This document shows, piece after piece, positions 1 to 54,425 of a stretch of DNA of 54,425 nucleotides (positions are counted from its first letter, which is position 1; each line of letters starts with the position of its first letter). A program made the position numbers and the translations under genes. The DNA comes from Bacteroidales bacterium (GTDB lineage Bacteria; Bacteroidota; Bacteroidia; Bacteroidales; UBA932): NCBI GenBank assembly GCA_017399865.1, contig JAFQAT010000001.1:1-54425 (forward strand). The letters run 5' to 3'. The notes under the pieces were generated by a model. The model was not told where the DNA came from. It saw only the letters and a list, made by a program, of their open reading frames with translations, and made no database searches.

Positions 1-2
1 AC

Positions 3-578
3 TCTAATGGAGAGTATGATATTGCACTTCCGGCAAACGAATGGAATCATGTCGCCATTTCATTCAATAAGCGAGCATGGAAGGTTTATTTTAACGGTAT
101 CCGCGTGGTAAATGTCCCGAATGTCCTTGCGCCTCCGGGATGGTTGCTGTTTCAATTGACCAATGGAAACGGTGATACCTATATTACCAATCTCCGCATC
201 GCCAAAGGAGCCGTACCTCTCTACGACCGTATGATGTCTGACGGAAAGTTCATCACCTACGGTATCACCTTCGATGTCGGAAAATCTACAATCAAGCCGG
301 AATCCATGGGAGAGATCAACCGCATCGTGCAGCTGATGACGGAAAACCCTGACCTTAAGTTCTCTGTCGAGGGTCATACCGACAGCACCGGAAATGCCGC
401 CTCCAACCAGACCCTCAGCGAGCAGCGTTCACAGGCTATCGTTGACAAGCTCGTCGAACTCGGTATAGCGAAAGACCGCCTCACCGCTGTCGGAAAAGGA
501 CAGAACAACCCTATCGCCGACAATACCACAGATGAAGGTCGTGCGAAGAACCGTCGTGTCGAATTCGTAAAGATGTAA
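3..578 (+). CDS. LamG-like/OmpA C-terminal domain protein (5' end outside window)
   Basis: The frame is open from the window edge, so the beginning of the gene is missing. The first 65 or so visible residues (EWNHVAISF, VYFNG, a beta-rich run ending NLRIAKG) look like the end of a concanavalin A/LamG-type jelly-roll. The remainder is an OmpA C-terminal peptidoglycan-binding domain: ITFDVGKSTI, VEGHTDSTG, LSEQRSQAIVDKL, GKGQNNPIADN and the terminal GRAKNRRVEF, which carries the conserved Asp and Arg that bind diaminopimelate. The protein is probably periplasmic or in the outer membrane and anchors an extracytoplasmic module to the cell wall. Only 4 bp separate it from the next gene, suggesting an operon with the following three secreted proteins. 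The OmpA part is certain; the LamG call is an inference from a fragment. Confidence 0.85.
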   Translation, partial: SNGEYDIALPANEWNHVAISFNKRAWKVYFNGIRVVNVPNVLAPPGWLLFQLTNGNGDTYITNLRIAKGAVPLYDRMMSDGKFITYGITFDVGKSTIKPESMGEINRIVQLMTENPDLKFSVEGHTDSTGNAASNQTLSEQRSQAIVDKLVELGIAKDRLTAVGKGQNNPIADNTTDEGRAKNRRVEFVKM

Positions 579-582
579 TCCT

Positions 583-2316
583 ATGAAAAGAATAATCACA
601 CTCATGTCGCTGCTTGCAGTTCTTGCAGCGGCATCCCCTGACATATCCGCCCAAGGGTTCCTGAAGAAGCTTAAGGACAAGGCGGAAAACGCCGTAGGAG
701 GCGCATTGATGAAGACTTTGGGTCTCGAAGATTCCGGGACTTCGGAAAATCAGACCGTGGTGCAGGAGAGTCCTGCCGGGCCGGAAAGTCCGCTGGGGCC
801 TGTTAGTGCTTCGGACCAGATTCCGAAACTCCGCGTGAGTTCGGTCGTATGGGAGAGCGAAGTCGTTCCGAGCCGTGCAACCGATGTGTACGGACTTATC
901 GATGACCTGCCTCCGTTTCCGACTGCGGAACAGATCGCGGAATTTGACGCTTCTGCCCATCGGGCATATTACGACAGGATAGCTGCGGTGAACATGAGGG
1001 TCAACGAACTGGACGAACAGTTGTCCTGCAGTGATGACGAGATGATTGCCGCCAGAGATGAACTGATGAAGGACCTTGCCGATCTGTTCGGACTTACCGA
1101 AGCTGAGATGAAAATGCTGGACGATCCTGACATCTCCGCAGCGGAGCAGGAGCGTCTGGAGCAGAAAATGATCGACCACATGATGGGAGGGGCTGACCTG
1201 GACTCCATGACCTCGAAGGCGGAGTCTTCCCAGGCCCGTATGGCGGAAATCAACAAGGAGCTGGAAGTGTATGAAAAGAAGGCGGAGAAGGGTACCCTGA
1301 CCGAAGCGGAGCAGCAGAGGATGATGGAGCTTCAGCAGGAGATGATGGCCATGACTCAAGATCTCATGGGAGGAATGGGCAATATCATGTCGACTATGTC
1401 GAAGGCATCCGAAATCACCTCTAAGGTAGATGCACAGCAGACCCGTTTCCAGAACGCATTGAAACAATATACAGACAAGGTCAAGGCTGTCAGGCAGAAT
1501 GAGGAAGGCGTAGTCAAGACCTGCGTAGAGATCGCGGCCGAATATGAGGAAAATCTTAAGACTATCTATAATCAGATATACCGTACATCGGATGCTGATA
1601 GTGTGAGGATCCTGTATGACCAGGCCGACGGCATGATGAAGAATTACCGTCTGCGTGCGGCAAAGGTATGGCTCCAGGGACTTCAGCTGCGTTTTGACAA
1701 CACCGTCAAGCTCATCCCGGAGGCACAGAAGGTCTATGGGGATATGGCGTCAAACGGTATGATCCCGCAATGTGCGGTAAGCAGGGCTCCGTTGAACCTT
1801 GTCACCGAATGTGCGGATATCCTGAACGAGGCATACGCCGACTTCCCGCAGCCGGAGGTGCTTCCGGTCGAGATGGAAGTGATATCCGTACTTGATGAAA
1901 ATGAGACGCTTCTGCGCGCAGAAAGCGGTTTCCCTCGCGGATTCAGCCCGTCTTCAGGTGGCGGTGACATCAAGGATGAATTCATCACAGGCAGCCGTTT
2001 CCTTGTATGGAATGAAAAGGAAGAGTCTTATTACAAGATAGAGAACGGCAGCCGTGTGAAGCTTTCGGGAGAAGGTCCGTTTGATTTCTGCAACGAAACT
2101 CCGAAGCCGGACGAAAGCGTGTATGGGGACATCCCTCACCGAAGCGGAAGCCGCAAGGCGACATACACCCGTAGCGGCAGTCTTGTCCTTCACGACGGAA
2201 CCCACCTCTATCCGATGTTCATGCGTCGTCACTCCGACAGGCTTGAGTTCGTCATCTACAGTCATGTTCCGGGAACGGACAAGGAAGGATTCATGAAATG
2301 TACATACAGACTCTGA
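583..2316 (+). CDS. Secreted coiled-coil-rich protein of unknown function
   Basis: 577 residues. A clear signal peptide (MKRIITLMSLLAVLAAASPD, cleavage near SAQ-GF) is followed by GFLKKLKDKAENAVGGAL, an amphipathic start seen on many uncharacterised Bacteroidetes exported proteins. Residues about 130-340 are rich in Glu, Lys, Met and Gln (EQERLEQKMIDHMMGG, EAEQQRMMELQQEMMAM) and should form long helices or coiled coils. The last 90 residues look like a small beta-rich domain. I do not recognise a family or catalytic motif. It lies 4 bp after the OmpA-domain gene and overlaps the next gene by 19 bp, so it is likely co-translated with them and may act in the envelope with the OmpA-like protein. 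Confidence 0.8.
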   Translation: MKRIITLMSLLAVLAAASPDISAQGFLKKLKDKAENAVGGALMKTLGLEDSGTSENQTVVQESPAGPESPLGPVSASDQIPKLRVSSVVWESEVVPSRATDVYGLIDDLPPFPTAEQIAEFDASAHRAYYDRIAAVNMRVNELDEQLSCSDDEMIAARDELMKDLADLFGLTEAEMKMLDDPDISAAEQERLEQKMIDHMMGGADLDSMTSKAESSQARMAEINKELEVYEKKAEKGTLTEAEQQRMMELQQEMMAMTQDLMGGMGNIMSTMSKASEITSKVDAQQTRFQNALKQYTDKVKAVRQNEEGVVKTCVEIAAEYEENLKTIYNQIYRTSDADSVRILYDQADGMMKNYRLRAAKVWLQGLQLRFDNTVKLIPEAQKVYGDMASNGMIPQCAVSRAPLNLVTECADILNEAYADFPQPEVLPVEMEVISVLDENETLLRAESGFPRGFSPSSGGGDIKDEFITGSRFLVWNEKEESYYKIENGSRVKLSGEGPFDFCNETPKPDESVYGDIPHRSGSRKATYTRSGSLVLHDGTHLYPMFMRRHSDRLEFVIYSHVPGTDKEGFMKCTYRL

Positions 2317-3002
2317 TACGTGTACTGTCGCTGATGTGCGGTATGGCTGCAGTTTCAGCCACGCAGCCATACCGCCGTCAGTTCGATGATGAATGGAAGA
2401 AGGCGGAAGAGACTGTCTGTCTTGACCGTGAAACCTGGCATGATGTCTTTGCGAGCCTTGATGCAGATCCGAGGATATGTGAAGCCATCGTCTTTCCCGA
2501 GATCCTCCGCTGGTCGAAACTCAGGGACATGTTCGAACAGGCGGCCTTGAAGGACCGTTATGTCAGGGAAGGAGCGGCAGGAGCGGACTTTTCCATCGGA
2601 CTTTTCCAGATGAAGCCCTCGTTTGCCGAGAAGGTGGAGGAAGCATGGATGAAAAGCCCCATGTGCCGCGAATACGGTCTGTACTTCGACCTTATGGATA
2701 CACAGGAAGCACGGCGGAGAAGGATAGAGAGGCTTTCCGACGAGAGATGGCAATGCGTCTATCTTGCGGTGTTCGTCAGACTTCTGGAAGAACGCGAACC
2801 CTCGCTTTCAGCAATTCCTGCAACAGATCTCGTGAGACTCCTCGCTACGGCCTATAACCGCGATTTCGAAGCTTCACCGGATTCTCTCCGCAAGTGGTCG
2901 TCAGACCGCACCTTCCATCTTGAAATCCTTCCGACCAGAAATACAAAGTACTGTTCCTATGCAGATATAGCTCTGGAATGGTATGAATACATTAACCGAT
3001 AA
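2298..3002 (+). CDS. Exported lytic transglycosylase-like protein
   Basis: 234 residues with an N-terminal signal peptide (MYIQTLIRVLSLMCGMAAVS). The motif series FPEILRWS, then GADFSIGLFQMKPSFAEKVE, then LLATAYNRDF resembles the lysozyme-like fold of soluble lytic transglycosylases: a catalytic Glu, a GLMQ-type strand and an AYN motif. Here the Glu of FPE would be the catalytic acid. Length and motif spacing differ from standard SLT domains, so this is a divergent group and activity is inferred. The start overlaps the preceding gene by 19 bp. Its position after an OmpA-domain peptidoglycan-binding gene fits a role in cell-wall turnover or anchoring. Confidence 0.65.
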   Translation: MYIQTLIRVLSLMCGMAAVSATQPYRRQFDDEWKKAEETVCLDRETWHDVFASLDADPRICEAIVFPEILRWSKLRDMFEQAALKDRYVREGAAGADFSIGLFQMKPSFAEKVEEAWMKSPMCREYGLYFDLMDTQEARRRRIERLSDERWQCVYLAVFVRLLEEREPSLSAIPATDLVRLLATAYNRDFEASPDSLRKWSSDRTFHLEILPTRNTKYCSYADIALEWYEYINR

Positions 3003-3014
3003 ATTAAGAAGATC

Positions 3015-3683
3015 ATGAAGAAGTTATTTTCAATCGCAGTCATTTTACTGGCGTTCGTCGTACAGTCTTATGCGCAGAATGCCTATTATCTTTTCGAAGA
3101 AGGAGCGGAACTTACCATCGCGAACACTGATGCGAAGGGCAAGCACACCGGCTATTCCACTCTTACTGTGAAAGAGGTTACAGGTAGCCGCTCCAACTGT
3201 ACGGTAAAATATGAGAGCATGGTGTATGACAAGAAGATGACTCCGATGCTGGCCTCTCCTGTCATTCAGGAATTCACGGTCAGGAACGATGTCGTGACCT
3301 TCGATCCTCAATCGATGGCCGGACAGTTGATGGCCGGTATGCAGGTAAGTGTTGAAGGCACTCCGTTCAGCCTCCCTTCAAGCGCCAAGGTCGGAGACAC
3401 TTTTCCGGATTATAACATAGTGATGAACATAGCTGGAATGAAGACTACGTCATCTGTGACGGGTCAGCAGGTTGTAGCTGTCGAGACTTTGGATGTGGAC
3501 GGCAGATCCATCGAATGTGTAGTAGTGGAACAGACCACCTCGACCAAGGTTCTTGGAATGAACCAGTCCGGCAGACAGAAGACATGGTACGGCAAGGGAT
3601 ACGGTTCCGTGAAGATGGAGACATACAACGCCAAAGGCAAACTCGTTTCCGGAAACATCCTTGTCGGAGTAAAAGGCATGTAA
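3015..3683 (+). CDS. Secreted DUF3108/TapB-like protein
   Basis: 222 residues with a signal peptide (MKKLFSIAVILLAFVVQSYA, cleavage before QNAYY). The mature part is a run of beta strands: YLFEEGAELTIAN, YSTLTVKEVTGSRSNCTVKYE, a central segment FSLPSSAKVGDTFPDYNI, and a final KTWYGKGYGSVKMETYNAKG. This pattern, an early FEEG strand and a late W-x-GKGYG-V-x-ET motif, resembles the DUF3108/TapB-like beta proteins of Bacteroidetes; that assignment is from memory and moderate. No catalytic residues are visible. It follows the transglycosylase-like gene by 12 bp and is probably the last gene of that operon, since the next gene has its own promoter. Confidence 0.6.
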   Translation: MKKLFSIAVILLAFVVQSYAQNAYYLFEEGAELTIANTDAKGKHTGYSTLTVKEVTGSRSNCTVKYESMVYDKKMTPMLASPVIQEFTVRNDVVTFDPQSMAGQLMAGMQVSVEGTPFSLPSSAKVGDTFPDYNIVMNIAGMKTTSSVTGQQVVAVETLDVDGRSIECVVVEQTTSTKVLGMNQSGRQKTWYGKGYGSVKMETYNAKGKLVSGNILVGVKGM

Positions 3684-3725
3684 AGTATAACCATTGAATT
3701 GACAGTTGCAGGATTTCTTTTTGCG

Positions 3726-3822
3726 AGGGTATCAAGTGCATTTTCAAGGGGAAACTGCGCTTGATACCCTGAATTTTCGGGGTACCGAGAGCATTTTTAT
3801 ACCAAAAGTGCGCTTGATACCT
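3726..3822. repeat. Two tandem degenerate palindromes built on GGTATCAAGYGCA
   Basis: AGGGTATCAAGTGCA at 3726-3740 pairs with TGCGCTTGATACCCT at 3756-3770 (14 of 15 positions). A second unit follows: a degenerate left arm GGTACCGAGAGCA at about 3781-3793, then GTGCGCTTGATACC at 3809-3822. The four half-sites end 10 bp before the -7 element of the downstream hydrolase gene. They may be operator sites or a decayed repeat element. Confidence 0.7.
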
Positions 3823-3832
3823 TACATATCGC

Positions 3833-3840
3833 TATCTTTG
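3833..3840 (+). promoter_or_regulatory. Bacteroidetes -7 element for the alpha/beta hydrolase gene
   Basis: TATCTTTG matches the TAnnTTTG consensus. The predicted transcript start is near 3845, giving a leader of about 12 nt before the ATG at 3857. No good -33 TTTG is seen at the expected distance; a palindrome half-site occupies that place. Confidence 0.55.
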
Positions 3841-3856
3841 GCGAAACAAATGATAT

Positions 3857-4606
3857 ATGAAATCGAGAATTCTTATGACCCTTGTTGCGGTCTTCTTCAC
3901 AACTGCCTGTCAGAATGTTGATTATGAAAGCTACACCGACACCATCGAGGTCAACGGCGTGAGCCTTTTCTATGCTGCGGAAGGTGCCGGCAAGCCGGTG
4001 ATCCTGCTCCATGGAAACGGAGGAAGCCACAACGACTTCGAGACGACCCATCGCGAGCTGGCGCAGGCCGGCTATATGGTCTATGCCCTCGATTCCAGGG
4101 GCCAGGGAGCCAATCCTCGTCTGGACGAATACCATTACAAGGACATGGCGTCCGATGTATATGAATTCATAAAGGCGAAGGGGCTGGAGAAGCCGGCTGT
4201 ATTCGGCTTCAGCGACGGCGGCAACATCGCCCTCCAGCTCGAGGTCATGTATCCCGGCACCCTCGGTGCGATAGTGACAGGAGGTGCGAACATCTTTGTA
4301 GAGAATTCTCTGATTCCTTCCTTTGCCGATGACTTTCTGGCGGTTCCGTCCGACAATCCGCTCACCAGGATGATGCAGGTCGAGCCGACGATGACTCCGG
4401 AAGACATGCATGGGATAGCATGCCCTGCCCTCATAATGTCGGGGGAGCATGATCTCATCCGTCAGGAACATACTCAGATGATCGGCAGCAACATTCCGGA
4501 TGGTGAAGCGCGTATAATACCCGGTGAGGACCATGGCTCATATATCTGCAACAGTCCGAAACTTTCGCCTATCCTCCTGGATTTCTTTGACAGGATAGGG
4601 TATTAG
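3857..4606 (+). CDS. Alpha/beta hydrolase, predicted lipoprotein
   Basis: 249 residues. The N-terminus (MKSRILMTLVAVFFTTACQN) has a lipobox ending in Cys, so the protein is probably membrane-anchored. The fold is a typical alpha/beta hydrolase: the oxyanion-hole motif LLHGNGGSH, strand VYALDSRGQG, nucleophile elbow FGFSDGGN (Ser of GFSDGG), a late acid in SGEHD, and the catalytic His in GEDHGSY. The substrate cannot be deduced; esters or peptides are possible. The gene ends 2 bp before the next one and probably shares its transcript. Upstream lies a cluster of GGTATCAAG palindromes and a -7 element, so it appears to start a new unit. Confidence 0.85.
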   Translation: MKSRILMTLVAVFFTTACQNVDYESYTDTIEVNGVSLFYAAEGAGKPVILLHGNGGSHNDFETTHRELAQAGYMVYALDSRGQGANPRLDEYHYKDMASDVYEFIKAKGLEKPAVFGFSDGGNIALQLEVMYPGTLGAIVTGGANIFVENSLIPSFADDFLAVPSDNPLTRMMQVEPTMTPEDMHGIACPALIMSGEHDLIRQEHTQMIGSNIPDGEARIIPGEDHGSYICNSPKLSPILLDFFDRIGY

Positions 4607-4608
4607 TC

Positions 4609-5265
4609 ATGGCGAAACCGTCCGTAAAGTCATTCCAGGACCCCGAAATAGGGGAGGTGACGTTCCGGAAAAGCGTCAGAAGCAGGAGCATCAGCATCCG
4701 TGTCCATCCTGTGAAAGGGGTGAGCGTGTCCGTGCCTTACATCGTTCCTTACTCTGTCGCCCAGGCGTTTTTCATTTCCAGAAGGAACTGGGTCATCGCC
4801 ACCATGGCAAGGCAGAAGGAGAAGTACAAGGATGTGGTCATGCCGACGCCGGAGGAGATCGAGGCCTTGCGCCGCCAGGCGAAGGCCGAGCTGCCTCCGC
4901 GCCTGGCGGAGCTTGCCGCGCGGTACGGATTCTCCTATAACCGCGTGGCCATCAAGCACAATGCATCCAACTGGGGAAGCTGTTCGGCGAAATCAAACAT
5001 CAATCTGAATCTCAATATTGTACGTCTGCCCAAGGTTCTTCAGGATTATGTCCTCCTTCATGAACTCTGCCATCTGCGCCATCAGGACCACGGCCACGCC
5101 TTCCATCTTCTTCTGGAAAACGTGCTGATAGACAATATCCTGAAGCTGATGGACGCCGGAGACGCATACGCGGCCGGCCTTGCCCGAAAGGCAGCGGCCA
5201 GCCGCGCGAAATATCCCATGGACCACGTCCTTACCCGGGAGATAAAGACCTTCAGGCTCGTTTAG
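4609..5265 (+). CDS. YgjP-like (DUF45) metal-dependent hydrolase
   Basis: 218 residues. The family signature is complete: an N-terminal beta section (FRKSVRSRSISIRVHP, VSVPYIV), then KHNASNWGSCSAKSNINLN, then the zinc motif LLHELCHLRHQDHGHAFHLLL, where HELCH is HExxH and the later His/Glu complete the site. It is related to the SprT/WLM metallopeptidase superfamily and predicted to be cytoplasmic; no signal peptide is visible. The true substrate is unknown for this family. It follows the hydrolase by 2 bp and its stop codon lies 2 bp from the stop of the convergent gene at 5268, so the two transcripts must overlap at their ends. Confidence 0.9.
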   Translation: MAKPSVKSFQDPEIGEVTFRKSVRSRSISIRVHPVKGVSVSVPYIVPYSVAQAFFISRRNWVIATMARQKEKYKDVVMPTPEEIEALRRQAKAELPPRLAELAARYGFSYNRVAIKHNASNWGSCSAKSNINLNLNIVRLPKVLQDYVLLHELCHLRHQDHGHAFHLLLENVLIDNILKLMDAGDAYAAGLARKAAASRAKYPMDHVLTREIKTFRLV

Positions 5266-5267
5266 GA

Positions 5268-8087
5268 CTATTTTACGAATAACTCGATTTCCGTGGATTC
5301 GATGCCGTCCAGGGTGACGGCCTTGTCGATCAGTCTGCCGATCGTCTGGTTCTCTTCCTCCTTGGCCTTTATCAGGGCTTCAAAGTTGCTCTGGTACTTC
5401 TTCAGGATTTCTCCGGATTCCTTGAGCGCAAGCCTCCATTCCCTGATCTTGAACGGATCCATGTCCAGCAGTCCTGCAAGCGCCGCCGTCCTTGATACGG
5501 TAAGGGTGGCGAAATAGAACTTGTATCCCTTGGCTATGCTTATGATCTGCTTGTTGCGCTCGACCAGCGACAGATAGCTGAACTTTTCTCCTGTCGGCGA
5601 CTGAAGCCTGAACGAACGCCATGTCTGTCCGTCATCTGCAGCAACCTGTCTGCATACGGTAAGGTATTGCTCGGACATAAGGTTTTCGATGAACTCGTCG
5701 AACATGGTCATGTTGTCATTGAACATCTTCTTATAATCGCTGATGTTGCCGTTAGGATATGAGTCCGGCCATTCCATCTCGATCATTTCAGGAAGCCCGT
5801 TCCTGTAATTGATATCGAACGGTCCGGCATCTGTGAGGATATTAGGCTTGCTGTCGCGTTCCCTGACGTTCGGAGCAGACAGCGTGAAGAGTGAATTGCT
5901 CTTGCTCAGCTTGAGGTCGTAGAATATGAACTGTCCGGAACCCGAGCCTCCACATTCGAGCCAGAACATGAGCTGGTGGCATTTGTTGATAGGTACGGTA
6001 TATGTCGTCGGTTCCATCTTGTCATGTATCTGGATTTCGGCCACTACTTCCTTGTCCGCACCGATGAGAAGCGTCTCCATCGGGTCCTGCTTCAAGTCGA
6101 TCGTGTCGATGGTATTGTGAGGCAGGCGGCATGCGACGGTGAATGTCAGCACGTCATACTGTCCCCATGTGTTGAATGCAGCGCATGACGACTCATGGGC
6201 GGTTCCTCCGGCCGCCAGCATGAGCAGGGCGCCGAAAGAAGACACTGCTGAAACGGAAACGCCTCCGGCAGAGCCGATCATCACCGATGATCCGAGCATC
6301 GGAGCCATCATTCCGGCATCAGGATTTGACAACGGACCCATCTCAAGGTCGAAATGCACGCTTGTCTTCAGAAGGAAGCCCTTGTTGATGCGTTCGCCGT
6401 TCGGCATGGAGAAGTATTCCTTCTTGACCGTTCCGTCGAATAGCTTCTTGACGTCCATTGCGGAACTTACATAATGGATGTATGGAAGGTTCAGGTCGAT
6501 GAGATCGATCTGATCAGGAAATTCCGGTACAGGATGGGTGAACAGTCCGTGGTCAAGCTTAGGCTCGCCTCTATATACGACCATGTCTGCAAGTCCGAAG
6601 GCCGGGTGGCTCATGCTGGACATTCCGACTTTTTCGAACTTCAGCACCTTGCATTTATTTATAGGCACAAGGTATGCCTGGTTAGGGTCTGTAGCTACCA
6701 GCTCCACCTGAAGCACAAGTTCGTCATCTGCATATACCCTCAGCCAGTCGTTCTTCAGGACGCCGCAGATACCGACCCATCCGGTCGTGAAGCTGACGTA
6801 GTCGAACTCTCCGCCAAGGTTGAAAAGGCAATGGGCACCGGTGTTGTTGTTGAAGAAATTACTGGACGACTGAAGTACGATGCCCTCGCTGAATTTGACA
6901 CCTCCCATTGAAAAAGTCACGTACTGCGATTTGTCGTCAAAGACAGCCTTCTTGCGTGATGTGCCTCCACCGAATGCGAACGGAGGTATGTTGCTGACCA
7001 GCTTGCATTGGTCAGGAAGGCTTTTCAGATACTCCGGTGCGGCTGTCAGCGTCTCTACGGGCTCGTCATAGACCTCTCCGATCGTCTCGTCTGTGTATCC
7101 TTCCGGATATACCATGATTTCTGCTATGCCGATGTCCAGCGAACCTTCAGCCTGCTCGGTCTTGAAACGGAGGGAATGGCATCCTGCTATGTTCAGCGTG
7201 ACATCCTGGGCGAGTTCGCCCTCTATGATCTCCTTCTCATATATGATCTTTCTGTCCGCTTCTATTGTCAGCCATCCGCGTCCGATGGTACCGTCATCGG
7301 TATCGATGGGACCGACAGTGAGCTTCATCCTGTCATACAAGCCACCGAGGTTGAAGTATGTGAAGTTCTCCCGGTTTCCTATCAGTGCCATCTCGGTGTT
7401 GCACCAGAGTCCGTTCTTATAGACCTTGCCGCTGAGCCTTATCTCTCCTTCTTCCGCCTCCTCATAATAGATGCCTCTATCGTGGAAGGCCTCATTGGTT
7501 GAAAATACCTTGTGGCCCTTGTTTGCCGGCATAAGGTCCCGGCACAGCATGGTCGGCTTTGGCTCACCTTCGGTAAGCCTGTCCATGCATCGCGGGGTCT
7601 GCCCTTCCTTCCATAGCGCAGGCATGGCGATACCGTAATCGACCTCCGTGCTGGCCAGGCTGAAACGCAGCTTATGCACCCCACTTACATCCAGAGTCAT
7701 GTAACAGTTGCCGTCATCGGATGATATTATCCTGTCGATGACCCTCTTGCCGTCGGCATAAACGACCATGATTCCTCTGCGGTCCGGTGCCTGTGTAGGA
7801 GACGGTATGCCGTAGATGAATGAGAGAGTCTCGTACTTGCCTTCCAGGTCATACTCGATGTATCCGTATTCCTTGCGGTCAAGACTTGAATAAGAGCCGA
7901 CTTCAAATCCTTTGGCGTATTCCACGCCTCCAAGGACGAAAGGACCGTGGCGGTCTTCGTTGGTGTTATAGCTTCTGAACTGTTCTGTCGGTGTCAGGCT
8001 TGTCAGCCATACGGGAGTGTCGTTCTGTCCATGAAGGGAAAGAACGGCAGTTATGATAGATAACAGCGTGATTGCCAAGCGTTTCAT
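5268..8087 (-). CDS. Large secreted protein with repeated NPCBM-like modules
   Basis: 939 residues with a signal peptide (MKRLAITLLSIITAVLSLHG). The body contains about four related beta-sandwich modules at roughly residues 25-165, 190-330, 350-510 and 530-730. Each has a YxxFSxGGxxxxxGxx-type opening, a central (V/L)xFxxG strand and a final CxxLxF strand ending in GIAEIMVY or similar, as in NPCBM/NEW2 carbohydrate-binding modules. The last 200 residues are mostly helical and contain no recognisable enzyme domain. A role in binding glycans at the cell surface or periplasm is an inference. It is preceded by its own -7 element and converges with the YgjP-like gene. Confidence 0.7.
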   Translation of the reverse strand: MKRLAITLLSIITAVLSLHGQNDTPVWLTSLTPTEQFRSYNTNEDRHGPFVLGGVEYAKGFEVGSYSSLDRKEYGYIEYDLEGKYETLSFIYGIPSPTQAPDRRGIMVVYADGKRVIDRIISSDDGNCYMTLDVSGVHKLRFSLASTEVDYGIAMPALWKEGQTPRCMDRLTEGEPKPTMLCRDLMPANKGHKVFSTNEAFHDRGIYYEEAEEGEIRLSGKVYKNGLWCNTEMALIGNRENFTYFNLGGLYDRMKLTVGPIDTDDGTIGRGWLTIEADRKIIYEKEIIEGELAQDVTLNIAGCHSLRFKTEQAEGSLDIGIAEIMVYPEGYTDETIGEVYDEPVETLTAAPEYLKSLPDQCKLVSNIPPFAFGGGTSRKKAVFDDKSQYVTFSMGGVKFSEGIVLQSSSNFFNNNTGAHCLFNLGGEFDYVSFTTGWVGICGVLKNDWLRVYADDELVLQVELVATDPNQAYLVPINKCKVLKFEKVGMSSMSHPAFGLADMVVYRGEPKLDHGLFTHPVPEFPDQIDLIDLNLPYIHYVSSAMDVKKLFDGTVKKEYFSMPNGERINKGFLLKTSVHFDLEMGPLSNPDAGMMAPMLGSSVMIGSAGGVSVSAVSSFGALLMLAAGGTAHESSCAAFNTWGQYDVLTFTVACRLPHNTIDTIDLKQDPMETLLIGADKEVVAEIQIHDKMEPTTYTVPINKCHQLMFWLECGGSGSGQFIFYDLKLSKSNSLFTLSAPNVRERDSKPNILTDAGPFDINYRNGLPEMIEMEWPDSYPNGNISDYKKMFNDNMTMFDEFIENLMSEQYLTVCRQVAADDGQTWRSFRLQSPTGEKFSYLSLVERNKQIISIAKGYKFYFATLTVSRTAALAGLLDMDPFKIREWRLALKESGEILKKYQSNFEALIKAKEEENQTIGRLIDKAVTLDGIESTEIELFVK

Positions 8088-8109
8088 GATGTTGTATAAA
8101 TGGTTGCAA

Positions 8110-8117
8110 CAAAGATA
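8110..8117 (-). promoter_or_regulatory. -7 element for the NPCBM-like protein gene
   Basis: On the minus strand the site reads TATCTTTG, a full match to TAnnTTTG, giving a leader of roughly 17 nt before the ATG at 8087. No convincing -33 element. Confidence 0.5.
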
Positions 8118-8129
8118 ATAATAATTCCC

Positions 8130-9473
8130 TTATATCTTTCTACCTTTCCATCTTCCGCTTCTCATGTACAGCCAGCTGCATAGGAGGAGCATTCCGGCGT
8201 AGACATGTTCCGCTGTCCAGCAGACAGCGACGTCCAGCTTGAGGATGCCGATTATGACCGTGCAATAGACCATATAGACCACGAGGGCTACCATCTCAAG
8301 CTTGAAGGCTGTCTTGGTGCTTCCGGTTCCGGACACTGCCTGGAAGAAGACCTGTCCTCCAACGTTCAGAAAATAGGAGGAGCACATTACGATCATTGCC
8401 GGAACAGAGGCGATTATCAGATCCGGGATGTCGGTGTATATCCGTGCTATCGCTTCCGGGAAGAGGCAGAAGACTATTATCATGATGCTTACCAGACCGT
8501 AGGACAGCTTCAGGATGCGCTTTACAAGAGACATTACCTTTTCAGGGTGTCCTTCTCCTATTATGTTGCTGACCAGGGTGCTGCATGTGGCAGAGAATGC
8601 CTGCAGGACGACCCAGATCAGTCCGGATACGCTTCGGGTTATGTTCGAGATGGCCAGAGCCCTTTCTCCGAGATGCTCGATGTACAGGAAGAAGATGAAC
8701 CAGGTAGATATGGATATCGTGTTCTGTATCATGGTCCAGGAACATACAGGCATCATGCCCTTGAGCTCGGCGGCATCAAACCTTGCCGCCTTGTCGAGGC
8801 CATATTTATTCCTGTCACATCTTACTGCGGTATAGACCACGAAGAATATGAGTGACACGAGTTCCGCGAGGCTTGATCCTATTGCGGCTCCTGTTATGCC
8901 CAATGCCGGGCAGCCGAATTTTCCGAATATCAGGATCCAGTTGAAGACGATGTTGGAGAGTACCATCACCACGGAGTTGAGTGTCAGGGTCCTGGTCTGT
9001 GTCGTGCCCACATAGAATGCACGGAACATCGCTGTGATGAAGGCGAACACCATGCCCGGCAGACGCCATCTGACGTAGCTCAATGCTGCTTCGTAAATGG
9101 CCTGGGATGAGACCATGAGCTTCATCAAGTAAGGCGAGAAGAGTTCCGAAAGGACAATGATGACCCCTGCGAGTCCCAATACGAAGTAGAGGCCGTTCCA
9201 GAATATCTTTCCGGTCTCTCGGAAATTTCCTTCACCGTTTCGTCTTCCGATAATGATCTGCGCTCCTAGACTGAATCCGAAGCCGATCATGAACAGGACC
9301 ATATAATATACGATGGCGATGGCTGAAGCACCGAGTTCGATCTCTCCGACCCTTCCGAGGAAGGCCGTGTCGGTCAGACCGATCATCTGCTCCATCACCA
9401 GGCTTATCAGGATGGGATATGCCACCCTCCATATGTTCCTGTATGAATATGTTCCTGCTGTCCTTGCTTTCAT
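8130..9473 (-). CDS. MATE family multidrug/metabolite exporter
   Basis: 447 residues with twelve predicted membrane helices. The start resembles family members (YPILISLVMEQMIGLTDTAFLGRVGE), with the MATE hallmarks of helix 1 and helix 2 (DTAFLGR, LGASAIA) and the equivalent half-repeat around SISTWFIFF and ERALAISNITRS. Length is typical. It would sit in the inner membrane and export organic cations or other small molecules in exchange for Na+ or H+; the substrate is unknown. A terminator (9512-9543) separates it from truB upstream, so it is probably its own unit, although no clear promoter was found in the 38 bp between terminator and start. Confidence 0.92.
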   Translation of the reverse strand: MKARTAGTYSYRNIWRVAYPILISLVMEQMIGLTDTAFLGRVGEIELGASAIAIVYYMVLFMIGFGFSLGAQIIIGRRNGEGNFRETGKIFWNGLYFVLGLAGVIIVLSELFSPYLMKLMVSSQAIYEAALSYVRWRLPGMVFAFITAMFRAFYVGTTQTRTLTLNSVVMVLSNIVFNWILIFGKFGCPALGITGAAIGSSLAELVSLIFFVVYTAVRCDRNKYGLDKAARFDAAELKGMMPVCSWTMIQNTISISTWFIFFLYIEHLGERALAISNITRSVSGLIWVVLQAFSATCSTLVSNIIGEGHPEKVMSLVKRILKLSYGLVSIMIIVFCLFPEAIARIYTDIPDLIIASVPAMIVMCSSYFLNVGGQVFFQAVSGTGSTKTAFKLEMVALVVYMVYCTVIIGILKLDVAVCWTAEHVYAGMLLLCSWLYMRSGRWKGRKI

Positions 9474-9511
9474 CGATTCGTCTAATAGCCTGATTAGTAT
9501 GTCATTACATT

Positions 9512-9543
9512 AAATCGCCTGCTCCATTTGACGCAGGCGATTT
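9512..9543 (-). terminator. Hairpin terminator after truB
   Basis: AAATCGCCTGC (9512-9522) and GCAGGCGATTT (9533-9543) form a perfect 11-bp stem with a 10-nt loop; with A/T at the base it could work in both directions. It lies 18 bp beyond the truB stop. Confidence 0.7.
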
Positions 9544-9561
9544 AGCGTAATTTGCTGGTTT

Positions 9562-10611
9562 TTAGTGGTTTGTGACGCTTGGGCCTGCGAGTGCTTCAAC
9601 CGCCTGTTCGACGGTCAGTGCGTCTTCGACGCGGAATATGCCGCTGCGGCTTCGCTGGAGACTGTCCAGATGGGCTCCGCTTCCGAGGGCCTCGCCGAGG
9701 TCACGGGCGAATGCGCGGACGTATGTTCCCTTGCTGCATGCCATCCTTACGACTGCACGTGGCAGTCCGAGATTCGAGTTGTCAGTGACGTTTATCCTGC
9801 TTGATGCAGATGCACCTCCGGCAGCAGCGGTATGGAAAACGACCCCTCCCGCTCCTTCGGAGCAGGCCCCTCCCCCTGCGGCCAGGGGGGTAGCACGGTT
9901 TTCCATACCGCTGCCACCGAAGGTCCCTGGTTCAAAACCGACCAGTTCCAACTCCGTGATATTGATTCTGGACACCCTTAACAACTCTTTTGCTGCTGCG
10001 TCAATGTCCGTTCCAATGTATGAACTATGGGACAAATGTGATGCAGATGACATGCCACCCCCGGCTAGGGGGATAGTCCTCGAAGAGGACAGGGGGTCAT
10101 CGGAATCACTTTGCCCCATAGTTCCATATAACTTCCTGGCCAGCTCATATGCTCGCACCCCGTCCACCGACTTGGCGCTGAAGAGGGGGGCGACTTGGTC
10201 CTGCTCTCCGATGAAATCCGGAAGAACAGCCTCTACTGCCTCTGCGGTGATATGCTCGTGCGGGAAGAATCTGTCGATCTCCTTCTCCAGGTCATATGAG
10301 GGAGTCGTGGCACCGAAGGTGATGCCGGCGACGTACTCCTTGTCGTGAGTCTGAAGGGTCTCGGCGAGCTTTGTCGCCTTGCCGATGCATACAAGTAGCA
10401 CGCCAGTCGCCAGTGGATCAAGCGTGCCGGCATGTCCGACCTTGAGATTCTTCTTGCCGAAATGACGGATAGCGGCGAACTTGACCTTTCTGATCACGTC
10501 CGCCGATGTCCATCTGTATGGTTTGTCGATAGGGATTATTATCCCTTCCGGATAGTCCTCTATGTTTCTGCTCAGAGGAGAAGAATCCGGTCTTAATATC
10601 AATGCTTCCAA
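9562..10611 (-). CDS. truB: tRNA pseudouridine(55) synthase TruB with two palindromic insertions
   Basis: Makes pseudouridine 55 in the tRNA T loop. The catalytic motif is VGHAGTLDPLATGVLL with Asp about 65; KSVDGVRAYELARK and CSKGTYVRAFARDLGEALG are also typical. The protein is 349 residues, against roughly 230-260 for most relatives. The excess falls in two low-complexity stretches: about 161-199, between YELARK and GTDIDAAAKELL, and about 228-270, between LELVGFE and the RAVVRMACSKGTY strand. Each coincides with a DNA palindrome of one repeat family (10022-10124 and 9824-9914). The frame stays open through both and the flanking TruB motifs are intact, so the enzyme is probably functional. 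It starts 6 bp after rpiB, in an operon. Confidence 0.93.
   Translation of the reverse strand: MEALILRPDSSPLSRNIEDYPEGIIIPIDKPYRWTSADVIRKVKFAAIRHFGKKNLKVGHAGTLDPLATGVLLVCIGKATKLAETLQTHDKEYVAGITFGATTPSYDLEKEIDRFFPHEHITAEAVEAVLPDFIGEQDQVAPLFSAKSVDGVRAYELARKLYGTMGQSDSDDPLSSSRTIPLAGGGMSSASHLSHSSYIGTDIDAAAKELLRVSRINITELELVGFEPGTFGGSGMENRATPLAAGGGACSEGAGGVVFHTAAAGGASASSRINVTDNSNLGLPRAVVRMACSKGTYVRAFARDLGEALGSGAHLDSLQRSRSGIFRVEDALTVEQAVEALAGPSVTNH
9824..9914. repeat. Three-way-junction palindrome A, inside truB
   Basis: Perfect 17-bp terminal inverted repeats, GCAGCGGTATGGAAAAC (9824-9840) and its complement (9898-9914), enclose two hairpins: GCTCC-TTC-GGAGC (9851-9863) and CCCCCTG-CGGC-CAGGGGG (9872-9889). 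It is in the opposite orientation to copies B (10022-10124) and C (36664-36704). It encodes about 30 Gly/Ala-rich residues of TruB. Confidence 0.85.
10022..10124. repeat. Three-way-junction palindrome B, inside truB
   Basis: Imperfect outer arms GAACTATGGGACAAATGTG (10022-10040) and CACTTTGCCCCATAGTTC (10107-10124), plus an inner pair GATGAC (10046-10051)/GTCATC (10096-10101), enclose two hairpins: CCCCCGGCTAGGGGG (10058-10072) and GTCCTC-GAA-GAGGAC (10076-10090). The hairpin core closely matches the intergenic copy at 36664-36704. The arm core TATGGGACAA also resembles the arm of copy A. Confidence 0.85.
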
Positions 10612-10617
10612 ATCGTA

Positions 10618-11049
10618 TTATTTACAAGGCATCTTGTCGATGCGTGTCTGGTGGCGGCCTCCTTCGAAGGTCTCGCCGAGCCATGCATCTGTAATCTCTA
10701 CAACTGTTTCATATGGGATGAACCTTGCCGGCATCACAAGCACGTTAGCGTTGTTGTGCTGTTTGATGAGGCGACCTATCTCCGGAGTCCAGCAGAGTCC
10801 GGCGCGGATTCCCTGGTGCTTGTTGAGGGTGATGCCTATGCCGTTGCCGGTTCCGCAGAAAGCGATGCCGAGGTCTACCTTTCCGCTTTCCACAGCCTCT
10901 GCAAGAGGGTGGGCGACATCCGGATAGTCCATGCTGGCCGTCGTGTCAGTTCCGAAATTCACCATCTCATAGCCTTTGCCGCTAAGGTATTCCATCAGCT
11001 TGTTCTTGTAATCCACTCCAGCGTGGTCATTGCAGATTCCTATCTTCAT
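10618..11049 (-). CDS. rpiB: Ribose-5-phosphate isomerase B
   Basis: 143 residues, the normal RpiB/LacAB length. It interconverts ribose 5-phosphate and ribulose 5-phosphate in the non-oxidative pentose phosphate pathway. Motifs seen: IGICNDHAGVDYK at the start (His and Asp of the phosphate/base site), MDYPDVAHPLAEAV, and the active-site Cys loop AFCGTGNGIGITLNKHQGIRAGLC, followed by HNNANVLVMPAR. Cytoplasmic. It is the first gene of an apparent two-gene operon with truB, 6 bp downstream. A -7 element lies about 26 bp upstream. Confidence 0.95.
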   Translation of the reverse strand: MKIGICNDHAGVDYKNKLMEYLSGKGYEMVNFGTDTTASMDYPDVAHPLAEAVESGKVDLGIAFCGTGNGIGITLNKHQGIRAGLCWTPEIGRLIKQHNNANVLVMPARFIPYETVVEITDAWLGETFEGGRHQTRIDKMPCK

Positions 11050-11074
11050 TTTTACAATATTTTATTTTGCGCTG

Positions 11075-11082
11075 CAAATTTA
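11075..11082 (-). promoter_or_regulatory. -7 element for rpiB-truB
   Basis: Minus-strand TAAATTTG matches TAnnTTTG; predicted leader of about 20 nt. A 9-bp perfect hairpin (GTTGTTTTA-CCA-TAAAACAAC) lies further upstream, around 11141-11161. Confidence 0.5.
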
Positions 11083-11201
11083 ATGGATGCGCGATTATAA
11101 AAAAAGCATAAACATCATAAAAAAAAGAAAAACTTTAAGTTGTTTTACCATAAAACAACGGCTCTCTGAATTTTAAGTGCTTACTTCGACTGTCTAAATA
11201 T

Positions 11202-11232
11202 TTTGACTGTTATTAATTTTAATGTAATTTTG
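11202..11232 (+). promoter_or_regulatory. Full-consensus Bacteroidetes promoter, very close to the start codon
   Basis: TTTG at 11202-11205, exactly 19 bp, then TAATTTTG at 11225-11232: a perfect match to TTTG-N19-TAnnTTTG. The last G is only 2 bp before the ATG at 11235, so the predicted transcript starts at or just inside the start codon. Confidence 0.75.
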
Positions 11233-11234
11233 TC

Positions 11235-11441
11235 ATGAGTAGGAAAGAAGAGGGCAGAGAAGATGCAAGTCATAAATTTGGAGACTATCTGATCGATATC
11301 TCGAAATATGTGTTGACGGCAGTTCTTATAACTATGTTTTTTAATGATCTGTCGTCATCGAAGTGGTTGACATATTCAATTGGCAGTGCAGTAGCCGTCG
11401 CTTCCTTGATATGGGGTATTAATTTTTATAAGAACAAGTGA
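11235..11441 (+). CDS. Small membrane protein, DUF6722-like
   Basis: 68 residues. A charged N-terminal 16 residues precede FGDYLIDISKYVLTAVLI, a first membrane helix, and SIGSAVAVASLIWGINFY, a second, ending NKK-like (FYKNK). The LxDIxKYxxTAVLI opening matches small Bacteroidetes proteins named DUF6722; function unknown. The promoter suggests a leaderless message if this ATG is used. It is followed after 1 bp by a second tiny membrane protein, so the pair may work together. Confidence 0.75.
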   Translation: MSRKEEGREDASHKFGDYLIDISKYVLTAVLITMFFNDLSSSKWLTYSIGSAVAVASLIWGINFYKNK

Positions 11442-11442
11442 T

Positions 11443-11556
11443 ATGGGACCATCGGTAATCTTTCTCAGTATAATGCTTCTGGTATGTCTGATCGGTTTGA
11501 CTGTTCAGAGGGTTCAGTACAAGAAAAGAGAAAAAGACAAGGGAGTCCGTGAGTGA
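11443..11556 (+). CDS. 37-residue single-helix membrane protein
   Basis: Starts ATG 1 bp after the DUF6722-like stop codon. Residues 4-21 (SVIFLSIMLLVCLIGLTV) form one membrane helix, followed by a strongly basic tail QRVQYKKREKDKGVRE. The tight coupling and the terminator stem overlapping its stop codon support a real gene. No family recognised. Confidence 0.6.
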   Translation: MGPSVIFLSIMLLVCLIGLTVQRVQYKKREKDKGVRE

Positions 11557-11566
11557 CAGGACTCCC
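11541..11566 (+). terminator. Hairpin terminator overlapping the end of the 37-aa ORF
   Basis: GGGAGTCC (11541-11548) pairs with GGACTCCC (11559-11566), 10-nt loop, then TTTG. The stem includes the last codons and stop of the small ORF. Confidence 0.65.
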
Positions 11567-11593
11567 TTTGCAATCATTATGACCTTATCCTAC

Positions 11594-13150
11594 TTAGAGT
11601 GTAGTTTTGATGTATTCTATTCTTCTTGCGAACTCTTCCTTACCGATCAGGGTCACGATGTCAGCGATGCCGAGTCCGCTGGATGCTCCGACAAGTGCGA
11701 GGCGGAGGCAGTTCATGACCTTGCCCATAGGCCATTCGTTGCTGCGGATGTATTCCTCAAGTGGACCTTCTAGGTTCTCCTTAGTGAATTCCCCTTCAAA
11801 TCCGAGGATGAAGTCAGCGACCTTGAGTGCGAGAGTATAGTTCTCTTCCTTCCAGAATTTTGCTGCATCCTTCTCTACAAATGTCTTCGGTGCGACGAAG
11901 AGATATGAAGCGATGTCCCAGAAGTCTGCCACGAATGTCGCTCTTTCCTGGATCAGGGTCACGACCTTCTCCACATAGTCGCGTGAAAAACCTGTCACCC
12001 CTTTGCTCTCAAGGATCGGCATGTAAAGGTCTGTGAGTTCCGATACGCTCTTCTTGCGGAGATACTCCTTGTTGTACCATTTTGCTTTCTCAGCATTGAA
12101 GCGCGCACCTGACTTGACGACTCTTTCGAGTGAGAATGCTCCGATAAGTTCTTCGAGTGAGAAGAGTTCCTGCTCTGTGCCCGGATTCCATCCGAGCATG
12201 GCAAGCAGGTTCACGAATGCTTCAGGGAAATATCCGTCCTCACGGTATCCGCGTGAAACTTCGCCTTCTGCATTGACCCACCGAAGCGGGAACACAGGGA
12301 AGCCGAGACGGTCACCGTCCCTCTTGCTGAGCTTGCCCTTTCCGTCTGGCTTGAGCAGGAGAGAGAGGTGTGCGAAACGAGGCTGGGTCTCTGTCCATCC
12401 GAAAGCCTCATAGAGGAGATAATGGAGAGGAAGAGATGGCAGCCATTCCTCGCCGCGGATGACCTCTGTGATTTCCATGAGGTGGTCGTCCACGATGTTG
12501 GCAAGATGATATGTCGGCAGTTCGTCAGCCCTTTTCCAGAGTACCTTGTCGTCGAGAGTCGAAGTATTGACCTCGACATGTCCGCGGATAAGGTCTTCCA
12601 TCTTGACGACCCTGTTCTCAGGCATCTTGAACCTGATGGTCCAGTCGGTGCGTGTCTCAAGGAGTTCCTTCCACTCCGCTTCCGGCATCGAAAGCGAGTT
12701 GCGAAGCCCCATGCGTGTGGTCTGTCCGTAGATGAATGTCTGTCCAGCAGCTTCCATTTCCGCTCTTTTTGCTCCGAGCTCTTCAGCTGTGTCGAAGGCA
12801 TAGTAGGCGAATCCGTCAGCGACGAGCTGTTCCGCATACTGACGGTATATAGGCTTTCTCTGGCTCTGCCTGTATGGGGCATGAGGATGACGCTCAGATG
12901 CTGTCTCGACAACTCTGCCTTCTGCATCTACTCCTTCGTCAGGCACTATGCCGCACCAGTTGAGGGCTTCGATGATATATTTCTCTGCTCCAGGTACAAA
13001 CCTCTGAGAGTCAGTGTCTTCAATCCTTATGATGAAGTCTCCTCCGCGCTGCTTGGCGAAGAGGTAATTGTAAAGTGCCGTACGCACGCCTCCCATGTGG
13101 AGAGGACCAGTAGGAGATGGGGCGAATCTTACCCTTGTCTTACGTTCCAT
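11594..13150 (-). CDS. gltX: Glutamyl-tRNA synthetase
   Basis: 518 residues, typical for Bacteroidetes. It charges tRNA-Glu with glutamate using ATP. The class I signatures are present: RFAPSPTGPLHMGGVRTALYNYLFA (HIGH box as HMGG, residues 18-21) and KGKLSKRDGDRLG (KMSKS box as KLSKR, about residue 270). EDTDSQRFVPGAEKYIIE and VIRGEEWLPSLPLHYLLY are further family motifs. The anticodon-binding helical domain fills the C-terminal third. It follows ftsZ by 38 bp, and a -7 element sits in that gap, so it can be expressed separately from the dcw cluster. Confidence 0.97.
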   Translation of the reverse strand: MERKTRVRFAPSPTGPLHMGGVRTALYNYLFAKQRGGDFIIRIEDTDSQRFVPGAEKYIIEALNWCGIVPDEGVDAEGRVVETASERHPHAPYRQSQRKPIYRQYAEQLVADGFAYYAFDTAEELGAKRAEMEAAGQTFIYGQTTRMGLRNSLSMPEAEWKELLETRTDWTIRFKMPENRVVKMEDLIRGHVEVNTSTLDDKVLWKRADELPTYHLANIVDDHLMEITEVIRGEEWLPSLPLHYLLYEAFGWTETQPRFAHLSLLLKPDGKGKLSKRDGDRLGFPVFPLRWVNAEGEVSRGYREDGYFPEAFVNLLAMLGWNPGTEQELFSLEELIGAFSLERVVKSGARFNAEKAKWYNKEYLRKKSVSELTDLYMPILESKGVTGFSRDYVEKVVTLIQERATFVADFWDIASYLFVAPKTFVEKDAAKFWKEENYTLALKVADFILGFEGEFTKENLEGPLEEYIRSNEWPMGKVMNCLRLALVGASSGLGIADIVTLIGKEEFARRIEYIKTTL

Positions 13151-13173
13151 TTTCTCAATAATTTATCAGGGCG

Positions 13174-13181
13174 CAAAATTA
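13174..13181 (-). promoter_or_regulatory. -7 element for gltX
   Basis: Minus-strand TAATTTTG between ftsZ and gltX, about 24 bp before the gltX ATG. No clear -33 element. Confidence 0.5.
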
Positions 13182-13188
13182 ATAAAAA

Positions 13189-14463
13189 TTATAATTCTTC
13201 CCTATTCTGTCCTTGCCTTGCCTTTCTTCTGAGTGCAGATACATTCTCCAGCTCGCTTCTGTCGTGCTCTTCAGAGACGAGCAGGGCCGGCTTGTTGTTC
13301 TTGTCAAATACCAGCTTCTTTCTTACAGGTGCGCTGTTGTATCCGATCTTATGGACCTTGACCTGCGGGAGCTCGATGCCGTCTTCAGATGCCGCCTTGT
13401 ATCTTTCGTATCTGAAGTTGCTGTCGATCATTATTATGTTGCCGATCTCAGTCTGTGGAAGAGCCATGGTCATGTTGATTCCTGTCACGATGACGGTGAC
13501 GTTGACCCTGTCTCCGAAATCAGGACTTTCGTCGAATATAAGACCGCTCTTGAAGTTGTCCGCGCTTCCTGTATACTTCTTGATCATTTCACTGACTTCT
13601 CCATACTGGCTCATGGTGAGGCCTTCCTCGCCATCACCTGTAGTCACATTGATCAGTACCTTCTGTGCCGTGCTGAGGTCGAAGTCGTTGAGGAGAGGAG
13701 ATTCCAGAGCACTCTTGACAGCATCCTCTATCCTGTTCTTTCCTGTTCCTGTGCCGCAGCCCATTAGCGCATAACGGCTTCCGCCACGGTTGTCATTCCT
13801 CATCATGGTGCTGACATCCTTGAAGTCCACGTTGATATAGCCTCTCTTCTTGATGATCTCAGTGATGCCTCTGACAGCGGTAGCGAGCACTTCGTCCGCC
13901 TTAGGGAAAGCCTCCTTTAGGAGAAGGTCTCCGTATACGTCGAACAGCTTTTCATTGTCGATGATAAGAAGGCTGTCGACATTGTTCTCGAGTTCGGTGA
14001 TTCCGTCGATTGCCTTTGACATGGTCTCGTTGCCCTGATTCCTGAACGGAATGGTCACGACACCGACAGTCAGGATTCCCTTCTTCTTAGCCATGGATGC
14101 GATTACAGGAGCTGCTCCGGTGCCTGTACCGCCTCCCATTCCTGCCGTGATGAAAAGCATCTTCGTGTCCTTGTCCAGGATCTTGTCTATCTCGTCCTGC
14201 GAGTTCAGGGCGGCGTTTCTGCCTTCAGTAGGATTTGTGCCTGCTCCAAGGCCTTCGTCTCCAAGCTGGATCTTGACCGGAACCGCGCATCTGTCAAGGG
14301 CCTGGCGGTCCGTGTTGCAGACAATGAAGGTACAACCCTCGATCTTCTGATGATACATGTAGTTTACGGCGTTGCATCCTCCGCCGCCTACTCCGATGAC
14401 CTTGATGATGGATTCCTCAGGAACCCATGTGTCAGGAACTATTTCAATGTTGTCGATACCCAT
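13189..14463 (-). CDS. ftsZ: Cell division protein FtsZ
   Basis: 424 residues. The tubulin-like GTPase that polymerises into the division ring. Seen: IKVIGVGGGGCNAVNYMY (nucleotide-binding start), the tubulin signature GMGGGTGTGAAPVIA, and NVDFKDVSTMMRN (T7-loop region). The C-terminal domain is followed by a basic tail ending LRRKARQGQNREEL; the usual C-terminal conserved peptide that binds FtsA is not obvious, which is common in this phylum. It is the last gene of the dcw cluster and starts 2 bp after ftsA ends, so it is probably co-translated with its membrane tether FtsA. Confidence 0.97.
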   Translation of the reverse strand: MGIDNIEIVPDTWVPEESIIKVIGVGGGGCNAVNYMYHQKIEGCTFIVCNTDRQALDRCAVPVKIQLGDEGLGAGTNPTEGRNAALNSQDEIDKILDKDTKMLFITAGMGGGTGTGAAPVIASMAKKKGILTVGVVTIPFRNQGNETMSKAIDGITELENNVDSLLIIDNEKLFDVYGDLLLKEAFPKADEVLATAVRGITEIIKKRGYINVDFKDVSTMMRNDNRGGSRYALMGCGTGTGKNRIEDAVKSALESPLLNDFDLSTAQKVLINVTTGDGEEGLTMSQYGEVSEMIKKYTGSADNFKSGLIFDESPDFGDRVNVTVIVTGINMTMALPQTEIGNIIMIDSNFRYERYKAASEDGIELPQVKVHKIGYNSAPVRKKLVFDKNNKPALLVSEEHDRSELENVSALRRKARQGQNREEL

Positions 14464-14465
14464 GG

Positions 14466-15917
14466 CTATGCTTGCTCCTTGTCAATTTCGTCTAATTCGT
14501 TATGTACTGAATCGTAAAGGGTTTCAAATAATCCCCTGATATTCCACTTCACCTTTTCACCATTGTTCTTCTTCTTGTCGGAAGGAGTCTTGGCGGCAGG
14601 TCTGGTGGTCTGCTTTACCGGCTCTACGGTTTCGAACTGAAGCAGGGTGTCTTTTACAGGTTCTTCAGCTTTCTCCTCGACAGACTCTGTGATGGTCTCC
14701 GGCACATATCCGTCCTTCGCGACGGCGCAGTTGATCGTATGGTCTTCCTTTGCCGCCATTACAAGTCCGATGGATGTAGAGGCAGATGTGTCGGTTATGC
14801 CTTCGCATCCTTCAAATGAGAAGACGTGCTTAGGATATCCTGTCCTTACCCTGTATCCAGAAAGGTCATATATGAGGTTGCCCAGATTCGCCGTCTGGGC
14901 GCATCCTCCGGTTACCACTATCCCGCTCATGAGCCTGTCTGCGAATCCGCTTTCCTGGATCTCATACAGGATCGCCATGATGATTTCCTCCACTCTTGCC
15001 GAAATGATTTCAGAGAGATACTTGACAGGCAGCTTCTTTTCCGCCTCTCCATTGTCACTCTTGATGTGGATAATCTTCTCGCTCAGATTCTGCAGCTTTT
15101 CAGGCATGCATGCGCCGAATGCTATCTTGATGTTCTCAGCGAGCTCACGGCTTATGCTTCCCTCTGACTCGATCTGAATGTCGCCGGTTATGTTCTTGCC
15201 TCCGAAAGGAATGGAAGCATAATGTCTCATGATGTTTCCGTGATATACGGAAACGGACACGCAACCACCTCCGAAGTCGATCATTGCCACTCCGTTCTCC
15301 ATTTCCGAATCAAGAAGCACGGCTTTGGCAGTGGTGTCGGCAGTGAAATACTTTCTTGCGGTCACGATGCCCGATTTCTTGAATACGGTATCTATCTTCG
15401 CAAGCGAACTCTTCTTGCCGATGAAAATCTTGAAGTTGCCTTCAAGAATGTCGCTCGTCATTCCGATTATGTCGCTCTCGATGATCTGGAAGTTCTCACC
15501 GTCGGAAAACGACTGGGCCACAGCTCCATAGATAGCCTCCATATTCGGATTCTCCAACGGGTACATGTCCTGGGCTGCCCTCTTGAGTTCGGCGATGTCT
15601 TCGGCTGTGATGTCTTCGTCATATCCTCTGCCCTCAATCTTGCCGGTATTGGCTTCCTGCCTTACCGGATATTTCGGCATTCCCACCACGGCCTGGGTGA
15701 TCTTGATGCCAAGCGCATTCTCCGCCTGATGAATGGCCTCCGTCAAAGGCTCGCTGACTTGTGATGCGTTGAACACTCCGCTGTTCCTGATGCCTTCGGA
15801 CGGGGTCTCCTTGTAATAAACGATCTGGGTGTTCTCTCCCTCTATCCTGGCGACGGTGAGGGCTATCTTGGATGTACCTAGATCGACCGCTACGATGTAT
15901 CTGTCCTTTGTTTCCAT
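14466..15917 (-). CDS. ftsA: Cell division protein FtsA
   Basis: 483 residues from the chosen start. Actin-like ATPase that tethers FtsZ to the membrane. Motifs: YIVAVDLGTSKIALTVARI (phosphate 1), the SHS2/1C insert QAVVGMPKYPVRQEAN, VAMIDFGGGCVSVSVYH (phosphate 2) and SGIVVTGGCAQTANL (adenosine). The C-terminus carries a Lys/Pro linker and an amphipathic WNIRGLFETLYDSVHNEL segment likely to insert in the membrane. I prefer the ATG at 15917 (METKDRY), 11 bp after ftsQ; an upstream ATG at 15944 would add nine residues and overlap ftsQ by 16 bp. Confidence 0.95.
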   Translation of the reverse strand: METKDRYIVAVDLGTSKIALTVARIEGENTQIVYYKETPSEGIRNSGVFNASQVSEPLTEAIHQAENALGIKITQAVVGMPKYPVRQEANTGKIEGRGYDEDITAEDIAELKRAAQDMYPLENPNMEAIYGAVAQSFSDGENFQIIESDIIGMTSDILEGNFKIFIGKKSSLAKIDTVFKKSGIVTARKYFTADTTAKAVLLDSEMENGVAMIDFGGGCVSVSVYHGNIMRHYASIPFGGKNITGDIQIESEGSISRELAENIKIAFGACMPEKLQNLSEKIIHIKSDNGEAEKKLPVKYLSEIISARVEEIIMAILYEIQESGFADRLMSGIVVTGGCAQTANLGNLIYDLSGYRVRTGYPKHVFSFEGCEGITDTSASTSIGLVMAAKEDHTINCAVAKDGYVPETITESVEEKAEEPVKDTLLQFETVEPVKQTTRPAAKTPSDKKKNNGEKVKWNIRGLFETLYDSVHNELDEIDKEQA

Positions 15918-15928
15918 ATATTGATCCT

Positions 15929-16714
15929 TTATTTTTCCTTGCACACGATCTGTCCCTTGTACTTAAGGTCTACAATCTTGTAATATCCTTCTCCCTTTGC
16001 CGGAATGATGTGGGTGTAATACTTTTCCATCTTCCTGAACTTGTCTTCTATCTCCACAGGCTGTCCGAACAGGAAGTGCTCGTTTCCTTCTCGTGGTATG
16101 AGAATCAGGTCTCTGTCTTCATCGACATGTATCTGTACGATCTTCTCTCTCCAGACCTTGCTGTCTTCAATATAATTGATTACATCCATCATGCTGTCGA
16201 ACCAGATCTTCTCCTCAGGGTCCGTCAGCTCACCCTTGTAGCCGCTGTCTGCCGCGAGAGGAATGTTTCCGTCGACCACCTGCACATGGGACGCATATGT
16301 TCTCTGGAGAGGGAATATGTACCTTTCCTCGTCGGCATAGAATCCACCTCCGTTCTTCTGGAACCTTACCACCGGCTTCCTCTGGGTCACGTCCACATGT
16401 AGGATGCCGTCCTTGGTCACATATGCCTGGCTTTTGCGCACTGCGCTTCTGCCGTCTACTATCTCCTCTATGCCTGTCAGGTCGATGCTGTCTGCTTTCA
16501 CACCGATGTATTGTCCGTATTCCTTTTCGATATAGCCTTTCACGTCAGCCTTGGTCACGAAGCTGTTCCTCGTACTGTCAAGTATCGAGACCTCCAGGCC
16601 TGTGCATCGGATGCTTTTCCTGTAGTCCGCTCCGGCTGTGAAAGCTATTACCATGCATGTTGTCAGAGCAAGTCCGACAAGTGCGAGGAATATGTATTTA
16701 ACGGCTCTTTTCAT
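15929..16714 (-). CDS. ftsQ: Cell division protein FtsQ
   Basis: 261 residues. Bitopic inner-membrane division protein: a short basic N-terminus, a single helix (YIFLALVGLALTTCMVIAFT), then a POTRA-like domain (LEVSILDSTRNSFVTKADVKGYIE) and the FtsQ beta domain with VTKDGILHVDVTQRKPVVRF and YIFPLQRTYASHVQVVDGNI. Sequence conservation is low outside these parts, but the place between murC and ftsA is diagnostic. It overlaps the end of murC by 17 bp. Confidence 0.9.
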   Translation of the reverse strand: MKRAVKYIFLALVGLALTTCMVIAFTAGADYRKSIRCTGLEVSILDSTRNSFVTKADVKGYIEKEYGQYIGVKADSIDLTGIEEIVDGRSAVRKSQAYVTKDGILHVDVTQRKPVVRFQKNGGGFYADEERYIFPLQRTYASHVQVVDGNIPLAADSGYKGELTDPEEKIWFDSMMDVINYIEDSKVWREKIVQIHVDEDRDLILIPREGNEHFLFGQPVEIEDKFRKMEKYYTHIIPAKGEGYYKIVDLKYKGQIVCKEK

Positions 16715-18068
16715 AAAGCAGATCCTTTATCGGGTCAACAAATCTGTCGATGTCTCCGGCTCCGACGGTCACAAAGACATCCTTGCCGGTAAGTTCCAGC
16801 CCCTTCAGATAATCCATCAGCTCGCTCTTTTTCAGGAGCACTTTCTCCGGTGCGGTGACTCCTTCGAAGATGATCTCTGATGTCACTCCCGGAATAGGTT
16901 CCTCGCGTGCCGGGTAAATGTCCAGAAGAATGAGTCTGTCCACGCTGCTCAATGACTCGGCGAATCCGTCAGCGAAATCCCGGGTCCTTGTATAGAGATG
17001 CGGCTGGAATATGGCTGTGAGCTTGTAGTCAGGGAAGTTGCCCCTGATGGAAGTCAGCGATGCAGAAATCTCTCTCGGATGATGTGCGTAGTCGTCGATG
17101 TACATGCACCTGTCTGACTTGAGCTGTATGTCGAATCTTCTCTTCACACCGGAGAATGAAGCCAGGGCCTCGCGTATCTTTTCCGGATCTATGCCGTATG
17201 TCAGTGCGATGGCTGAAGCTCCGACTGCGTTTTCGATGTTCACCCAGCCTGGTATGCCCACGACGCAGTCCCTGATGACTCCTCCAGGATAGTGGAGGTC
17301 GAAATGTGTGAAGCCTGTTCCGTCTCCCTCTGTCAGTACAGCATGGAAGTCAGCCGCAGGATCATCGTATGAATACGTCATTATCTTTGCCTTTGTGTCT
17401 GCAGGGGTGATGTCCAGTCCATGCTTTGCGATGACGGTTCCGCTTACCTGTGATGCGAAGGCCTTGAACGCCTCGCGTATGTGGGCCTCGTCTCCGTATA
17501 TGTCGAGATGGTCGGGATCCATGGATGTAATGACGGCAATTTCAGGGAAGAGCTGGAGGAACGAGCGGTCGAACTCGTCGGCTTCCGCCACTACCACGTT
17601 CCCGCTATGGATGAGAAGATTAGTCCCGTAGTTCTTCGATATTCCTCCAAGAAAGGCTGAGCATCCCTCGCCGGAAGCTGTGAACAGATGGCTTACGAGA
17701 GTGCTTGTGGTGGTCTTTCCATGAGTTCCGGCTACAGCCATGCACCTCTGGCCTGCGGAGATTTCTCCCAGCATTCTCGAGCGCTTGATGACCCTGTATC
17801 CATGCTCCTGCACATATACAAGTTCTCCCATGTCCTTTGGAATGGCAGGTGTGTATACCACGAGGGTATTCTCCACGTCCTTCGGAACGAAGGAGACATT
17901 GTCCTCATAATGAACCTCGATACCCTCCGATTCCAGAGCGCGGGTGAGCGGCGAAGGCGTCTTGTCATATCCGCTGACCTTGTATCCTCTGGCATTGTAA
18001 TAGCGTGCTATGGCGCTCATTCCTATGCCGCCTATTCCTATAAAGTATATGTGTCTGTACTCTCTCAT
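16698..18068 (-). CDS. murC: UDP-N-acetylmuramate-L-alanine ligase
   Basis: 456 residues. Adds L-Ala to UDP-MurNAc with ATP, the first peptide step of peptidoglycan precursor synthesis. The N-terminal Rossmann start is YFIGIGGIGMSAIARYY, the ATP loop is AVAGTHGKTTTSTLVSH, and VVAEADEFDRSFL and IDDYAHHPREISASL are the Mur ligase signatures. Cytoplasmic. The start overlaps the murG stop by 4 bp (ATGA) and the end overlaps ftsQ, so translation along this part of the cluster is coupled. Confidence 0.97.
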   Translation of the reverse strand: MREYRHIYFIGIGGIGMSAIARYYNARGYKVSGYDKTPSPLTRALESEGIEVHYEDNVSFVPKDVENTLVVYTPAIPKDMGELVYVQEHGYRVIKRSRMLGEISAGQRCMAVAGTHGKTTTSTLVSHLFTASGEGCSAFLGGISKNYGTNLLIHSGNVVVAEADEFDRSFLQLFPEIAVITSMDPDHLDIYGDEAHIREAFKAFASQVSGTVIAKHGLDITPADTKAKIMTYSYDDPAADFHAVLTEGDGTGFTHFDLHYPGGVIRDCVVGIPGWVNIENAVGASAIALTYGIDPEKIREALASFSGVKRRFDIQLKSDRCMYIDDYAHHPREISASLTSIRGNFPDYKLTAIFQPHLYTRTRDFADGFAESLSSVDRLILLDIYPAREEPIPGVTSEIIFEGVTAPEKVLLKKSELMDYLKGLELTGKDVFVTVGAGDIDRFVDPIKDLLYEKSR

Positions 18069-19192
18069 ACTATTCTGTAAACCTCCTCTGCTATTGTCAT
18101 GGCAGCCTCGCGAAGGGCGAGGGCCGCGATGTTTCTTTCCATAAGAGCGATCTTCTCCTTGTCTTCTATCAGTCCGCAGGCCGTCTTCATGAGTTTTTCT
18201 CCGGCTTCCGCGTCCTTTACCATGATGGCCGCATCCTTGCGGACAAGTGCCATCGCGTTATGGGTCTGGTGGTCTTCCGCCACATTCGGAGAAGGTACGA
18301 AAATCACTGCCTTATGTGCTGCGCAAAGTTCCGATACCGAACTTGCTCCGGATCTTGAAATCACGATGTCAGCCGCAGCATAGGCCAGATCCATCCTCAT
18401 TATGAAATCCGAGTGCTGTATTCCTTCAACCGGCTTTCCCGAGGCCTTGGCTTCCTCCATGAATGAGTCGATCTGCTTCTTGTAGTATTTTCCGCACTGC
18501 CAGATGACTTCTATGTCTTGTCCACCCGGACAGCCTTCGCCGATCCATTTCTTCATGGCCTCGTTGAGCGTCCTGCTGCCGAGACTTCCTCCGACAATGA
18601 AGATGTGTTTCTTTTCAGGATCGAGTCCGTAGAACTCAAACGCTTCCCTTTTCATTTCAGGCGTTGCCGGAACGATCTCCTTCCTTATCGGGTTTCCGGA
18701 AAGGACTATCCTGTCGGCCGGAAAGAACCTCTCCATTCCTTCATAGGCCACGCATATGCTCTTTGCCTTCTTTCCAAGGATCTTGTTGGTCAGTCCGGCA
18801 TATCCGTTCTGCTCCTGTATCAGGGTCGGAATACCCATGCGCGTTGCCGCCCACAGAAGGGGAGCGCTTGCGTAACCTCCTACTCCGATGGCGATGTCCG
18901 GCTTGAATTCCCTGATGAGCCTCTTTGCTGTGGATACGCTCTTGATGACCTTGAATGGGAGCGCAAGGTTTGACAATGTCAGCTTGCGCTGCAGCCCCGA
19001 TATCGGCAGGCCGACGATCTCATATCCTGCAGCGGGGACCTTCTCCATCTCCATCCTTCCTTCCGCTCCTACGAAAAGGATCTCTGTCTCCGGGTTCAGT
19101 TCCTTAAGCTTATTAGCGATGGAAAGGGCCGGAAAGATATGTCCTCCCGTACCCCCGCCGCTTATTATTGCTCTGATCTTTCTATATTCCAT
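18065..19192 (-). CDS. murG: UDP-GlcNAc:lipid I N-acetylglucosaminyltransferase MurG
   Basis: 375 residues from the chosen start. Converts lipid I to lipid II at the inner face of the membrane. The glycine-rich acceptor loop RAIISGGGTGGHIFPALSIAN, IGVGGYASAPLLWAA, IQEQNGYAGLTNK, IVGGSLGSRTLNEAM and the donor-site SRSGASSVSELCAAHK are clear GT28/MurG motifs. The ATG at 19192 (MEYRK) puts the GGTGG loop at the usual distance from the N-terminus. Longer starts at 19204 or 19279 would overlap ftsW and add residues with no family support. Confidence 0.95.
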   Translation of the reverse strand: MEYRKIRAIISGGGTGGHIFPALSIANKLKELNPETEILFVGAEGRMEMEKVPAAGYEIVGLPISGLQRKLTLSNLALPFKVIKSVSTAKRLIREFKPDIAIGVGGYASAPLLWAATRMGIPTLIQEQNGYAGLTNKILGKKAKSICVAYEGMERFFPADRIVLSGNPIRKEIVPATPEMKREAFEFYGLDPEKKHIFIVGGSLGSRTLNEAMKKWIGEGCPGGQDIEVIWQCGKYYKKQIDSFMEEAKASGKPVEGIQHSDFIMRMDLAYAAADIVISRSGASSVSELCAAHKAVIFVPSPNVAEDHQTHNAMALVRKDAAIMVKDAEAGEKLMKTACGLIEDKEKIALMERNIAALALREAAMTIAEEVYRIV

Positions 19193-19196
19193 TGTG

Positions 19197-20555
19197 TCAG
19201 TCATTATCAATCTGTTCGAGTATGTCCATGCTGGCCTGGATGTCGTCGATGCTGCTGTCATATATAGGTATCGCAGCATCTTCCTCTTCCTGTATCCTCT
19301 TCCTTGCCATCCTGCTTATGGAGAGGATGACTCCGAACGCAATGCAGAAGACGAGGAACGCAAAGCTTCCGTGACTTATCAGAGGAAGCGTCTGCCCGGT
19401 CATAGGCCCTATGTTCACATTCACGAACATATGCATGAATGCCTGTCCCGTTATCAGGACGCTCAATCCTCCTACGGCGATCTTTGCATACTCGTTGCTG
19501 CAGAGCCTTGCGATCGTTGAGCCTCGTGCAAGGAGACTCACATATAGGAAAATCACTATTATGCCTCCGAACAGTCCGTATTCCTCGACAAGGAAGCTGA
19601 ACATGTAGTCTCCGTAAATGTTGGATACAACGTATTTCTGCGTACTGTTTCCGCTGTTCTTTCCGAACAGCTTTCCTTCATGAACAGCTATCTTCGCACT
19701 GTACGGCTGCTTGATCTCGTCCATGATGCGGTAGAATTCCCTTGACTTCGGCTTGACGTCCTTTAGTCTGACTCCAGCATCATATTCGGCTCCAAGCCTG
19801 CTGTTCATAGTGGCGATCCTTTCGAATTTTCCGAAGACCTTTCCGTCTGTCGCATTGTATATGCCCACTATTACAAGCAGGGCGACAAGCCCTGCGGCTC
19901 CTGCAAGCGCTATCTCCTTGAACGGCATGCCGCCAATAAGGAGGGTCGCTATGAGAATCACTCCGATGAATACTGCGCTGGATCCGCTGCCGAGCAGGGT
20001 GAGCACGCATACGGTAAGTATCGGTGCGTACATGTATATAAGCCTCTTCTGTAGAGGAGTCTTTCCGTATTTCAGGCGGTTCTCCTTATATCCATGTATG
20101 GCCCATGCCAGATAAAGTACCATGGCTACCTTCACGACCTCGAACACATGAAGCTGGAAACCGGCTATCCTCAATGTCCTCCAGGCACCGTTTATCCTTT
20201 CGGCTTCAATGACCCCGGGTATCCTGACATGCAGGGCGAGTATGGCGAGAAGTGCGAAAGACACTCCGAAGCCCAGTTGCGACAGCACGCGGAATATGCC
20301 AATCTTCTTTATGTTGTACAGGCCGAATATGAGTCCCAGACCGATGCCGGCGATCACCAGATGCTCGCTGACGAAGTCCATCCTGTCCTTTCCGCCCTGT
20401 CTCAGGAGCGATGTGGATGAGAATATGGCAAGTATGGAGATCATGATCAGCAGGAATACTATTATCCATACGACCTTGTCTCCCTCTATGTTATCGATGA
20501 AGCCCCAGAACCCTTTCCTCTGGGTCCCGGTCTTTTTCTTACCGCCCTTTCCCAT
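19197..20555 (-). CDS. ftsW: Lipid II polymerase FtsW (SEDS family)
   Basis: 452 residues with about ten membrane helices. Septal peptidoglycan glycosyltransferase that works with FtsI. Seen: a long basic cytoplasmic N-terminus, helices from KVVWIIVFLLIMISILAIFS onward, LGSGSSAVFIGVILIATLLIGG, the extracytoplasmic loop containing GKLFGKNSGNSTQKYV, DYMFSFLVEEYGLFGGIIVI and GQAFMHMFVNVNIGPMTGQTLPLISHG, the SEDS C-terminal signature. The tail after the last helix is rich in Glu and Asp. Placed between murD and murG as usual for the phylum. Confidence 0.95.
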   Translation of the reverse strand: MGKGGKKKTGTQRKGFWGFIDNIEGDKVVWIIVFLLIMISILAIFSSTSLLRQGGKDRMDFVSEHLVIAGIGLGLIFGLYNIKKIGIFRVLSQLGFGVSFALLAILALHVRIPGVIEAERINGAWRTLRIAGFQLHVFEVVKVAMVLYLAWAIHGYKENRLKYGKTPLQKRLIYMYAPILTVCVLTLLGSGSSAVFIGVILIATLLIGGMPFKEIALAGAAGLVALLVIVGIYNATDGKVFGKFERIATMNSRLGAEYDAGVRLKDVKPKSREFYRIMDEIKQPYSAKIAVHEGKLFGKNSGNSTQKYVVSNIYGDYMFSFLVEEYGLFGGIIVIFLYVSLLARGSTIARLCSNEYAKIAVGGLSVLITGQAFMHMFVNVNIGPMTGQTLPLISHGSFAFLVFCIAFGVILSISRMARKRIQEEEDAAIPIYDSSIDDIQASMDILEQIDND

Positions 20556-20558
20556 ATT

Positions 20559-21893
20559 CTAAAGATTTCTTACCGCTTCCTTGAATTGTCTTCCTCTGTC
20601 TTCATAGTTCTTGAACAGGTCGAAGCTTGCGCAGCATGGAGACAGAAGAACAACATCTCCTGATACCGCAATGCTGTGTGCCAGCCCGACAGCATCCTTT
20701 GCCGAAGTCACATCATGGATCTCAGGTACGATCCCTTCGAATGACTCGTGGAACTTCGCGTTGTCAAGACCCATGCATATCATCGCCTTCACCTTCTCCT
20801 TGGCTAGAGGGATGAGGCTTTCATAGTCGTTGCCCTTGTCGGTGCCTCCCACTATCCAGACTACCGGACGGGTCTGGCATTCCAAAGCATACCATGCTGC
20901 GTCTACGTTCGTCGCCTTCGAGTCGTTTATGTAAAGCACGTCCTTGATGCTCAATACGTTCTCAAGACGATGTTCCACAGCCTGGAATGTCGCGAGACCG
21001 CTGCGGATGGCCTCATTGTCAATGTCCATCACCTTTGCTGCTAGGGCAGCCGCCATGGAGTTGTATACGTTGTGCCTTCCTCCCAGAGCGAGCTCCTGAA
21101 GGTACATGTCGCATTCTTCTTCCTTGTATCTTACGATCATCCTGTCGTCTGCCACGAACGCTCCCTGATCCACTTCCCCCTTCTGGGTGAAAGGAAGCAT
21201 CTTTGCCTTCATCACTATCTGGTCAAGATGTCTGATGGTGATCTCGTCGTCTGAGCAGAATATGAAGCAGTCGTCGCTGGACATGTTGCGCGTAATGCGG
21301 AACTTGGCCTTGACATAGTTCTCCATGTTGTGTCCGTACCTGTCCAGATGGTCCGGAGTTATGTTGGTGATGATCGCGATGTCAGCCTTGAAGTCATATA
21401 CGTTGTCCAGCTGGAAGCTGCTGAGCTCCAGCACATAGATGTCGAAGTTCTCTGTAGCTACCTGGAAGGCATAGCTCTTTCCTATGTTTCCTCCCAGACC
21501 GACATTCAGGCCGGCCTGTTTGAGCAGGTGGTATACAAGAGATGTGGTAGTGGTCTTTCCGTTGCTTCCGGTAATGCATATCTTCTTTGCGGAATCATAT
21601 CTTCCCGCAAACTCGATTTCCGAAATCACTCCGATGCCTTTTTCGGTGATCTTTCTCACCATAGGGGCGGTAGAAGGTATTCCCGGACTCTTGATCACCT
21701 CGTCGGCGTTGAGTATGAGACCTTCCGTATGGCGGCCCTGCTCGAATGGTATCTCCCATTTGTCGAGCATGGCGGCATAGTCTTCGGATATGGTGCCCAT
21801 ATCCGAAAGAAAGACATCGTGACCTTTTACTTTTGCGAGGACTGCGGAACCGACTCCGCTTTCTCCTCCTCCTAACACTACAATTCTGGACAT
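20559..21893 (-). CDS. murD: UDP-N-acetylmuramoylalanine-D-glutamate ligase
   Basis: 444 residues. Adds D-Glu to UDP-MurNAc-L-Ala. N-terminal Rossmann RIVVLGGGESGVGSAVLAKVKG, ATP loop CITGSNGKTTTTSLVYHLL, NITPDHLDRYGHNMENYVKAK, and the C-terminal YINDSKATNVDAAWYAL and VVLLSPCCASFDLFKNYEDRG, the last a strong MurD signature. Only 3 bp lie between its stop and the ftsW start, indicating one transcript. Confidence 0.97.
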   Translation of the reverse strand: MSRIVVLGGGESGVGSAVLAKVKGHDVFLSDMGTISEDYAAMLDKWEIPFEQGRHTEGLILNADEVIKSPGIPSTAPMVRKITEKGIGVISEIEFAGRYDSAKKICITGSNGKTTTTSLVYHLLKQAGLNVGLGGNIGKSYAFQVATENFDIYVLELSSFQLDNVYDFKADIAIITNITPDHLDRYGHNMENYVKAKFRITRNMSSDDCFIFCSDDEITIRHLDQIVMKAKMLPFTQKGEVDQGAFVADDRMIVRYKEEECDMYLQELALGGRHNVYNSMAAALAAKVMDIDNEAIRSGLATFQAVEHRLENVLSIKDVLYINDSKATNVDAAWYALECQTRPVVWIVGGTDKGNDYESLIPLAKEKVKAMICMGLDNAKFHESFEGIVPEIHDVTSAKDAVGLAHSIAVSGDVVLLSPCCASFDLFKNYEDRGRQFKEAVRNL

Positions 21894-21902
21894 ATATACT
21901 GA

Positions 21903-23153
21903 CTATCTGACTTTCAACAATGCTACGGTAATGACTGTGAGAATGATTCCCACAATCCAGAACCTTGAAACAATCTTTGCCTCAGGAAGTGCTCCGGCCG
22001 GCTTCTGAATGATTGCCGGTATTCCTTCCTTCTGATAATGGTGGTGTAGGGGAGCCATCCTGAAGATCCTTCTTCCCTCACCGTATTTCTTCTTTGTATA
22101 TTTGAAATATGTTCTCTGCATGATCACCGATACGCTTTCCGCGAAGAATATTCCGCAGAGGATCGGAATCAGGAGCTCCTTTCTGATGAGGACTGCGCTT
22201 ACTCCGATTATCCCTCCAAGCATGAGGCTTCCTGTGTCACCCATGAACACCTGTGCGGGATAGGTGTTGTACCATAGGAATCCGATGAGCGCTCCTACAA
22301 GTGCCGACATGAACACAGCAAGCTCTCCGCTTCCCGGGATGTACATGATTCCGAGGTAGTCTGCGTTTATCACATTTCCTCCTATCCAGGCAAAGACTCC
22401 CAGCACGACACCGACTATGGCCGATGTGCCGGCAGCGAGTCCGTCCATTCCGTCAGTCAGGTTCACACCGTTCGAGCATGCCGTTATCACTATCACTATC
22501 ATGAGCACGTAGATTGCCCATTTGCAGTACCATCCGAGCGCTCCCTTGAAAGGAGAAAGCCATTTGTAATCGAATTCATGGTCCTTGACGAAAGGTATCG
22601 TGGTCTTTGTGCTCTTGACCATGTCCACCTGCTCCACGGATGCTTCGGTCTGGCTTTCAGCAGAAACCTCTTCCCTTACCACTATCTGGTCGCTGAAGCA
22701 TACCGCAAGGCCTATGGCAAGCGCCATCGCCCCCTGGCCGATAAGCTTCTTCTTCTCGCTGAGTCCGTCCTTGTTCTTCCTGAACACCTTGATGTAGTCA
22801 TCGGTGAATCCGAGGAAGAAGAACCAGCATGTGCTTATCAGAAGCAGTATTGTATAGATGTTAGTAAGGTCGGCGAACAGCAGTACAGGAATCACCAGAG
22901 CGATGAATATTATGATGCCTCCCATGGTAGGGGTACCCTTCTTCTGCATCTGGCCCTCGAGGCCGAGGTCGCGGATGGTCTCTCCGATCTGCTTCTTCTG
23001 AAGCCATGCGATTATCTTTCTTCCTGCAAAGATCGAAATCAGGAGCGCTGTTGTGAATGCTGCGATCGCCCTGAAGGACAGGTAGCCGAACAGGCCCTGT
23101 CCCGGAAGATCGATTCCGATCTGCTTGAAGTATTCTATGAGGTGGTATATCAT
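21903..23153 (-). CDS. mraY: Phospho-N-acetylmuramoyl-pentapeptide transferase MraY
   Basis: 416 residues, about ten membrane helices. Transfers phospho-MurNAc-pentapeptide to undecaprenyl phosphate to make lipid I. The Asp-rich motifs are present: FLGFTDDYIKVFRKNKDGLS and GVNLTDGMDGLAAGTSAIVG, plus YPAQVFMGDTGSLMLGG and the MAPLHHHYQKEGIPA HHH motif. It is longer than the roughly 360-residue enterobacterial enzyme because of a hydrophilic insert of about 40 residues near 170-210 (VREEVSAESQTEAS through DHEFDYKW), a known feature of Bacteroidetes MraY. Confidence 0.97.
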   Translation of the reverse strand: MIYHLIEYFKQIGIDLPGQGLFGYLSFRAIAAFTTALLISIFAGRKIIAWLQKKQIGETIRDLGLEGQMQKKGTPTMGGIIIFIALVIPVLLFADLTNIYTILLLISTCWFFFLGFTDDYIKVFRKNKDGLSEKKKLIGQGAMALAIGLAVCFSDQIVVREEVSAESQTEASVEQVDMVKSTKTTIPFVKDHEFDYKWLSPFKGALGWYCKWAIYVLMIVIVITACSNGVNLTDGMDGLAAGTSAIVGVVLGVFAWIGGNVINADYLGIMYIPGSGELAVFMSALVGALIGFLWYNTYPAQVFMGDTGSLMLGGIIGVSAVLIRKELLIPILCGIFFAESVSVIMQRTYFKYTKKKYGEGRRIFRMAPLHHHYQKEGIPAIIQKPAGALPEAKIVSRFWIVGIILTVITVALLKVR

Positions 23154-23165
23154 GGTTCTGTCTTG

Positions 23166-24638
23166 TTACATTGTTTCGAAAATCCCTTTGACGATCTCCT
23201 TCTCGTCAAAATGTCTCTTTTCCTTTCCTATTATCTGATATGTCTCGTGTCCCTTTCCAGCAAGAAGTATGGTGGCTCCCTGGCCTGCGATCATTATCGC
23301 GGTGCGGATCGCTTCCTCCCTGTCTTCAATGAAGAGGGAGCGCGCTCTTCCGCTCAGATCCATTCCTGCCTTTATGTCTGACATTATGTCGGAGGTCTTT
23401 TCCGTACGGCTGTTGTCCGACGTAACTATTATCCTGTCCGCAAGCTTCTGCGCTATAGCCGCCATTTCAGGACGTTTGGTCCTGTCTCTGTCTCCGCCGC
23501 ATCCGAAGAGGCATATCAGCTCACGGTCCGGTGCGATCTCGCGAAGGGTCTTCAGTACGTTCTCCAACGCGTCCGGCGTATGGGCATAGTCGATTATTAC
23601 TGAAATGTCCCTCGGGCCGCGGATGTTTTCCAGACGTCCCGGAGCAGGCTTCAATGTGCTCATCGCCACAAGCACTTCCTCCGGTTCAGCTCCCAGAACA
23701 ACGGCTGTGGTGTAGATGGCAAGGAGGTTATATGCATTGTGCAGGCCTATGAGCGTGCTCCATGCCTCTGTCCCGTCTATCTTGAGAAGCATTCCCTCGA
23801 AGCTTTGCTCCATCACACGGCAGGTGTGGTCCGCAATGCTGCGCAGAGAATATGTAACGACCTCGGCCTTTGTATTCTGGACCATGACGAGACCGTTGCG
23901 GTCGTCGATGTTTGTGATCGCATAAGCATCGGCAGGCAGTGTGTCGAAGAACAGTTTCTTGCATCTGAGATATTCGGCGAAAGTCTTGTGGTAGTCAAGA
24001 TGGTCATGGGTGAGGTTAGAAAAGATGCCTGCCTTGAATTTCAGCCCGGCCACCCTTTCCTGCTCGACTCCGATCGAACTTACTTCCATGAAGCAGTATT
24101 CGCATCCCGTTTCGACCATTTCCGCCAGCAGGGAGTTGATGGTCAGAGGATCCGATGTCGTATTGACCGCCTCGGTCCCTCTGGTACCTACATAGTTCGC
24201 TATCGTCGAAAGAAGGCCGCAGCTGTATCCCATGGCGGTGAACATTCTGTGCAGCAGGGTCACTGTCGTAGTCTTTCCGTTTGTTCCGGTTATTCCGACA
24301 AGCGTCAGTTTTTCCGACGGATTGTCGTAGAAGTTTGCCGCAATGATCGCCAGCGCATGTCGTGACGATTCCGCCTTGACGAGCGCTATACCTTCGGTGC
24401 CGATGCCGGCGGTCTGCCGCTGTAGAGCGGCTTCGTCTTCGTAGACGATTACGCGCGCTCCCTTGCCTATGACTGCAGATATATACTCGTGTCCGTCTGT
24501 AGCGAAGCCCTTGACTGCGACGAAGAGCGCCCCCTCGGACACCTTCCTCGAATCAGCACAAACGCTGCTGACATCAATATGTCCGCAGCCTTTGACGACA
24601 GCACATCCGCTGTTTCTTATCACCTTCTCGAGTATCAT
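23166..24638 (-). CDS. murE: UDP-MurNAc-L-Ala-D-Glu-meso-diaminopimelate ligase MurE
   Basis: 490 residues. Adds the third amino acid of the stem peptide. ATP loop VGITGTNGKTTTVTLLHRM, VNTTSDPLTIN, the carbamylated-Lys strand LKFKAGIFSNLTHDHLDYHKT and IDYAHTPDALENVLKTL are typical. The motif that selects meso-diaminopimelate is normally DNPR; here it reads SDNSRTEKTSD, keeping the Arg but with Ser for Pro. The Arg supports diaminopimelate rather than lysine. The start overlaps the ftsI stop by 4 bp. Confidence 0.96.
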   Translation of the reverse strand: MILEKVIRNSGCAVVKGCGHIDVSSVCADSRKVSEGALFVAVKGFATDGHEYISAVIGKGARVIVYEDEAALQRQTAGIGTEGIALVKAESSRHALAIIAANFYDNPSEKLTLVGITGTNGKTTTVTLLHRMFTAMGYSCGLLSTIANYVGTRGTEAVNTTSDPLTINSLLAEMVETGCEYCFMEVSSIGVEQERVAGLKFKAGIFSNLTHDHLDYHKTFAEYLRCKKLFFDTLPADAYAITNIDDRNGLVMVQNTKAEVVTYSLRSIADHTCRVMEQSFEGMLLKIDGTEAWSTLIGLHNAYNLLAIYTTAVVLGAEPEEVLVAMSTLKPAPGRLENIRGPRDISVIIDYAHTPDALENVLKTLREIAPDRELICLFGCGGDRDRTKRPEMAAIAQKLADRIIVTSDNSRTEKTSDIMSDIKAGMDLSGRARSLFIEDREEAIRTAIMIAGQGATILLAGKGHETYQIIGKEKRHFDEKEIVKGIFETM

Positions 24639-26773
24639 TTGAGTATAAGTCTTATAGTTTCACCTTTCCGGCATTCCGTACCAGCCTCCGGTATCTGTTT
24701 CACCACATGGCCGATTCCTTCGTACTGGCACTTGTATCCGTTGTTCTCTATCGCGTATAAAGCGTCCTTCAATCCTTTTCCCACGACATCCGGTACCGGG
24801 ATGACCGAACCGCTGACCGTAGGTATGTATTCGGGCTTCATTTCAGGAATCTCATTCCTTTTTTCATATTGTTCTCCCCATCTGCTGTCCAGAGACCATA
24901 TCTGATCGACCAGTTCCCTGAAGGTCATGGCAGGAATCACACCTCCGTAGACGCTTCGCGCAGTAGGTTTGGTATATACCGTTACAATTGCCGTGTACTG
25001 CGGATCTTCGGCAGGGAAGAACCCTACGAATGTCGCCTGATACTTCCTTTTCCCGTCAATGTCCTTGTACGGATCACTGCTTCCTTTCCTTTCCGACTGG
25101 TCCAGTACCATACGTGCCGTACCGGTCTTTCCCGCGACCGTACATTTCGCATTCTTCAGTCTCGTCGCTCCAGTACCCTCCAGAGTCACCATCGTCAGAG
25201 CCTTGGTCAGAGAATCTGCCGTCGCTTTTGAAAATGCTGAGGCATTCAGGATCTCAGGACCGAATTTCTGCACTACACGTCCTTTCTGCTCATGTGTCTC
25301 GATTATGTACGGCTTCATGATCTTTCCCTTGTTGGCGATCGCGTTGTAGAAGGTCGCGATGTTCAACGGAGTCTCCATGACCGAATAACCGATCGCTGTT
25401 GAAGGAAGCGTAGACCTGCTCCATCCTGCGGATTTCGGATCCGGAACCTTTGACTTCGTGCCGCCTTTTTCCTCAAGATCAAAAGCATATGCATCATTGA
25501 GCTTGTATTCATAGAGCTTGTCTATGAATTTCTCCGGCTTGTCGTTATAATGGTCAAGAACCAGTCTTCTGAATACGTAGTTCGACGAAATCTTGAATCC
25601 GTCCTGTACGCTTATCGAACTTGTCTTCTTGTCTCTTTCCCAATTGGTTATGTAATGGTCGGCCGTGATTTCCGGCATCTCGGCAATCCTGCCATGGTTG
25701 GTCGGTATCGTCTCGCCAAGCTTTACATGCCCGTCTTCAAGAAGTGCTGCAAGAGTAACCGCCTTGAAGATCGAACCGGGTTCTCCCGGGCGTCCTATTG
25801 CCATGTTGAAGTATTCTCCCAGGTCTCCCTTGCTGTTTCTCTGGAGGTTGACCATGGCTCTTACCGCTCCTGTCTTCACGTCAAGAACTACGACACATCC
25901 TCCTTCTATCTCCATGTCGTCGCCGATGTTCTTTCTCAACGACCTGTCTGCTATGTCCTGGATGTCTATGTCTATAGTCGTCCTGATGTCCTTTCCATGC
26001 TCAACTTCGGTGATCGTGCTGTCCGGGTCGGCAATGCTTCCCTTGTCGGTCTGCTTCATCCATTGCAGACCTTCCTTTCCGTGGAGTACATAGTCATACT
26101 GGCCCTCGATACCTACATATCTGCTCTCCTGCGGATTCTCCTTGTTTATCCTGACGTCACCGATGATCCTGCCCGCAAGAGTCCCGTAAGGATACTGCCT
26201 CGTATCCACCTCCGTCATCTTCATTCCTCCCTTGTACTGACCCTCCCTGAACAGAGGAAGTTCCTTCAGCTTGAGGTATGTCTTATGGTCTACACTCTTG
26301 GATATCAGTACGTTTCTCCTGCCGTTGTCGCGGCTGTTCAGTATGAGCGTATAGTAATAGTCCGCGGTCTTGCCGTCCTTTGCCAGCACCTTTGGAAGCT
26401 CGTTGCTGAGGAGTCTTGCCTTTTCTCTCCATGCCCTTTCCAGAGAGTCTGTCTCCCTGGCAGTCTTCTTGGCATTGAACTCGTCCTTCAGCACGGCACA
26501 GTCCATGTGTATGTCGTACATAGGCGTCGAGATGGCAAGAAGCTTACCGTTGATATCCATGATGGAACCTCTTTCCGGCTTTATCTTCCTGTCGGTCTTC
26601 CTGGGCTGGAAGTACTCGAGAGTGTCCGGATCCGGTTCCCAGAAATACTGGATGTTGACGATCCTGACTATCAGCACGACCGAAAGGACCAGGAAAGAGC
26701 AATACAGATACCACAGGATCTTGCTGATCCTGTGCTTATCCTCTTCCTGCTGTCTTCTGTTCATTCTTGCCAT
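24635..26773 (-). CDS. ftsI: Septal D,D-transpeptidase FtsI (PBP3) with PASTA domain
   Basis: 712 residues. A basic start, one membrane helix (ILWYLYCSFLVLSVVLIVRI), an N-terminal dimerisation domain (KPERGSIMDINGKLLA), and the penicillin-binding transpeptidase with all three motifs: active-site SIFK in RPGEPGSIFKAVTLAALLE, SSN in KISSNYVFRR, and KTGT in TVAGKTGTARM. The last 55 residues (IPVPDVVGKGLKDALYAIEN onward) form one PASTA domain, usual for Bacteroidetes FtsI. It crosslinks septal peptidoglycan with FtsW as partner. It starts 6 bp after the FtsL-like gene. Confidence 0.96.
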   Translation of the reverse strand: MARMNRRQQEEDKHRISKILWYLYCSFLVLSVVLIVRIVNIQYFWEPDPDTLEYFQPRKTDRKIKPERGSIMDINGKLLAISTPMYDIHMDCAVLKDEFNAKKTARETDSLERAWREKARLLSNELPKVLAKDGKTADYYYTLILNSRDNGRRNVLISKSVDHKTYLKLKELPLFREGQYKGGMKMTEVDTRQYPYGTLAGRIIGDVRINKENPQESRYVGIEGQYDYVLHGKEGLQWMKQTDKGSIADPDSTITEVEHGKDIRTTIDIDIQDIADRSLRKNIGDDMEIEGGCVVVLDVKTGAVRAMVNLQRNSKGDLGEYFNMAIGRPGEPGSIFKAVTLAALLEDGHVKLGETIPTNHGRIAEMPEITADHYITNWERDKKTSSISVQDGFKISSNYVFRRLVLDHYNDKPEKFIDKLYEYKLNDAYAFDLEEKGGTKSKVPDPKSAGWSRSTLPSTAIGYSVMETPLNIATFYNAIANKGKIMKPYIIETHEQKGRVVQKFGPEILNASAFSKATADSLTKALTMVTLEGTGATRLKNAKCTVAGKTGTARMVLDQSERKGSSDPYKDIDGKRKYQATFVGFFPAEDPQYTAIVTVYTKPTARSVYGGVIPAMTFRELVDQIWSLDSRWGEQYEKRNEIPEMKPEYIPTVSGSVIPVPDVVGKGLKDALYAIENNGYKCQYEGIGHVVKQIPEAGTECRKGETIRLILK

Positions 26774-26779
26774 TTCAGT

Positions 26780-27154
26780 CTACTTCAATACATCTGCCGG
26801 CTTTTCCGGTGACTTTACCTTTGACCCTGCGTCCTCAAGCATCTTCTCCACGGTCGCAATCCTCTCGAGGCTGACCAGCTCATATGTCTTCTGCGCGTGC
26901 TCGATCTTCAAGGTCTTTATCCTGTCGTTGTTCTTCTGTACCCTCAGCATGGTCTGCTCCGCGTGGTAGCTCAGCCATATGCTGATGCATCCCAGCAGGA
27001 ACAGATACAGGATATAAGGCAGGGCCCTGTCGACCCTCAGTCTGGTCAGAAGATCTCCGCGTCCCAGGGAGATGAAGAACTCCTTGATGGCGCTTCCGAT
27101 TTTCTTCCAGCTTATGTTTATCCCTGGCCTCATATCTCTATTCCTTTTCTGCAA
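26780..27154 (-). CDS. ftsL: FtsL-like division protein
   Basis: 124 residues. A basic cytoplasmic segment, one membrane helix (LPYILYLFLLGCISIWLSYH) and a periplasmic helix with heptad-like spacing (EQTMLRVQKNNDRIKTLKIE) give the FtsL bitopic coiled-coil layout. Sequence identity in this family is very low; the assignment rests on topology and on the place between rsmH and ftsI. It should join FtsQ and the divisome to activate FtsWI. The first ATG overlaps rsmH by 17 bp; an ATG at 27133 would avoid the overlap. Confidence 0.8.
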   Translation of the reverse strand: MQKRNRDMRPGINISWKKIGSAIKEFFISLGRGDLLTRLRVDRALPYILYLFLLGCISIWLSYHAEQTMLRVQKNNDRIKTLKIEHAQKTYELVSLERIATVEKMLEDAGSKVKSPEKPADVLK

Positions 27155-28043
27155 TCCTTAGTTTTGCGCTTCGTGCCCTTGTGTTTGATGCTATCTCGCT
27201 TTCCTGCGGCAGTATCGGTTTTCTGTTGACTGCCTTCAGAGGGGCTTTCGAGTTGCCGTAGAAATCCTTCTCCACCTTTCCGTCGATGTTTCCCGACTTT
27301 ATGAAGTTCTTGACCATCCTGTCTTCGAGGGAGTGGTATGTTATTACCACCAGCTTTCCTCCCGGCTTGAGGGACCTTGCCGCTCCGGCCAGGAACTTCT
27401 CTAGAGATTTCATCTCCTGGTTCACTTCTATCCTCAATGCCTGGTATACCTTGGCCAGGAACTTATGCTCCGCGAATTTCGGCAGGGCGCTTTCTATGGC
27501 CTTGCCCAAATCATTGGTCGTCTCTATCCTTGCTGTTTCCCTTGCTTTGCAGATCAACTGGGCTATCCTCCTGCTGTTGTCGACCTCTCCGTACAGTCTG
27601 AGGATATTCCCGATCTCCTCCTGCTCATAGTCGTTGACGATGTCAGCGGCAGTCATCCGGGCTTCCTGATTCATCCTCATGTCCAGCGGCGCATCATATC
27701 TGAAAGAAAATCCTCTTTCCGCCGTGTCGAACTGGTGGGACGACACTCCGAGGTCTGCGAGCACACCGTCAATACCTTCGGGATAACCTTGATGGATGAC
27801 ATGGTTGTGGATCCAGCGGAAATCGCTTCTTATCAGCGTAAGTCTTTGATCGTCAGGCTTGTTTGCGATGGCGTCGCTGTCCCGGTCAAATGAAATCAGA
27901 TGCCCCTCAGGAGAAAGTCTTCTGAGGATCTCGCGGCTGTGGCCTCCTCCGCCGAAGGTGGCATCAGCATATATTCCTGACGATGAGCCGATCAAAGCGG
28001 AAACGCTTTCATCAAGCAGAACTGGGATGTGGTATTCGGACAT
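27138..28043 (-). CDS. rsmH: 16S rRNA m4C1402 methyltransferase RsmH
   Basis: 301 residues. Methylates N4 of C1402 in the 16S rRNA decoding centre with S-adenosylmethionine. The start YHIPVLLDESVSALI, the SAM loop YADATFGGGGHSREIL, GVLADLGVSSHQFDTAERGFSFR, LDMRMNQEARMTAADIVN and VITYHSLEDRMVKNFIKS are all signature segments of MraW/RsmH. It follows mraZ by 17 bp as in nearly all bacteria. Confidence 0.97.
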   Translation of the reverse strand: MSEYHIPVLLDESVSALIGSSSGIYADATFGGGGHSREILRRLSPEGHLISFDRDSDAIANKPDDQRLTLIRSDFRWIHNHVIHQGYPEGIDGVLADLGVSSHQFDTAERGFSFRYDAPLDMRMNQEARMTAADIVNDYEQEEIGNILRLYGEVDNSRRIAQLICKARETARIETTNDLGKAIESALPKFAEHKFLAKVYQALRIEVNQEMKSLEKFLAGAARSLKPGGKLVVITYHSLEDRMVKNFIKSGNIDGKVEKDFYGNSKAPLKAVNRKPILPQESEIASNTRARSAKLRIAEKE

Positions 28044-28060
28044 GTTCAGGCCTCCTTTCT

Positions 28061-28528
28061 TTAAATGCGACCCGCTATCTTCTTGCCCATCATCCTGAAG
28101 TCTTCAGGCGAGAGGCTTCCTCCTTCCAGTTCTTCTTTTGCCCAGATCTCTACCTTGTAGTCCACACCGAGGAAGACGACTTCCTTTTCGATTCCGGCCT
28201 TTTCAAGGATTTCCTTGGGTATTGTGATTCTGCCGAGCTTCGCATCCGGGACAACTGTCACGGTGTCGCTCATATATGTCCTCCAATAACGCATGTGGTC
28301 TTCATCAAAGGCGAGGTCGAGCTTCGCTCTGACCGCCTGCGACATGTTCGCCCATTCCTGCTTCGTGTACATTTCCAGGCAGTTTGAATACATGTCTTTT
28401 CTGATGACGAATTCCATCTGGTCAGCAGGCACGACGCTCTTGATGCCAGAAGGAATCACGAGTCTTCCCTTGTCATCGACCTTAGCGCTATGTTTGCCGA
28501 AAAATCCAGTCATCTCCATTGAAGTCAT
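28061..28528 (-). CDS. mraZ: Transcriptional regulator MraZ
   Basis: 155 residues, two AbrB/SpoVT-like swapped-hairpin domains: AKVDDKGRLVIPSGIK near the start and DAKLGRITIPKEILEKAG in the second half. In other bacteria MraZ binds tandem short repeats in front of its own gene and controls the dcw operon; a matching four-box array lies at 28551-28590. First gene of the 13-gene cluster. The start is uncertain: ATGs at 28528, 28519 and 28513 are in frame and the promoter lies very close, so one of the shorter forms may be used. Confidence 0.93.
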   Translation of the reverse strand: MTSMEMTGFFGKHSAKVDDKGRLVIPSGIKSVVPADQMEFVIRKDMYSNCLEMYTKQEWANMSQAVRAKLDLAFDEDHMRYWRTYMSDTVTVVPDAKLGRITIPKEILEKAGIEKEVVFLGVDYKVEIWAKEELEGGSLSPEDFRMMGKKIAGRI

Positions 28529-28536
28529 AAGTGTGG

Positions 28537-28544
28537 CAAAATTA
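28537..28544 (-). promoter_or_regulatory. -7 element for mraZ and the dcw operon
   Basis: Minus-strand TAATTTTG matches TAnnTTTG. Transcription would start near 28532, giving a leader of a few nt to about 19 nt depending on the mraZ start used. Confidence 0.55.
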
Positions 28545-28550
28545 GGAATA

Positions 28551-28590
28551 ATTTTCCACTTTGTTCCACATTTTTACATTTTTTTCCACA
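28551..28590 (-). promoter_or_regulatory. MraZ operator: four tandem 10-bp boxes
   Basis: Read on the minus strand, four consecutive decamers are TGTGGAAAAA, AATGTAAAAA, TGTGGAACAA and AGTGGAAAAT, each with a (T/G)G(G/T)-A-rich core at exact 10-bp period. This matches the MraZ boxes known from other phyla (GTG-type repeats with a 9-10-bp period). The array covers the expected -33 region of the mraZ promoter, consistent with control of the dcw operon by its own first product. Confidence 0.7.
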
Positions 28591-28640
28591 ATATTTTTAA
28601 CAGCCGTGCCTGAAGCACTTTCCGGCTATGTTTTTATTGC

Positions 28641-28648
28641 TATCTTTG
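28641..28648 (+). promoter_or_regulatory. -7 element for the M23 peptidase gene
   Basis: TATCTTTG, with a near -33 TTTC at 28619-28622 (18-bp spacing). The G lies 5 bp before the ATG at 28654, so the message would be leaderless or nearly so. Confidence 0.55.
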
Positions 28649-28653
28649 CCGGC

Positions 28654-29913
28654 ATGAAAACATTCGCAAAACTTATTTTTATGTTCGCTGCTTTCCTTGC
28701 CATGGCTGTGTCCTGCGGGAGGGAGAAGCCTTCATCCGATGAAGCATGCGATATATGTGCTGATACAGTGGCGGTGGAGCATCCGCTGGGTTTCTGTCCT
28801 GACTCTCTGAGAGTTACGGAAGGAAAGGTGAAGAACGGACAGTTCTTCTCGACCCTTCTCGGATCGCTCGGAATGTCTGCCCAGGAGGCATACAACCTTA
28901 CCCAGGCATGTGGTGAGGTCTTCGATGTGAAGACCCTTCGTGTCGGCCAGACATACAGAGCCTATTTCGACAGCGGAGACTGCCTTCAGTATCTTGTCTA
29001 TGACCGTGACCGCGCCAGCAGCATTGTGTTCTCATGCAGGTCTCCATATGATGCGTGGATATATGAAAAGCCCGTCAGCATCGAGCAGAAATATGCCGAT
29101 GTGACTATAAGCAGCTCGCTTTGGAATGATATGATAGCGGCAGATGTTTCGCCTCTTCTGATTGTCAGCCTTTCCGATATATACGCATGGACTGTGGATT
29201 TCTTCGCCCTCCAGAAAGGAGACCGCTTCAGGGTTCTGTATGAGGAAAGGATGTGCGATGGGGAAGTGATAGCGGTCGATACCGTGCGTTATGCCGTCTT
29301 CAGCCATGCCGGCGAGGATTTTCCGATGGTGATGTACAACCAGAAGGACGGCGGAAACATCTGGTGGAACGAGAAGGGGGAAAGCATGAGAAAGGCCTTC
29401 CTGAAGGCTCCACTCAACTATTCGCGCATCAGCTCGGGCTTCTCATATGCCAGAAGACATCCTGTTACGCGTAAGGTTCAGCCGCACACAGGTGTCGACT
29501 ATGCGGCTCCGAAAGGCACTCCTGTCATGAGCATCGGCGACGGCGTCGTGACAAGCATGAAGTATGAAGGCGCAGGAGGAAATACAGTCAGGATCAGACA
29601 TAACTCGGTCTATTCCACAGCATACCTTCATCTTTCGAAATATGGTCCGGGTCTTAAACCAGGACAGAGGGTCCGCCAGGGCCAGGTCATCGGATATGTC
29701 GGTTCGACCGGCCGTTCGACCGGTCCGCATCTGGACTTCCGCGTATGGAAGAACGGCACTCCTATCAATCCTCTGAAGATGGAGTCTCCTCCGGCAGAAC
29801 CTATAAAGAAAGAGAATCTTCCTGCATTCAATCAGACAATGGGAATATATCAGGCCCAGGTCGATACCATCCGGGCCCGCTCGATTGCAGCACAGCTATT
29901 TGAGCTGCTTTAG
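28654..29913 (+). CDS. M23 family metallopeptidase, predicted lipoprotein
   Basis: 419 residues from the chosen ATG, which gives a lipoprotein signal (MKTFAKLIFMFAAFLAMAVS followed by Cys). An upstream in-frame start at 28561 lacks a signal and lies in the mraZ operator. The N-terminal half resembles LysM/OapA-like regions of Bacteroidetes M23 proteins. The C-terminal LytM domain has HTGVDYAAPKGTPV (first zinc His and Asp), GNTVRIRHNSVYSTAYLHLSKY and STGRSTGPHLDFRVWKNG. The usual HxH is HLD here, so the third zinc ligand is changed. It probably cuts peptidoglycan crosslinks or activates other hydrolases during division, as the divergent dcw cluster suggests. Confidence 0.88.
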   Translation: MKTFAKLIFMFAAFLAMAVSCGREKPSSDEACDICADTVAVEHPLGFCPDSLRVTEGKVKNGQFFSTLLGSLGMSAQEAYNLTQACGEVFDVKTLRVGQTYRAYFDSGDCLQYLVYDRDRASSIVFSCRSPYDAWIYEKPVSIEQKYADVTISSSLWNDMIAADVSPLLIVSLSDIYAWTVDFFALQKGDRFRVLYEERMCDGEVIAVDTVRYAVFSHAGEDFPMVMYNQKDGGNIWWNEKGESMRKAFLKAPLNYSRISSGFSYARRHPVTRKVQPHTGVDYAAPKGTPVMSIGDGVVTSMKYEGAGGNTVRIRHNSVYSTAYLHLSKYGPGLKPGQRVRQGQVIGYVGSTGRSTGPHLDFRVWKNGTPINPLKMESPPAEPIKKENLPAFNQTMGIYQAQVDTIRARSIAAQLFELL

Positions 29914-29926
29914 GGTTTTCTGAACA

Positions 29927-30002
29927 TGACAAGCCGTCGGCTGTGGCTCGCTACGCAGAAGCATGGGTATATGCTCCGTCGTCCACAGCCGACGGCTTGT
30001 CA
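29927..30002. terminator. Structured bidirectional terminator-like element 1 (conserved core)
   Basis: Perfect 20-bp arms (29927-29946 and 29983-30002; arm core GACAAGCCGTCGGCTGTGG) flank a 36-nt core, 29947-29982, with an inner hairpin AGCATG-GGTA-TATGCT. It lies between convergent genes. The core matches the reverse complement of the element at 36552-36616 at 27 of the first 32 positions, although the stems are mostly different sequences. Confidence 0.8.
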
Positions 30003-30014
30003 GTTAGTTCTGTC

Positions 30015-30659
30015 CTATAACAGATTATAGATGTCGGATACCTTCCGTCTGATCGCATCGTCATCAGCGATGATGTCCTGCAGTTCTGAAAGGCGGACTG
30101 CATTGTCGCTCCACGGTATCCATAACTTGAGATAGCCTCCGCGTCCGTATTTCTCGCGCAGGTGGGCGACAGCCCTTTCGATATGACCCTCTCTGTCCAG
30201 TTCCGGGTAATGCTTCTGACCGAACTGTATCGTGCGGCGGATTATTGTATCTCCGTCGATTACCCTGTCAGCTTCAGCTACCAGCATACCGTAGATGCTT
30301 CTTGGAGCTGACTTTCCTGAGGCACGGTGGTCTTCAGCGACCTGTGCAATGGTCTCGACCTCTTCTTCGTTGAACCATTCCCTCAGCTTTGCGTCCGCGC
30401 GGATTATCTTTCCGGAATCCATGTGGTGATTCTCCCTGCCGTTTACAAGCCCCAGGTCGTGGCAGGCTGCAGCCGTCAGAAGAATGTCCCGTCTGACTTG
30501 TATGTCACATGCCGGCATCCTGCCCAGCAGTTCCATGGCCTGGCTGATGACTGTCAGAGCATGGTCTTCCCTATGCGCGGCGTCAAAGCCGGCATATCGG
30601 GGAACTATCTCATCGTAGATATATTGCTCCAGAGCTGTCATTTCGGAAGATACTACCAT
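30015..30659 (-). CDS. HD-domain phosphohydrolase
   Basis: 214 residues from the chosen start. Metal-dependent HD hydrolase: an early HREDHALTVISQAMELL segment, the HD motif in LTAAACHDLGLVNGRENHHMDSG, then VAEDHRASGKSAPRS and a later conserved Asp in EADRVIDGDTI. Such enzymes cleave nucleotide phosphates; the substrate is unknown. The ATG at 30659 overlaps the stop of the nitroreductase gene (ATGGTAG); an ATG at 30641 (MTALEQ) is the alternative. The longer frame to 30821 runs through the nitroreductase gene and is not credible. Ends next to structured element 1. Confidence 0.85.
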   Translation of the reverse strand: MVVSSEMTALEQYIYDEIVPRYAGFDAAHREDHALTVISQAMELLGRMPACDIQVRRDILLTAAACHDLGLVNGRENHHMDSGKIIRADAKLREWFNEEEVETIAQVAEDHRASGKSAPRSIYGMLVAEADRVIDGDTIIRRTIQFGQKHYPELDREGHIERAVAHLREKYGRGGYLKLWIPWSDNAVRLSELQDIIADDDAIRRKVSDIYNLL

Positions 30660-31252
30660 TTCCCGTAATGGATGTTTTCCGGCTTCCACTTGTCCTTCGG
30701 CTGCTCGTTGCCGGCAGGATGTCCGACAGGGATGCAGCAGAACGGCTGTACGTTGGAAGGCAGGTTCAGATAATCGTGAAGCTTCGGATAAAGGTCCTGG
30801 TTGGGATATACGCCTGTCCATACGGCTCCAAGTCCGAGAGCCTCGACTGCAAGGAGGAGGTTCTGTGTCGCAGCGGCGCAGTCCTGCTGCCAGTAGGGAT
30901 TCTCATTTCCTCCCATCCATGTCGTCTCTCCGCACACAACGATTGCAACCGGTGCCTGACGGAGCATCTTGGCATAAGGAAGTATTTCCGCAATCTCATC
31001 CAGCTGCTGTCTTTCAGACACGACGACAAATCTCCAAGGCTGGTAGTTTACTGCAGTAGGTGCTGCCATGGCTGCCTTAAGGATGGTCTGGATGTCAGAT
31101 TCGGAAACCGCGTCAGATGTATACTGGCGTACGCTTTTCCTGTTGTGGATGTTTTCCAGGACAGCATCGGCATTGCTGCCGGAACTGCAGCATGAATTCA
31201 TGGTAAATAAAGTCAAGGCCGAAACGGCGATGATTCTGATGATGTTTTTCAT
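30653..31252 (-). CDS. Nitroreductase family flavoprotein, predicted lipoprotein
   Basis: 199 residues. The N-terminus has a hydrophobic signal ending in a lipobox-like MNSCCSSGS, unusual for nitroreductases, which are mostly cytoplasmic. The rest is a compact FMN-dependent nitroreductase: HNRKSVRQYTSDAVSE (Arg/Ser FMN-phosphate loop), LKAAMAAPTAVNYQPWRFVVV, PYWQQDCAAATQNLLLAVEALGLGAVWTGVY, and PVGHPAGNEQPKDKW near the end. It would reduce nitro compounds, quinones or flavin-like substrates with NAD(P)H, yet the signal places it outside the cytoplasm, where these cofactors are scarce. Stop and start codons overlap with the HD hydrolase gene. Confidence 0.88.
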   Translation of the reverse strand: MKNIIRIIAVSALTLFTMNSCCSSGSNADAVLENIHNRKSVRQYTSDAVSESDIQTILKAAMAAPTAVNYQPWRFVVVSERQQLDEIAEILPYAKMLRQAPVAIVVCGETTWMGGNENPYWQQDCAAATQNLLLAVEALGLGAVWTGVYPNQDLYPKLHDYLNLPSNVQPFCCIPVGHPAGNEQPKDKWKPENIHYGKW

Positions 31253-31273
31253 AATGTCAAAATGTTATAATAA

Positions 31274-31328
31274 TCCCCATCGGGCGGAAAGCATTTCCCC
31301 TTATTCTCTGCTTTCCGACCGATGGGGA
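31274..31328 (-). terminator. Long-stem terminator after glyA
   Basis: TCCCCATCGGGCGGAAAGCA (31274-31293) and TGCTTTCCGACCGATGGGGA (31309-31328) pair at 19 of 20 positions around a 15-nt loop. On the minus strand it follows the glyA stop by 19 bp and is followed by TTATTATAACATTTT. Confidence 0.75.
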
Positions 31329-31347
31329 TAAATGTATTCAGAAAAGG

Positions 31348-32676
31348 TTAATATCTGTTAAGAGGCATTCCGTTGGTCTTCATGCGTACCTGCTTGCGCA
31401 CGGAAGCAAGAACCTCCTCGTATGCATCGCGTCCTTCCTCTGTCTTTCCTGCGATTAGGTCAAGGTTGGCCGCTGCGTTTGCGAGCACCTGATCGATCAG
31501 GTTCACGATGAACTCCATATCCTTCTCGACAAAGCCTCTTGAAGTGATGGCAGGGGTTCCTACGCGGATTCCCGAAGTCTGGAACGGTGTGCGTGAGTCG
31601 AACGGCACCATGTTCTTGTTGATGGTAATGTCTGCCTTTCCGAGCTCCTTCTCGGCAACCTTTCCTGTAAGTTCAGGGAACTTGCTGCGCAGGTCGATGA
31701 GCATGAGATGGTTGTCTGTTCCGCCAGACACGATCTTGTAGCCTCTTGTAGAGAATGCTTCTGCCATGGCCTGTGCGTTTGCTATCACCTGCTTCTGATA
31801 TTCCTTGTACTCTGGCTGGAGAGCCTCGTAGAACGATACCGCCTTTGCAGCGATGCAATGCTCGAGAGGACCGCCCTGGACGCCTGGGAACACGCTTGAG
31901 TTGAGGATCTGCGACATCTTCTTAACGACGCCCTTAGGTGTGGTGAGACCCCATGGGTTGTCGAAGTCCTTGCCCATGAGGATGATGCCGCCGCGTGGAC
32001 CGCGGAGCGTCTTGTGGGTCGTTGATGTCACGATATGTGCATATTTCACAGGATTGCTGAGGAGGCCTGCAGCGATAAGTCCGGCTGTATGGGCCATGTC
32101 TATCCAGAGGATCGCACCTACCTTGTCGGCGATCTCGCGCATGCGGGCATAGTCCCATTCCCTTGAGTATGCCGATGCACCTCCGATGATGAGCTTCGGC
32201 TTGAATTCAAGCGCCCTCTGCTCCATCTGGTCATAGTCGATCATACCTGTGCTCTCCTTGAGCCCGTAAGCAACCGCATTGTAGAGGATTCCTGACATGT
32301 TGACAGGAGAGCCATGGGTGAGGTGGCCTCCGTGCGCAAGGTCGAGACCCATGAATGTCTCGCCCGGCTTGAGGCATGCCATCATTACTGCCATGTTTGC
32401 CTGCGCTCCTGAGTGCGGCTGTACGTTGGCATATTCCGCCTCGAAGATCTCGCACAGCCTGTCTATGGCAAGTTGCTCAATCTGGTCAACGACCTCGCAT
32501 CCGCCGTAATATCTCGCTCCCGGATAACCCTCGGCGTATTTGTTGGTACAGATTGAACCAAGAGCTTCCAGCACCTGTTCGCTTACATAGTTTTCAGACG
32601 CAATCAGCTCTATGCCAGAGGTCTGTCTGTCTTCTTCCTTCTTGATCAGATTGAAAATTTGTACATCCTGTCTCAT
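31348..32676 (-). CDS. glyA: Serine hydroxymethyltransferase
   Basis: 442 residues from the chosen start. PLP enzyme that converts serine and tetrahydrofolate to glycine and methylene-tetrahydrofolate. Strong signatures: [54 protein letters not shown], the PLP lysine loop [20 protein letters not shown] and [16 protein letters not shown]. The ATG at 32676 (MRQDVQIF) matches where family members begin; starts at 32685 or 32700 (TTG) would add residues close to the -7 element. Ends in a long-stem terminator. Confidence 0.97.
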
Positions 32677-32697
32677 ACGTATCATTTTTAGCGACTG

Positions 32698-32705
32698 CAA
32701 AATTA
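32698..32705 (-). promoter_or_regulatory. -7 element for glyA
   Basis: Minus-strand TAATTTTG; predicted leader of about 17 nt to the ATG at 32676. It is back to back with the trmH-like promoter, whose -7 element begins 20 bp away, so the two polymerase footprints overlap. Confidence 0.55.
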
Positions 32706-32725
32706 ATCATTTTTTGTTTTTTGAC

Positions 32726-32733
32726 TACCTTTG
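32726..32733 (+). promoter_or_regulatory. -7 element for the SpoU methyltransferase gene
   Basis: TACCTTTG matches TAnnTTTG; predicted leader of about 18 nt before the ATG at 32756. Confidence 0.5.
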
Positions 32734-32755
32734 CAACTATAACTTTTCGTCTTTT

Positions 32756-33286
32756 ATGCAGAATAGGAAGCTTTTGAATATCGAACTGGGCCGAGTGTCG
32801 GCTGATGAGTACAAGGAATTGCCTGATTCGGGCATCGTGGTCGTGCTGGATAATGTAAGGAGCGCCCATAATGTCGGATCCGTATTCCGCACATCTGACT
32901 CGTTCAAGATCGACAAGGTCTTCCTGTGCGGAATATGCGCCGTGCCGCCGTCAGCCGAGATCCATAAGTCGGCTCTTGGTGCGGAAGACAGCGTGGCATG
33001 GGAGCATTTCGATGATACGCTTGACGCTGTCCTCCGTCTGAAGGATGAGGGGTATACGGTAGTCTGTGCAGAGCAGACCGTAGGATCCGTCATGCTTGAC
33101 GGATTTGTTCCGGAACCGGGCCGGAAATATGCCGTGGTCTTCGGCAATGAAGTCGAAGGCGTGCGTCAGGATGTGGTGGATGCGGCCGACTTCTGTCTGG
33201 AGATACCGCAGTTCGGTACGAAGCACTCCCTTAATGTGTCTGTCAGCGCCGGTGTCATCCTATGGCACTTCAGGCTCCATCTATAG
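32756..33286 (+). CDS. TrmH/SpoU family RNA 2'-O-methyltransferase
   Basis: 176 residues. SPOUT-fold, SAM-dependent 2'-O-ribose methyltransferase for tRNA or rRNA. The three motifs are present: VVVLDNVRSAHNVGSVFRTSD (motif 1, Asn and Arg), YAVVFGNEVEGVRQDVVD (motif 2) and IPQFGTKHSLNVSVSAGVILWHF (motif 3, trefoil knot). The short length without an added N-terminal domain fits TrmH/TrmL-like enzymes; which nucleotide is modified cannot be told. The ATG at 32756 is 18 bp after the predicted transcript start; longer frames upstream cross the promoter. Its stop overlaps the convergent DUF819 gene by 6 bp. Confidence 0.93.
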   Translation: MQNRKLLNIELGRVSADEYKELPDSGIVVVLDNVRSAHNVGSVFRTSDSFKIDKVFLCGICAVPPSAEIHKSALGAEDSVAWEHFDDTLDAVLRLKDEGYTVVCAEQTVGSVMLDGFVPEPGRKYAVVFGNEVEGVRQDVVDAADFCLEIPQFGTKHSLNVSVSAGVILWHFRLHL

Positions 33287-34447
33287 GAGCCCCAGCAGCT
33301 GTGACATCAGGAATCCAAGATAGTTTCCTGCAGCATATCCGATGACTCCGATGGTAAGTCCCGGGATGAGCACATCCTTGTTCTTCATGGCCGCCGCCAT
33401 CATCGGAACGAAAGGCGGCGAGTTGATGAAGGTTACTGATGCTATGACCATCATGTCCGAATCTATCTTGAATATCTTTGCGAATATCACCTGGAGCATC
33501 AGCGACCCGAAAACGGCGACAAGCAGATATCCCATGAGCCCGAGGCCTCCTGCCAGATCCAGTTTGCTCAGATCGGCCATGGAAGCCACTACGATGCAGA
33601 ATATGTAGATGAAATACATTCCTATGTCGTAGCTGTACTTCATGTTGTGGATCTTCCTGATGAATGAGCAGGCGATTCCGAGGGTCGTGAGCATCAGTAT
33701 GAATATCGTCATGAACATGCTTTCCGGAAGGAGAAGCGCCACTCCTGCAGAAATGCCGACTATCAGTATGGTAAGCCCCAGGAGACGTCCCAGATATGCT
33801 GCACCCTTGCGGGTGAACAGGCTCTTGAACGGCTTTCTGTTTTCTTTATCCATTTCATGGCGTATGGCCTTCTCATCCTCTTTGGTGAAATCTCCGAGCG
33901 TGTTCGGCAGGAATTTCCTGAACAGCTTTATTCCTATGGCGAGCAGGAAGGACAGATACAGGAAACTGACAAGAATGTCATAGGAGTTTATCAGTATATA
34001 TGTCTCGTCATGTACTCCCAACATGGTCTTCAAAGCGGCGAGATTTATGGTGCCTCCCGTATAGACACCTGTCAGCATGCCGCCTACCTTGGCTCCCTCA
34101 GGAATGTTGTGTCCGAATATGAAGAATCCGATGATTACGGCTGCGGCTACCGAAACCATTCCAGTGACGAGCGCCAGTATCTGCGATCTGGCCCCCTTCA
34201 TGTTGAATGTGCATCCGAACAGCATCAGGGGGATGGCAAGAGGTACCATCGCGTTGGACAGAATCTCTTGTACTGCAGGCATCTGTTCAGGCATCAGGCC
34301 GATGTTTCCGATTATGATGCCGAGGGCATACAGGACCATCACAGGGCCTATTTTTCCTAAAAAGCTGACTTTCTTGCATAGCCATAACACTCCTGCCGGA
34401 ATGAGGCAGAACCCAGCAACCAGTATGATCCAATTGATGATTTCCAT
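33281..34447 (-). CDS. DUF819 family membrane protein (predicted permease)
   Basis: 388 residues from the chosen ATG, with about ten to twelve membrane helices. Family-like segments are LMLFGCTFNMKGA, GVYTGGTINLAALKTMLGV (GGTxN motif) and VTFINSPPFVPMMAAAMKNK, which look like two half-sites of an inverted-repeat transporter. DUF819 (YjcL-like) proteins are presumed transporters or ion permeases with no firmly known substrate. A hydrophilic loop around DEKAIRHEMDKENRKPFKS divides the halves. The ATG at 34447 places the first helix at residue 4; the frame to 34489 adds 14 unlikely residues. Confidence 0.82.
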   Translation of the reverse strand: MEIINWIILVAGFCLIPAGVLWLCKKVSFLGKIGPVMVLYALGIIIGNIGLMPEQMPAVQEILSNAMVPLAIPLMLFGCTFNMKGARSQILALVTGMVSVAAAVIIGFFIFGHNIPEGAKVGGMLTGVYTGGTINLAALKTMLGVHDETYILINSYDILVSFLYLSFLLAIGIKLFRKFLPNTLGDFTKEDEKAIRHEMDKENRKPFKSLFTRKGAAYLGRLLGLTILIVGISAGVALLLPESMFMTIFILMLTTLGIACSFIRKIHNMKYSYDIGMYFIYIFCIVVASMADLSKLDLAGGLGLMGYLLVAVFGSLMLQVIFAKIFKIDSDMMVIASVTFINSPPFVPMMAAAMKNKDVLIPGLTIGVIGYAAGNYLGFLMSQLLGLL

Positions 34448-34523
34448 GACGAAACAGGTTTTAGTACTGACAAAAATACAAATTTTCATTCAAATGGTAA
34501 CCATGTTTACTAATATGCATATA

Positions 34524-34563
34524 TGACAAAATGTCAGTTTTTGTCCATTGGCACTTTGTTTGT
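34524..34563 (+). promoter_or_regulatory. Candidate sigma-54-type promoter and palindrome upstream of groES
   Basis: TTGGCAC (34548-34554), five bases, then TTGT (34560-34563) fits the -24/-12 pattern TGGCAC-N5-TTGC, with T for C in the -12 box. A perfect palindrome TGACA-AAA-TGTCA at 34524-34536 lies just upstream. No CIRCE operator is present. The predicted start near 34575 leaves a leader of about 60 nt holding a 7-bp hairpin CGCCACG...CGTGGCG (34576-34600). Confidence 0.45.
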
Positions 34564-34633
34564 CCTAAGGGAGGTCGCCACGGACGTTCATGGCGTGGCG
34601 TCAAAGCAAGGTAAACAACAAAAACGAAACAAT

Positions 34634-36533
<1,900 letters not shown>

Positions 36534-36551
36534 ACCGCCATCATATTAAAA

Positions 36552-36616
36552 AAGTCCGGATGGGCGCGAGCGAAGCATATACCTATGCTCCTGCAAAGCG
36601 AGCCCCATCCGGACTT
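36552..36616. terminator. Structured bidirectional terminator-like element 2 (conserved core)
   Basis: Perfect 13-bp arms AAGTCCGGATGGG (36552-36564) and CCCATCCGGACTT (36604-36616) flank a 39-nt core. On the minus strand the core contains GGAGCATAGGTATATGCTTC, with a 6-bp inner hairpin AGCATA-GGTA-TATGCT. It lies 18 bp after groEL, preceded by an A-run and followed by GTTATATT. Same family as 29927-30002, in the opposite orientation. Confidence 0.8.
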
Positions 36617-36663
36617 GTTATATTATATTGTCGGTATTGGGAATTGCAGAGGCGTGTCCACCC

Positions 36664-36704
36664 CCCCCGGCTAGGGGGTGTCTCCCGAATGGGAGACGGG
36701 GGTC
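36664..36704. repeat. Palindrome C, intergenic copy of the truB-element core
   Basis: CCCCCGGCTAGGGGG (36664-36678), GTCTCCC-GAAT-GGGAGAC (36680-36697) and GGGGGTC (36698-36704) reproduce the order and spacing of copy B inside truB. Outer arms are weak here (TGTCC/GGACA at 36655-36659 and 36719-36723). It lies between groEL and a SusD gene. Confidence 0.8.
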
Positions 36705-36745
36705 ACCGGATTATCACCGGACAACCGGATTGCTTTATGTATCTT

Positions 36746-38368
36746 CTAGTCGGTCACCCCGTCGCGGAGGTTGCCGTACTGGTCCTGTACCGGCTGTGTG
36801 CCGCCGGTATTGTCGACGATGGCAAGGTTGGTGTTCTTCTCTGATGAGGTGAAACGCATCAGCCACCATCCGTCGTCAGCCGGCATGTTGAATCTGAAGG
36901 CGGCAGGAACATTGCCGGGAGTCCCTTCATGGAAGCGCACCAAAGGCTTTCCCAACCTTCTGGTATCGCTGTTGGAGAATCCTTCTCCCCACAGCTCGAC
37001 CCTGCGCTGAAACCAGATCTCGTCAGTCAGGCTGCGCCCGGAGGCGTCAGCGGAATAGGCAGGATCCCGATGGCTCCTGACGAAATCTTCCAGCAAAGCC
37101 TTCGCCTGCGCTGAAGATCCGCTCCTGGCAAGTCCTTCCGCCTGGATAAGTATCATCTCTTCCACCCTCATGAATGGCCAGTCGTCATCGTTCAATGTCC
37201 CTCCGACAGATGCCATACCGAACTTCACGTTTGTATAGGGGAGGAATTTCATCTTCACGTTGTCGATCTCTAGGGAGGCTACCGCATTTCCGCTCACACC
37301 CTCCCATGTCACGCTCTCAAGCAGTGGTGATTCCAGCGAAGCGTCGACCCACCATCCCTTGCGCACGTCCGTTTCCGGAATCTTGTCGAAGAGAAGGCTG
37401 TTGATGCATGAATATACCTGTGTCCCGGCTGAGTAACCGTCACCGGAGAAAGACCTTATCCATGCGCTGGATGTAGCGTAAGGATTCTTCATGGCTATGT
37501 CTGAAGTCATGTCGTACCCCCAGATCCAGTTATGCTCGCTGATGTCATAGAATGCAGGTCTGGCTGCCTCCGCCATCGAGGATGGCGAATATCCGGCAGC
37601 AGCCGCCGATGCATCCGACACGGCAAGCTCCCACTCCTGCATGTTCATGTATGCGCGTGCCCTGAGCCCGTATGCAGTCTGTCTGTCGATTCGCGACTTG
37701 TCTGTGCGCACATATCCCTCGAGATTCTCTATGGCGTATGTCAGGTCACTGATTATCAATGCATAGACATCTGCGACAGATGCCCGTGGATTGTTCGTGA
37801 AGTCTGTCGTCTGTTCGGTTACCAGCGGCACGCAAGGGAGATCCTTGCCTCCCGCAGCATAGCCGAACTGGAAATATGGAGCGAGATTCAGATAGGCGAA
37901 CGCCCTCATTGCTCTTGCCTGCGCAAGCTTATATCTGATTACAGGGTCTTCCGAATCGGCAGGATACGATTTCAGGATATCGTTTGCCGCTGCGATGGTG
38001 TTGTACGGTGCAGCGTATCTGATGTACGGGTTCGCGTAATCTGCATTCCGTGATGTCAGTGCCCCGCATGCGGAGAACCAGTTGTATCCGCTGTTCGCCA
38101 GCACGACATCCGCAGCCTCGATGTCATTTGAAAACGCCATCATCACAAATCCGAAGTCATCCGGTCTTGTGCCTCCGGTGACGCTTCCCGGCGAGCCGAG
38201 CTTGGTGAACATGCCGTTGAAGGATGCATCCGCCCTCGAAGGTATCACGGAATTCACCTCCTGGAGCTGCTCGGTAAGGATGATGCCTCCTTGAGGCTTC
38301 AGTTCGTCCATCCGGCTGCATGCTGCCGCAGCCAGGATGACCATAATGTATGCATATGTCTTTTTCAT
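36746..38368 (-). CDS. SusD/RagB family nutrient-binding lipoprotein (locus 1)
   Basis: 540 residues. Lipoprotein signal YAYIMVILAAAACSRMDEL with the lipobox Cys. SusD features: helical TPR-like body, IRYKLAQARAMRAFAYLNLAPYFQFGYA, the segment DYANPYIRYAAPYNTIAAAN, and a late EEMILIQAEGLARSGSSAQAK followed by VELWGEGFSNSDTRRLGKPL, typical of the C-terminal half. It caps the SusC barrel on the outer surface and captures ligand. The partner susC ends 4 bp upstream. No carbohydrate-active enzyme is adjacent, so the substrate is unknown. Confidence 0.92.
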   Translation of the reverse strand: MKKTYAYIMVILAAAACSRMDELKPQGGIILTEQLQEVNSVIPSRADASFNGMFTKLGSPGSVTGGTRPDDFGFVMMAFSNDIEAADVVLANSGYNWFSACGALTSRNADYANPYIRYAAPYNTIAAANDILKSYPADSEDPVIRYKLAQARAMRAFAYLNLAPYFQFGYAAGGKDLPCVPLVTEQTTDFTNNPRASVADVYALIISDLTYAIENLEGYVRTDKSRIDRQTAYGLRARAYMNMQEWELAVSDASAAAAGYSPSSMAEAARPAFYDISEHNWIWGYDMTSDIAMKNPYATSSAWIRSFSGDGYSAGTQVYSCINSLLFDKIPETDVRKGWWVDASLESPLLESVTWEGVSGNAVASLEIDNVKMKFLPYTNVKFGMASVGGTLNDDDWPFMRVEEMILIQAEGLARSGSSAQAKALLEDFVRSHRDPAYSADASGRSLTDEIWFQRRVELWGEGFSNSDTRRLGKPLVRFHEGTPGNVPAAFRFNMPADDGWWLMRFTSSEKNTNLAIVDNTGGTQPVQDQYGNLRDGVTD

Positions 38369-38372
38369 ATTC

Positions 38373-41300
38373 CTAGAATGTTAATGTCATACCTGCCGTA
38401 ACTGTCCTCATCGCCGAGTATGAGCCGCTGTTAAGTCCTGATCCGGAAGTGAGCGAGCCCAGTCCCATCGAATAACGGGGGTCCACTCCCTTGCGGGCGG
38501 AGATTACTGCCAGATTGTCTCCCGCCACATATATGCGCAGACTTTCTATCTGCATCATAGAGGTGACTTTTTCCGGAAGAGTGTATCCGAGAGTTATGTT
38601 GTTTATGCTGAGGTAGTTCGAGCTTATGAGGTAATTGCTGACTGCTGTCTGCCCGACGCTGGTGTCTCCGTCCAGACGTGGAATGGAGGATGATGGATTG
38701 TCCGGACTCCAGGCCTTCAGAGCATCCTTGTGCCATGCCGTTCCGGCTGACGACGAAGTGTGCATCAGCGCCTGGTATGTTCCGTCATAGTATTTTCCTC
38801 CGAGCTGGAAGGAGAATTGTGCGGAAAAGTCGAATCCATAGGCCTTCAGGGCTGTTCCGAATCCTCCGTAGACATCAGGAAGGACAGAGCCGAGTTCATA
38901 CTGCGATGCTTCGGAGAACACTTCTGTGATTGTGGATTCTCCTGTCCATTCTCCTTCTTTGTCCAGAGTCTTGACATACCATTGCGCCTTTCCGTTCTCC
39001 TGGTTGACACCGGCGTATTTGCGCATGTAGGCTTCATACAGGGAACCTCCGACCTTATATATATAGTTGCCTCCCATTATGCCCTTGTCTGAAACCGAAG
39101 GGTCGAGAGCCGTGATCCGGTTGCGGTAGTGGCTGAGGTTCAGATTCCATGTCCAGAGAAGTTCGTTCCTGTTCATGATGATTCCGTCAAAGGCAAATTC
39201 GAAACCGTTGTTCACGATGGATCCCACATTTACAGGGTAGTATCCGGTAGGATTGCCTGACGAAAGAGGTACGTCCTTGCTATATAGAAGATCGATGGTC
39301 TTTCTGGAGAAATACTCCATGCTTCCGCTGAGGAGCCCTGAAAGAATCTCGAAATCCACGCCGATGTTGAAGGAGTGCGATGACTCCCAGGTGAGGGCGC
39401 TGTTGCCCTTGTATGCGAGTTCTGTAGAGTATTCTCCGCTTTCCTCATTGTATGAATGGGTGTAGTTGTCGGAATACGGATAATACTTCCTGGCATAGTT
39501 GGATGAAGGATACAGATTGTCGTTGCCCTGCACTCCGTAGCTTGCCTTTACCTTCAGCATGTCCAACCACCAGGCACCTTCCATGAACCATTCAGAACTT
39601 GCCAGCCATGCGGCTCCGATGCTTCCGAAGTTACCCCATCTGTGCCCTGGCGCAAAACGTGAAGAACCGTCACGGCGGTATGATGCACTGGCGAAATAGC
39701 GGTTGTCATATTCATATTGCGCCCTTGCGAGGAATCCTTGCGTCATGTAGTCTGCAGTATATGATGAAAGCTGCTTCGAACTGCTTCCGTCAGCGTTGCC
39801 CAGCTCCCCGATGTACGGATCGAAAAGCCTGTCGTTCTGTCCTTCGAAGAACTGCTCCTTGAGCTTGTATACTTCATATCCGGCAAGAACGTTCAATGTG
39901 TGTAGGCTGCCGTAGAAGTCCGTCTTGTATTCGGCCAGGTACTGGCTGTTCACGGCAAATGTCCTGTCATGGCTTACATATGCCAGACCGTCGGTCGAAC
40001 TCTGTGAGCCGAATCTGCTGTATAGGGCATTGTATCGTGTGTTGGCATTTGTAAGTCCGACGTTGGCTGTGAGTGACAGCCCTCTGAAAGGAGTCAGGAC
40101 AATGCCCCATTTGCCCGTTATGAAATCAGTGTAGCTCTGCCTGCGGTTGACTTCGTTGTCACGTACGGCATTGCCTACGAACGAAGGACGTATGAAGTTT
40201 GTCTGGTTCGCGTCATATACCTTCATTCCGTTTTCGTACATGATGGCTCCTCCAGCATCCCTGACATAAAGAGGATATATCGGTCCCATCATGTTGGTGA
40301 CATAGAACACGTTTCCTGATGACCCGTATGTGCTTGAATATGAGGCTGTCTTTGAGTCAGAATGTGCGTAGCTCATGCTCGTGCTTATCTTCATCCATGG
40401 CTTTGCCTGCCAGTCTACGTTCATGCGGGCGGTGTATCTTTGGAAATCGGAATTGTTCACGATACCTCCGTCATTGAGATAGCCCACGCTTCCGTAGTAG
40501 CTGAGTCTGTCCCTGCCGCCGCTGACAGACAGATTGTACTCCTGCCTGAAGGAGCTGTGGAAGGTGTCGCCATACCAGTCATCAGGGATATAGAAGTATT
40601 CCCCGTCGGAATATCCGAGCGTCGCTTTAGGGTTGAGGCGGAAATCCTTGCCTATGAATCTTTCCCCGGCAGGAACTGTGAAGACCTGATATCCGAGTCC
40701 TCCGTTGTTCTGGTCGAAGAGGTTTGCATCGGCATATGCATATGCTTCTTCAGGAGTCTTGCCTGCATAGATCTGCGAGTTGTACATCATCCTGTAGTGG
40801 GTCTCGTAATACTGCGCGGGGTCTGAGATTATGTCATACTGCGGTATCAGGCGCGAGTTCGATCCCCATTTTGCATCGAATCTGATCTTTGCCGGAGTGC
40901 TTCCTGATGCCCTCTTGGTCGTTATGAGGACTACTCCGTTGGCTCCGCGTGCTCCGTAGATGGCCGAGGCTGCTGCATCCTTCAGTACTGACATCGACTC
41001 AACGTCGCTTGGGTTGATGTCCGAGATTGATCCGTCAAACGGCATTCCGTCCACTATATAGAGAGGTGAGTTGCTGGCGCTCATGGAGCCGATTCCGCGG
41101 ATGCGGATCGCGGCTCCACCGCCAGCAGGATCTCCTGAAGATGAAATGACCTGCACACCGGGAGTCGTACCTGCCAATGCGCTGGTCACATTCGTGCTTA
41201 CGCGCGATTCGATGGTCTGTGCATCCACCATCGATGCCGATCCTGTGAAGGAACTCTTCGTTGCAGTTCCATACGCTATCACAATCGTTTCTTCCAGACT

Positions 41301-41597
41301 TTCAGTGTCCGGCTCCAGGGCGGCGTTCAGTATCGTTCTTCCGTCAATCGGGGACTCCATCGTCTTGTATCCTATAGATGAGAATACCAGGATCCCGTCC
41401 CCGGGGACGGTGATCGTAAACTCTCCCTCCGCGTCTGTGCTTACTCCGGTCATGGTCCCTTCCAGATGGACGGACGCATACGGAACCGGTTCATTTGTAG
41501 ATGCATCCGTTACCCTTCCCTTAACCGTCAGGGACCCTTCCTGGGCGGATGCCACGATTGCCGTCAAGGCAGTCAGAAGCGTCAAAATGCTTTTCAT
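38373..41597 (-). CDS. SusC/RagA TonB-dependent outer membrane transporter (locus 1)
   Basis: 1074 residues. Signal peptide (MKSILTLLTALTAIVASAQE), an N-terminal carboxypeptidase-regulatory-like beta domain (GRVTDASTNEPVPYASVHLE), TonB-box region ETIVIAYGTATKSSFTG, plug domain with GTTPGVQVISSSGDPAGGGA and the SusC signature GARGANGVVLITTKRAS, then a 22-strand barrel ending in aromatic TVTAGMTLTF. It moves ligand held by its SusD across the outer membrane using TonB energy. Forms a two-gene operon with the SusD gene. Its upstream region lacks the boxes found around the recombinase. Confidence 0.94.
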   Translation of the reverse strand: MKSILTLLTALTAIVASAQEGSLTVKGRVTDASTNEPVPYASVHLEGTMTGVSTDAEGEFTITVPGDGILVFSSIGYKTMESPIDGRTILNAALEPDTESLEETIVIAYGTATKSSFTGSASMVDAQTIESRVSTNVTSALAGTTPGVQVISSSGDPAGGGAAIRIRGIGSMSASNSPLYIVDGMPFDGSISDINPSDVESMSVLKDAAASAIYGARGANGVVLITTKRASGSTPAKIRFDAKWGSNSRLIPQYDIISDPAQYYETHYRMMYNSQIYAGKTPEEAYAYADANLFDQNNGGLGYQVFTVPAGERFIGKDFRLNPKATLGYSDGEYFYIPDDWYGDTFHSSFRQEYNLSVSGGRDRLSYYGSVGYLNDGGIVNNSDFQRYTARMNVDWQAKPWMKISTSMSYAHSDSKTASYSSTYGSSGNVFYVTNMMGPIYPLYVRDAGGAIMYENGMKVYDANQTNFIRPSFVGNAVRDNEVNRRQSYTDFITGKWGIVLTPFRGLSLTANVGLTNANTRYNALYSRFGSQSSTDGLAYVSHDRTFAVNSQYLAEYKTDFYGSLHTLNVLAGYEVYKLKEQFFEGQNDRLFDPYIGELGNADGSSSKQLSSYTADYMTQGFLARAQYEYDNRYFASASYRRDGSSRFAPGHRWGNFGSIGAAWLASSEWFMEGAWWLDMLKVKASYGVQGNDNLYPSSNYARKYYPYSDNYTHSYNEESGEYSTELAYKGNSALTWESSHSFNIGVDFEILSGLLSGSMEYFSRKTIDLLYSKDVPLSSGNPTGYYPVNVGSIVNNGFEFAFDGIIMNRNELLWTWNLNLSHYRNRITALDPSVSDKGIMGGNYIYKVGGSLYEAYMRKYAGVNQENGKAQWYVKTLDKEGEWTGESTITEVFSEASQYELGSVLPDVYGGFGTALKAYGFDFSAQFSFQLGGKYYDGTYQALMHTSSSAGTAWHKDALKAWSPDNPSSSIPRLDGDTSVGQTAVSNYLISSNYLSINNITLGYTLPEKVTSMMQIESLRIYVAGDNLAVISARKGVDPRYSMGLGSLTSGSGLNSGSYSAMRTVTAGMTLTF

Positions 41598-41653
41598 AAT
41601 TTAGAATACTTTAAAACTAAGATTTGCGAAAAACATTTTTTGTGCCAAAATAA

Positions 41654-41687
41654 AAGCGGTCGGTTCCTTCACAGGGACCGGCCGCTT
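41654..41687 (-). terminator. Terminator of the SusC-SusD-metallohydrolase-DUF4302 operon
   Basis: AAGCGGTCGGTTCC (41654-41667) pairs with GGGACCGGCCGCTT (41674-41687), two wobble pairs, 6-nt loop, followed on the minus strand by TTTTATTTT. Confidence 0.75.
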
Positions 41688-41723
41688 GCCAATATTTATG
41701 TAAAATAACCAGAAGGTGATAAA

Positions 41724-43001
41724 TCAGTTATCGAAAGGATAAGTAATCTGTGCTGCAAACAATGTCATTGAGTGAGCCTCGTTTCCAACTTCAGTCATAG
41801 TGATCTGAGTAGGGTTCTTCTTGTCGTCAGCAGTCAGCTTGAATGTCCTTGCCTTGTCATATCCGAATGGACGGAGTGCATAATGGAATCCGGCATTGTT
41901 GTGATACCATACACCATTACCTGCTCCTGCCATTGCAAACTGCAGAGTTATTATGTCTTCACCCTGGAGCGCATAATTGAAATTCAAAGATCCGCCATAT
42001 CCGCTGCTTACGAACTGGAATCCGAAGTTGCCAGGATAGAGCATGCTTCCTATAAATGCGTACTGCAGTTCTTCTCCCAGAGCATCCTCATACTGCTTTA
42101 CATAGTCGAAGTAGAATTTTCCTTCTGCGCTCAACGTACTGTACTTGATGAACCAGTTACCAAGAACGAACATCTCGTTGAGAGGTGGGATGATCTGGAT
42201 GACAGTCACCTTGCCGTCTTCTGTCGCAAGTGTGCCGTTTTCAGCGTTGAATACGAGCTTTGTATACTCTGTACCCTTGATTTCAACTGGAGTATAGAAG
42301 TCCACGCCTTCCGGAGTGTAGCAGAATGATGCAGTACCTGTTACGGCTGTCGTGTCCTCTGGAGTGTATACATTGTATTCGAATTCAAATACGTTTCCGC
42401 TGATCGAGCATGCTGTGGTGTCCGAGTCCATGATCATTCTGTATGCTGGTGCTCCCATAGCCGCTTCCACAGCGTTGATCTTGTTCATATAATCTACAGG
42501 GTCGCCGGAGAACTTTACCAAAGTGTAGTTGTTGTCTGTTCTCTTGCCTTTCATGTAGACCTCTGTAGCATCCGGATTCTTACCGACGATGCGGAACTCG
42601 TAGTCTCCATGAAGAGCCTCATAGTTGCTGATGTCCGGAGTGGCGAAGAAATGGATGTTCTCATTGTAAGTGTCAAAGGTGATTACCGGACCGTCATCCG
42701 GAGTCATCTTGTAAAGGCTGGATACCGGCGTGGCTATGTCATCGTCAAGCTGGAAATATGCTGTCACTGAATCAGCAGTGAACTTCAGCACATAAGTGTA
42801 TCCCCCGTATGACTGTTTTTCTTCTGGGAAGTACTGGAGAAGCCACCCTTCCTCGGCTGAGGCAAGGAGGGTCCTGTACTCATCAAGATAAGCCTCCATT
42901 CTTTCCGCAGGAGTCTTGTCAAAGAGCTCCTTCTCTTCCATGAGACATGACGTGACAGTCATGCCCAGGACAGCAAGCAGGATTAAATATATCTTTCTCA
43001 T
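41724..43001 (-). CDS. DUF4302 domain lipoprotein
   Basis: 425 residues. Lipobox in MTVTSCLMEEKELFDKTPAE; the FDKTPAERMxAxLxEYRxLLASAEEGWLLQYFPE opening (quoted in part) is the DUF4302 start, followed by many beta strands (GYTYVLKFTADSVTAYFQLD, YEFRIVGKNPDATEVYMKGK). Exported, probably on the outer membrane, function unknown. In Bacteroidetes it usually occurs with a SusC/SusD pair and an HExxH lipoprotein, as here, so it is likely an accessory subunit of the importer. Last gene of the four-gene operon. Confidence 0.88.
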   Translation of the reverse strand: MRKIYLILLAVLGMTVTSCLMEEKELFDKTPAERMEAYLDEYRTLLASAEEGWLLQYFPEEKQSYGGYTYVLKFTADSVTAYFQLDDDIATPVSSLYKMTPDDGPVITFDTYNENIHFFATPDISNYEALHGDYEFRIVGKNPDATEVYMKGKRTDNNYTLVKFSGDPVDYMNKINAVEAAMGAPAYRMIMDSDTTACSISGNVFEFEYNVYTPEDTTAVTGTASFCYTPEGVDFYTPVEIKGTEYTKLVFNAENGTLATEDGKVTVIQIIPPLNEMFVLGNWFIKYSTLSAEGKFYFDYVKQYEDALGEELQYAFIGSMLYPGNFGFQFVSSGYGGSLNFNYALQGEDIITLQFAMAGAGNGVWYHNNAGFHYALRPFGYDKARTFKLTADDKKNPTQITMTEVGNEAHSMTLFAAQITYPFDN

Positions 43002-43016
43002 AATAAGTCTCCTTTT

Positions 43017-43892
43017 TTAGTTAAGCGTTTCCAAATCAAGGGTGTCGATTTCGCCCTGACGTCTCTGGATCACGTCCCTGAGTTCGTTGAGGTCGATATT
43101 CCATGAGTTGAGCATGTAGTTGTATGCTATGTCGAACTTTGCGCTGATGATTGCAGCGCCAGCTCCGGCATTTGCAAGTACGTTTTCCCAATACTCTGCA
43201 GGATTTGTCACATATATTGAAATCAGTTCCACAAAATCCTCGTTGACTTCAGATGAAGCGTATTCGCTGATGAAGCCGTGCTTCTGTGCGTCTGCATCGC
43301 CGTTCCATGTGCTGCTCCATGCGTCAGTAACGTATTCTGAACCGGAGATGGCGTTGAAGTCGCTTGAATATGGCTTTGTCTGGTGAAGTATGTGCGCGAA
43401 CTCATGGTGCATGGTCTTGAAGTAGTATTCGTTGAGATAGTCTACGTCAATGATCATGTCATTCACGAAATACATTGTGATCTTAAGACCGCCTTCTGCC
43501 GTACCAAGAACGAATGTGCCGTTGTTGCGGTATGCTCCCGAACCCACAAGATGAATCATCTTCGGATAGTAGGACTTGATGAACTCCTTGCTTCCGGTGA
43601 TTTCGTCGTATGGCTCGAAACAGAGGAATTTCATAAGTTTCGCCATCTTGATGGCATTCTCGTACTTTGCAGGAACAAGCCAGTAGTTGAAGTCCGACTC
43701 GTTCTTTTCCATACGGTACTTGAACATGATGTTGTATGGCTCGATGTAGTTGGTTACGAGCCATCTGTCAAATTCATTTTCCTCGACCTGTGAGTCGATG
43801 ACCTGACTCTCCGGATTCAGAGGCTGTTCCTCGCAGGCGATGAATGATACTGCTGCCACCGCCATTGCTATATATTTCAAAAACTTTGTCAT
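43017..43892 (-). CDS. SusCD-associated zinc metallohydrolase lipoprotein (HExxH)
   Basis: 291 residues from the ATG at 43892, which gives a lipoprotein signal (MTKFLKYIAMAVAAVSFIAC). The zinc site is KTMHHEFAHILHQTKPY, with HEFAH as HExxH; ASSEVNEDFVELISIYVTNP holds a likely third ligand Glu. Matches the group described as substrate import-associated zinc metallohydrolase lipoproteins. It probably trims peptides or a related polymer next to the SusCD importer encoded just upstream. Activity is inferred from the motif. Confidence 0.87.
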   Translation of the reverse strand: MTKFLKYIAMAVAAVSFIACEEQPLNPESQVIDSQVEENEFDRWLVTNYIEPYNIMFKYRMEKNESDFNYWLVPAKYENAIKMAKLMKFLCFEPYDEITGSKEFIKSYYPKMIHLVGSGAYRNNGTFVLGTAEGGLKITMYFVNDMIIDVDYLNEYYFKTMHHEFAHILHQTKPYSSDFNAISGSEYVTDAWSSTWNGDADAQKHGFISEYASSEVNEDFVELISIYVTNPAEYWENVLANAGAGAAIISAKFDIAYNYMLNSWNIDLNELRDVIQRRQGEIDTLDLETLN

Positions 43893-43921
43893 GATGTTTC
43901 CGATTTTTAATGGGTCCGTCA

Positions 43922-45526
43922 TTACCTAGGGTTTGGAGTCATGCCGGCTGTGATGACGTCCTTAGGAAGCTGAAGAGCTCGTCTTTCATCGTCCACGGTG
44001 AGCCTGTCGTAGGTCTCGAGAACCTCAAGGGTGGTTCCCAGCTTTCGTCTGGTGATCTCGATTCCGTAACGCTTGACGTCGAACCATCTCATTCCCATCA
44101 TATAGAACTCTGCACGTCTCATGTAAAGGATTGCGTGTACATATGCTTCCATGTCGCTTCCTTCAGAGAAATCTGCTACGAGCGGATTAAGTTTCTTCTT
44201 CGGAGTCGGTGCAGTGTCTGTATAGTATTCCATTCCGTTTACCCAGTCCTTGATGATCTGGTCTGTGAGCACAGGATCGCAATAGTCGGGATTGAGCGTA
44301 TTCACGGTCCAGAGGTTCATGTCGGCAAGGGCAAGGTCGTACTGCTCCTTCATGATGTATGCCTCTGCTCTGTTAAGAAGAGCCTCCTCCGCTGTAAGGG
44401 CCGCATATATGGTGCGGTAGTATCCGATTCCTGCAACAGGGTCAGTGTATTCGAACAGATAGTTCAGACGTGGGAGGATGGTCTTGTCAAATCCTGTCGC
44501 CACATATACGTAATGGTCGAGCTTGTACATTTTCCTGTAGTTGTAGCTCGAAGTAGAAGGTGCAAGTCCTCCCCAAGGCGCGAGGTTGAACATCTCTGTC
44601 TGCATCAGCATGTTGCCGGCTGAAATCCTTGACTCGAAATAGTATGGTCCGAAAATGAGACCAAGAGAAGAGTAGGCAGTCTGGAGAAGGAAGTTGTTCT
44701 TTGCGTTGGTGCTGTTGTACTGCGGACCGACGACATCAAGTTCCTTAGGATAACTTGTCAGTGTCGCATAATCTCTGAGGAGTTCTGCAGGAGCTGAACC
44801 GAGTGCCTTGTTTGCACACTCGATACACTTGTCCCATTTACCATAGAACAGATAGAAACGTGATGCGAATGTGTAGGCTGCTTTCTCATTGAAGTGGTAT
44901 TTCGGCACGCTGTATCCTGCATCATTGACCAAAGGAAGTCCTTCCTCAAGATCTTTCTCAATCGCAGCATAGACCTCTGCAACCGTGCCTCTGTCGTACT
45001 TCGGGTTGAGTTCTGTTTCCGGCTTGTCCATGTAAGGGATGCCGAGGTCTGTCGAGGCGGTTGCCGGGTCATAGGCCTTGCAGAAGAGGCTTGCGAGCAT
45101 GAAATGATTGTATGCTCTCGCAAGGAGCGCTTCTCCGCGTGACGCTTTCAGCGCCGGAGTGTCAGCACCGAGTTCATCAATCGCTACAAGTGCCTGGTTT
45201 GCGTTGGTGATTGCTCCGTAGAGTGCACCCCAGACCTCTTTCGGATCTTCATTGTCTGTCTCAGTGACTTCGTCCCACTGATAGACCTGAGTGTATAATC
45301 TGTTGCTGTATGGAGAATCTTCTCCGAAGTCATCGACATTGTCGGAAGAGAGCTCGGAAAGCATGATGTATGCGTTTTCCGGATATGCGCTTACAAGAAG
45401 CTTCTCCACCTTCTCTTCGGTGTCGATCTCTGCGCGGTTGTCCGGCATGACGTCCAGCCATTCATTGCAGGAAGTCAGTGCAAAGGCGAGCGACAGCGTT
45501 AAAAGGGTTATATTCTTCATTTTCAT
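43922..45526 (-). CDS. SusD/RagB family lipoprotein (left operon, locus 2)
   Basis: 534 residues. Lipoprotein signal LLTLSLAFALTSCNEWLDVM with the usual SusD continuation DVMPDNRAEIDTEEKVEKLL. Then ITNANQALVAIDELG, RGEALLARAYNHFMLASLFC and TDLGIPYMDKPETELNPKYD, and a C-terminal EALLNRAEAYIMKEQYDLAL and RAEFYMMGMRWFDVKRYGIE. It is the surface ligand-binding partner of the SusC encoded 20 bp upstream. With the HExxH and DUF4302 lipoproteins it makes up a four-part import complex; a peptide ligand would fit but is not proven. Confidence 0.93.
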   Translation of the reverse strand: MKMKNITLLTLSLAFALTSCNEWLDVMPDNRAEIDTEEKVEKLLVSAYPENAYIMLSELSSDNVDDFGEDSPYSNRLYTQVYQWDEVTETDNEDPKEVWGALYGAITNANQALVAIDELGADTPALKASRGEALLARAYNHFMLASLFCKAYDPATASTDLGIPYMDKPETELNPKYDRGTVAEVYAAIEKDLEEGLPLVNDAGYSVPKYHFNEKAAYTFASRFYLFYGKWDKCIECANKALGSAPAELLRDYATLTSYPKELDVVGPQYNSTNAKNNFLLQTAYSSLGLIFGPYYFESRISAGNMLMQTEMFNLAPWGGLAPSTSSYNYRKMYKLDHYVYVATGFDKTILPRLNYLFEYTDPVAGIGYYRTIYAALTAEEALLNRAEAYIMKEQYDLALADMNLWTVNTLNPDYCDPVLTDQIIKDWVNGMEYYTDTAPTPKKKLNPLVADFSEGSDMEAYVHAILYMRRAEFYMMGMRWFDVKRYGIEITRRKLGTTLEVLETYDRLTVDDERRALQLPKDVITAGMTPNPR

Positions 45527-45546
45527 AATTTTCTGATTTAAAGTGA

Positions 45547-48500
45547 TTACAGACCAAGTCTCAATGTTACTGTGAACTGCTTAGGGAGCGGAGTCGCCAC
45601 ACCACCGGTGTTGAAGAACTCAGGATCCTGTCCGTTGAGTTTCTTGTCGGCATAAAGAAGTGCGAGATTTGTTCCCTGTACCTTTACAGAAAGTGAATTC
45701 ATCTTCAAAGCCTTTACCCACTTCTTCGGGAAGTCGTAGCTGAGAGACACTTCCTTGAGTCGGATGAAGTCTCCCTTTGCGATGCGCTCAGAAGAAAAGT
45801 TGTAAGCATTGTATGCATAAGACAGATAACTGTCATTGTAAGTCTGCATCCTTGATGCAATGACAGGAATGGTCGTTACATTTTCGTCTCCAGGCACCAC
45901 CCATCTGTTCTTGAACTCCTTAGGCATTGACGAAAGATCGCTGTATGAACTTGAGAAAACTGGGTCCATGCGTACTACGTTGCCGAACGAGTATGTGAAG
46001 AAGATGTTGAGTTTCAAACCCTTGTACTGGAATGTGTTGCCGAATGAACCGAAGTCTGTAGGGTCAGCAGTTCCTGAATACTCGAGGAAATCGATCTTGT
46101 CACGTTCCTGGAAATAGATGCCTGTAGTAGTTACGTTTCCATCCTGATCAAGGAAGGTCGGGAGACCTTGTTCGTTCAGTCCCTTGAAAGGAATTGAGAA
46201 CACGGAACGTACCGGGTATCCTTCGAGTGCGAATCCGGTACCAGCAACGAGGTCTATCACCCTCTGCTGGTTCTCGAGGCTTGTAACTTCATTCTCGGCA
46301 TGTGAGTAAATGAAGTCGGTGGTCCACTTGAAGTTCTTTGTGTCGATGTTCTTGGTAGAGATCGTGAGCTCTACACCTGAAGAACTCATGGATGCAACGT
46401 TACCGAACTTGATGACCTGACCACCGATACCCTGAGTCGTTACAGGACCTATGAGATCGTAGTTGTCACGCTTGTACCAGTCAGCTTCAATATTGATTCT
46501 GTTGTCGAAGAATCCTATTGCACCGCCGATGTTGAGCTCATGCTTCTTCTCATATGTAAGTGCGGCGTTTTCAAGGTCTGAGACGTAGAGGGCAGATTCA
46601 CCGTCACCTGCGTTCGGACGCCAAGGGTTTGTTGCGTTGATCACGACTCGTGAGTTGGTTACGCTTGCCGGACCGCGGTCTGCTGTAAGCGAGTAGGAAG
46701 CCTTGAGCGAGAGGAATGAAAGATAAGGCCATGCCCCCTTCATCCACTCTTCCTCATGTACGTTCCATGCACCTGAAACGTTCCAGGTAGGAAGCCAGCG
46801 CGCAGAGGTTGTCTTGCCAAGCTTGTTTGTACCCTCGTAACGTACGGTTCCGTTGACTGTATAACGTCCTTTATATGAATATGTGCCGTTCGCGAAGAAT
46901 GCTACGCTTCTCATGAGTGAGTTTGCCATGGTGTAGTACTGGGTGTTCTCTTCCGCACCTTTCTTGAATACTTCATAGGCATATCTTGCGATTTCTCCCA
47001 TAGAATACTGCATGCCCCAGCCGCGGAACCAGGTCTGCTGACGCTGAACCTGATTGAGTTCCATACCTCCGAAGAAGTTGGTGATGTGCCCTCCATTGAA
47101 CTCCTTGTTATATTGTGCGGTCGCACGGAAATCGTATGAGAGCATCTTGAAGTCGGTCCTTTCATATATACCTCCATCCGGCAGCACTGTGATAGGAACA
47201 GCATAAGGGTTGTCCGGGTCGGTATAAAGGAACGGGTTGTTGTCACGGATGGTGGTTGTCGGCATGGCGCGGTATGCCATCGCCTGGTTGGAGTAGTCCG
47301 TGATTGTGTGCTGCTGTGCTGAAGATGAGTACTTCACGGCACCGAGTGCTGAAAGTTCAAGTCCTGTAACCGGCTTGAGCTTGAATTCACCCTGGAACTT
47401 GAGGTCGACTACGTCAAAGTCCATATAGTTGTTCTCAAGTTCATGAAGGATGTTGAAGTCTGCATAGTTCCTCTTGTAGTATGCGGTAGGATCCAGCACT
47501 CTTGAAGTGTTGAGGGCGTATGAATAAGGGTTGATGTCGAAGTCACGCTTTACTTCGCCGCTGACAACGTCCACATCTGATGAAAGTGTTCCCGGAGCTC
47601 TCTGCTGGCGGTAAGAAGCACTGGAGATCATGTTGAATGAAAGCTTCTTGAAGATGTTGTAGTTGGCGTTGAAGTTGGCTGTATAACGGTTCACATTGCT
47701 CTGCCTTGCCCAACCCGGATCCACCATGGCACTGATCGATGCATAGTACTGCGACTTCTCGTTTCCGGACGACATGCTGACCGAGTGGTTATGCTGAAGT
47801 GCGTTGCTGAAGAGCATGTCGAACCAATCGGTGTTGCGGTATTCGGCCTGGCGGAGGAATGCGTTGCGTGCAGCCTCTGTATTGGCAAGGGTACCTGCAG
47901 TTATCATGTTGTACATCTCGCCGTAGATACCGCTCTCACTTGAGTTAGGAACTGCAGAATAGTTGAGCCATCCTTTCTGCTCAAGTTCGCGGTAGATGCT
48001 CATCTGCTCCTGTGAGTTCATGATGTTGAAGTTTCTGTATGAAGGCTTCAGACGTGTCGTGAACTCTCCTGTGTAACTGATTCTGCTGCGGCCTGCAGCA
48101 CCTTTCTTGGTGGTTACTACGATCACACCGGCCATGGCGCGGGCTCCATAGATAGATGTCGCCGATCCGTCTTTGAGGATCTGGAAACTCTCGATGTCGT
48201 CTGCATTGAGGCCTGCGATTGCAGAACTGATGAGGGTGGTTGCGTCTCCGGACGACAGCTGGTCGGCGTCAACTTCGACCACGTCCTCCATGATCACACC
48301 ATCTACAACCCAAAGAGGCTTCGAGCTTCCGTAGATAGAAGTGGCACCGCGGACGCGGATCTTAGGAGCTGTACCGAATGAACCGGATACATTCTGTACC
48401 GATACTCCGGAGGCTCTTCCTTCAAGGGCGCGGCTGATTTCCGGCATACCGTCCACCCTTGCTTTCTCTCCGTCCACCTTTGCTGTCGATCCTGTGAACA

Positions 48501-48846
48501 GACGTTTGTCCATTTTTTGCATACCGGTAACGACTACACCTTCCAGCATTTCGGAATCCGGTCTCATGGTAACCTGGAGATAAGGTCTGACAGCCACCTC
48601 CACTGTTTCCATGCCGAGGCATGAGAATACCACAACCTTTGCATCTGATGGTACCTCAAACTCGAACTTACCGTCAACATCGGTAATTGCGCCTCCATCT
48701 GTTACACCTTTTACAGTGACATATGCTCCGATGACGGGCTGGCCGTCGACTTCGGATGTCACGATACCGGACACTTTATTCTGGGCCAGCAGCGAACCTG
48801 CACCCAGAACAAGGGAGGCAAAAAGCAGCATCAAGTTTTTTTTCAT
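45547..48846 (-). CDS. SusC/RagA TonB-dependent transporter (left arm of the recombinase switch)
   Basis: 1099 residues. Signal peptide MKKNLMLLFASLVLGAGSLL, carboxypeptidase-regulatory-like domain (SGIVTSEVDGQPVIGAYVTV), TonB-box region EGVVVTGMQKMDKRLFTG, plug (EGRASGVSVQNVSGSFGTAP, GSATSIYGARAMAGVIVVTT) and barrel ending FTVTLRLGL. It heads the leftward operon with SusD, the HExxH metallohydrolase and DUF4302. Its ATG lies 18 bp from a 20-bp block that is repeated, inverted, 18 bp before the divergent SusC at 49864, and a serine recombinase lies in between. Expression is therefore likely to be phase variable. Confidence 0.94.
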   Translation of the reverse strand: MKKNLMLLFASLVLGAGSLLAQNKVSGIVTSEVDGQPVIGAYVTVKGVTDGGAITDVDGKFEFEVPSDAKVVVFSCLGMETVEVAVRPYLQVTMRPDSEMLEGVVVTGMQKMDKRLFTGSTAKVDGEKARVDGMPEISRALEGRASGVSVQNVSGSFGTAPKIRVRGATSIYGSSKPLWVVDGVIMEDVVEVDADQLSSGDATTLISSAIAGLNADDIESFQILKDGSATSIYGARAMAGVIVVTTKKGAAGRSRISYTGEFTTRLKPSYRNFNIMNSQEQMSIYRELEQKGWLNYSAVPNSSESGIYGEMYNMITAGTLANTEAARNAFLRQAEYRNTDWFDMLFSNALQHNHSVSMSSGNEKSQYYASISAMVDPGWARQSNVNRYTANFNANYNIFKKLSFNMISSASYRQQRAPGTLSSDVDVVSGEVKRDFDINPYSYALNTSRVLDPTAYYKRNYADFNILHELENNYMDFDVVDLKFQGEFKLKPVTGLELSALGAVKYSSSAQQHTITDYSNQAMAYRAMPTTTIRDNNPFLYTDPDNPYAVPITVLPDGGIYERTDFKMLSYDFRATAQYNKEFNGGHITNFFGGMELNQVQRQQTWFRGWGMQYSMGEIARYAYEVFKKGAEENTQYYTMANSLMRSVAFFANGTYSYKGRYTVNGTVRYEGTNKLGKTTSARWLPTWNVSGAWNVHEEEWMKGAWPYLSFLSLKASYSLTADRGPASVTNSRVVINATNPWRPNAGDGESALYVSDLENAALTYEKKHELNIGGAIGFFDNRINIEADWYKRDNYDLIGPVTTQGIGGQVIKFGNVASMSSSGVELTISTKNIDTKNFKWTTDFIYSHAENEVTSLENQQRVIDLVAGTGFALEGYPVRSVFSIPFKGLNEQGLPTFLDQDGNVTTTGIYFQERDKIDFLEYSGTADPTDFGSFGNTFQYKGLKLNIFFTYSFGNVVRMDPVFSSSYSDLSSMPKEFKNRWVVPGDENVTTIPVIASRMQTYNDSYLSYAYNAYNFSSERIAKGDFIRLKEVSLSYDFPKKWVKALKMNSLSVKVQGTNLALLYADKKLNGQDPEFFNTGGVATPLPKQFTVTLRLGL

Positions 48847-48864
48847 AGATTCTGACTTTTTATT

Positions 48865-48884
48865 AGTTAAACATAAATATTGAT
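48865..48884 (+). repeat. Box 3, left copy (20-bp inverted repeat)
   Basis: AGTTAAACATAAATATTGAT; identical in reverse complement to 49826-49845. Read towards the left susC it contains TATGTTTA, a near match to the -7 consensus. Confidence 0.9.
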
Positions 48885-48890
48885 CAGCTA

Positions 48891-48901
48891 TACACTACAC
48901 T
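48891..48901 (+). repeat. Box 2, left copy (11-bp inverted repeat)
   Basis: TACACTACACT; inverted copy at 49805-49815. Gap to Box 3 is 6 bp here and 10 bp on the right. Confidence 0.8.
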
Positions 48902-48916
48902 GAATAGTCTGACTTT

Positions 48917-48932
48917 TAATCGGGCGTTTTAT
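48917..48932 (+). repeat. Box 1, left copy (16-bp inverted repeat)
   Basis: TAATCGGGCGTTTTAT; inverted copy at 49770-49785. Nothing beyond this block is shared between the two sides, so it marks the inner limit of the symmetry and is one candidate crossover site. Confidence 0.85.
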
Positions 48933-48967
48933 TGTGCGTATTATTGTGAAACTTAAATAATATTAAC

Positions 48968-49579
48968 ATGTCAGTGTATGCTTATATCAGAGTCAGTACG
49001 GAAATGCAATGTCATGCAAGTCAGAAGCACGAAATCAAGGTCTATTGTGAAAAACGCGGATTGATTGTAGACAAATGGGTATCGGAATCCGTGTCCGGAA
49101 CAGTAGCTCCCGAGAAAAGACTGCTGGGCAAGAGTATAAGGAAAATGAAGAAAGGGGATCTTCTGATCTGTACGGAATTATCCCGGCTGGGGCGCAGCAT
49201 GCTCATGATTATGGGCATACTGAACAGATGCTCTCAAAAGGGCATCTCCATACAGACTATAAAGGATAATTTTACCCTTACGGATAACATAAATTCAAAG
49301 ATCATAGCTTTCGCCTTTGCCCTCGCGGCAGAAATTGAAAGAAACCTTATATCTCAGAGGACCAAAGAGGCTCTGGCTGTCAAGCGTCTGGAGGGAGTGA
49401 GGCTTGGAAGACCGCCGGGAAGTTCCAGAAAGAAAGTTACATTTATAAAGGAATTTGGTACTGTGTCAATGATGCTGGCCAATGGCATGACTGTGTCTCA
49501 AATAGCTAAACAATATGGTATTCATCGCAATACCATGCGAAAATATCTGGATGAAATGCAGAAAATTAAAGATAAATGA
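48968..49579 (+). CDS. Serine site-specific recombinase (Hin/Mpi-type DNA invertase)
   Basis: 203 residues. The N-terminal resolvase domain begins YAYIRVSTEMQ, with catalytic Ser10 and Arg8, and includes ELSRLGRSMLMIM with the conserved Arg pair. A long helix AFALAAEIERNLISQRTKEAL follows, then LGRPPGS and a C-terminal helix-turn-helix (MTVSQIAKQYGIHRNTMRKY). Size and order match small DNA invertases rather than large integrases or IS607-type enzymes. It is the only gene in the interval between two divergent SusCD operons and lies inside three nested inverted repeats, so its probable job is to flip this segment. GC is lower than in neighbouring genes. Confidence 0.92.
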   Translation: MSVYAYIRVSTEMQCHASQKHEIKVYCEKRGLIVDKWVSESVSGTVAPEKRLLGKSIRKMKKGDLLICTELSRLGRSMLMIMGILNRCSQKGISIQTIKDNFTLTDNINSKIIAFAFALAAEIERNLISQRTKEALAVKRLEGVRLGRPPGSSRKKVTFIKEFGTVSMMLANGMTVSQIAKQYGIHRNTMRKYLDEMQKIKDK

Positions 49580-49769
49580 AAATTTAATAAAAATTATGAA
49601 TTGCAAGATTAGAGCGATAGTTGCTTACAAATTGTAAGTGGTGCCACAAAAGTCTTCGCAAATTTTCTGCGAAACCGCCCAAAATCTTCATAATTCCCTA
49701 ATATTCCAACGTTTGAAGATGTTTGGATATTAAAAAAATGTTAACGAACTTTGTAGGAAATCGTGCTAT
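49580..49769. other. AT-rich spacer between recombinase and right-hand boxes
   Basis: 190 bp without a credible ORF. It contains two small palindromes: CTTACAAATTGTAAG (about 49624-49638) and TTCGCA-AATTTTC-TGCGAA (about 49654-49672). No canonical TAnnTTTG promoter was seen. It could hold recombinase or accessory-protein sites, or simply be the recombinase trailer. Confidence 0.5.
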
Positions 49770-49785
49770 ATAAAACGCCCGATTA
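49770..49785 (-). repeat. Box 1, right copy
   Basis: ATAAAACGCCCGATTA, the inverted copy of 48917-48932. Confidence 0.85.
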
Positions 49786-49804
49786 TTAGTGCATGAAATT
49801 ACAA

Positions 49805-49815
49805 AGTGTAGTGTA
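49805..49815 (-). repeat. Box 2, right copy
   Basis: AGTGTAGTGTA, the inverted copy of 48891-48901. It ends exactly 19 bp before TATGTTTA of Box 3, the normal -33 to -7 spacing in this phylum; on the left the gap is 15 bp. Confidence 0.8.
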
Positions 49816-49825
49816 CTACAAAGTA

Positions 49826-49845
49826 ATCAATATTTATGTTTAACT
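49826..49845 (-). repeat. Box 3, right copy with putative -7 element
   Basis: ATCAATATTTATGTTTAACT, the inverted copy of 48865-48884. TATGTTTA at 49835-49842 is one base from TAnnTTTG and would give a leader of about 16 nt to the ATG at 49864. Confidence 0.85.
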
Positions 49846-49863
49846 TTTTTACCGAGCTTATGT

Positions 49864-52800
49864 ATGAGTAGAAAATTATTCACAATCGCCCTGTGCTTCT
49901 TGATGAGCATAGGCGCAGCTCTCGCTCAGAACACAGTATCCGGAACTGTAAAGGATGCTGAAACTGGCGAACCGGTAGTTAGTGCGGCCGTACAGCTTAA
50001 AGGCAGCACAGGTGTTTACGCAATGACAGACGATGCGGGTAGCTTCATTATCGAAGTTCCTGTAAACGGTGTCCTTGTAGTAAGCAGTCTCGGTTATCAT
50101 TCAGCCGAAGTCAATGTTGGCGGAAACACCAATGTAGTGATTTCACTCGAGTCTGACAAGCACATGCTTGATGACGTTGTGGTGGTCGCATACGGTACCG
50201 TCCGCAGAGAGGCTGCAACCGGAAGTGTTACATCTGTCAAGAACGAGCAGCTTGCTTCTGTTCCTGCAACTTCAGTGGACAAGATGCTTGCAGGTAAGAT
50301 GGCCGGTGTGACTATCACATCAGGATCTGGACAGCCAGGTTCGACATCAACAATCCGCGTGCGCGGTATCTCGTCAATCAACGCAGGCAACGAGCCTCTT
50401 TGGGTTGTCGATGGTATTCCAGTTATGTCGAGCGACTTCCGTCAGCTTTCAAACGCTGGTGTCGGCGGCGGTTCATCATCTACCTTCCTTAACCCTAACG
50501 ACATCGAATCAATCACAGTCCTCAAGGATGCGGCTGCGGCTTCAGTCTATGGTTCGCGTGCTGCAAACGGTGTCATCCTCGTTACCACAAAGAGCGGTAA
50601 GGCAGGAAAGGCACGTTTCACTGCCAGGGCGAAATTCGGTGCCCAGCAGCTTATCAACGACAAGAACTGGCGTCCTCTTACAGGATCCGAGCTGATCGAC
50701 TATAAGAGAGTTGCTGCAATCAATGCAGGTCATGACCCTCTCGATCCTACAGACCAGTACTATACTCCAGACACTCTTCTTGAGAACGGTGTTACAAACT
50801 GGTACAAGGAACTCACAAAGATCGGATCTCTTCAGGAGTACGAAGTTAACGCAACTGGCGGTACAAACAAGGCATCTTACTATGCTTCAGCCGCTTACCA
50901 TAGCAATGAAGGTGTGTTCCATGGCATCAGCTACGACCGCTTCTCTGCACGTGTGAACAGCGACTTCCAGCTTCTCAAGTCTCTCAAGAGCGGTGCAAGG
51001 TTCAACCTCAGCTACGCAGACTCTAACTCAGGCCAGATGGGTGACCTTTATTACTCAAACCCTCAGTACGCGATGTTCTCTATCCTTCCTTGGACTCCTT
51101 TCAAGAATCCTGACGGAAGCTTCAACGTGAACATCCCTGAGAACTCAGACACAAACCCTGCAGCAGACGCGTACTACGATACCTATAACGATAAGGACTA
51201 TCGTCTCCAGGGAAGCATCTATCTCGAGTGGAGCCCTATCAAGCAGCTCACATTCAAGACCACCAACGCTCTCGAGTTCGTATACGTGGACTCTAAGCAG
51301 TACTGGTCAGCAGAGACAAACAAGGGTACAGCCACCCTCTTCAAATACTGGTCAAAGGACCTCCGTTACACCACTTCAAACACAGTGACTTACGACGACA
51401 AGTTCGGAGCACACTCGGTAAGGGTACTCGCAGGACAGGAGGCAATGGTCGACACTTACGACTATCTCGGCGGTTACTCACCTAACGTAAACCCTCTCAT
51501 TCCTTTCCCTAACACATCTACTCCTGAGGCCGATGAGGTTTCTTACAGCCTTTCAGACGAGTCAATGGTTTCAGTATTCGGTGTGGCTGACTACAACTTC
51601 GACAACAAGTACTACTTCCAGGGTTCTGTACGTGCTGACGGATCATCCCTCTTCGGTGCAGCTAACAGATGGGGTATCTTCTGGTCAGTGGGTGGTTCAT
51701 GGAACATCACCAAGGAGAACTGGATGGCGTCTACAAGAGACTGGCTCAGCCTCGCGAAGCTCAGAGCATCATACGGTGTGAACGGTAACAACAACATCGC
51801 CGCTTACCGTGCGTATGGTATCTACTCTACAATGACTTACGGCTCATATGTGGGTATGGTTCCTTCACGTCCTGAGAATCCAAACCTCTCATGGGAAAAG
51901 AACAGGACCGTGAACTTCGGTCTCGACCTCGGATTCTTCGACGACAGACTCACAGCTAGCGTAGACGTTTACCAGCGTAAGACTGAAGACATGCTCCTCA
52001 GCAAGAGAGTTCCTTATACCACAGGTTTCGGCTCTAACTTCGTGAATATCGGAGCCATCATGAACCGCGGTCTTGAGCTCCAGCTTGAGGGAATCCTCGT
52101 CAACACAAGCGATGTACAGTGGACAGCAGGTTTCAACATTGCATTCAACCGTTCTAAGGTCCTCGACCTCGCAGACAGCGAATACCTCAGCGTAGGTGAT
52201 GGTCGTGCTTCAAGCAATACAGGTACTCCTGTAAGAATCGTAAAGGACAAGAGCCTCTATACATTCTATCTCCGTGACTGGTACGGCGTGAACCCTTCAA
52301 ACGGTGATCCTCTCTGGTATGACAATGATGGCAACCTTACAAGCGACGTTACAAAGGCTCGCTACATCTACACAGGTTCTCCAGAGCCTAAGGCAACAGG
52401 TGGTTTCAACACAAGCTTCACATGGAAGGGTCTTACCCTCTCTGCATTCTTCGAGTTTGTATATGGAAACAACGTGTTCATGGCTTCGCAGTTTGACCTT
52501 GACGGTTATGACATGACCGGAAACACTACTACCTACTCTCTCGGATACTGGGAGAAGCCAGGTGATACAGGTGTTCATCCAAAGCCTGTAGCAGGTAACC
52601 CTAAGCGTCCTTATTCTAACTCTACAAGATACCTCCAGGACGGAAGCTATATGAGAATCAAGGATGTGTCGCTTTCATATGCATTCCCTGAAAAGGTTCT
52701 CAAGGCTATCAAGATGCAGGGTCTCAGGGTTTATGTAAGTGCTTTGAATCCTTATACATTCCACAATGTGAAGGGCGTCATGGACCCAGAGCTTGGTACA

Positions 52801-52872
52801 CTCGGATACTCGATGGGTGCATCACACACAATGGTCAAGTCTTTCGTAGGCGGAATCGAAGTTTCATTCTAA
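49864..52872 (+). CDS. SusC/RagA TonB-dependent transporter (right arm of the recombinase switch)
   Basis: 1002 residues from the ATG at 49864, which yields a signal peptide (MSRKLFTIALCFLMSIGAAL, then AQ). A longer frame from 49789 crosses the repeats and lacks a signal at its start. Domains: carboxypeptidase-regulatory-like (SGTVKDAETGEPVVSAAVQL), TonB-box region VVVVAYGTVRREAATGSV, plug (KMAGVTITSGSGQPGSTSTI, SVYGSRAANGVILVTTKSG) and a barrel ending FVGGIEVSF. Codon choice is strongly biased, as in groEL, suggesting high expression. First gene of the rightward operon with SusD 14 bp downstream. Confidence 0.94.
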   Translation: MSRKLFTIALCFLMSIGAALAQNTVSGTVKDAETGEPVVSAAVQLKGSTGVYAMTDDAGSFIIEVPVNGVLVVSSLGYHSAEVNVGGNTNVVISLESDKHMLDDVVVVAYGTVRREAATGSVTSVKNEQLASVPATSVDKMLAGKMAGVTITSGSGQPGSTSTIRVRGISSINAGNEPLWVVDGIPVMSSDFRQLSNAGVGGGSSSTFLNPNDIESITVLKDAAAASVYGSRAANGVILVTTKSGKAGKARFTARAKFGAQQLINDKNWRPLTGSELIDYKRVAAINAGHDPLDPTDQYYTPDTLLENGVTNWYKELTKIGSLQEYEVNATGGTNKASYYASAAYHSNEGVFHGISYDRFSARVNSDFQLLKSLKSGARFNLSYADSNSGQMGDLYYSNPQYAMFSILPWTPFKNPDGSFNVNIPENSDTNPAADAYYDTYNDKDYRLQGSIYLEWSPIKQLTFKTTNALEFVYVDSKQYWSAETNKGTATLFKYWSKDLRYTTSNTVTYDDKFGAHSVRVLAGQEAMVDTYDYLGGYSPNVNPLIPFPNTSTPEADEVSYSLSDESMVSVFGVADYNFDNKYYFQGSVRADGSSLFGAANRWGIFWSVGGSWNITKENWMASTRDWLSLAKLRASYGVNGNNNIAAYRAYGIYSTMTYGSYVGMVPSRPENPNLSWEKNRTVNFGLDLGFFDDRLTASVDVYQRKTEDMLLSKRVPYTTGFGSNFVNIGAIMNRGLELQLEGILVNTSDVQWTAGFNIAFNRSKVLDLADSEYLSVGDGRASSNTGTPVRIVKDKSLYTFYLRDWYGVNPSNGDPLWYDNDGNLTSDVTKARYIYTGSPEPKATGGFNTSFTWKGLTLSAFFEFVYGNNVFMASQFDLDGYDMTGNTTTYSLGYWEKPGDTGVHPKPVAGNPKRPYSNSTRYLQDGSYMRIKDVSLSYAFPEKVLKAIKMQGLRVYVSALNPYTFHNVKGVMDPELGTLGYSMGASHTMVKSFVGGIEVSF

Positions 52873-52886
52873 AGACGACATGAATT

Positions 52887-54341
52887 ATGAAGAAGATATT
52901 AGTATATATAGGAACTCTCGCTGCTACCATGGCGCTTTCAGGATGTGAAGACTTCCTGACAAGAGAGCCACAGCTCCAGCAGTCTACAGATATCACTTTG
53001 TCTACCTACAGCGGTCTTAATGATTCAACTCATGGCGCATATTACTACATCGCTTCTACAGGATGGTATGGCCAGAGCTGGGTTATCGACGCTGAAATGA
53101 GGTCAGGTAACGGTATGAAGTCTAATTTCGCTAACTCAAACCGTTGTACTCAGGCCTACAACTGGAACTACACTGAAGACGGTACTTCAGGAATGTGGTC
53201 TACAGCATACGTGACTATCGCAATGGCCAACAACGTCATCGACAATCTCGAAGGCAAGGCAGTAGGCGATATCACCGAGCAGGACCTCAACAATCTCAAG
53301 GCAGAGTGCCTTTTCATCAGAGCATTTGCTCACTTCTGCAACGTACTGACTTACGGACAGCCTTATACTTACTGTGTGGCTAACGACAAGGAAAGCCTCG
53401 GCGTGCCTTACGTATATCATACAGATCCTAACGGCAAGCCAGCACGCGAGACCGTCATTTCAAATTACGAGAACATCGTGAAGGACCTTCTCGAGGCAGA
53501 GAGCGTCATCGATCCTGAGTATGTCGCTACTTCAGTACGTCCTAGCCTCGTGGATGCAAATGCAGCTGTGAACATCTCTACTATCCAGGCTCTCCTTTCA
53601 AGAGTATACCTTTACATGGGTGAGTGGCAGAAGGCTGCTGACTATGCTACAAAGGTAATCGACAGCAAGAAGTACAAGATGTGGACAGCTGAGGAGTATC
53701 CTACCGTTTGGGGTAAGGAACTCGGAACAGGAGAGGTTATCTTCGAAGTTTACGGAAAGCGTACAAACAGCGCATACGGCAGCTGGGAGGACATCTCTTA
53801 TCTGACAAATCCAGGAGGTTCAGGTGACCCTCAGGCAGCTCAGCCGCTCATCGACCTTTACGCAGAAGGTGATGTACGTCTCGAGGTTTACAGAACTGAC
53901 GAGAAGGAAGAGTCTGGCATCCTATGGACTGCAAAGTATCCAGGAAAGGGCGACAACGCCGCTCCTGACTGCAACAACGTTGTGATCTTCCGTCTTTCAG
54001 AGATGTATCTCAACAGAGCAGAGGCTCTCATGCGTGGTGCAACTATCGAGGGTGCTACCGCAATTTCAGATATCAATGTGATCACTTCTAATCGTGGAGC
54101 TGCCCCTTATACTTCAGTAGGTCCTACAGATATCGAAGCTGAACGTCGCAAGGAACTTGCATGGGAAGGACATTACATCTATGACCTCGCACGTTGGAAC
54201 AAGCCTGTTGTACGTGCTGAGAAGGATTATCCTCTCCTTACAATGAACCTTGAGGTGCCGTTCCCTAGCACAAAGTGGGCTCTTCCTCTTCCAAAGAGCG
54301 AACTCGACGTAAATGAAAACCTTGTTCAGAACCCTAAATAG
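52887..54341 (+). CDS. SusD/RagB family lipoprotein (right operon, locus 3)
   Basis: 484 residues. Lipoprotein signal IGTLAATMALSGCEDFLTRE with the classic SusD run after the Cys. Then ITEQDLNNLKAECLFIRAFA, HFCNVLTYGQPYTYCVAND, ESLGVPYVYHT, and the C-terminal VIFRLSEMYLNRAEALMRGA and RRKELAWEGHYIYDLARWNK, all typical of SusD. Surface partner of the SusC encoded just upstream. The strong codon bias of that gene continues here. A further lipoprotein gene follows after 9 bp, so the operon runs past the window. Confidence 0.94.
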   Translation: MKKILVYIGTLAATMALSGCEDFLTREPQLQQSTDITLSTYSGLNDSTHGAYYYIASTGWYGQSWVIDAEMRSGNGMKSNFANSNRCTQAYNWNYTEDGTSGMWSTAYVTIAMANNVIDNLEGKAVGDITEQDLNNLKAECLFIRAFAHFCNVLTYGQPYTYCVANDKESLGVPYVYHTDPNGKPARETVISNYENIVKDLLEAESVIDPEYVATSVRPSLVDANAAVNISTIQALLSRVYLYMGEWQKAADYATKVIDSKKYKMWTAEEYPTVWGKELGTGEVIFEVYGKRTNSAYGSWEDISYLTNPGGSGDPQAAQPLIDLYAEGDVRLEVYRTDEKEESGILWTAKYPGKGDNAAPDCNNVVIFRLSEMYLNRAEALMRGATIEGATAISDINVITSNRGAAPYTSVGPTDIEAERRKELAWEGHYIYDLARWNKPVVRAEKDYPLLTMNLEVPFPSTKWALPLPKSELDVNENLVQNPK

Positions 54342-54350
54342 TGAAACGAT

Positions 54351-54425
54351 ATGAAACTCAATATAAAATATCTTAGTTTTCTTCTTGCCGGAGCCGTGGC
54401 ATTGGCTTCCTGCGACAAGAATGAG
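54351..54425 (+). CDS. Lipoprotein, 5' end only (window edge)
   Basis: 25 residues are visible: a signal with hydrophobic core YLSFLLAGAVALASC and a lipobox Cys at residue 21. Located 9 bp after susD, where SusE/SusF-like or other surface binding lipoproteins usually lie. The family cannot be called from this fragment. Confidence 0.7.
   Translation, partial: MKLNIKYLSFLLAGAVALASCDKNE

Follow-up and report, generated by a model that had tools for sequence, protein, structure and literature searches.

A serine invertase segment predicted to select between two divergent SusC/SusD importers in Bacteroidales

Introduction

What does a lone DNA invertase gene do between two SusC/SusD importer operons that point away from it? 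The question is raised by the window analysed here, a stretch of 54,425 nucleotides from a Bacteroidales bacterium. An earlier note on this DNA had suggested that the invertase lies within a segment that it inverts, with alternation or rebalancing of the two importers as the likely outcome. We explored this possibility by comparing the window with related loci. We consider it highly likely that the locus is a two-way selector, in which the invertase flips an 856-bp promoter segment and so picks one of two importers.

Results

An invertase related to Mpi lies between two importer operons

The open reading frame and its domains confirmed the serine recombinase that the earlier note had placed at 48968-49579 between two diverging SusCD operons, and profile matches bore out the identities it had given to the SusC/SusD proteins, the HExxH metallohydrolase (TIGR04549, PF15890) and the DUF4302 protein (PF14135) (Table 1). 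The start codons of the susC genes lie at 48846 (-) and 49864 (+), the latter an ATG nested in a longer ORF with a GTG start.

The invertase matched PF00239 with 105 bits and PF02796 with 28.6 bits, both above the cut-off. The resolvase catalytic domain is characterised by N-terminal catalytic Ser and Arg motifs. The RVST and RLGR stretches of the protein align with its best solved relatives, 4m6f (a DNA-invertase) and gamma-delta resolvase, and the domains and aligned motif stretches together place it among the serine DNA invertases, or small serine recombinases. Its score against NF009949, the equivalog profile of the Mpi family, was 250.1 bits, under the curated cut-off of 272 bits; by that cut-off the profile places it as a close relative of Mpi outside the Mpi family proper. 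Two relatives were found on viral contigs, with 45% and 25% identity, and the best 5000 plasmid records were all below 60% identity. No promoter of the invertase's own was recognised (4 of 46 loci versus 3.5 expected).

We examined 99 loci chosen by invertase similarity, distant ones included, from genomes representing one per species; the named genomes are almost all metagenome-assembled, mostly of Candidatus Cryptobacteroides or Bacteroidales. The invertase stands between two divergent susC genes in 51 of these loci.

Table 1 Features of the predicted importer switch (positions in the window).
Feature	Position	Strand	Remarks
DUF4302 protein, SusC1 arm	41724..43001	-	PF14135, 187.5 bits
HExxH zinc metallohydrolase lipoprotein, SusC1 arm	43017..43922	-	TIGR04549, 337.4 bits; PF15890
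SusD1	43922..45526	-	PF14322, PF07980
SusC1 (left importer)	45547..48846	-	TIGR04056, 620.5 bits; predicted OFF as assembled
susC leader box, 20 bp, left arm	48865..48884	-	Outside the segment; inner 18-mer upstream of susC genes
Leader element AGTGTAGTGTA, left arm	48891..48901	-	Mirrored 11-bp block
Putative left crossover site, 26 bp (12+2+12)	48911..48936	-	Mirrored 16-bp block; agrees with consensus and core
Putative invertible segment, 856 bp between the cores	48923..49779	.	Reversed in genomes G021, G269 and G147
Mpi/Hin-type serine invertase, 203 aa	48968..49579	+	Resolvase domain and helix-turn-helix; inside the putative segment
Predicted promoter	49722..49753	+	-33 TTTG at 49722-49725, 20-bp spacer, -7 GAACTTTG at 49746-49753
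Putative right crossover site, 26 bp	49766..49791	+	Mirrored 16-bp block; agrees with consensus and core
Leader element AGTGTAGTGTA, right arm	49805..49815	+	Mirrored 11-bp block; present in invertase-less locus L242
susC leader box, 20 bp, right arm	49826..49845	+	Outside the segment; inner 18-mer upstream of susC genes
SusC2 (right importer)	49864..52872	+	TIGR04056, 804.1 bits; predicted ON as assembled
SusD2	52887..54341	+	PF14322, PF07980

Putative crossover sites are Hin-like dyads with matching cores

The three mirrored blocks described around the invertase gene were recovered: those of 20 bp and 11 bp are perfect, and so is that of 16 bp (48917-48932/49770-49785), which lies within a 21-bp repeat of 90% identity (48912-48932/49770-49790). 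A consensus from 98 sites revealed a Hin-like dyad, AAACG-NN-CGTTT. In 45 related loci with 90 flanking sides, the 16-bp-block consensus reached a score of 9/10 or more on 70 sides, whereas 0.9 was expected from mononucleotide shuffles. The core in the window is GG on the + strand at 48923-48924 on the left, which is CC when read toward susC1, and CC at 49778-49779 on the right. This 2-bp core varies among loci, with five types, and was identical left and right in 38 of the 39 scorable loci, as compared with a mean of 9.9 and a maximum of 22 in 100,000 permutations. Scorable loci were those of the 45 flanked on both sides that had a top site of at least 8/10 on each side; six with a score of 7 on one side were dropped. 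The sole mismatch was in L145. In the invertase tree, which covers the 99 loci less two with a short invertase, every other susC-flanked invertase falls into the main group and that of L145 stands apart.

The position of the putative cutting point was examined by following homology across the sites. Homology of the SusC1 arm to genome G269 (locus L107) stops at 48935. The right arms of G021, G269 and G147 resemble the right side of the window inside the site and its left arm outside the site. The contrast is weak for G147 (0.59 versus 0.52 inside, 0.70 versus 0.64 outside), where the flank on the SusC1 side is also partly rearranged and ambiguous with G000. In G021 and G269 the segment is reversed when judged against both the flank and the SusC1 arm; in G147 it is reversed when judged against the SusC1 arm. 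By these comparisons the homology change-over falls at the 16-bp block, the putative crossover point. The segment drawn in the earlier note thus stands as to the invertase inside and an importer at each end, with its bounds moved from the 20-bp blocks to the cores of the 16-bp blocks. As in Hin-type systems, inverted dyads of about 26 bp with equal cores bound the invertase gene and a predicted promoter.

A larger shufflon, in which the invertase would also act on distant site-bearing susC arms and more than two importers could be connected to the promoter, is unlikely, although it fares best among the alternatives considered. Three loci (L228, L231 and L233) have a susC with a strong site and neither promoter nor invertase, and L040 has an extra, out-of-place site at its contig's distal end. 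However, all four sites lie less than 2 kb from a contig end and may therefore represent ordinary loci that were broken in two. Only four site matches were found outside the intergenic region in 1.01 Mb of locus sequence, at three places with one on both strands, and the out-of-place sites in L092 and L113 look like a normal left site displaced by an insertion. A search of the window's own genome with a 17-letter site pattern, allowing up to two mismatches, recovered both sites plus two weak matches, and two matches came from the reversed control as well.

A single predicted promoter lies just inside the right-hand site

TAnnTTTG-type promoters are the Bacteroides consensus (PMC4747536 and PMC8748976, in the portions consulted). 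Past the invertase stop codon and ahead of the right site, the window has a single predicted promoter of this type, which faces susC2 as assembled. It matches TTTG / TAnnTTTG at 9 of 10 letters, its -7 box being one letter off, and like the invertible promoters of Bacteroides it is predicted to sit inside flipped DNA. The count was extended to sides with a susC and a site score of at least 8, of which there were 65 on the right and 54 on the left. Of the 65 right sides, 39 had a promoter ending 14-23 bp ahead of the site, versus 0.87 expected. The counts were 3/54 on the inner side of the left site (3.1 expected) and, outside the sites, 2/65 on the right and 3/54 on the left (2.8 and 2.2 expected). 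The other 26 of the 65 right sides were without a 9/10 promoter at the expected place. Locus L242 comprises a promoter, a decayed site, the leader and susC, with no invertase within its 3 kb, and looks like a frozen ON form.

The segment is found in both orientations at conserved chromosomal positions

Both orientations, which the earlier note had named as a check, were present in related genomes. Among pairs of orthologous loci in which both chromosomal flanks matched over at least 1 kb on each side, the invertase had the same orientation in 17 and was reversed in 20; these pairs are not independent of each other, and 28 ambiguous flank pairs (a hand count) were left out. Three of four groups of orthologous loci held both orientations, with no inconsistent edge. 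As expected of a Hin-type system, both orientations therefore occur, here between species.

A count of shared susC genes by the side of the invertase on which they lie (23 same and 23 opposite at 80% identity or above) was rejected as sole support. In the counter-case L127/L132 (genomes G189/G180) the arm is on the other side while invertase and outer flanks keep their order, and for this reason outer flanks were compared and flank-anchored pairs counted. A yardstick based on rpoB, which was not found in G000 and G021, was replaced by flank DNA.

We also weighed the possibility that the invertase is inactive or slow and that the differences between species arose by homologous recombination exchanging or flipping whole arms. 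Such exchange does occur. Among both-flanked loci, 26 pairs have one arm in common (at least 80%, the other below 60%) and a single pair has both, and between L203 and L205/L206 a whole arm differs while their invertase DNA is 99.7-99.8% identical. In addition, of the 24 flank-anchored pairs with an arm shared at 60% or above, 5 had that arm on the other flank. Together with L127/L132, these moved arms indicate that central inversion is not the sole rearrangement. Nevertheless, arms shared at 80% or above kept their flank in all 11 pairs, with the invertase reversed in four, the change-over falls at the site and the cores remain matched, all of which makes arm recombination a very improbable account of the reversals. 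As judged from these comparisons, importer arms are swapped between genomes over longer times, and homologous recombination in the leader and start-codon region that they share is the probable route.

Contig ends were found within 400 bp of the invertase in 8 of 63 cases among the matches listed (E down to 1.3e-85), versus 2.1 expected from rounded genome sizes and contig numbers (P 0.0014). At other radii the counts were 3/63 (1.0 expected) for 200 bp, 10/63 (5.2) for 1 kb and 11/63 (7.8) for 1.5 kb. The excess is weak; a population of mixed orientation would produce it, but so would any variable locus.

The 20-bp box belongs to the susC leader

Each 20-bp block stops 18 bp ahead of a susC ATG, as had been noted. 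Allowing three mismatches, the 20-mer had one further match in the 2.19-Mb assembly of the source genome, at an unrelated place and with all three mismatches. Its inner 18-mer was present in 77 of 400 genomes of the genus. Thirty loci from among the listed box places were read, some cut by contig ends; 16 had no invertase in the locus, and in 12 of those the box precedes susC. Six of the 16 were scanned for 16-bp-type sites, and a strong one was found in three, each less than 2 kb from a contig end. The earlier note had held that boxes before susC genes with no recombinase nearby would be plain regulator sites; this applies to the 20-bp box. The 20-bp block was accordingly rejected as a recombination boundary, since it precedes susC genes lacking an invertase in the locus and since homology changes over at the 16-bp block instead. 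That all the mirrored blocks are mere regulator or leader sequence shared by a co-regulated susC pair, the invertase being incidental, is true of the 20-bp block with its invertase-less occurrences, but as a whole it is hardly credible given the Hin-like dyad at the 16-bp block, its locus-specific matching cores and the reversal at conserved positions.

Discussion

The anatomy of the locus, the site with its matching core, the position of the promoter, the orientation difference between species and the change-over at the site are documented here by sequence comparison. We propose that the invertase binds the two inverted 26-bp sites and that cutting at their common 2-bp core (CC/GG) would invert the 856-bp segment, which carries the invertase gene and one outward promoter at its right end. 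In the assembled orientation the promoter would read past the right site and on through the leader of susC2, and importer 2 would therefore be on, with importer 1 left without a recognised promoter; after a flip it would enter the susC1 leader and the importer states would swap. Flipping very probably decides which operon is on. We infer that the invertase is active in the source strain, that the segment promoter is the only promoter for both operons and that the two importers are expressed in a mutually exclusive manner. Over the long term, arms would be replaced while the switch itself stays in place, a fixed hub whose arms can be exchanged.

The proposed switch can be compared with known systems. 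The hix sites consist of two half-sites flanking a 2-bp core. In the flagellar phase variation of Salmonella, the serine invertase Hin acts on a reversible segment, the H segment, that runs from hixL to hixR and carries a promoter, with an enhancer in the hin gene (PMC9368917, PMC3798978). As described there, Hin and the present locus share a serine invertase and a promoter on a reversible segment between two sites. The Hin promoter drives one operon, fljBA, whose FljA repressor silences the alternative flagellin (PMC9368917). In the portions of these sources that we drew on, that promoter serves fljBA only, whereas here one operon stands at each segment end. The likeness to Mpi of Bacteroides fragilis is one of recombinase family by profile NF009949, albeit below its cut-off, and a similarity of the B. 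fragilis repeats to hin repeats is named in the title of Patrick 2003 (cited in PMC3090145). Mpi inverts 13 regions (PMC4747536). Judged by that account, the present locus differs in having one local invertase and two adjacent sites.

Tsr0667 of B. fragilis is a tyrosine-type recombinase, and SusC/SusD shufflons of its type recombine inside the susC coding sequence. Its multiple shufflon-type inversions vary SusC/SusD importers (PMC4747536). DNA inversion with that effect is the likeness, as far as the source describes it; here a serine invertase would flip one promoter between two operons, and the sites lie ahead of the genes.

The sap inversion of Campylobacter fetus differs in segment size, in its dependence on RecA and in the homologous gene ends that it uses, and we know of no local serine invertase inside the sap segment. 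It moves a promoter near various S-layer genes (PMC2481393). Relocation of a promoter by inversion is thus common to both, but the sap system is described in that source as nested.

In PhaseFinder surveys of human-gut Bacteroidales, an invertase was found beside an invertible promoter with -33/-7 motifs (PMC8748976), an inverton group near TonB-receptor and SusD genes (PMC11892184) and invertible regions near susC/susD (PMC10939037). The adjoining invertase and -33/-7 promoter are shared with the present locus; in the survey sections consulted one regulated side is described, whereas here there is an importer on both sides. PMC8748976, in its description of the filter, excluded invertible regions containing or overlapping coding sequence, so a segment carrying an invertase gene would have been discarded there. 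No description of a two-importer invertase switch was found in open-licence PMC full text, a body that leaves subscription papers mostly outside, which is weak evidence of novelty. Taken at the sequence level, the locus is best described as a new and widespread form of Hin/Mpi inversion switch, one that works as a two-way selector and does not simply turn one operon on and off.

Receptors at the cell surface serve as phage targets. SusC/SusD pairs are main nutrient uptake systems of gut Bacteroidota, and a SusC epitope elicits T-cell responses (PMC10939037, as far as consulted). A compact A/B selector would let a cell line keep two importers and display one at once, and the conserved orthologous loci make such a selector testable from reads alone. 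The large natural set of invertases with differing crossover cores invites the question of how core identity insulates switches, and the locus offers a case in which arm exchange and inversion coincide. More tentatively, Candidatus Cryptobacteroides may possess a fixed hub with two sockets, where inversion makes a fast choice, homologous exchange slowly draws arms from a genus-wide pool and locus-specific 2-bp cores insulate the switches from one another. If true, such a hub would amount to two-speed, combinatorial variation of surface importers.

Organization and distribution of the locus

When the sequence, ORFs and domains of the window were re-examined, all three mirrored blocks were confirmed, the genes around the invertase stood in the order given by the earlier note, and the parts of the switch and their positions are listed in the table. 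The window is the entire contig C5 of an assembly of 2.19 Mb in 83 contigs. A second serine recombinase in the same genome (L031) is distant, with 28% identity. A further SusC/SusD pair is found immediately behind the SusC1 arm, that is, the left importer operon, in the same direction; DNA related to this pair (68%) sits on the opposite side of the invertase in genome G147.

Coordinates of the switch and associated features (window positions unless another contig is named)
Feature	Location	Strand or direction	Remark
Further SusC/SusD pair	36746-41597	as SusC1	
SusC1	45547..48846	-	left importer
20-bp block, left copy	48865-48884		
Left crossover site	48911-48936		26 bp
Invertible segment	48923-49779		core to core, 856 bp
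Left 16-bp block to invertase start codon	48933-48967		35 bp
Invertase	48968..49579	+	203 aa
Predicted promoter	49722-49753	points at susC2	Bacteroides-type consensus match
Right crossover site	49766-49791		26 bp
20-bp block, right copy	49826-49845		
SusC2	49864..52872	+	right importer
Second serine recombinase (L031)	G000:C51:1921-2520		window's own genome
L242 (susC, promoter, decayed site, leader)	G322:C36, ~1500-1650	-	

Relatives of the invertase of any closeness (E 0.001 or better) were present in 193 of 400 sampled genomes of the genus. A close group (E 1.3e-85 or better) accounted for 63 among the matches listed, and all 63 were fetched with their surrounding DNA. The invertase-bearing relatives are named Candidatus Cryptobacteroides or Bacteroidales and are mostly MAGs, many from ruminant samples and some from horse; these names suggest that the window itself belongs to Candidatus Cryptobacteroides. 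In a first sample of 81 loci (the window, 20 and 60 others, distant relatives included), the invertase lay between two divergent susC genes in 45, with a right susC only in 11, a left one only in 5 and none in 20, many of the one-sided loci ending at a contig edge. With 18 more loci from named genomes, 51 of 99 were flanked on both sides. Seven one-sided loci were judged uncut by a contig end, and susC was on the promoter side in six (L092, L124, L134, L140, L142 and L225) but not in L116. A tree was built from 97 invertases, 70 of which had a susC on one side or both; 69 of these 70 fell into one group of 73. Support for the split was low (0.33, midpoint rooting), so we treat the group as a cluster and not as an established clade. 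Viral contigs yielded two distant relatives of the invertase, and the best 5000 plasmid records were all under 60% identity.

Crossover sites and promoter

Repeats of the form AAACG-NN-CGTTT occur on both sides of the invertase across loci and extend to a 26-bp dyad with GTG toward susC in a 98-site consensus. Serine invertases require equal cores for rejoining DNA. The core NN varies among loci (CC, CT, AC, GA or TC), and left and right cores were equal in 38 of 39 loci, six of the 45 both-flanked loci having been left out for a weak site; as the loci share ancestry, a permutation count for this agreement is not a strict probability. The cores were also equal in the six both-flanked loci added later. 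Every change of core type must have occurred at both sites. In two loci, L043 (G019:C29) and L113 (G371:C1), the invertase is set apart from its left crossover site by an insert of roughly 1 kb that contains additional coding sequence.

A Bacteroides-type promoter scoring at least 9/10 was present within the segment, ending 14-23 bp before the right-hand site, in 39 of 65 loci, against 0.87 expected at this position from dinucleotide shuffles. The same scan and shuffle control gave no excess at the left segment end, nor between either site and its susC. With one promoter at the right end and no excess elsewhere, a single predicted promoter would be the one available to two operons. For the invertase itself a scan of 46 loci gave 4 with a promoter match, against 3.5 expected, and none was recognised in the window; with just 35 bp from the left 16-bp block to its start codon, its promoter should overlap the left site or lie outside.

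Orientation of the segment in related genomes

The earlier note had proposed comparing related genomes for orientation, and both orientations were found between species. In G021, SusC1 is 96% identical, and the promoter side of the invertase faces SusC1, the reverse of the window, across a gap of 284 bp equal to the window's. It likewise faces a SusC1-like arm in G269 and G147. To exclude operon movement as the cause, outer flanks were fetched with Sus genes masked, and a flank match of at least 1 kb was required. The invertase had the same orientation in 45 and the opposite in 49 of 94 consistently matched locus pairs, with 28 more ambiguous; where both flanks matched, the counts were 17 and 20. 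The orthologous loci formed four groups with zero inconsistent edges, and three held both orientations (5 and 3, 2 and 2, 2 and 1), the smallest of the three (G063, G416 and G355) being the weakest, as the direct G063/G355 comparison was ambiguous. Of 24 arms shared at 60% amino acid identity or more, 19 had kept their flank, and in 8 of the 19 the invertase was reversed; at 80% or more the counts were 11 of 11 and 4. The pairs compared here are not independent of one another.

The change-over point was visible in the loci of G021, G269 and G147 (L038, L107 and L111, respectively). The 35 bp inside the site had a likeness to the window's right side of 0.83, 0.74 and 0.59, against 0.35, 0.63 and 0.52 to its left side. 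For the DNA outside, likeness was 0.77, 0.91 and 0.70 to the SusC1 leader, against 0.61, 0.59 and 0.64 to the SusC2 leader. In L111 the contrast is weak both inside and outside the site. The match of L107 to the SusC1 arm ends at 48935, the edge of the site.

Replacement of importer arms

In 26 pairs of both-flanked loci, one arm was at least 80% identical and the second was below 60%; one pair shared both arms. Between L203 and L205/L206, the invertase DNA is 99.7-99.8% identical, the right SusCs are 97% identical and the left SusCs are unrelated (28%), the DNA match stopping ~26 bp into the left susC. In L127/L132, an operon is on the opposite side of an unreversed invertase. Arms are thus replaced by a route other than inversion, probably homologous recombination across the leader and signal-peptide start.

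The 20-bp block and loci without an invertase

The earlier note had named the 20-bp block as one of two possible segment boundaries, which was not borne out for this block. Its inner 18-mer was present in 77 of 400 genus genomes, and 35 of 39 occurrences in the 30 loci returned lay at most 20 bp upstream of where a susC frame begins (exceptions in L232, L238, L241 and L251). Sixteen of the 30 had no invertase within the locus (up to 3 kb), some being cut by contig ends. The block is a leader element. In L242, the switch's promoter, a decayed crossover site, the leader and susC follow in the ON order with no invertase in the 3-kb locus, and it looks like a switch frozen ON. In L228 (G092:C15), L231 (G102:C9) and L233 (G222:C64), susC is accompanied by the leader and a strong crossover site, and the locus holds neither promoter nor invertase. 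All three lie no more than 2 kb from the end of a contig; they may be OFF arms truncated there, or else targets at a distance.

Relation to known switches

Hin and Mpi are the mechanistic parents of this switch, and its two-ended target resembles the Campylobacter fetus S-layer switch (PMC2481393). A self-contained serine-invertase segment with two importer operons and genus-wide recurrence was not found among the top-ranked results from open-licence PMC full text; this is weak evidence that the combination is new, its Hin/Mpi-type mechanism being already known. Sequence comparison shows the parts, their positions, the two orientations between species and the point of change-over, whereas invertase activity, exclusive expression and any rate of flipping are inferred. 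On the best reading, flipping would connect the single promoter to either of the two importer operons.
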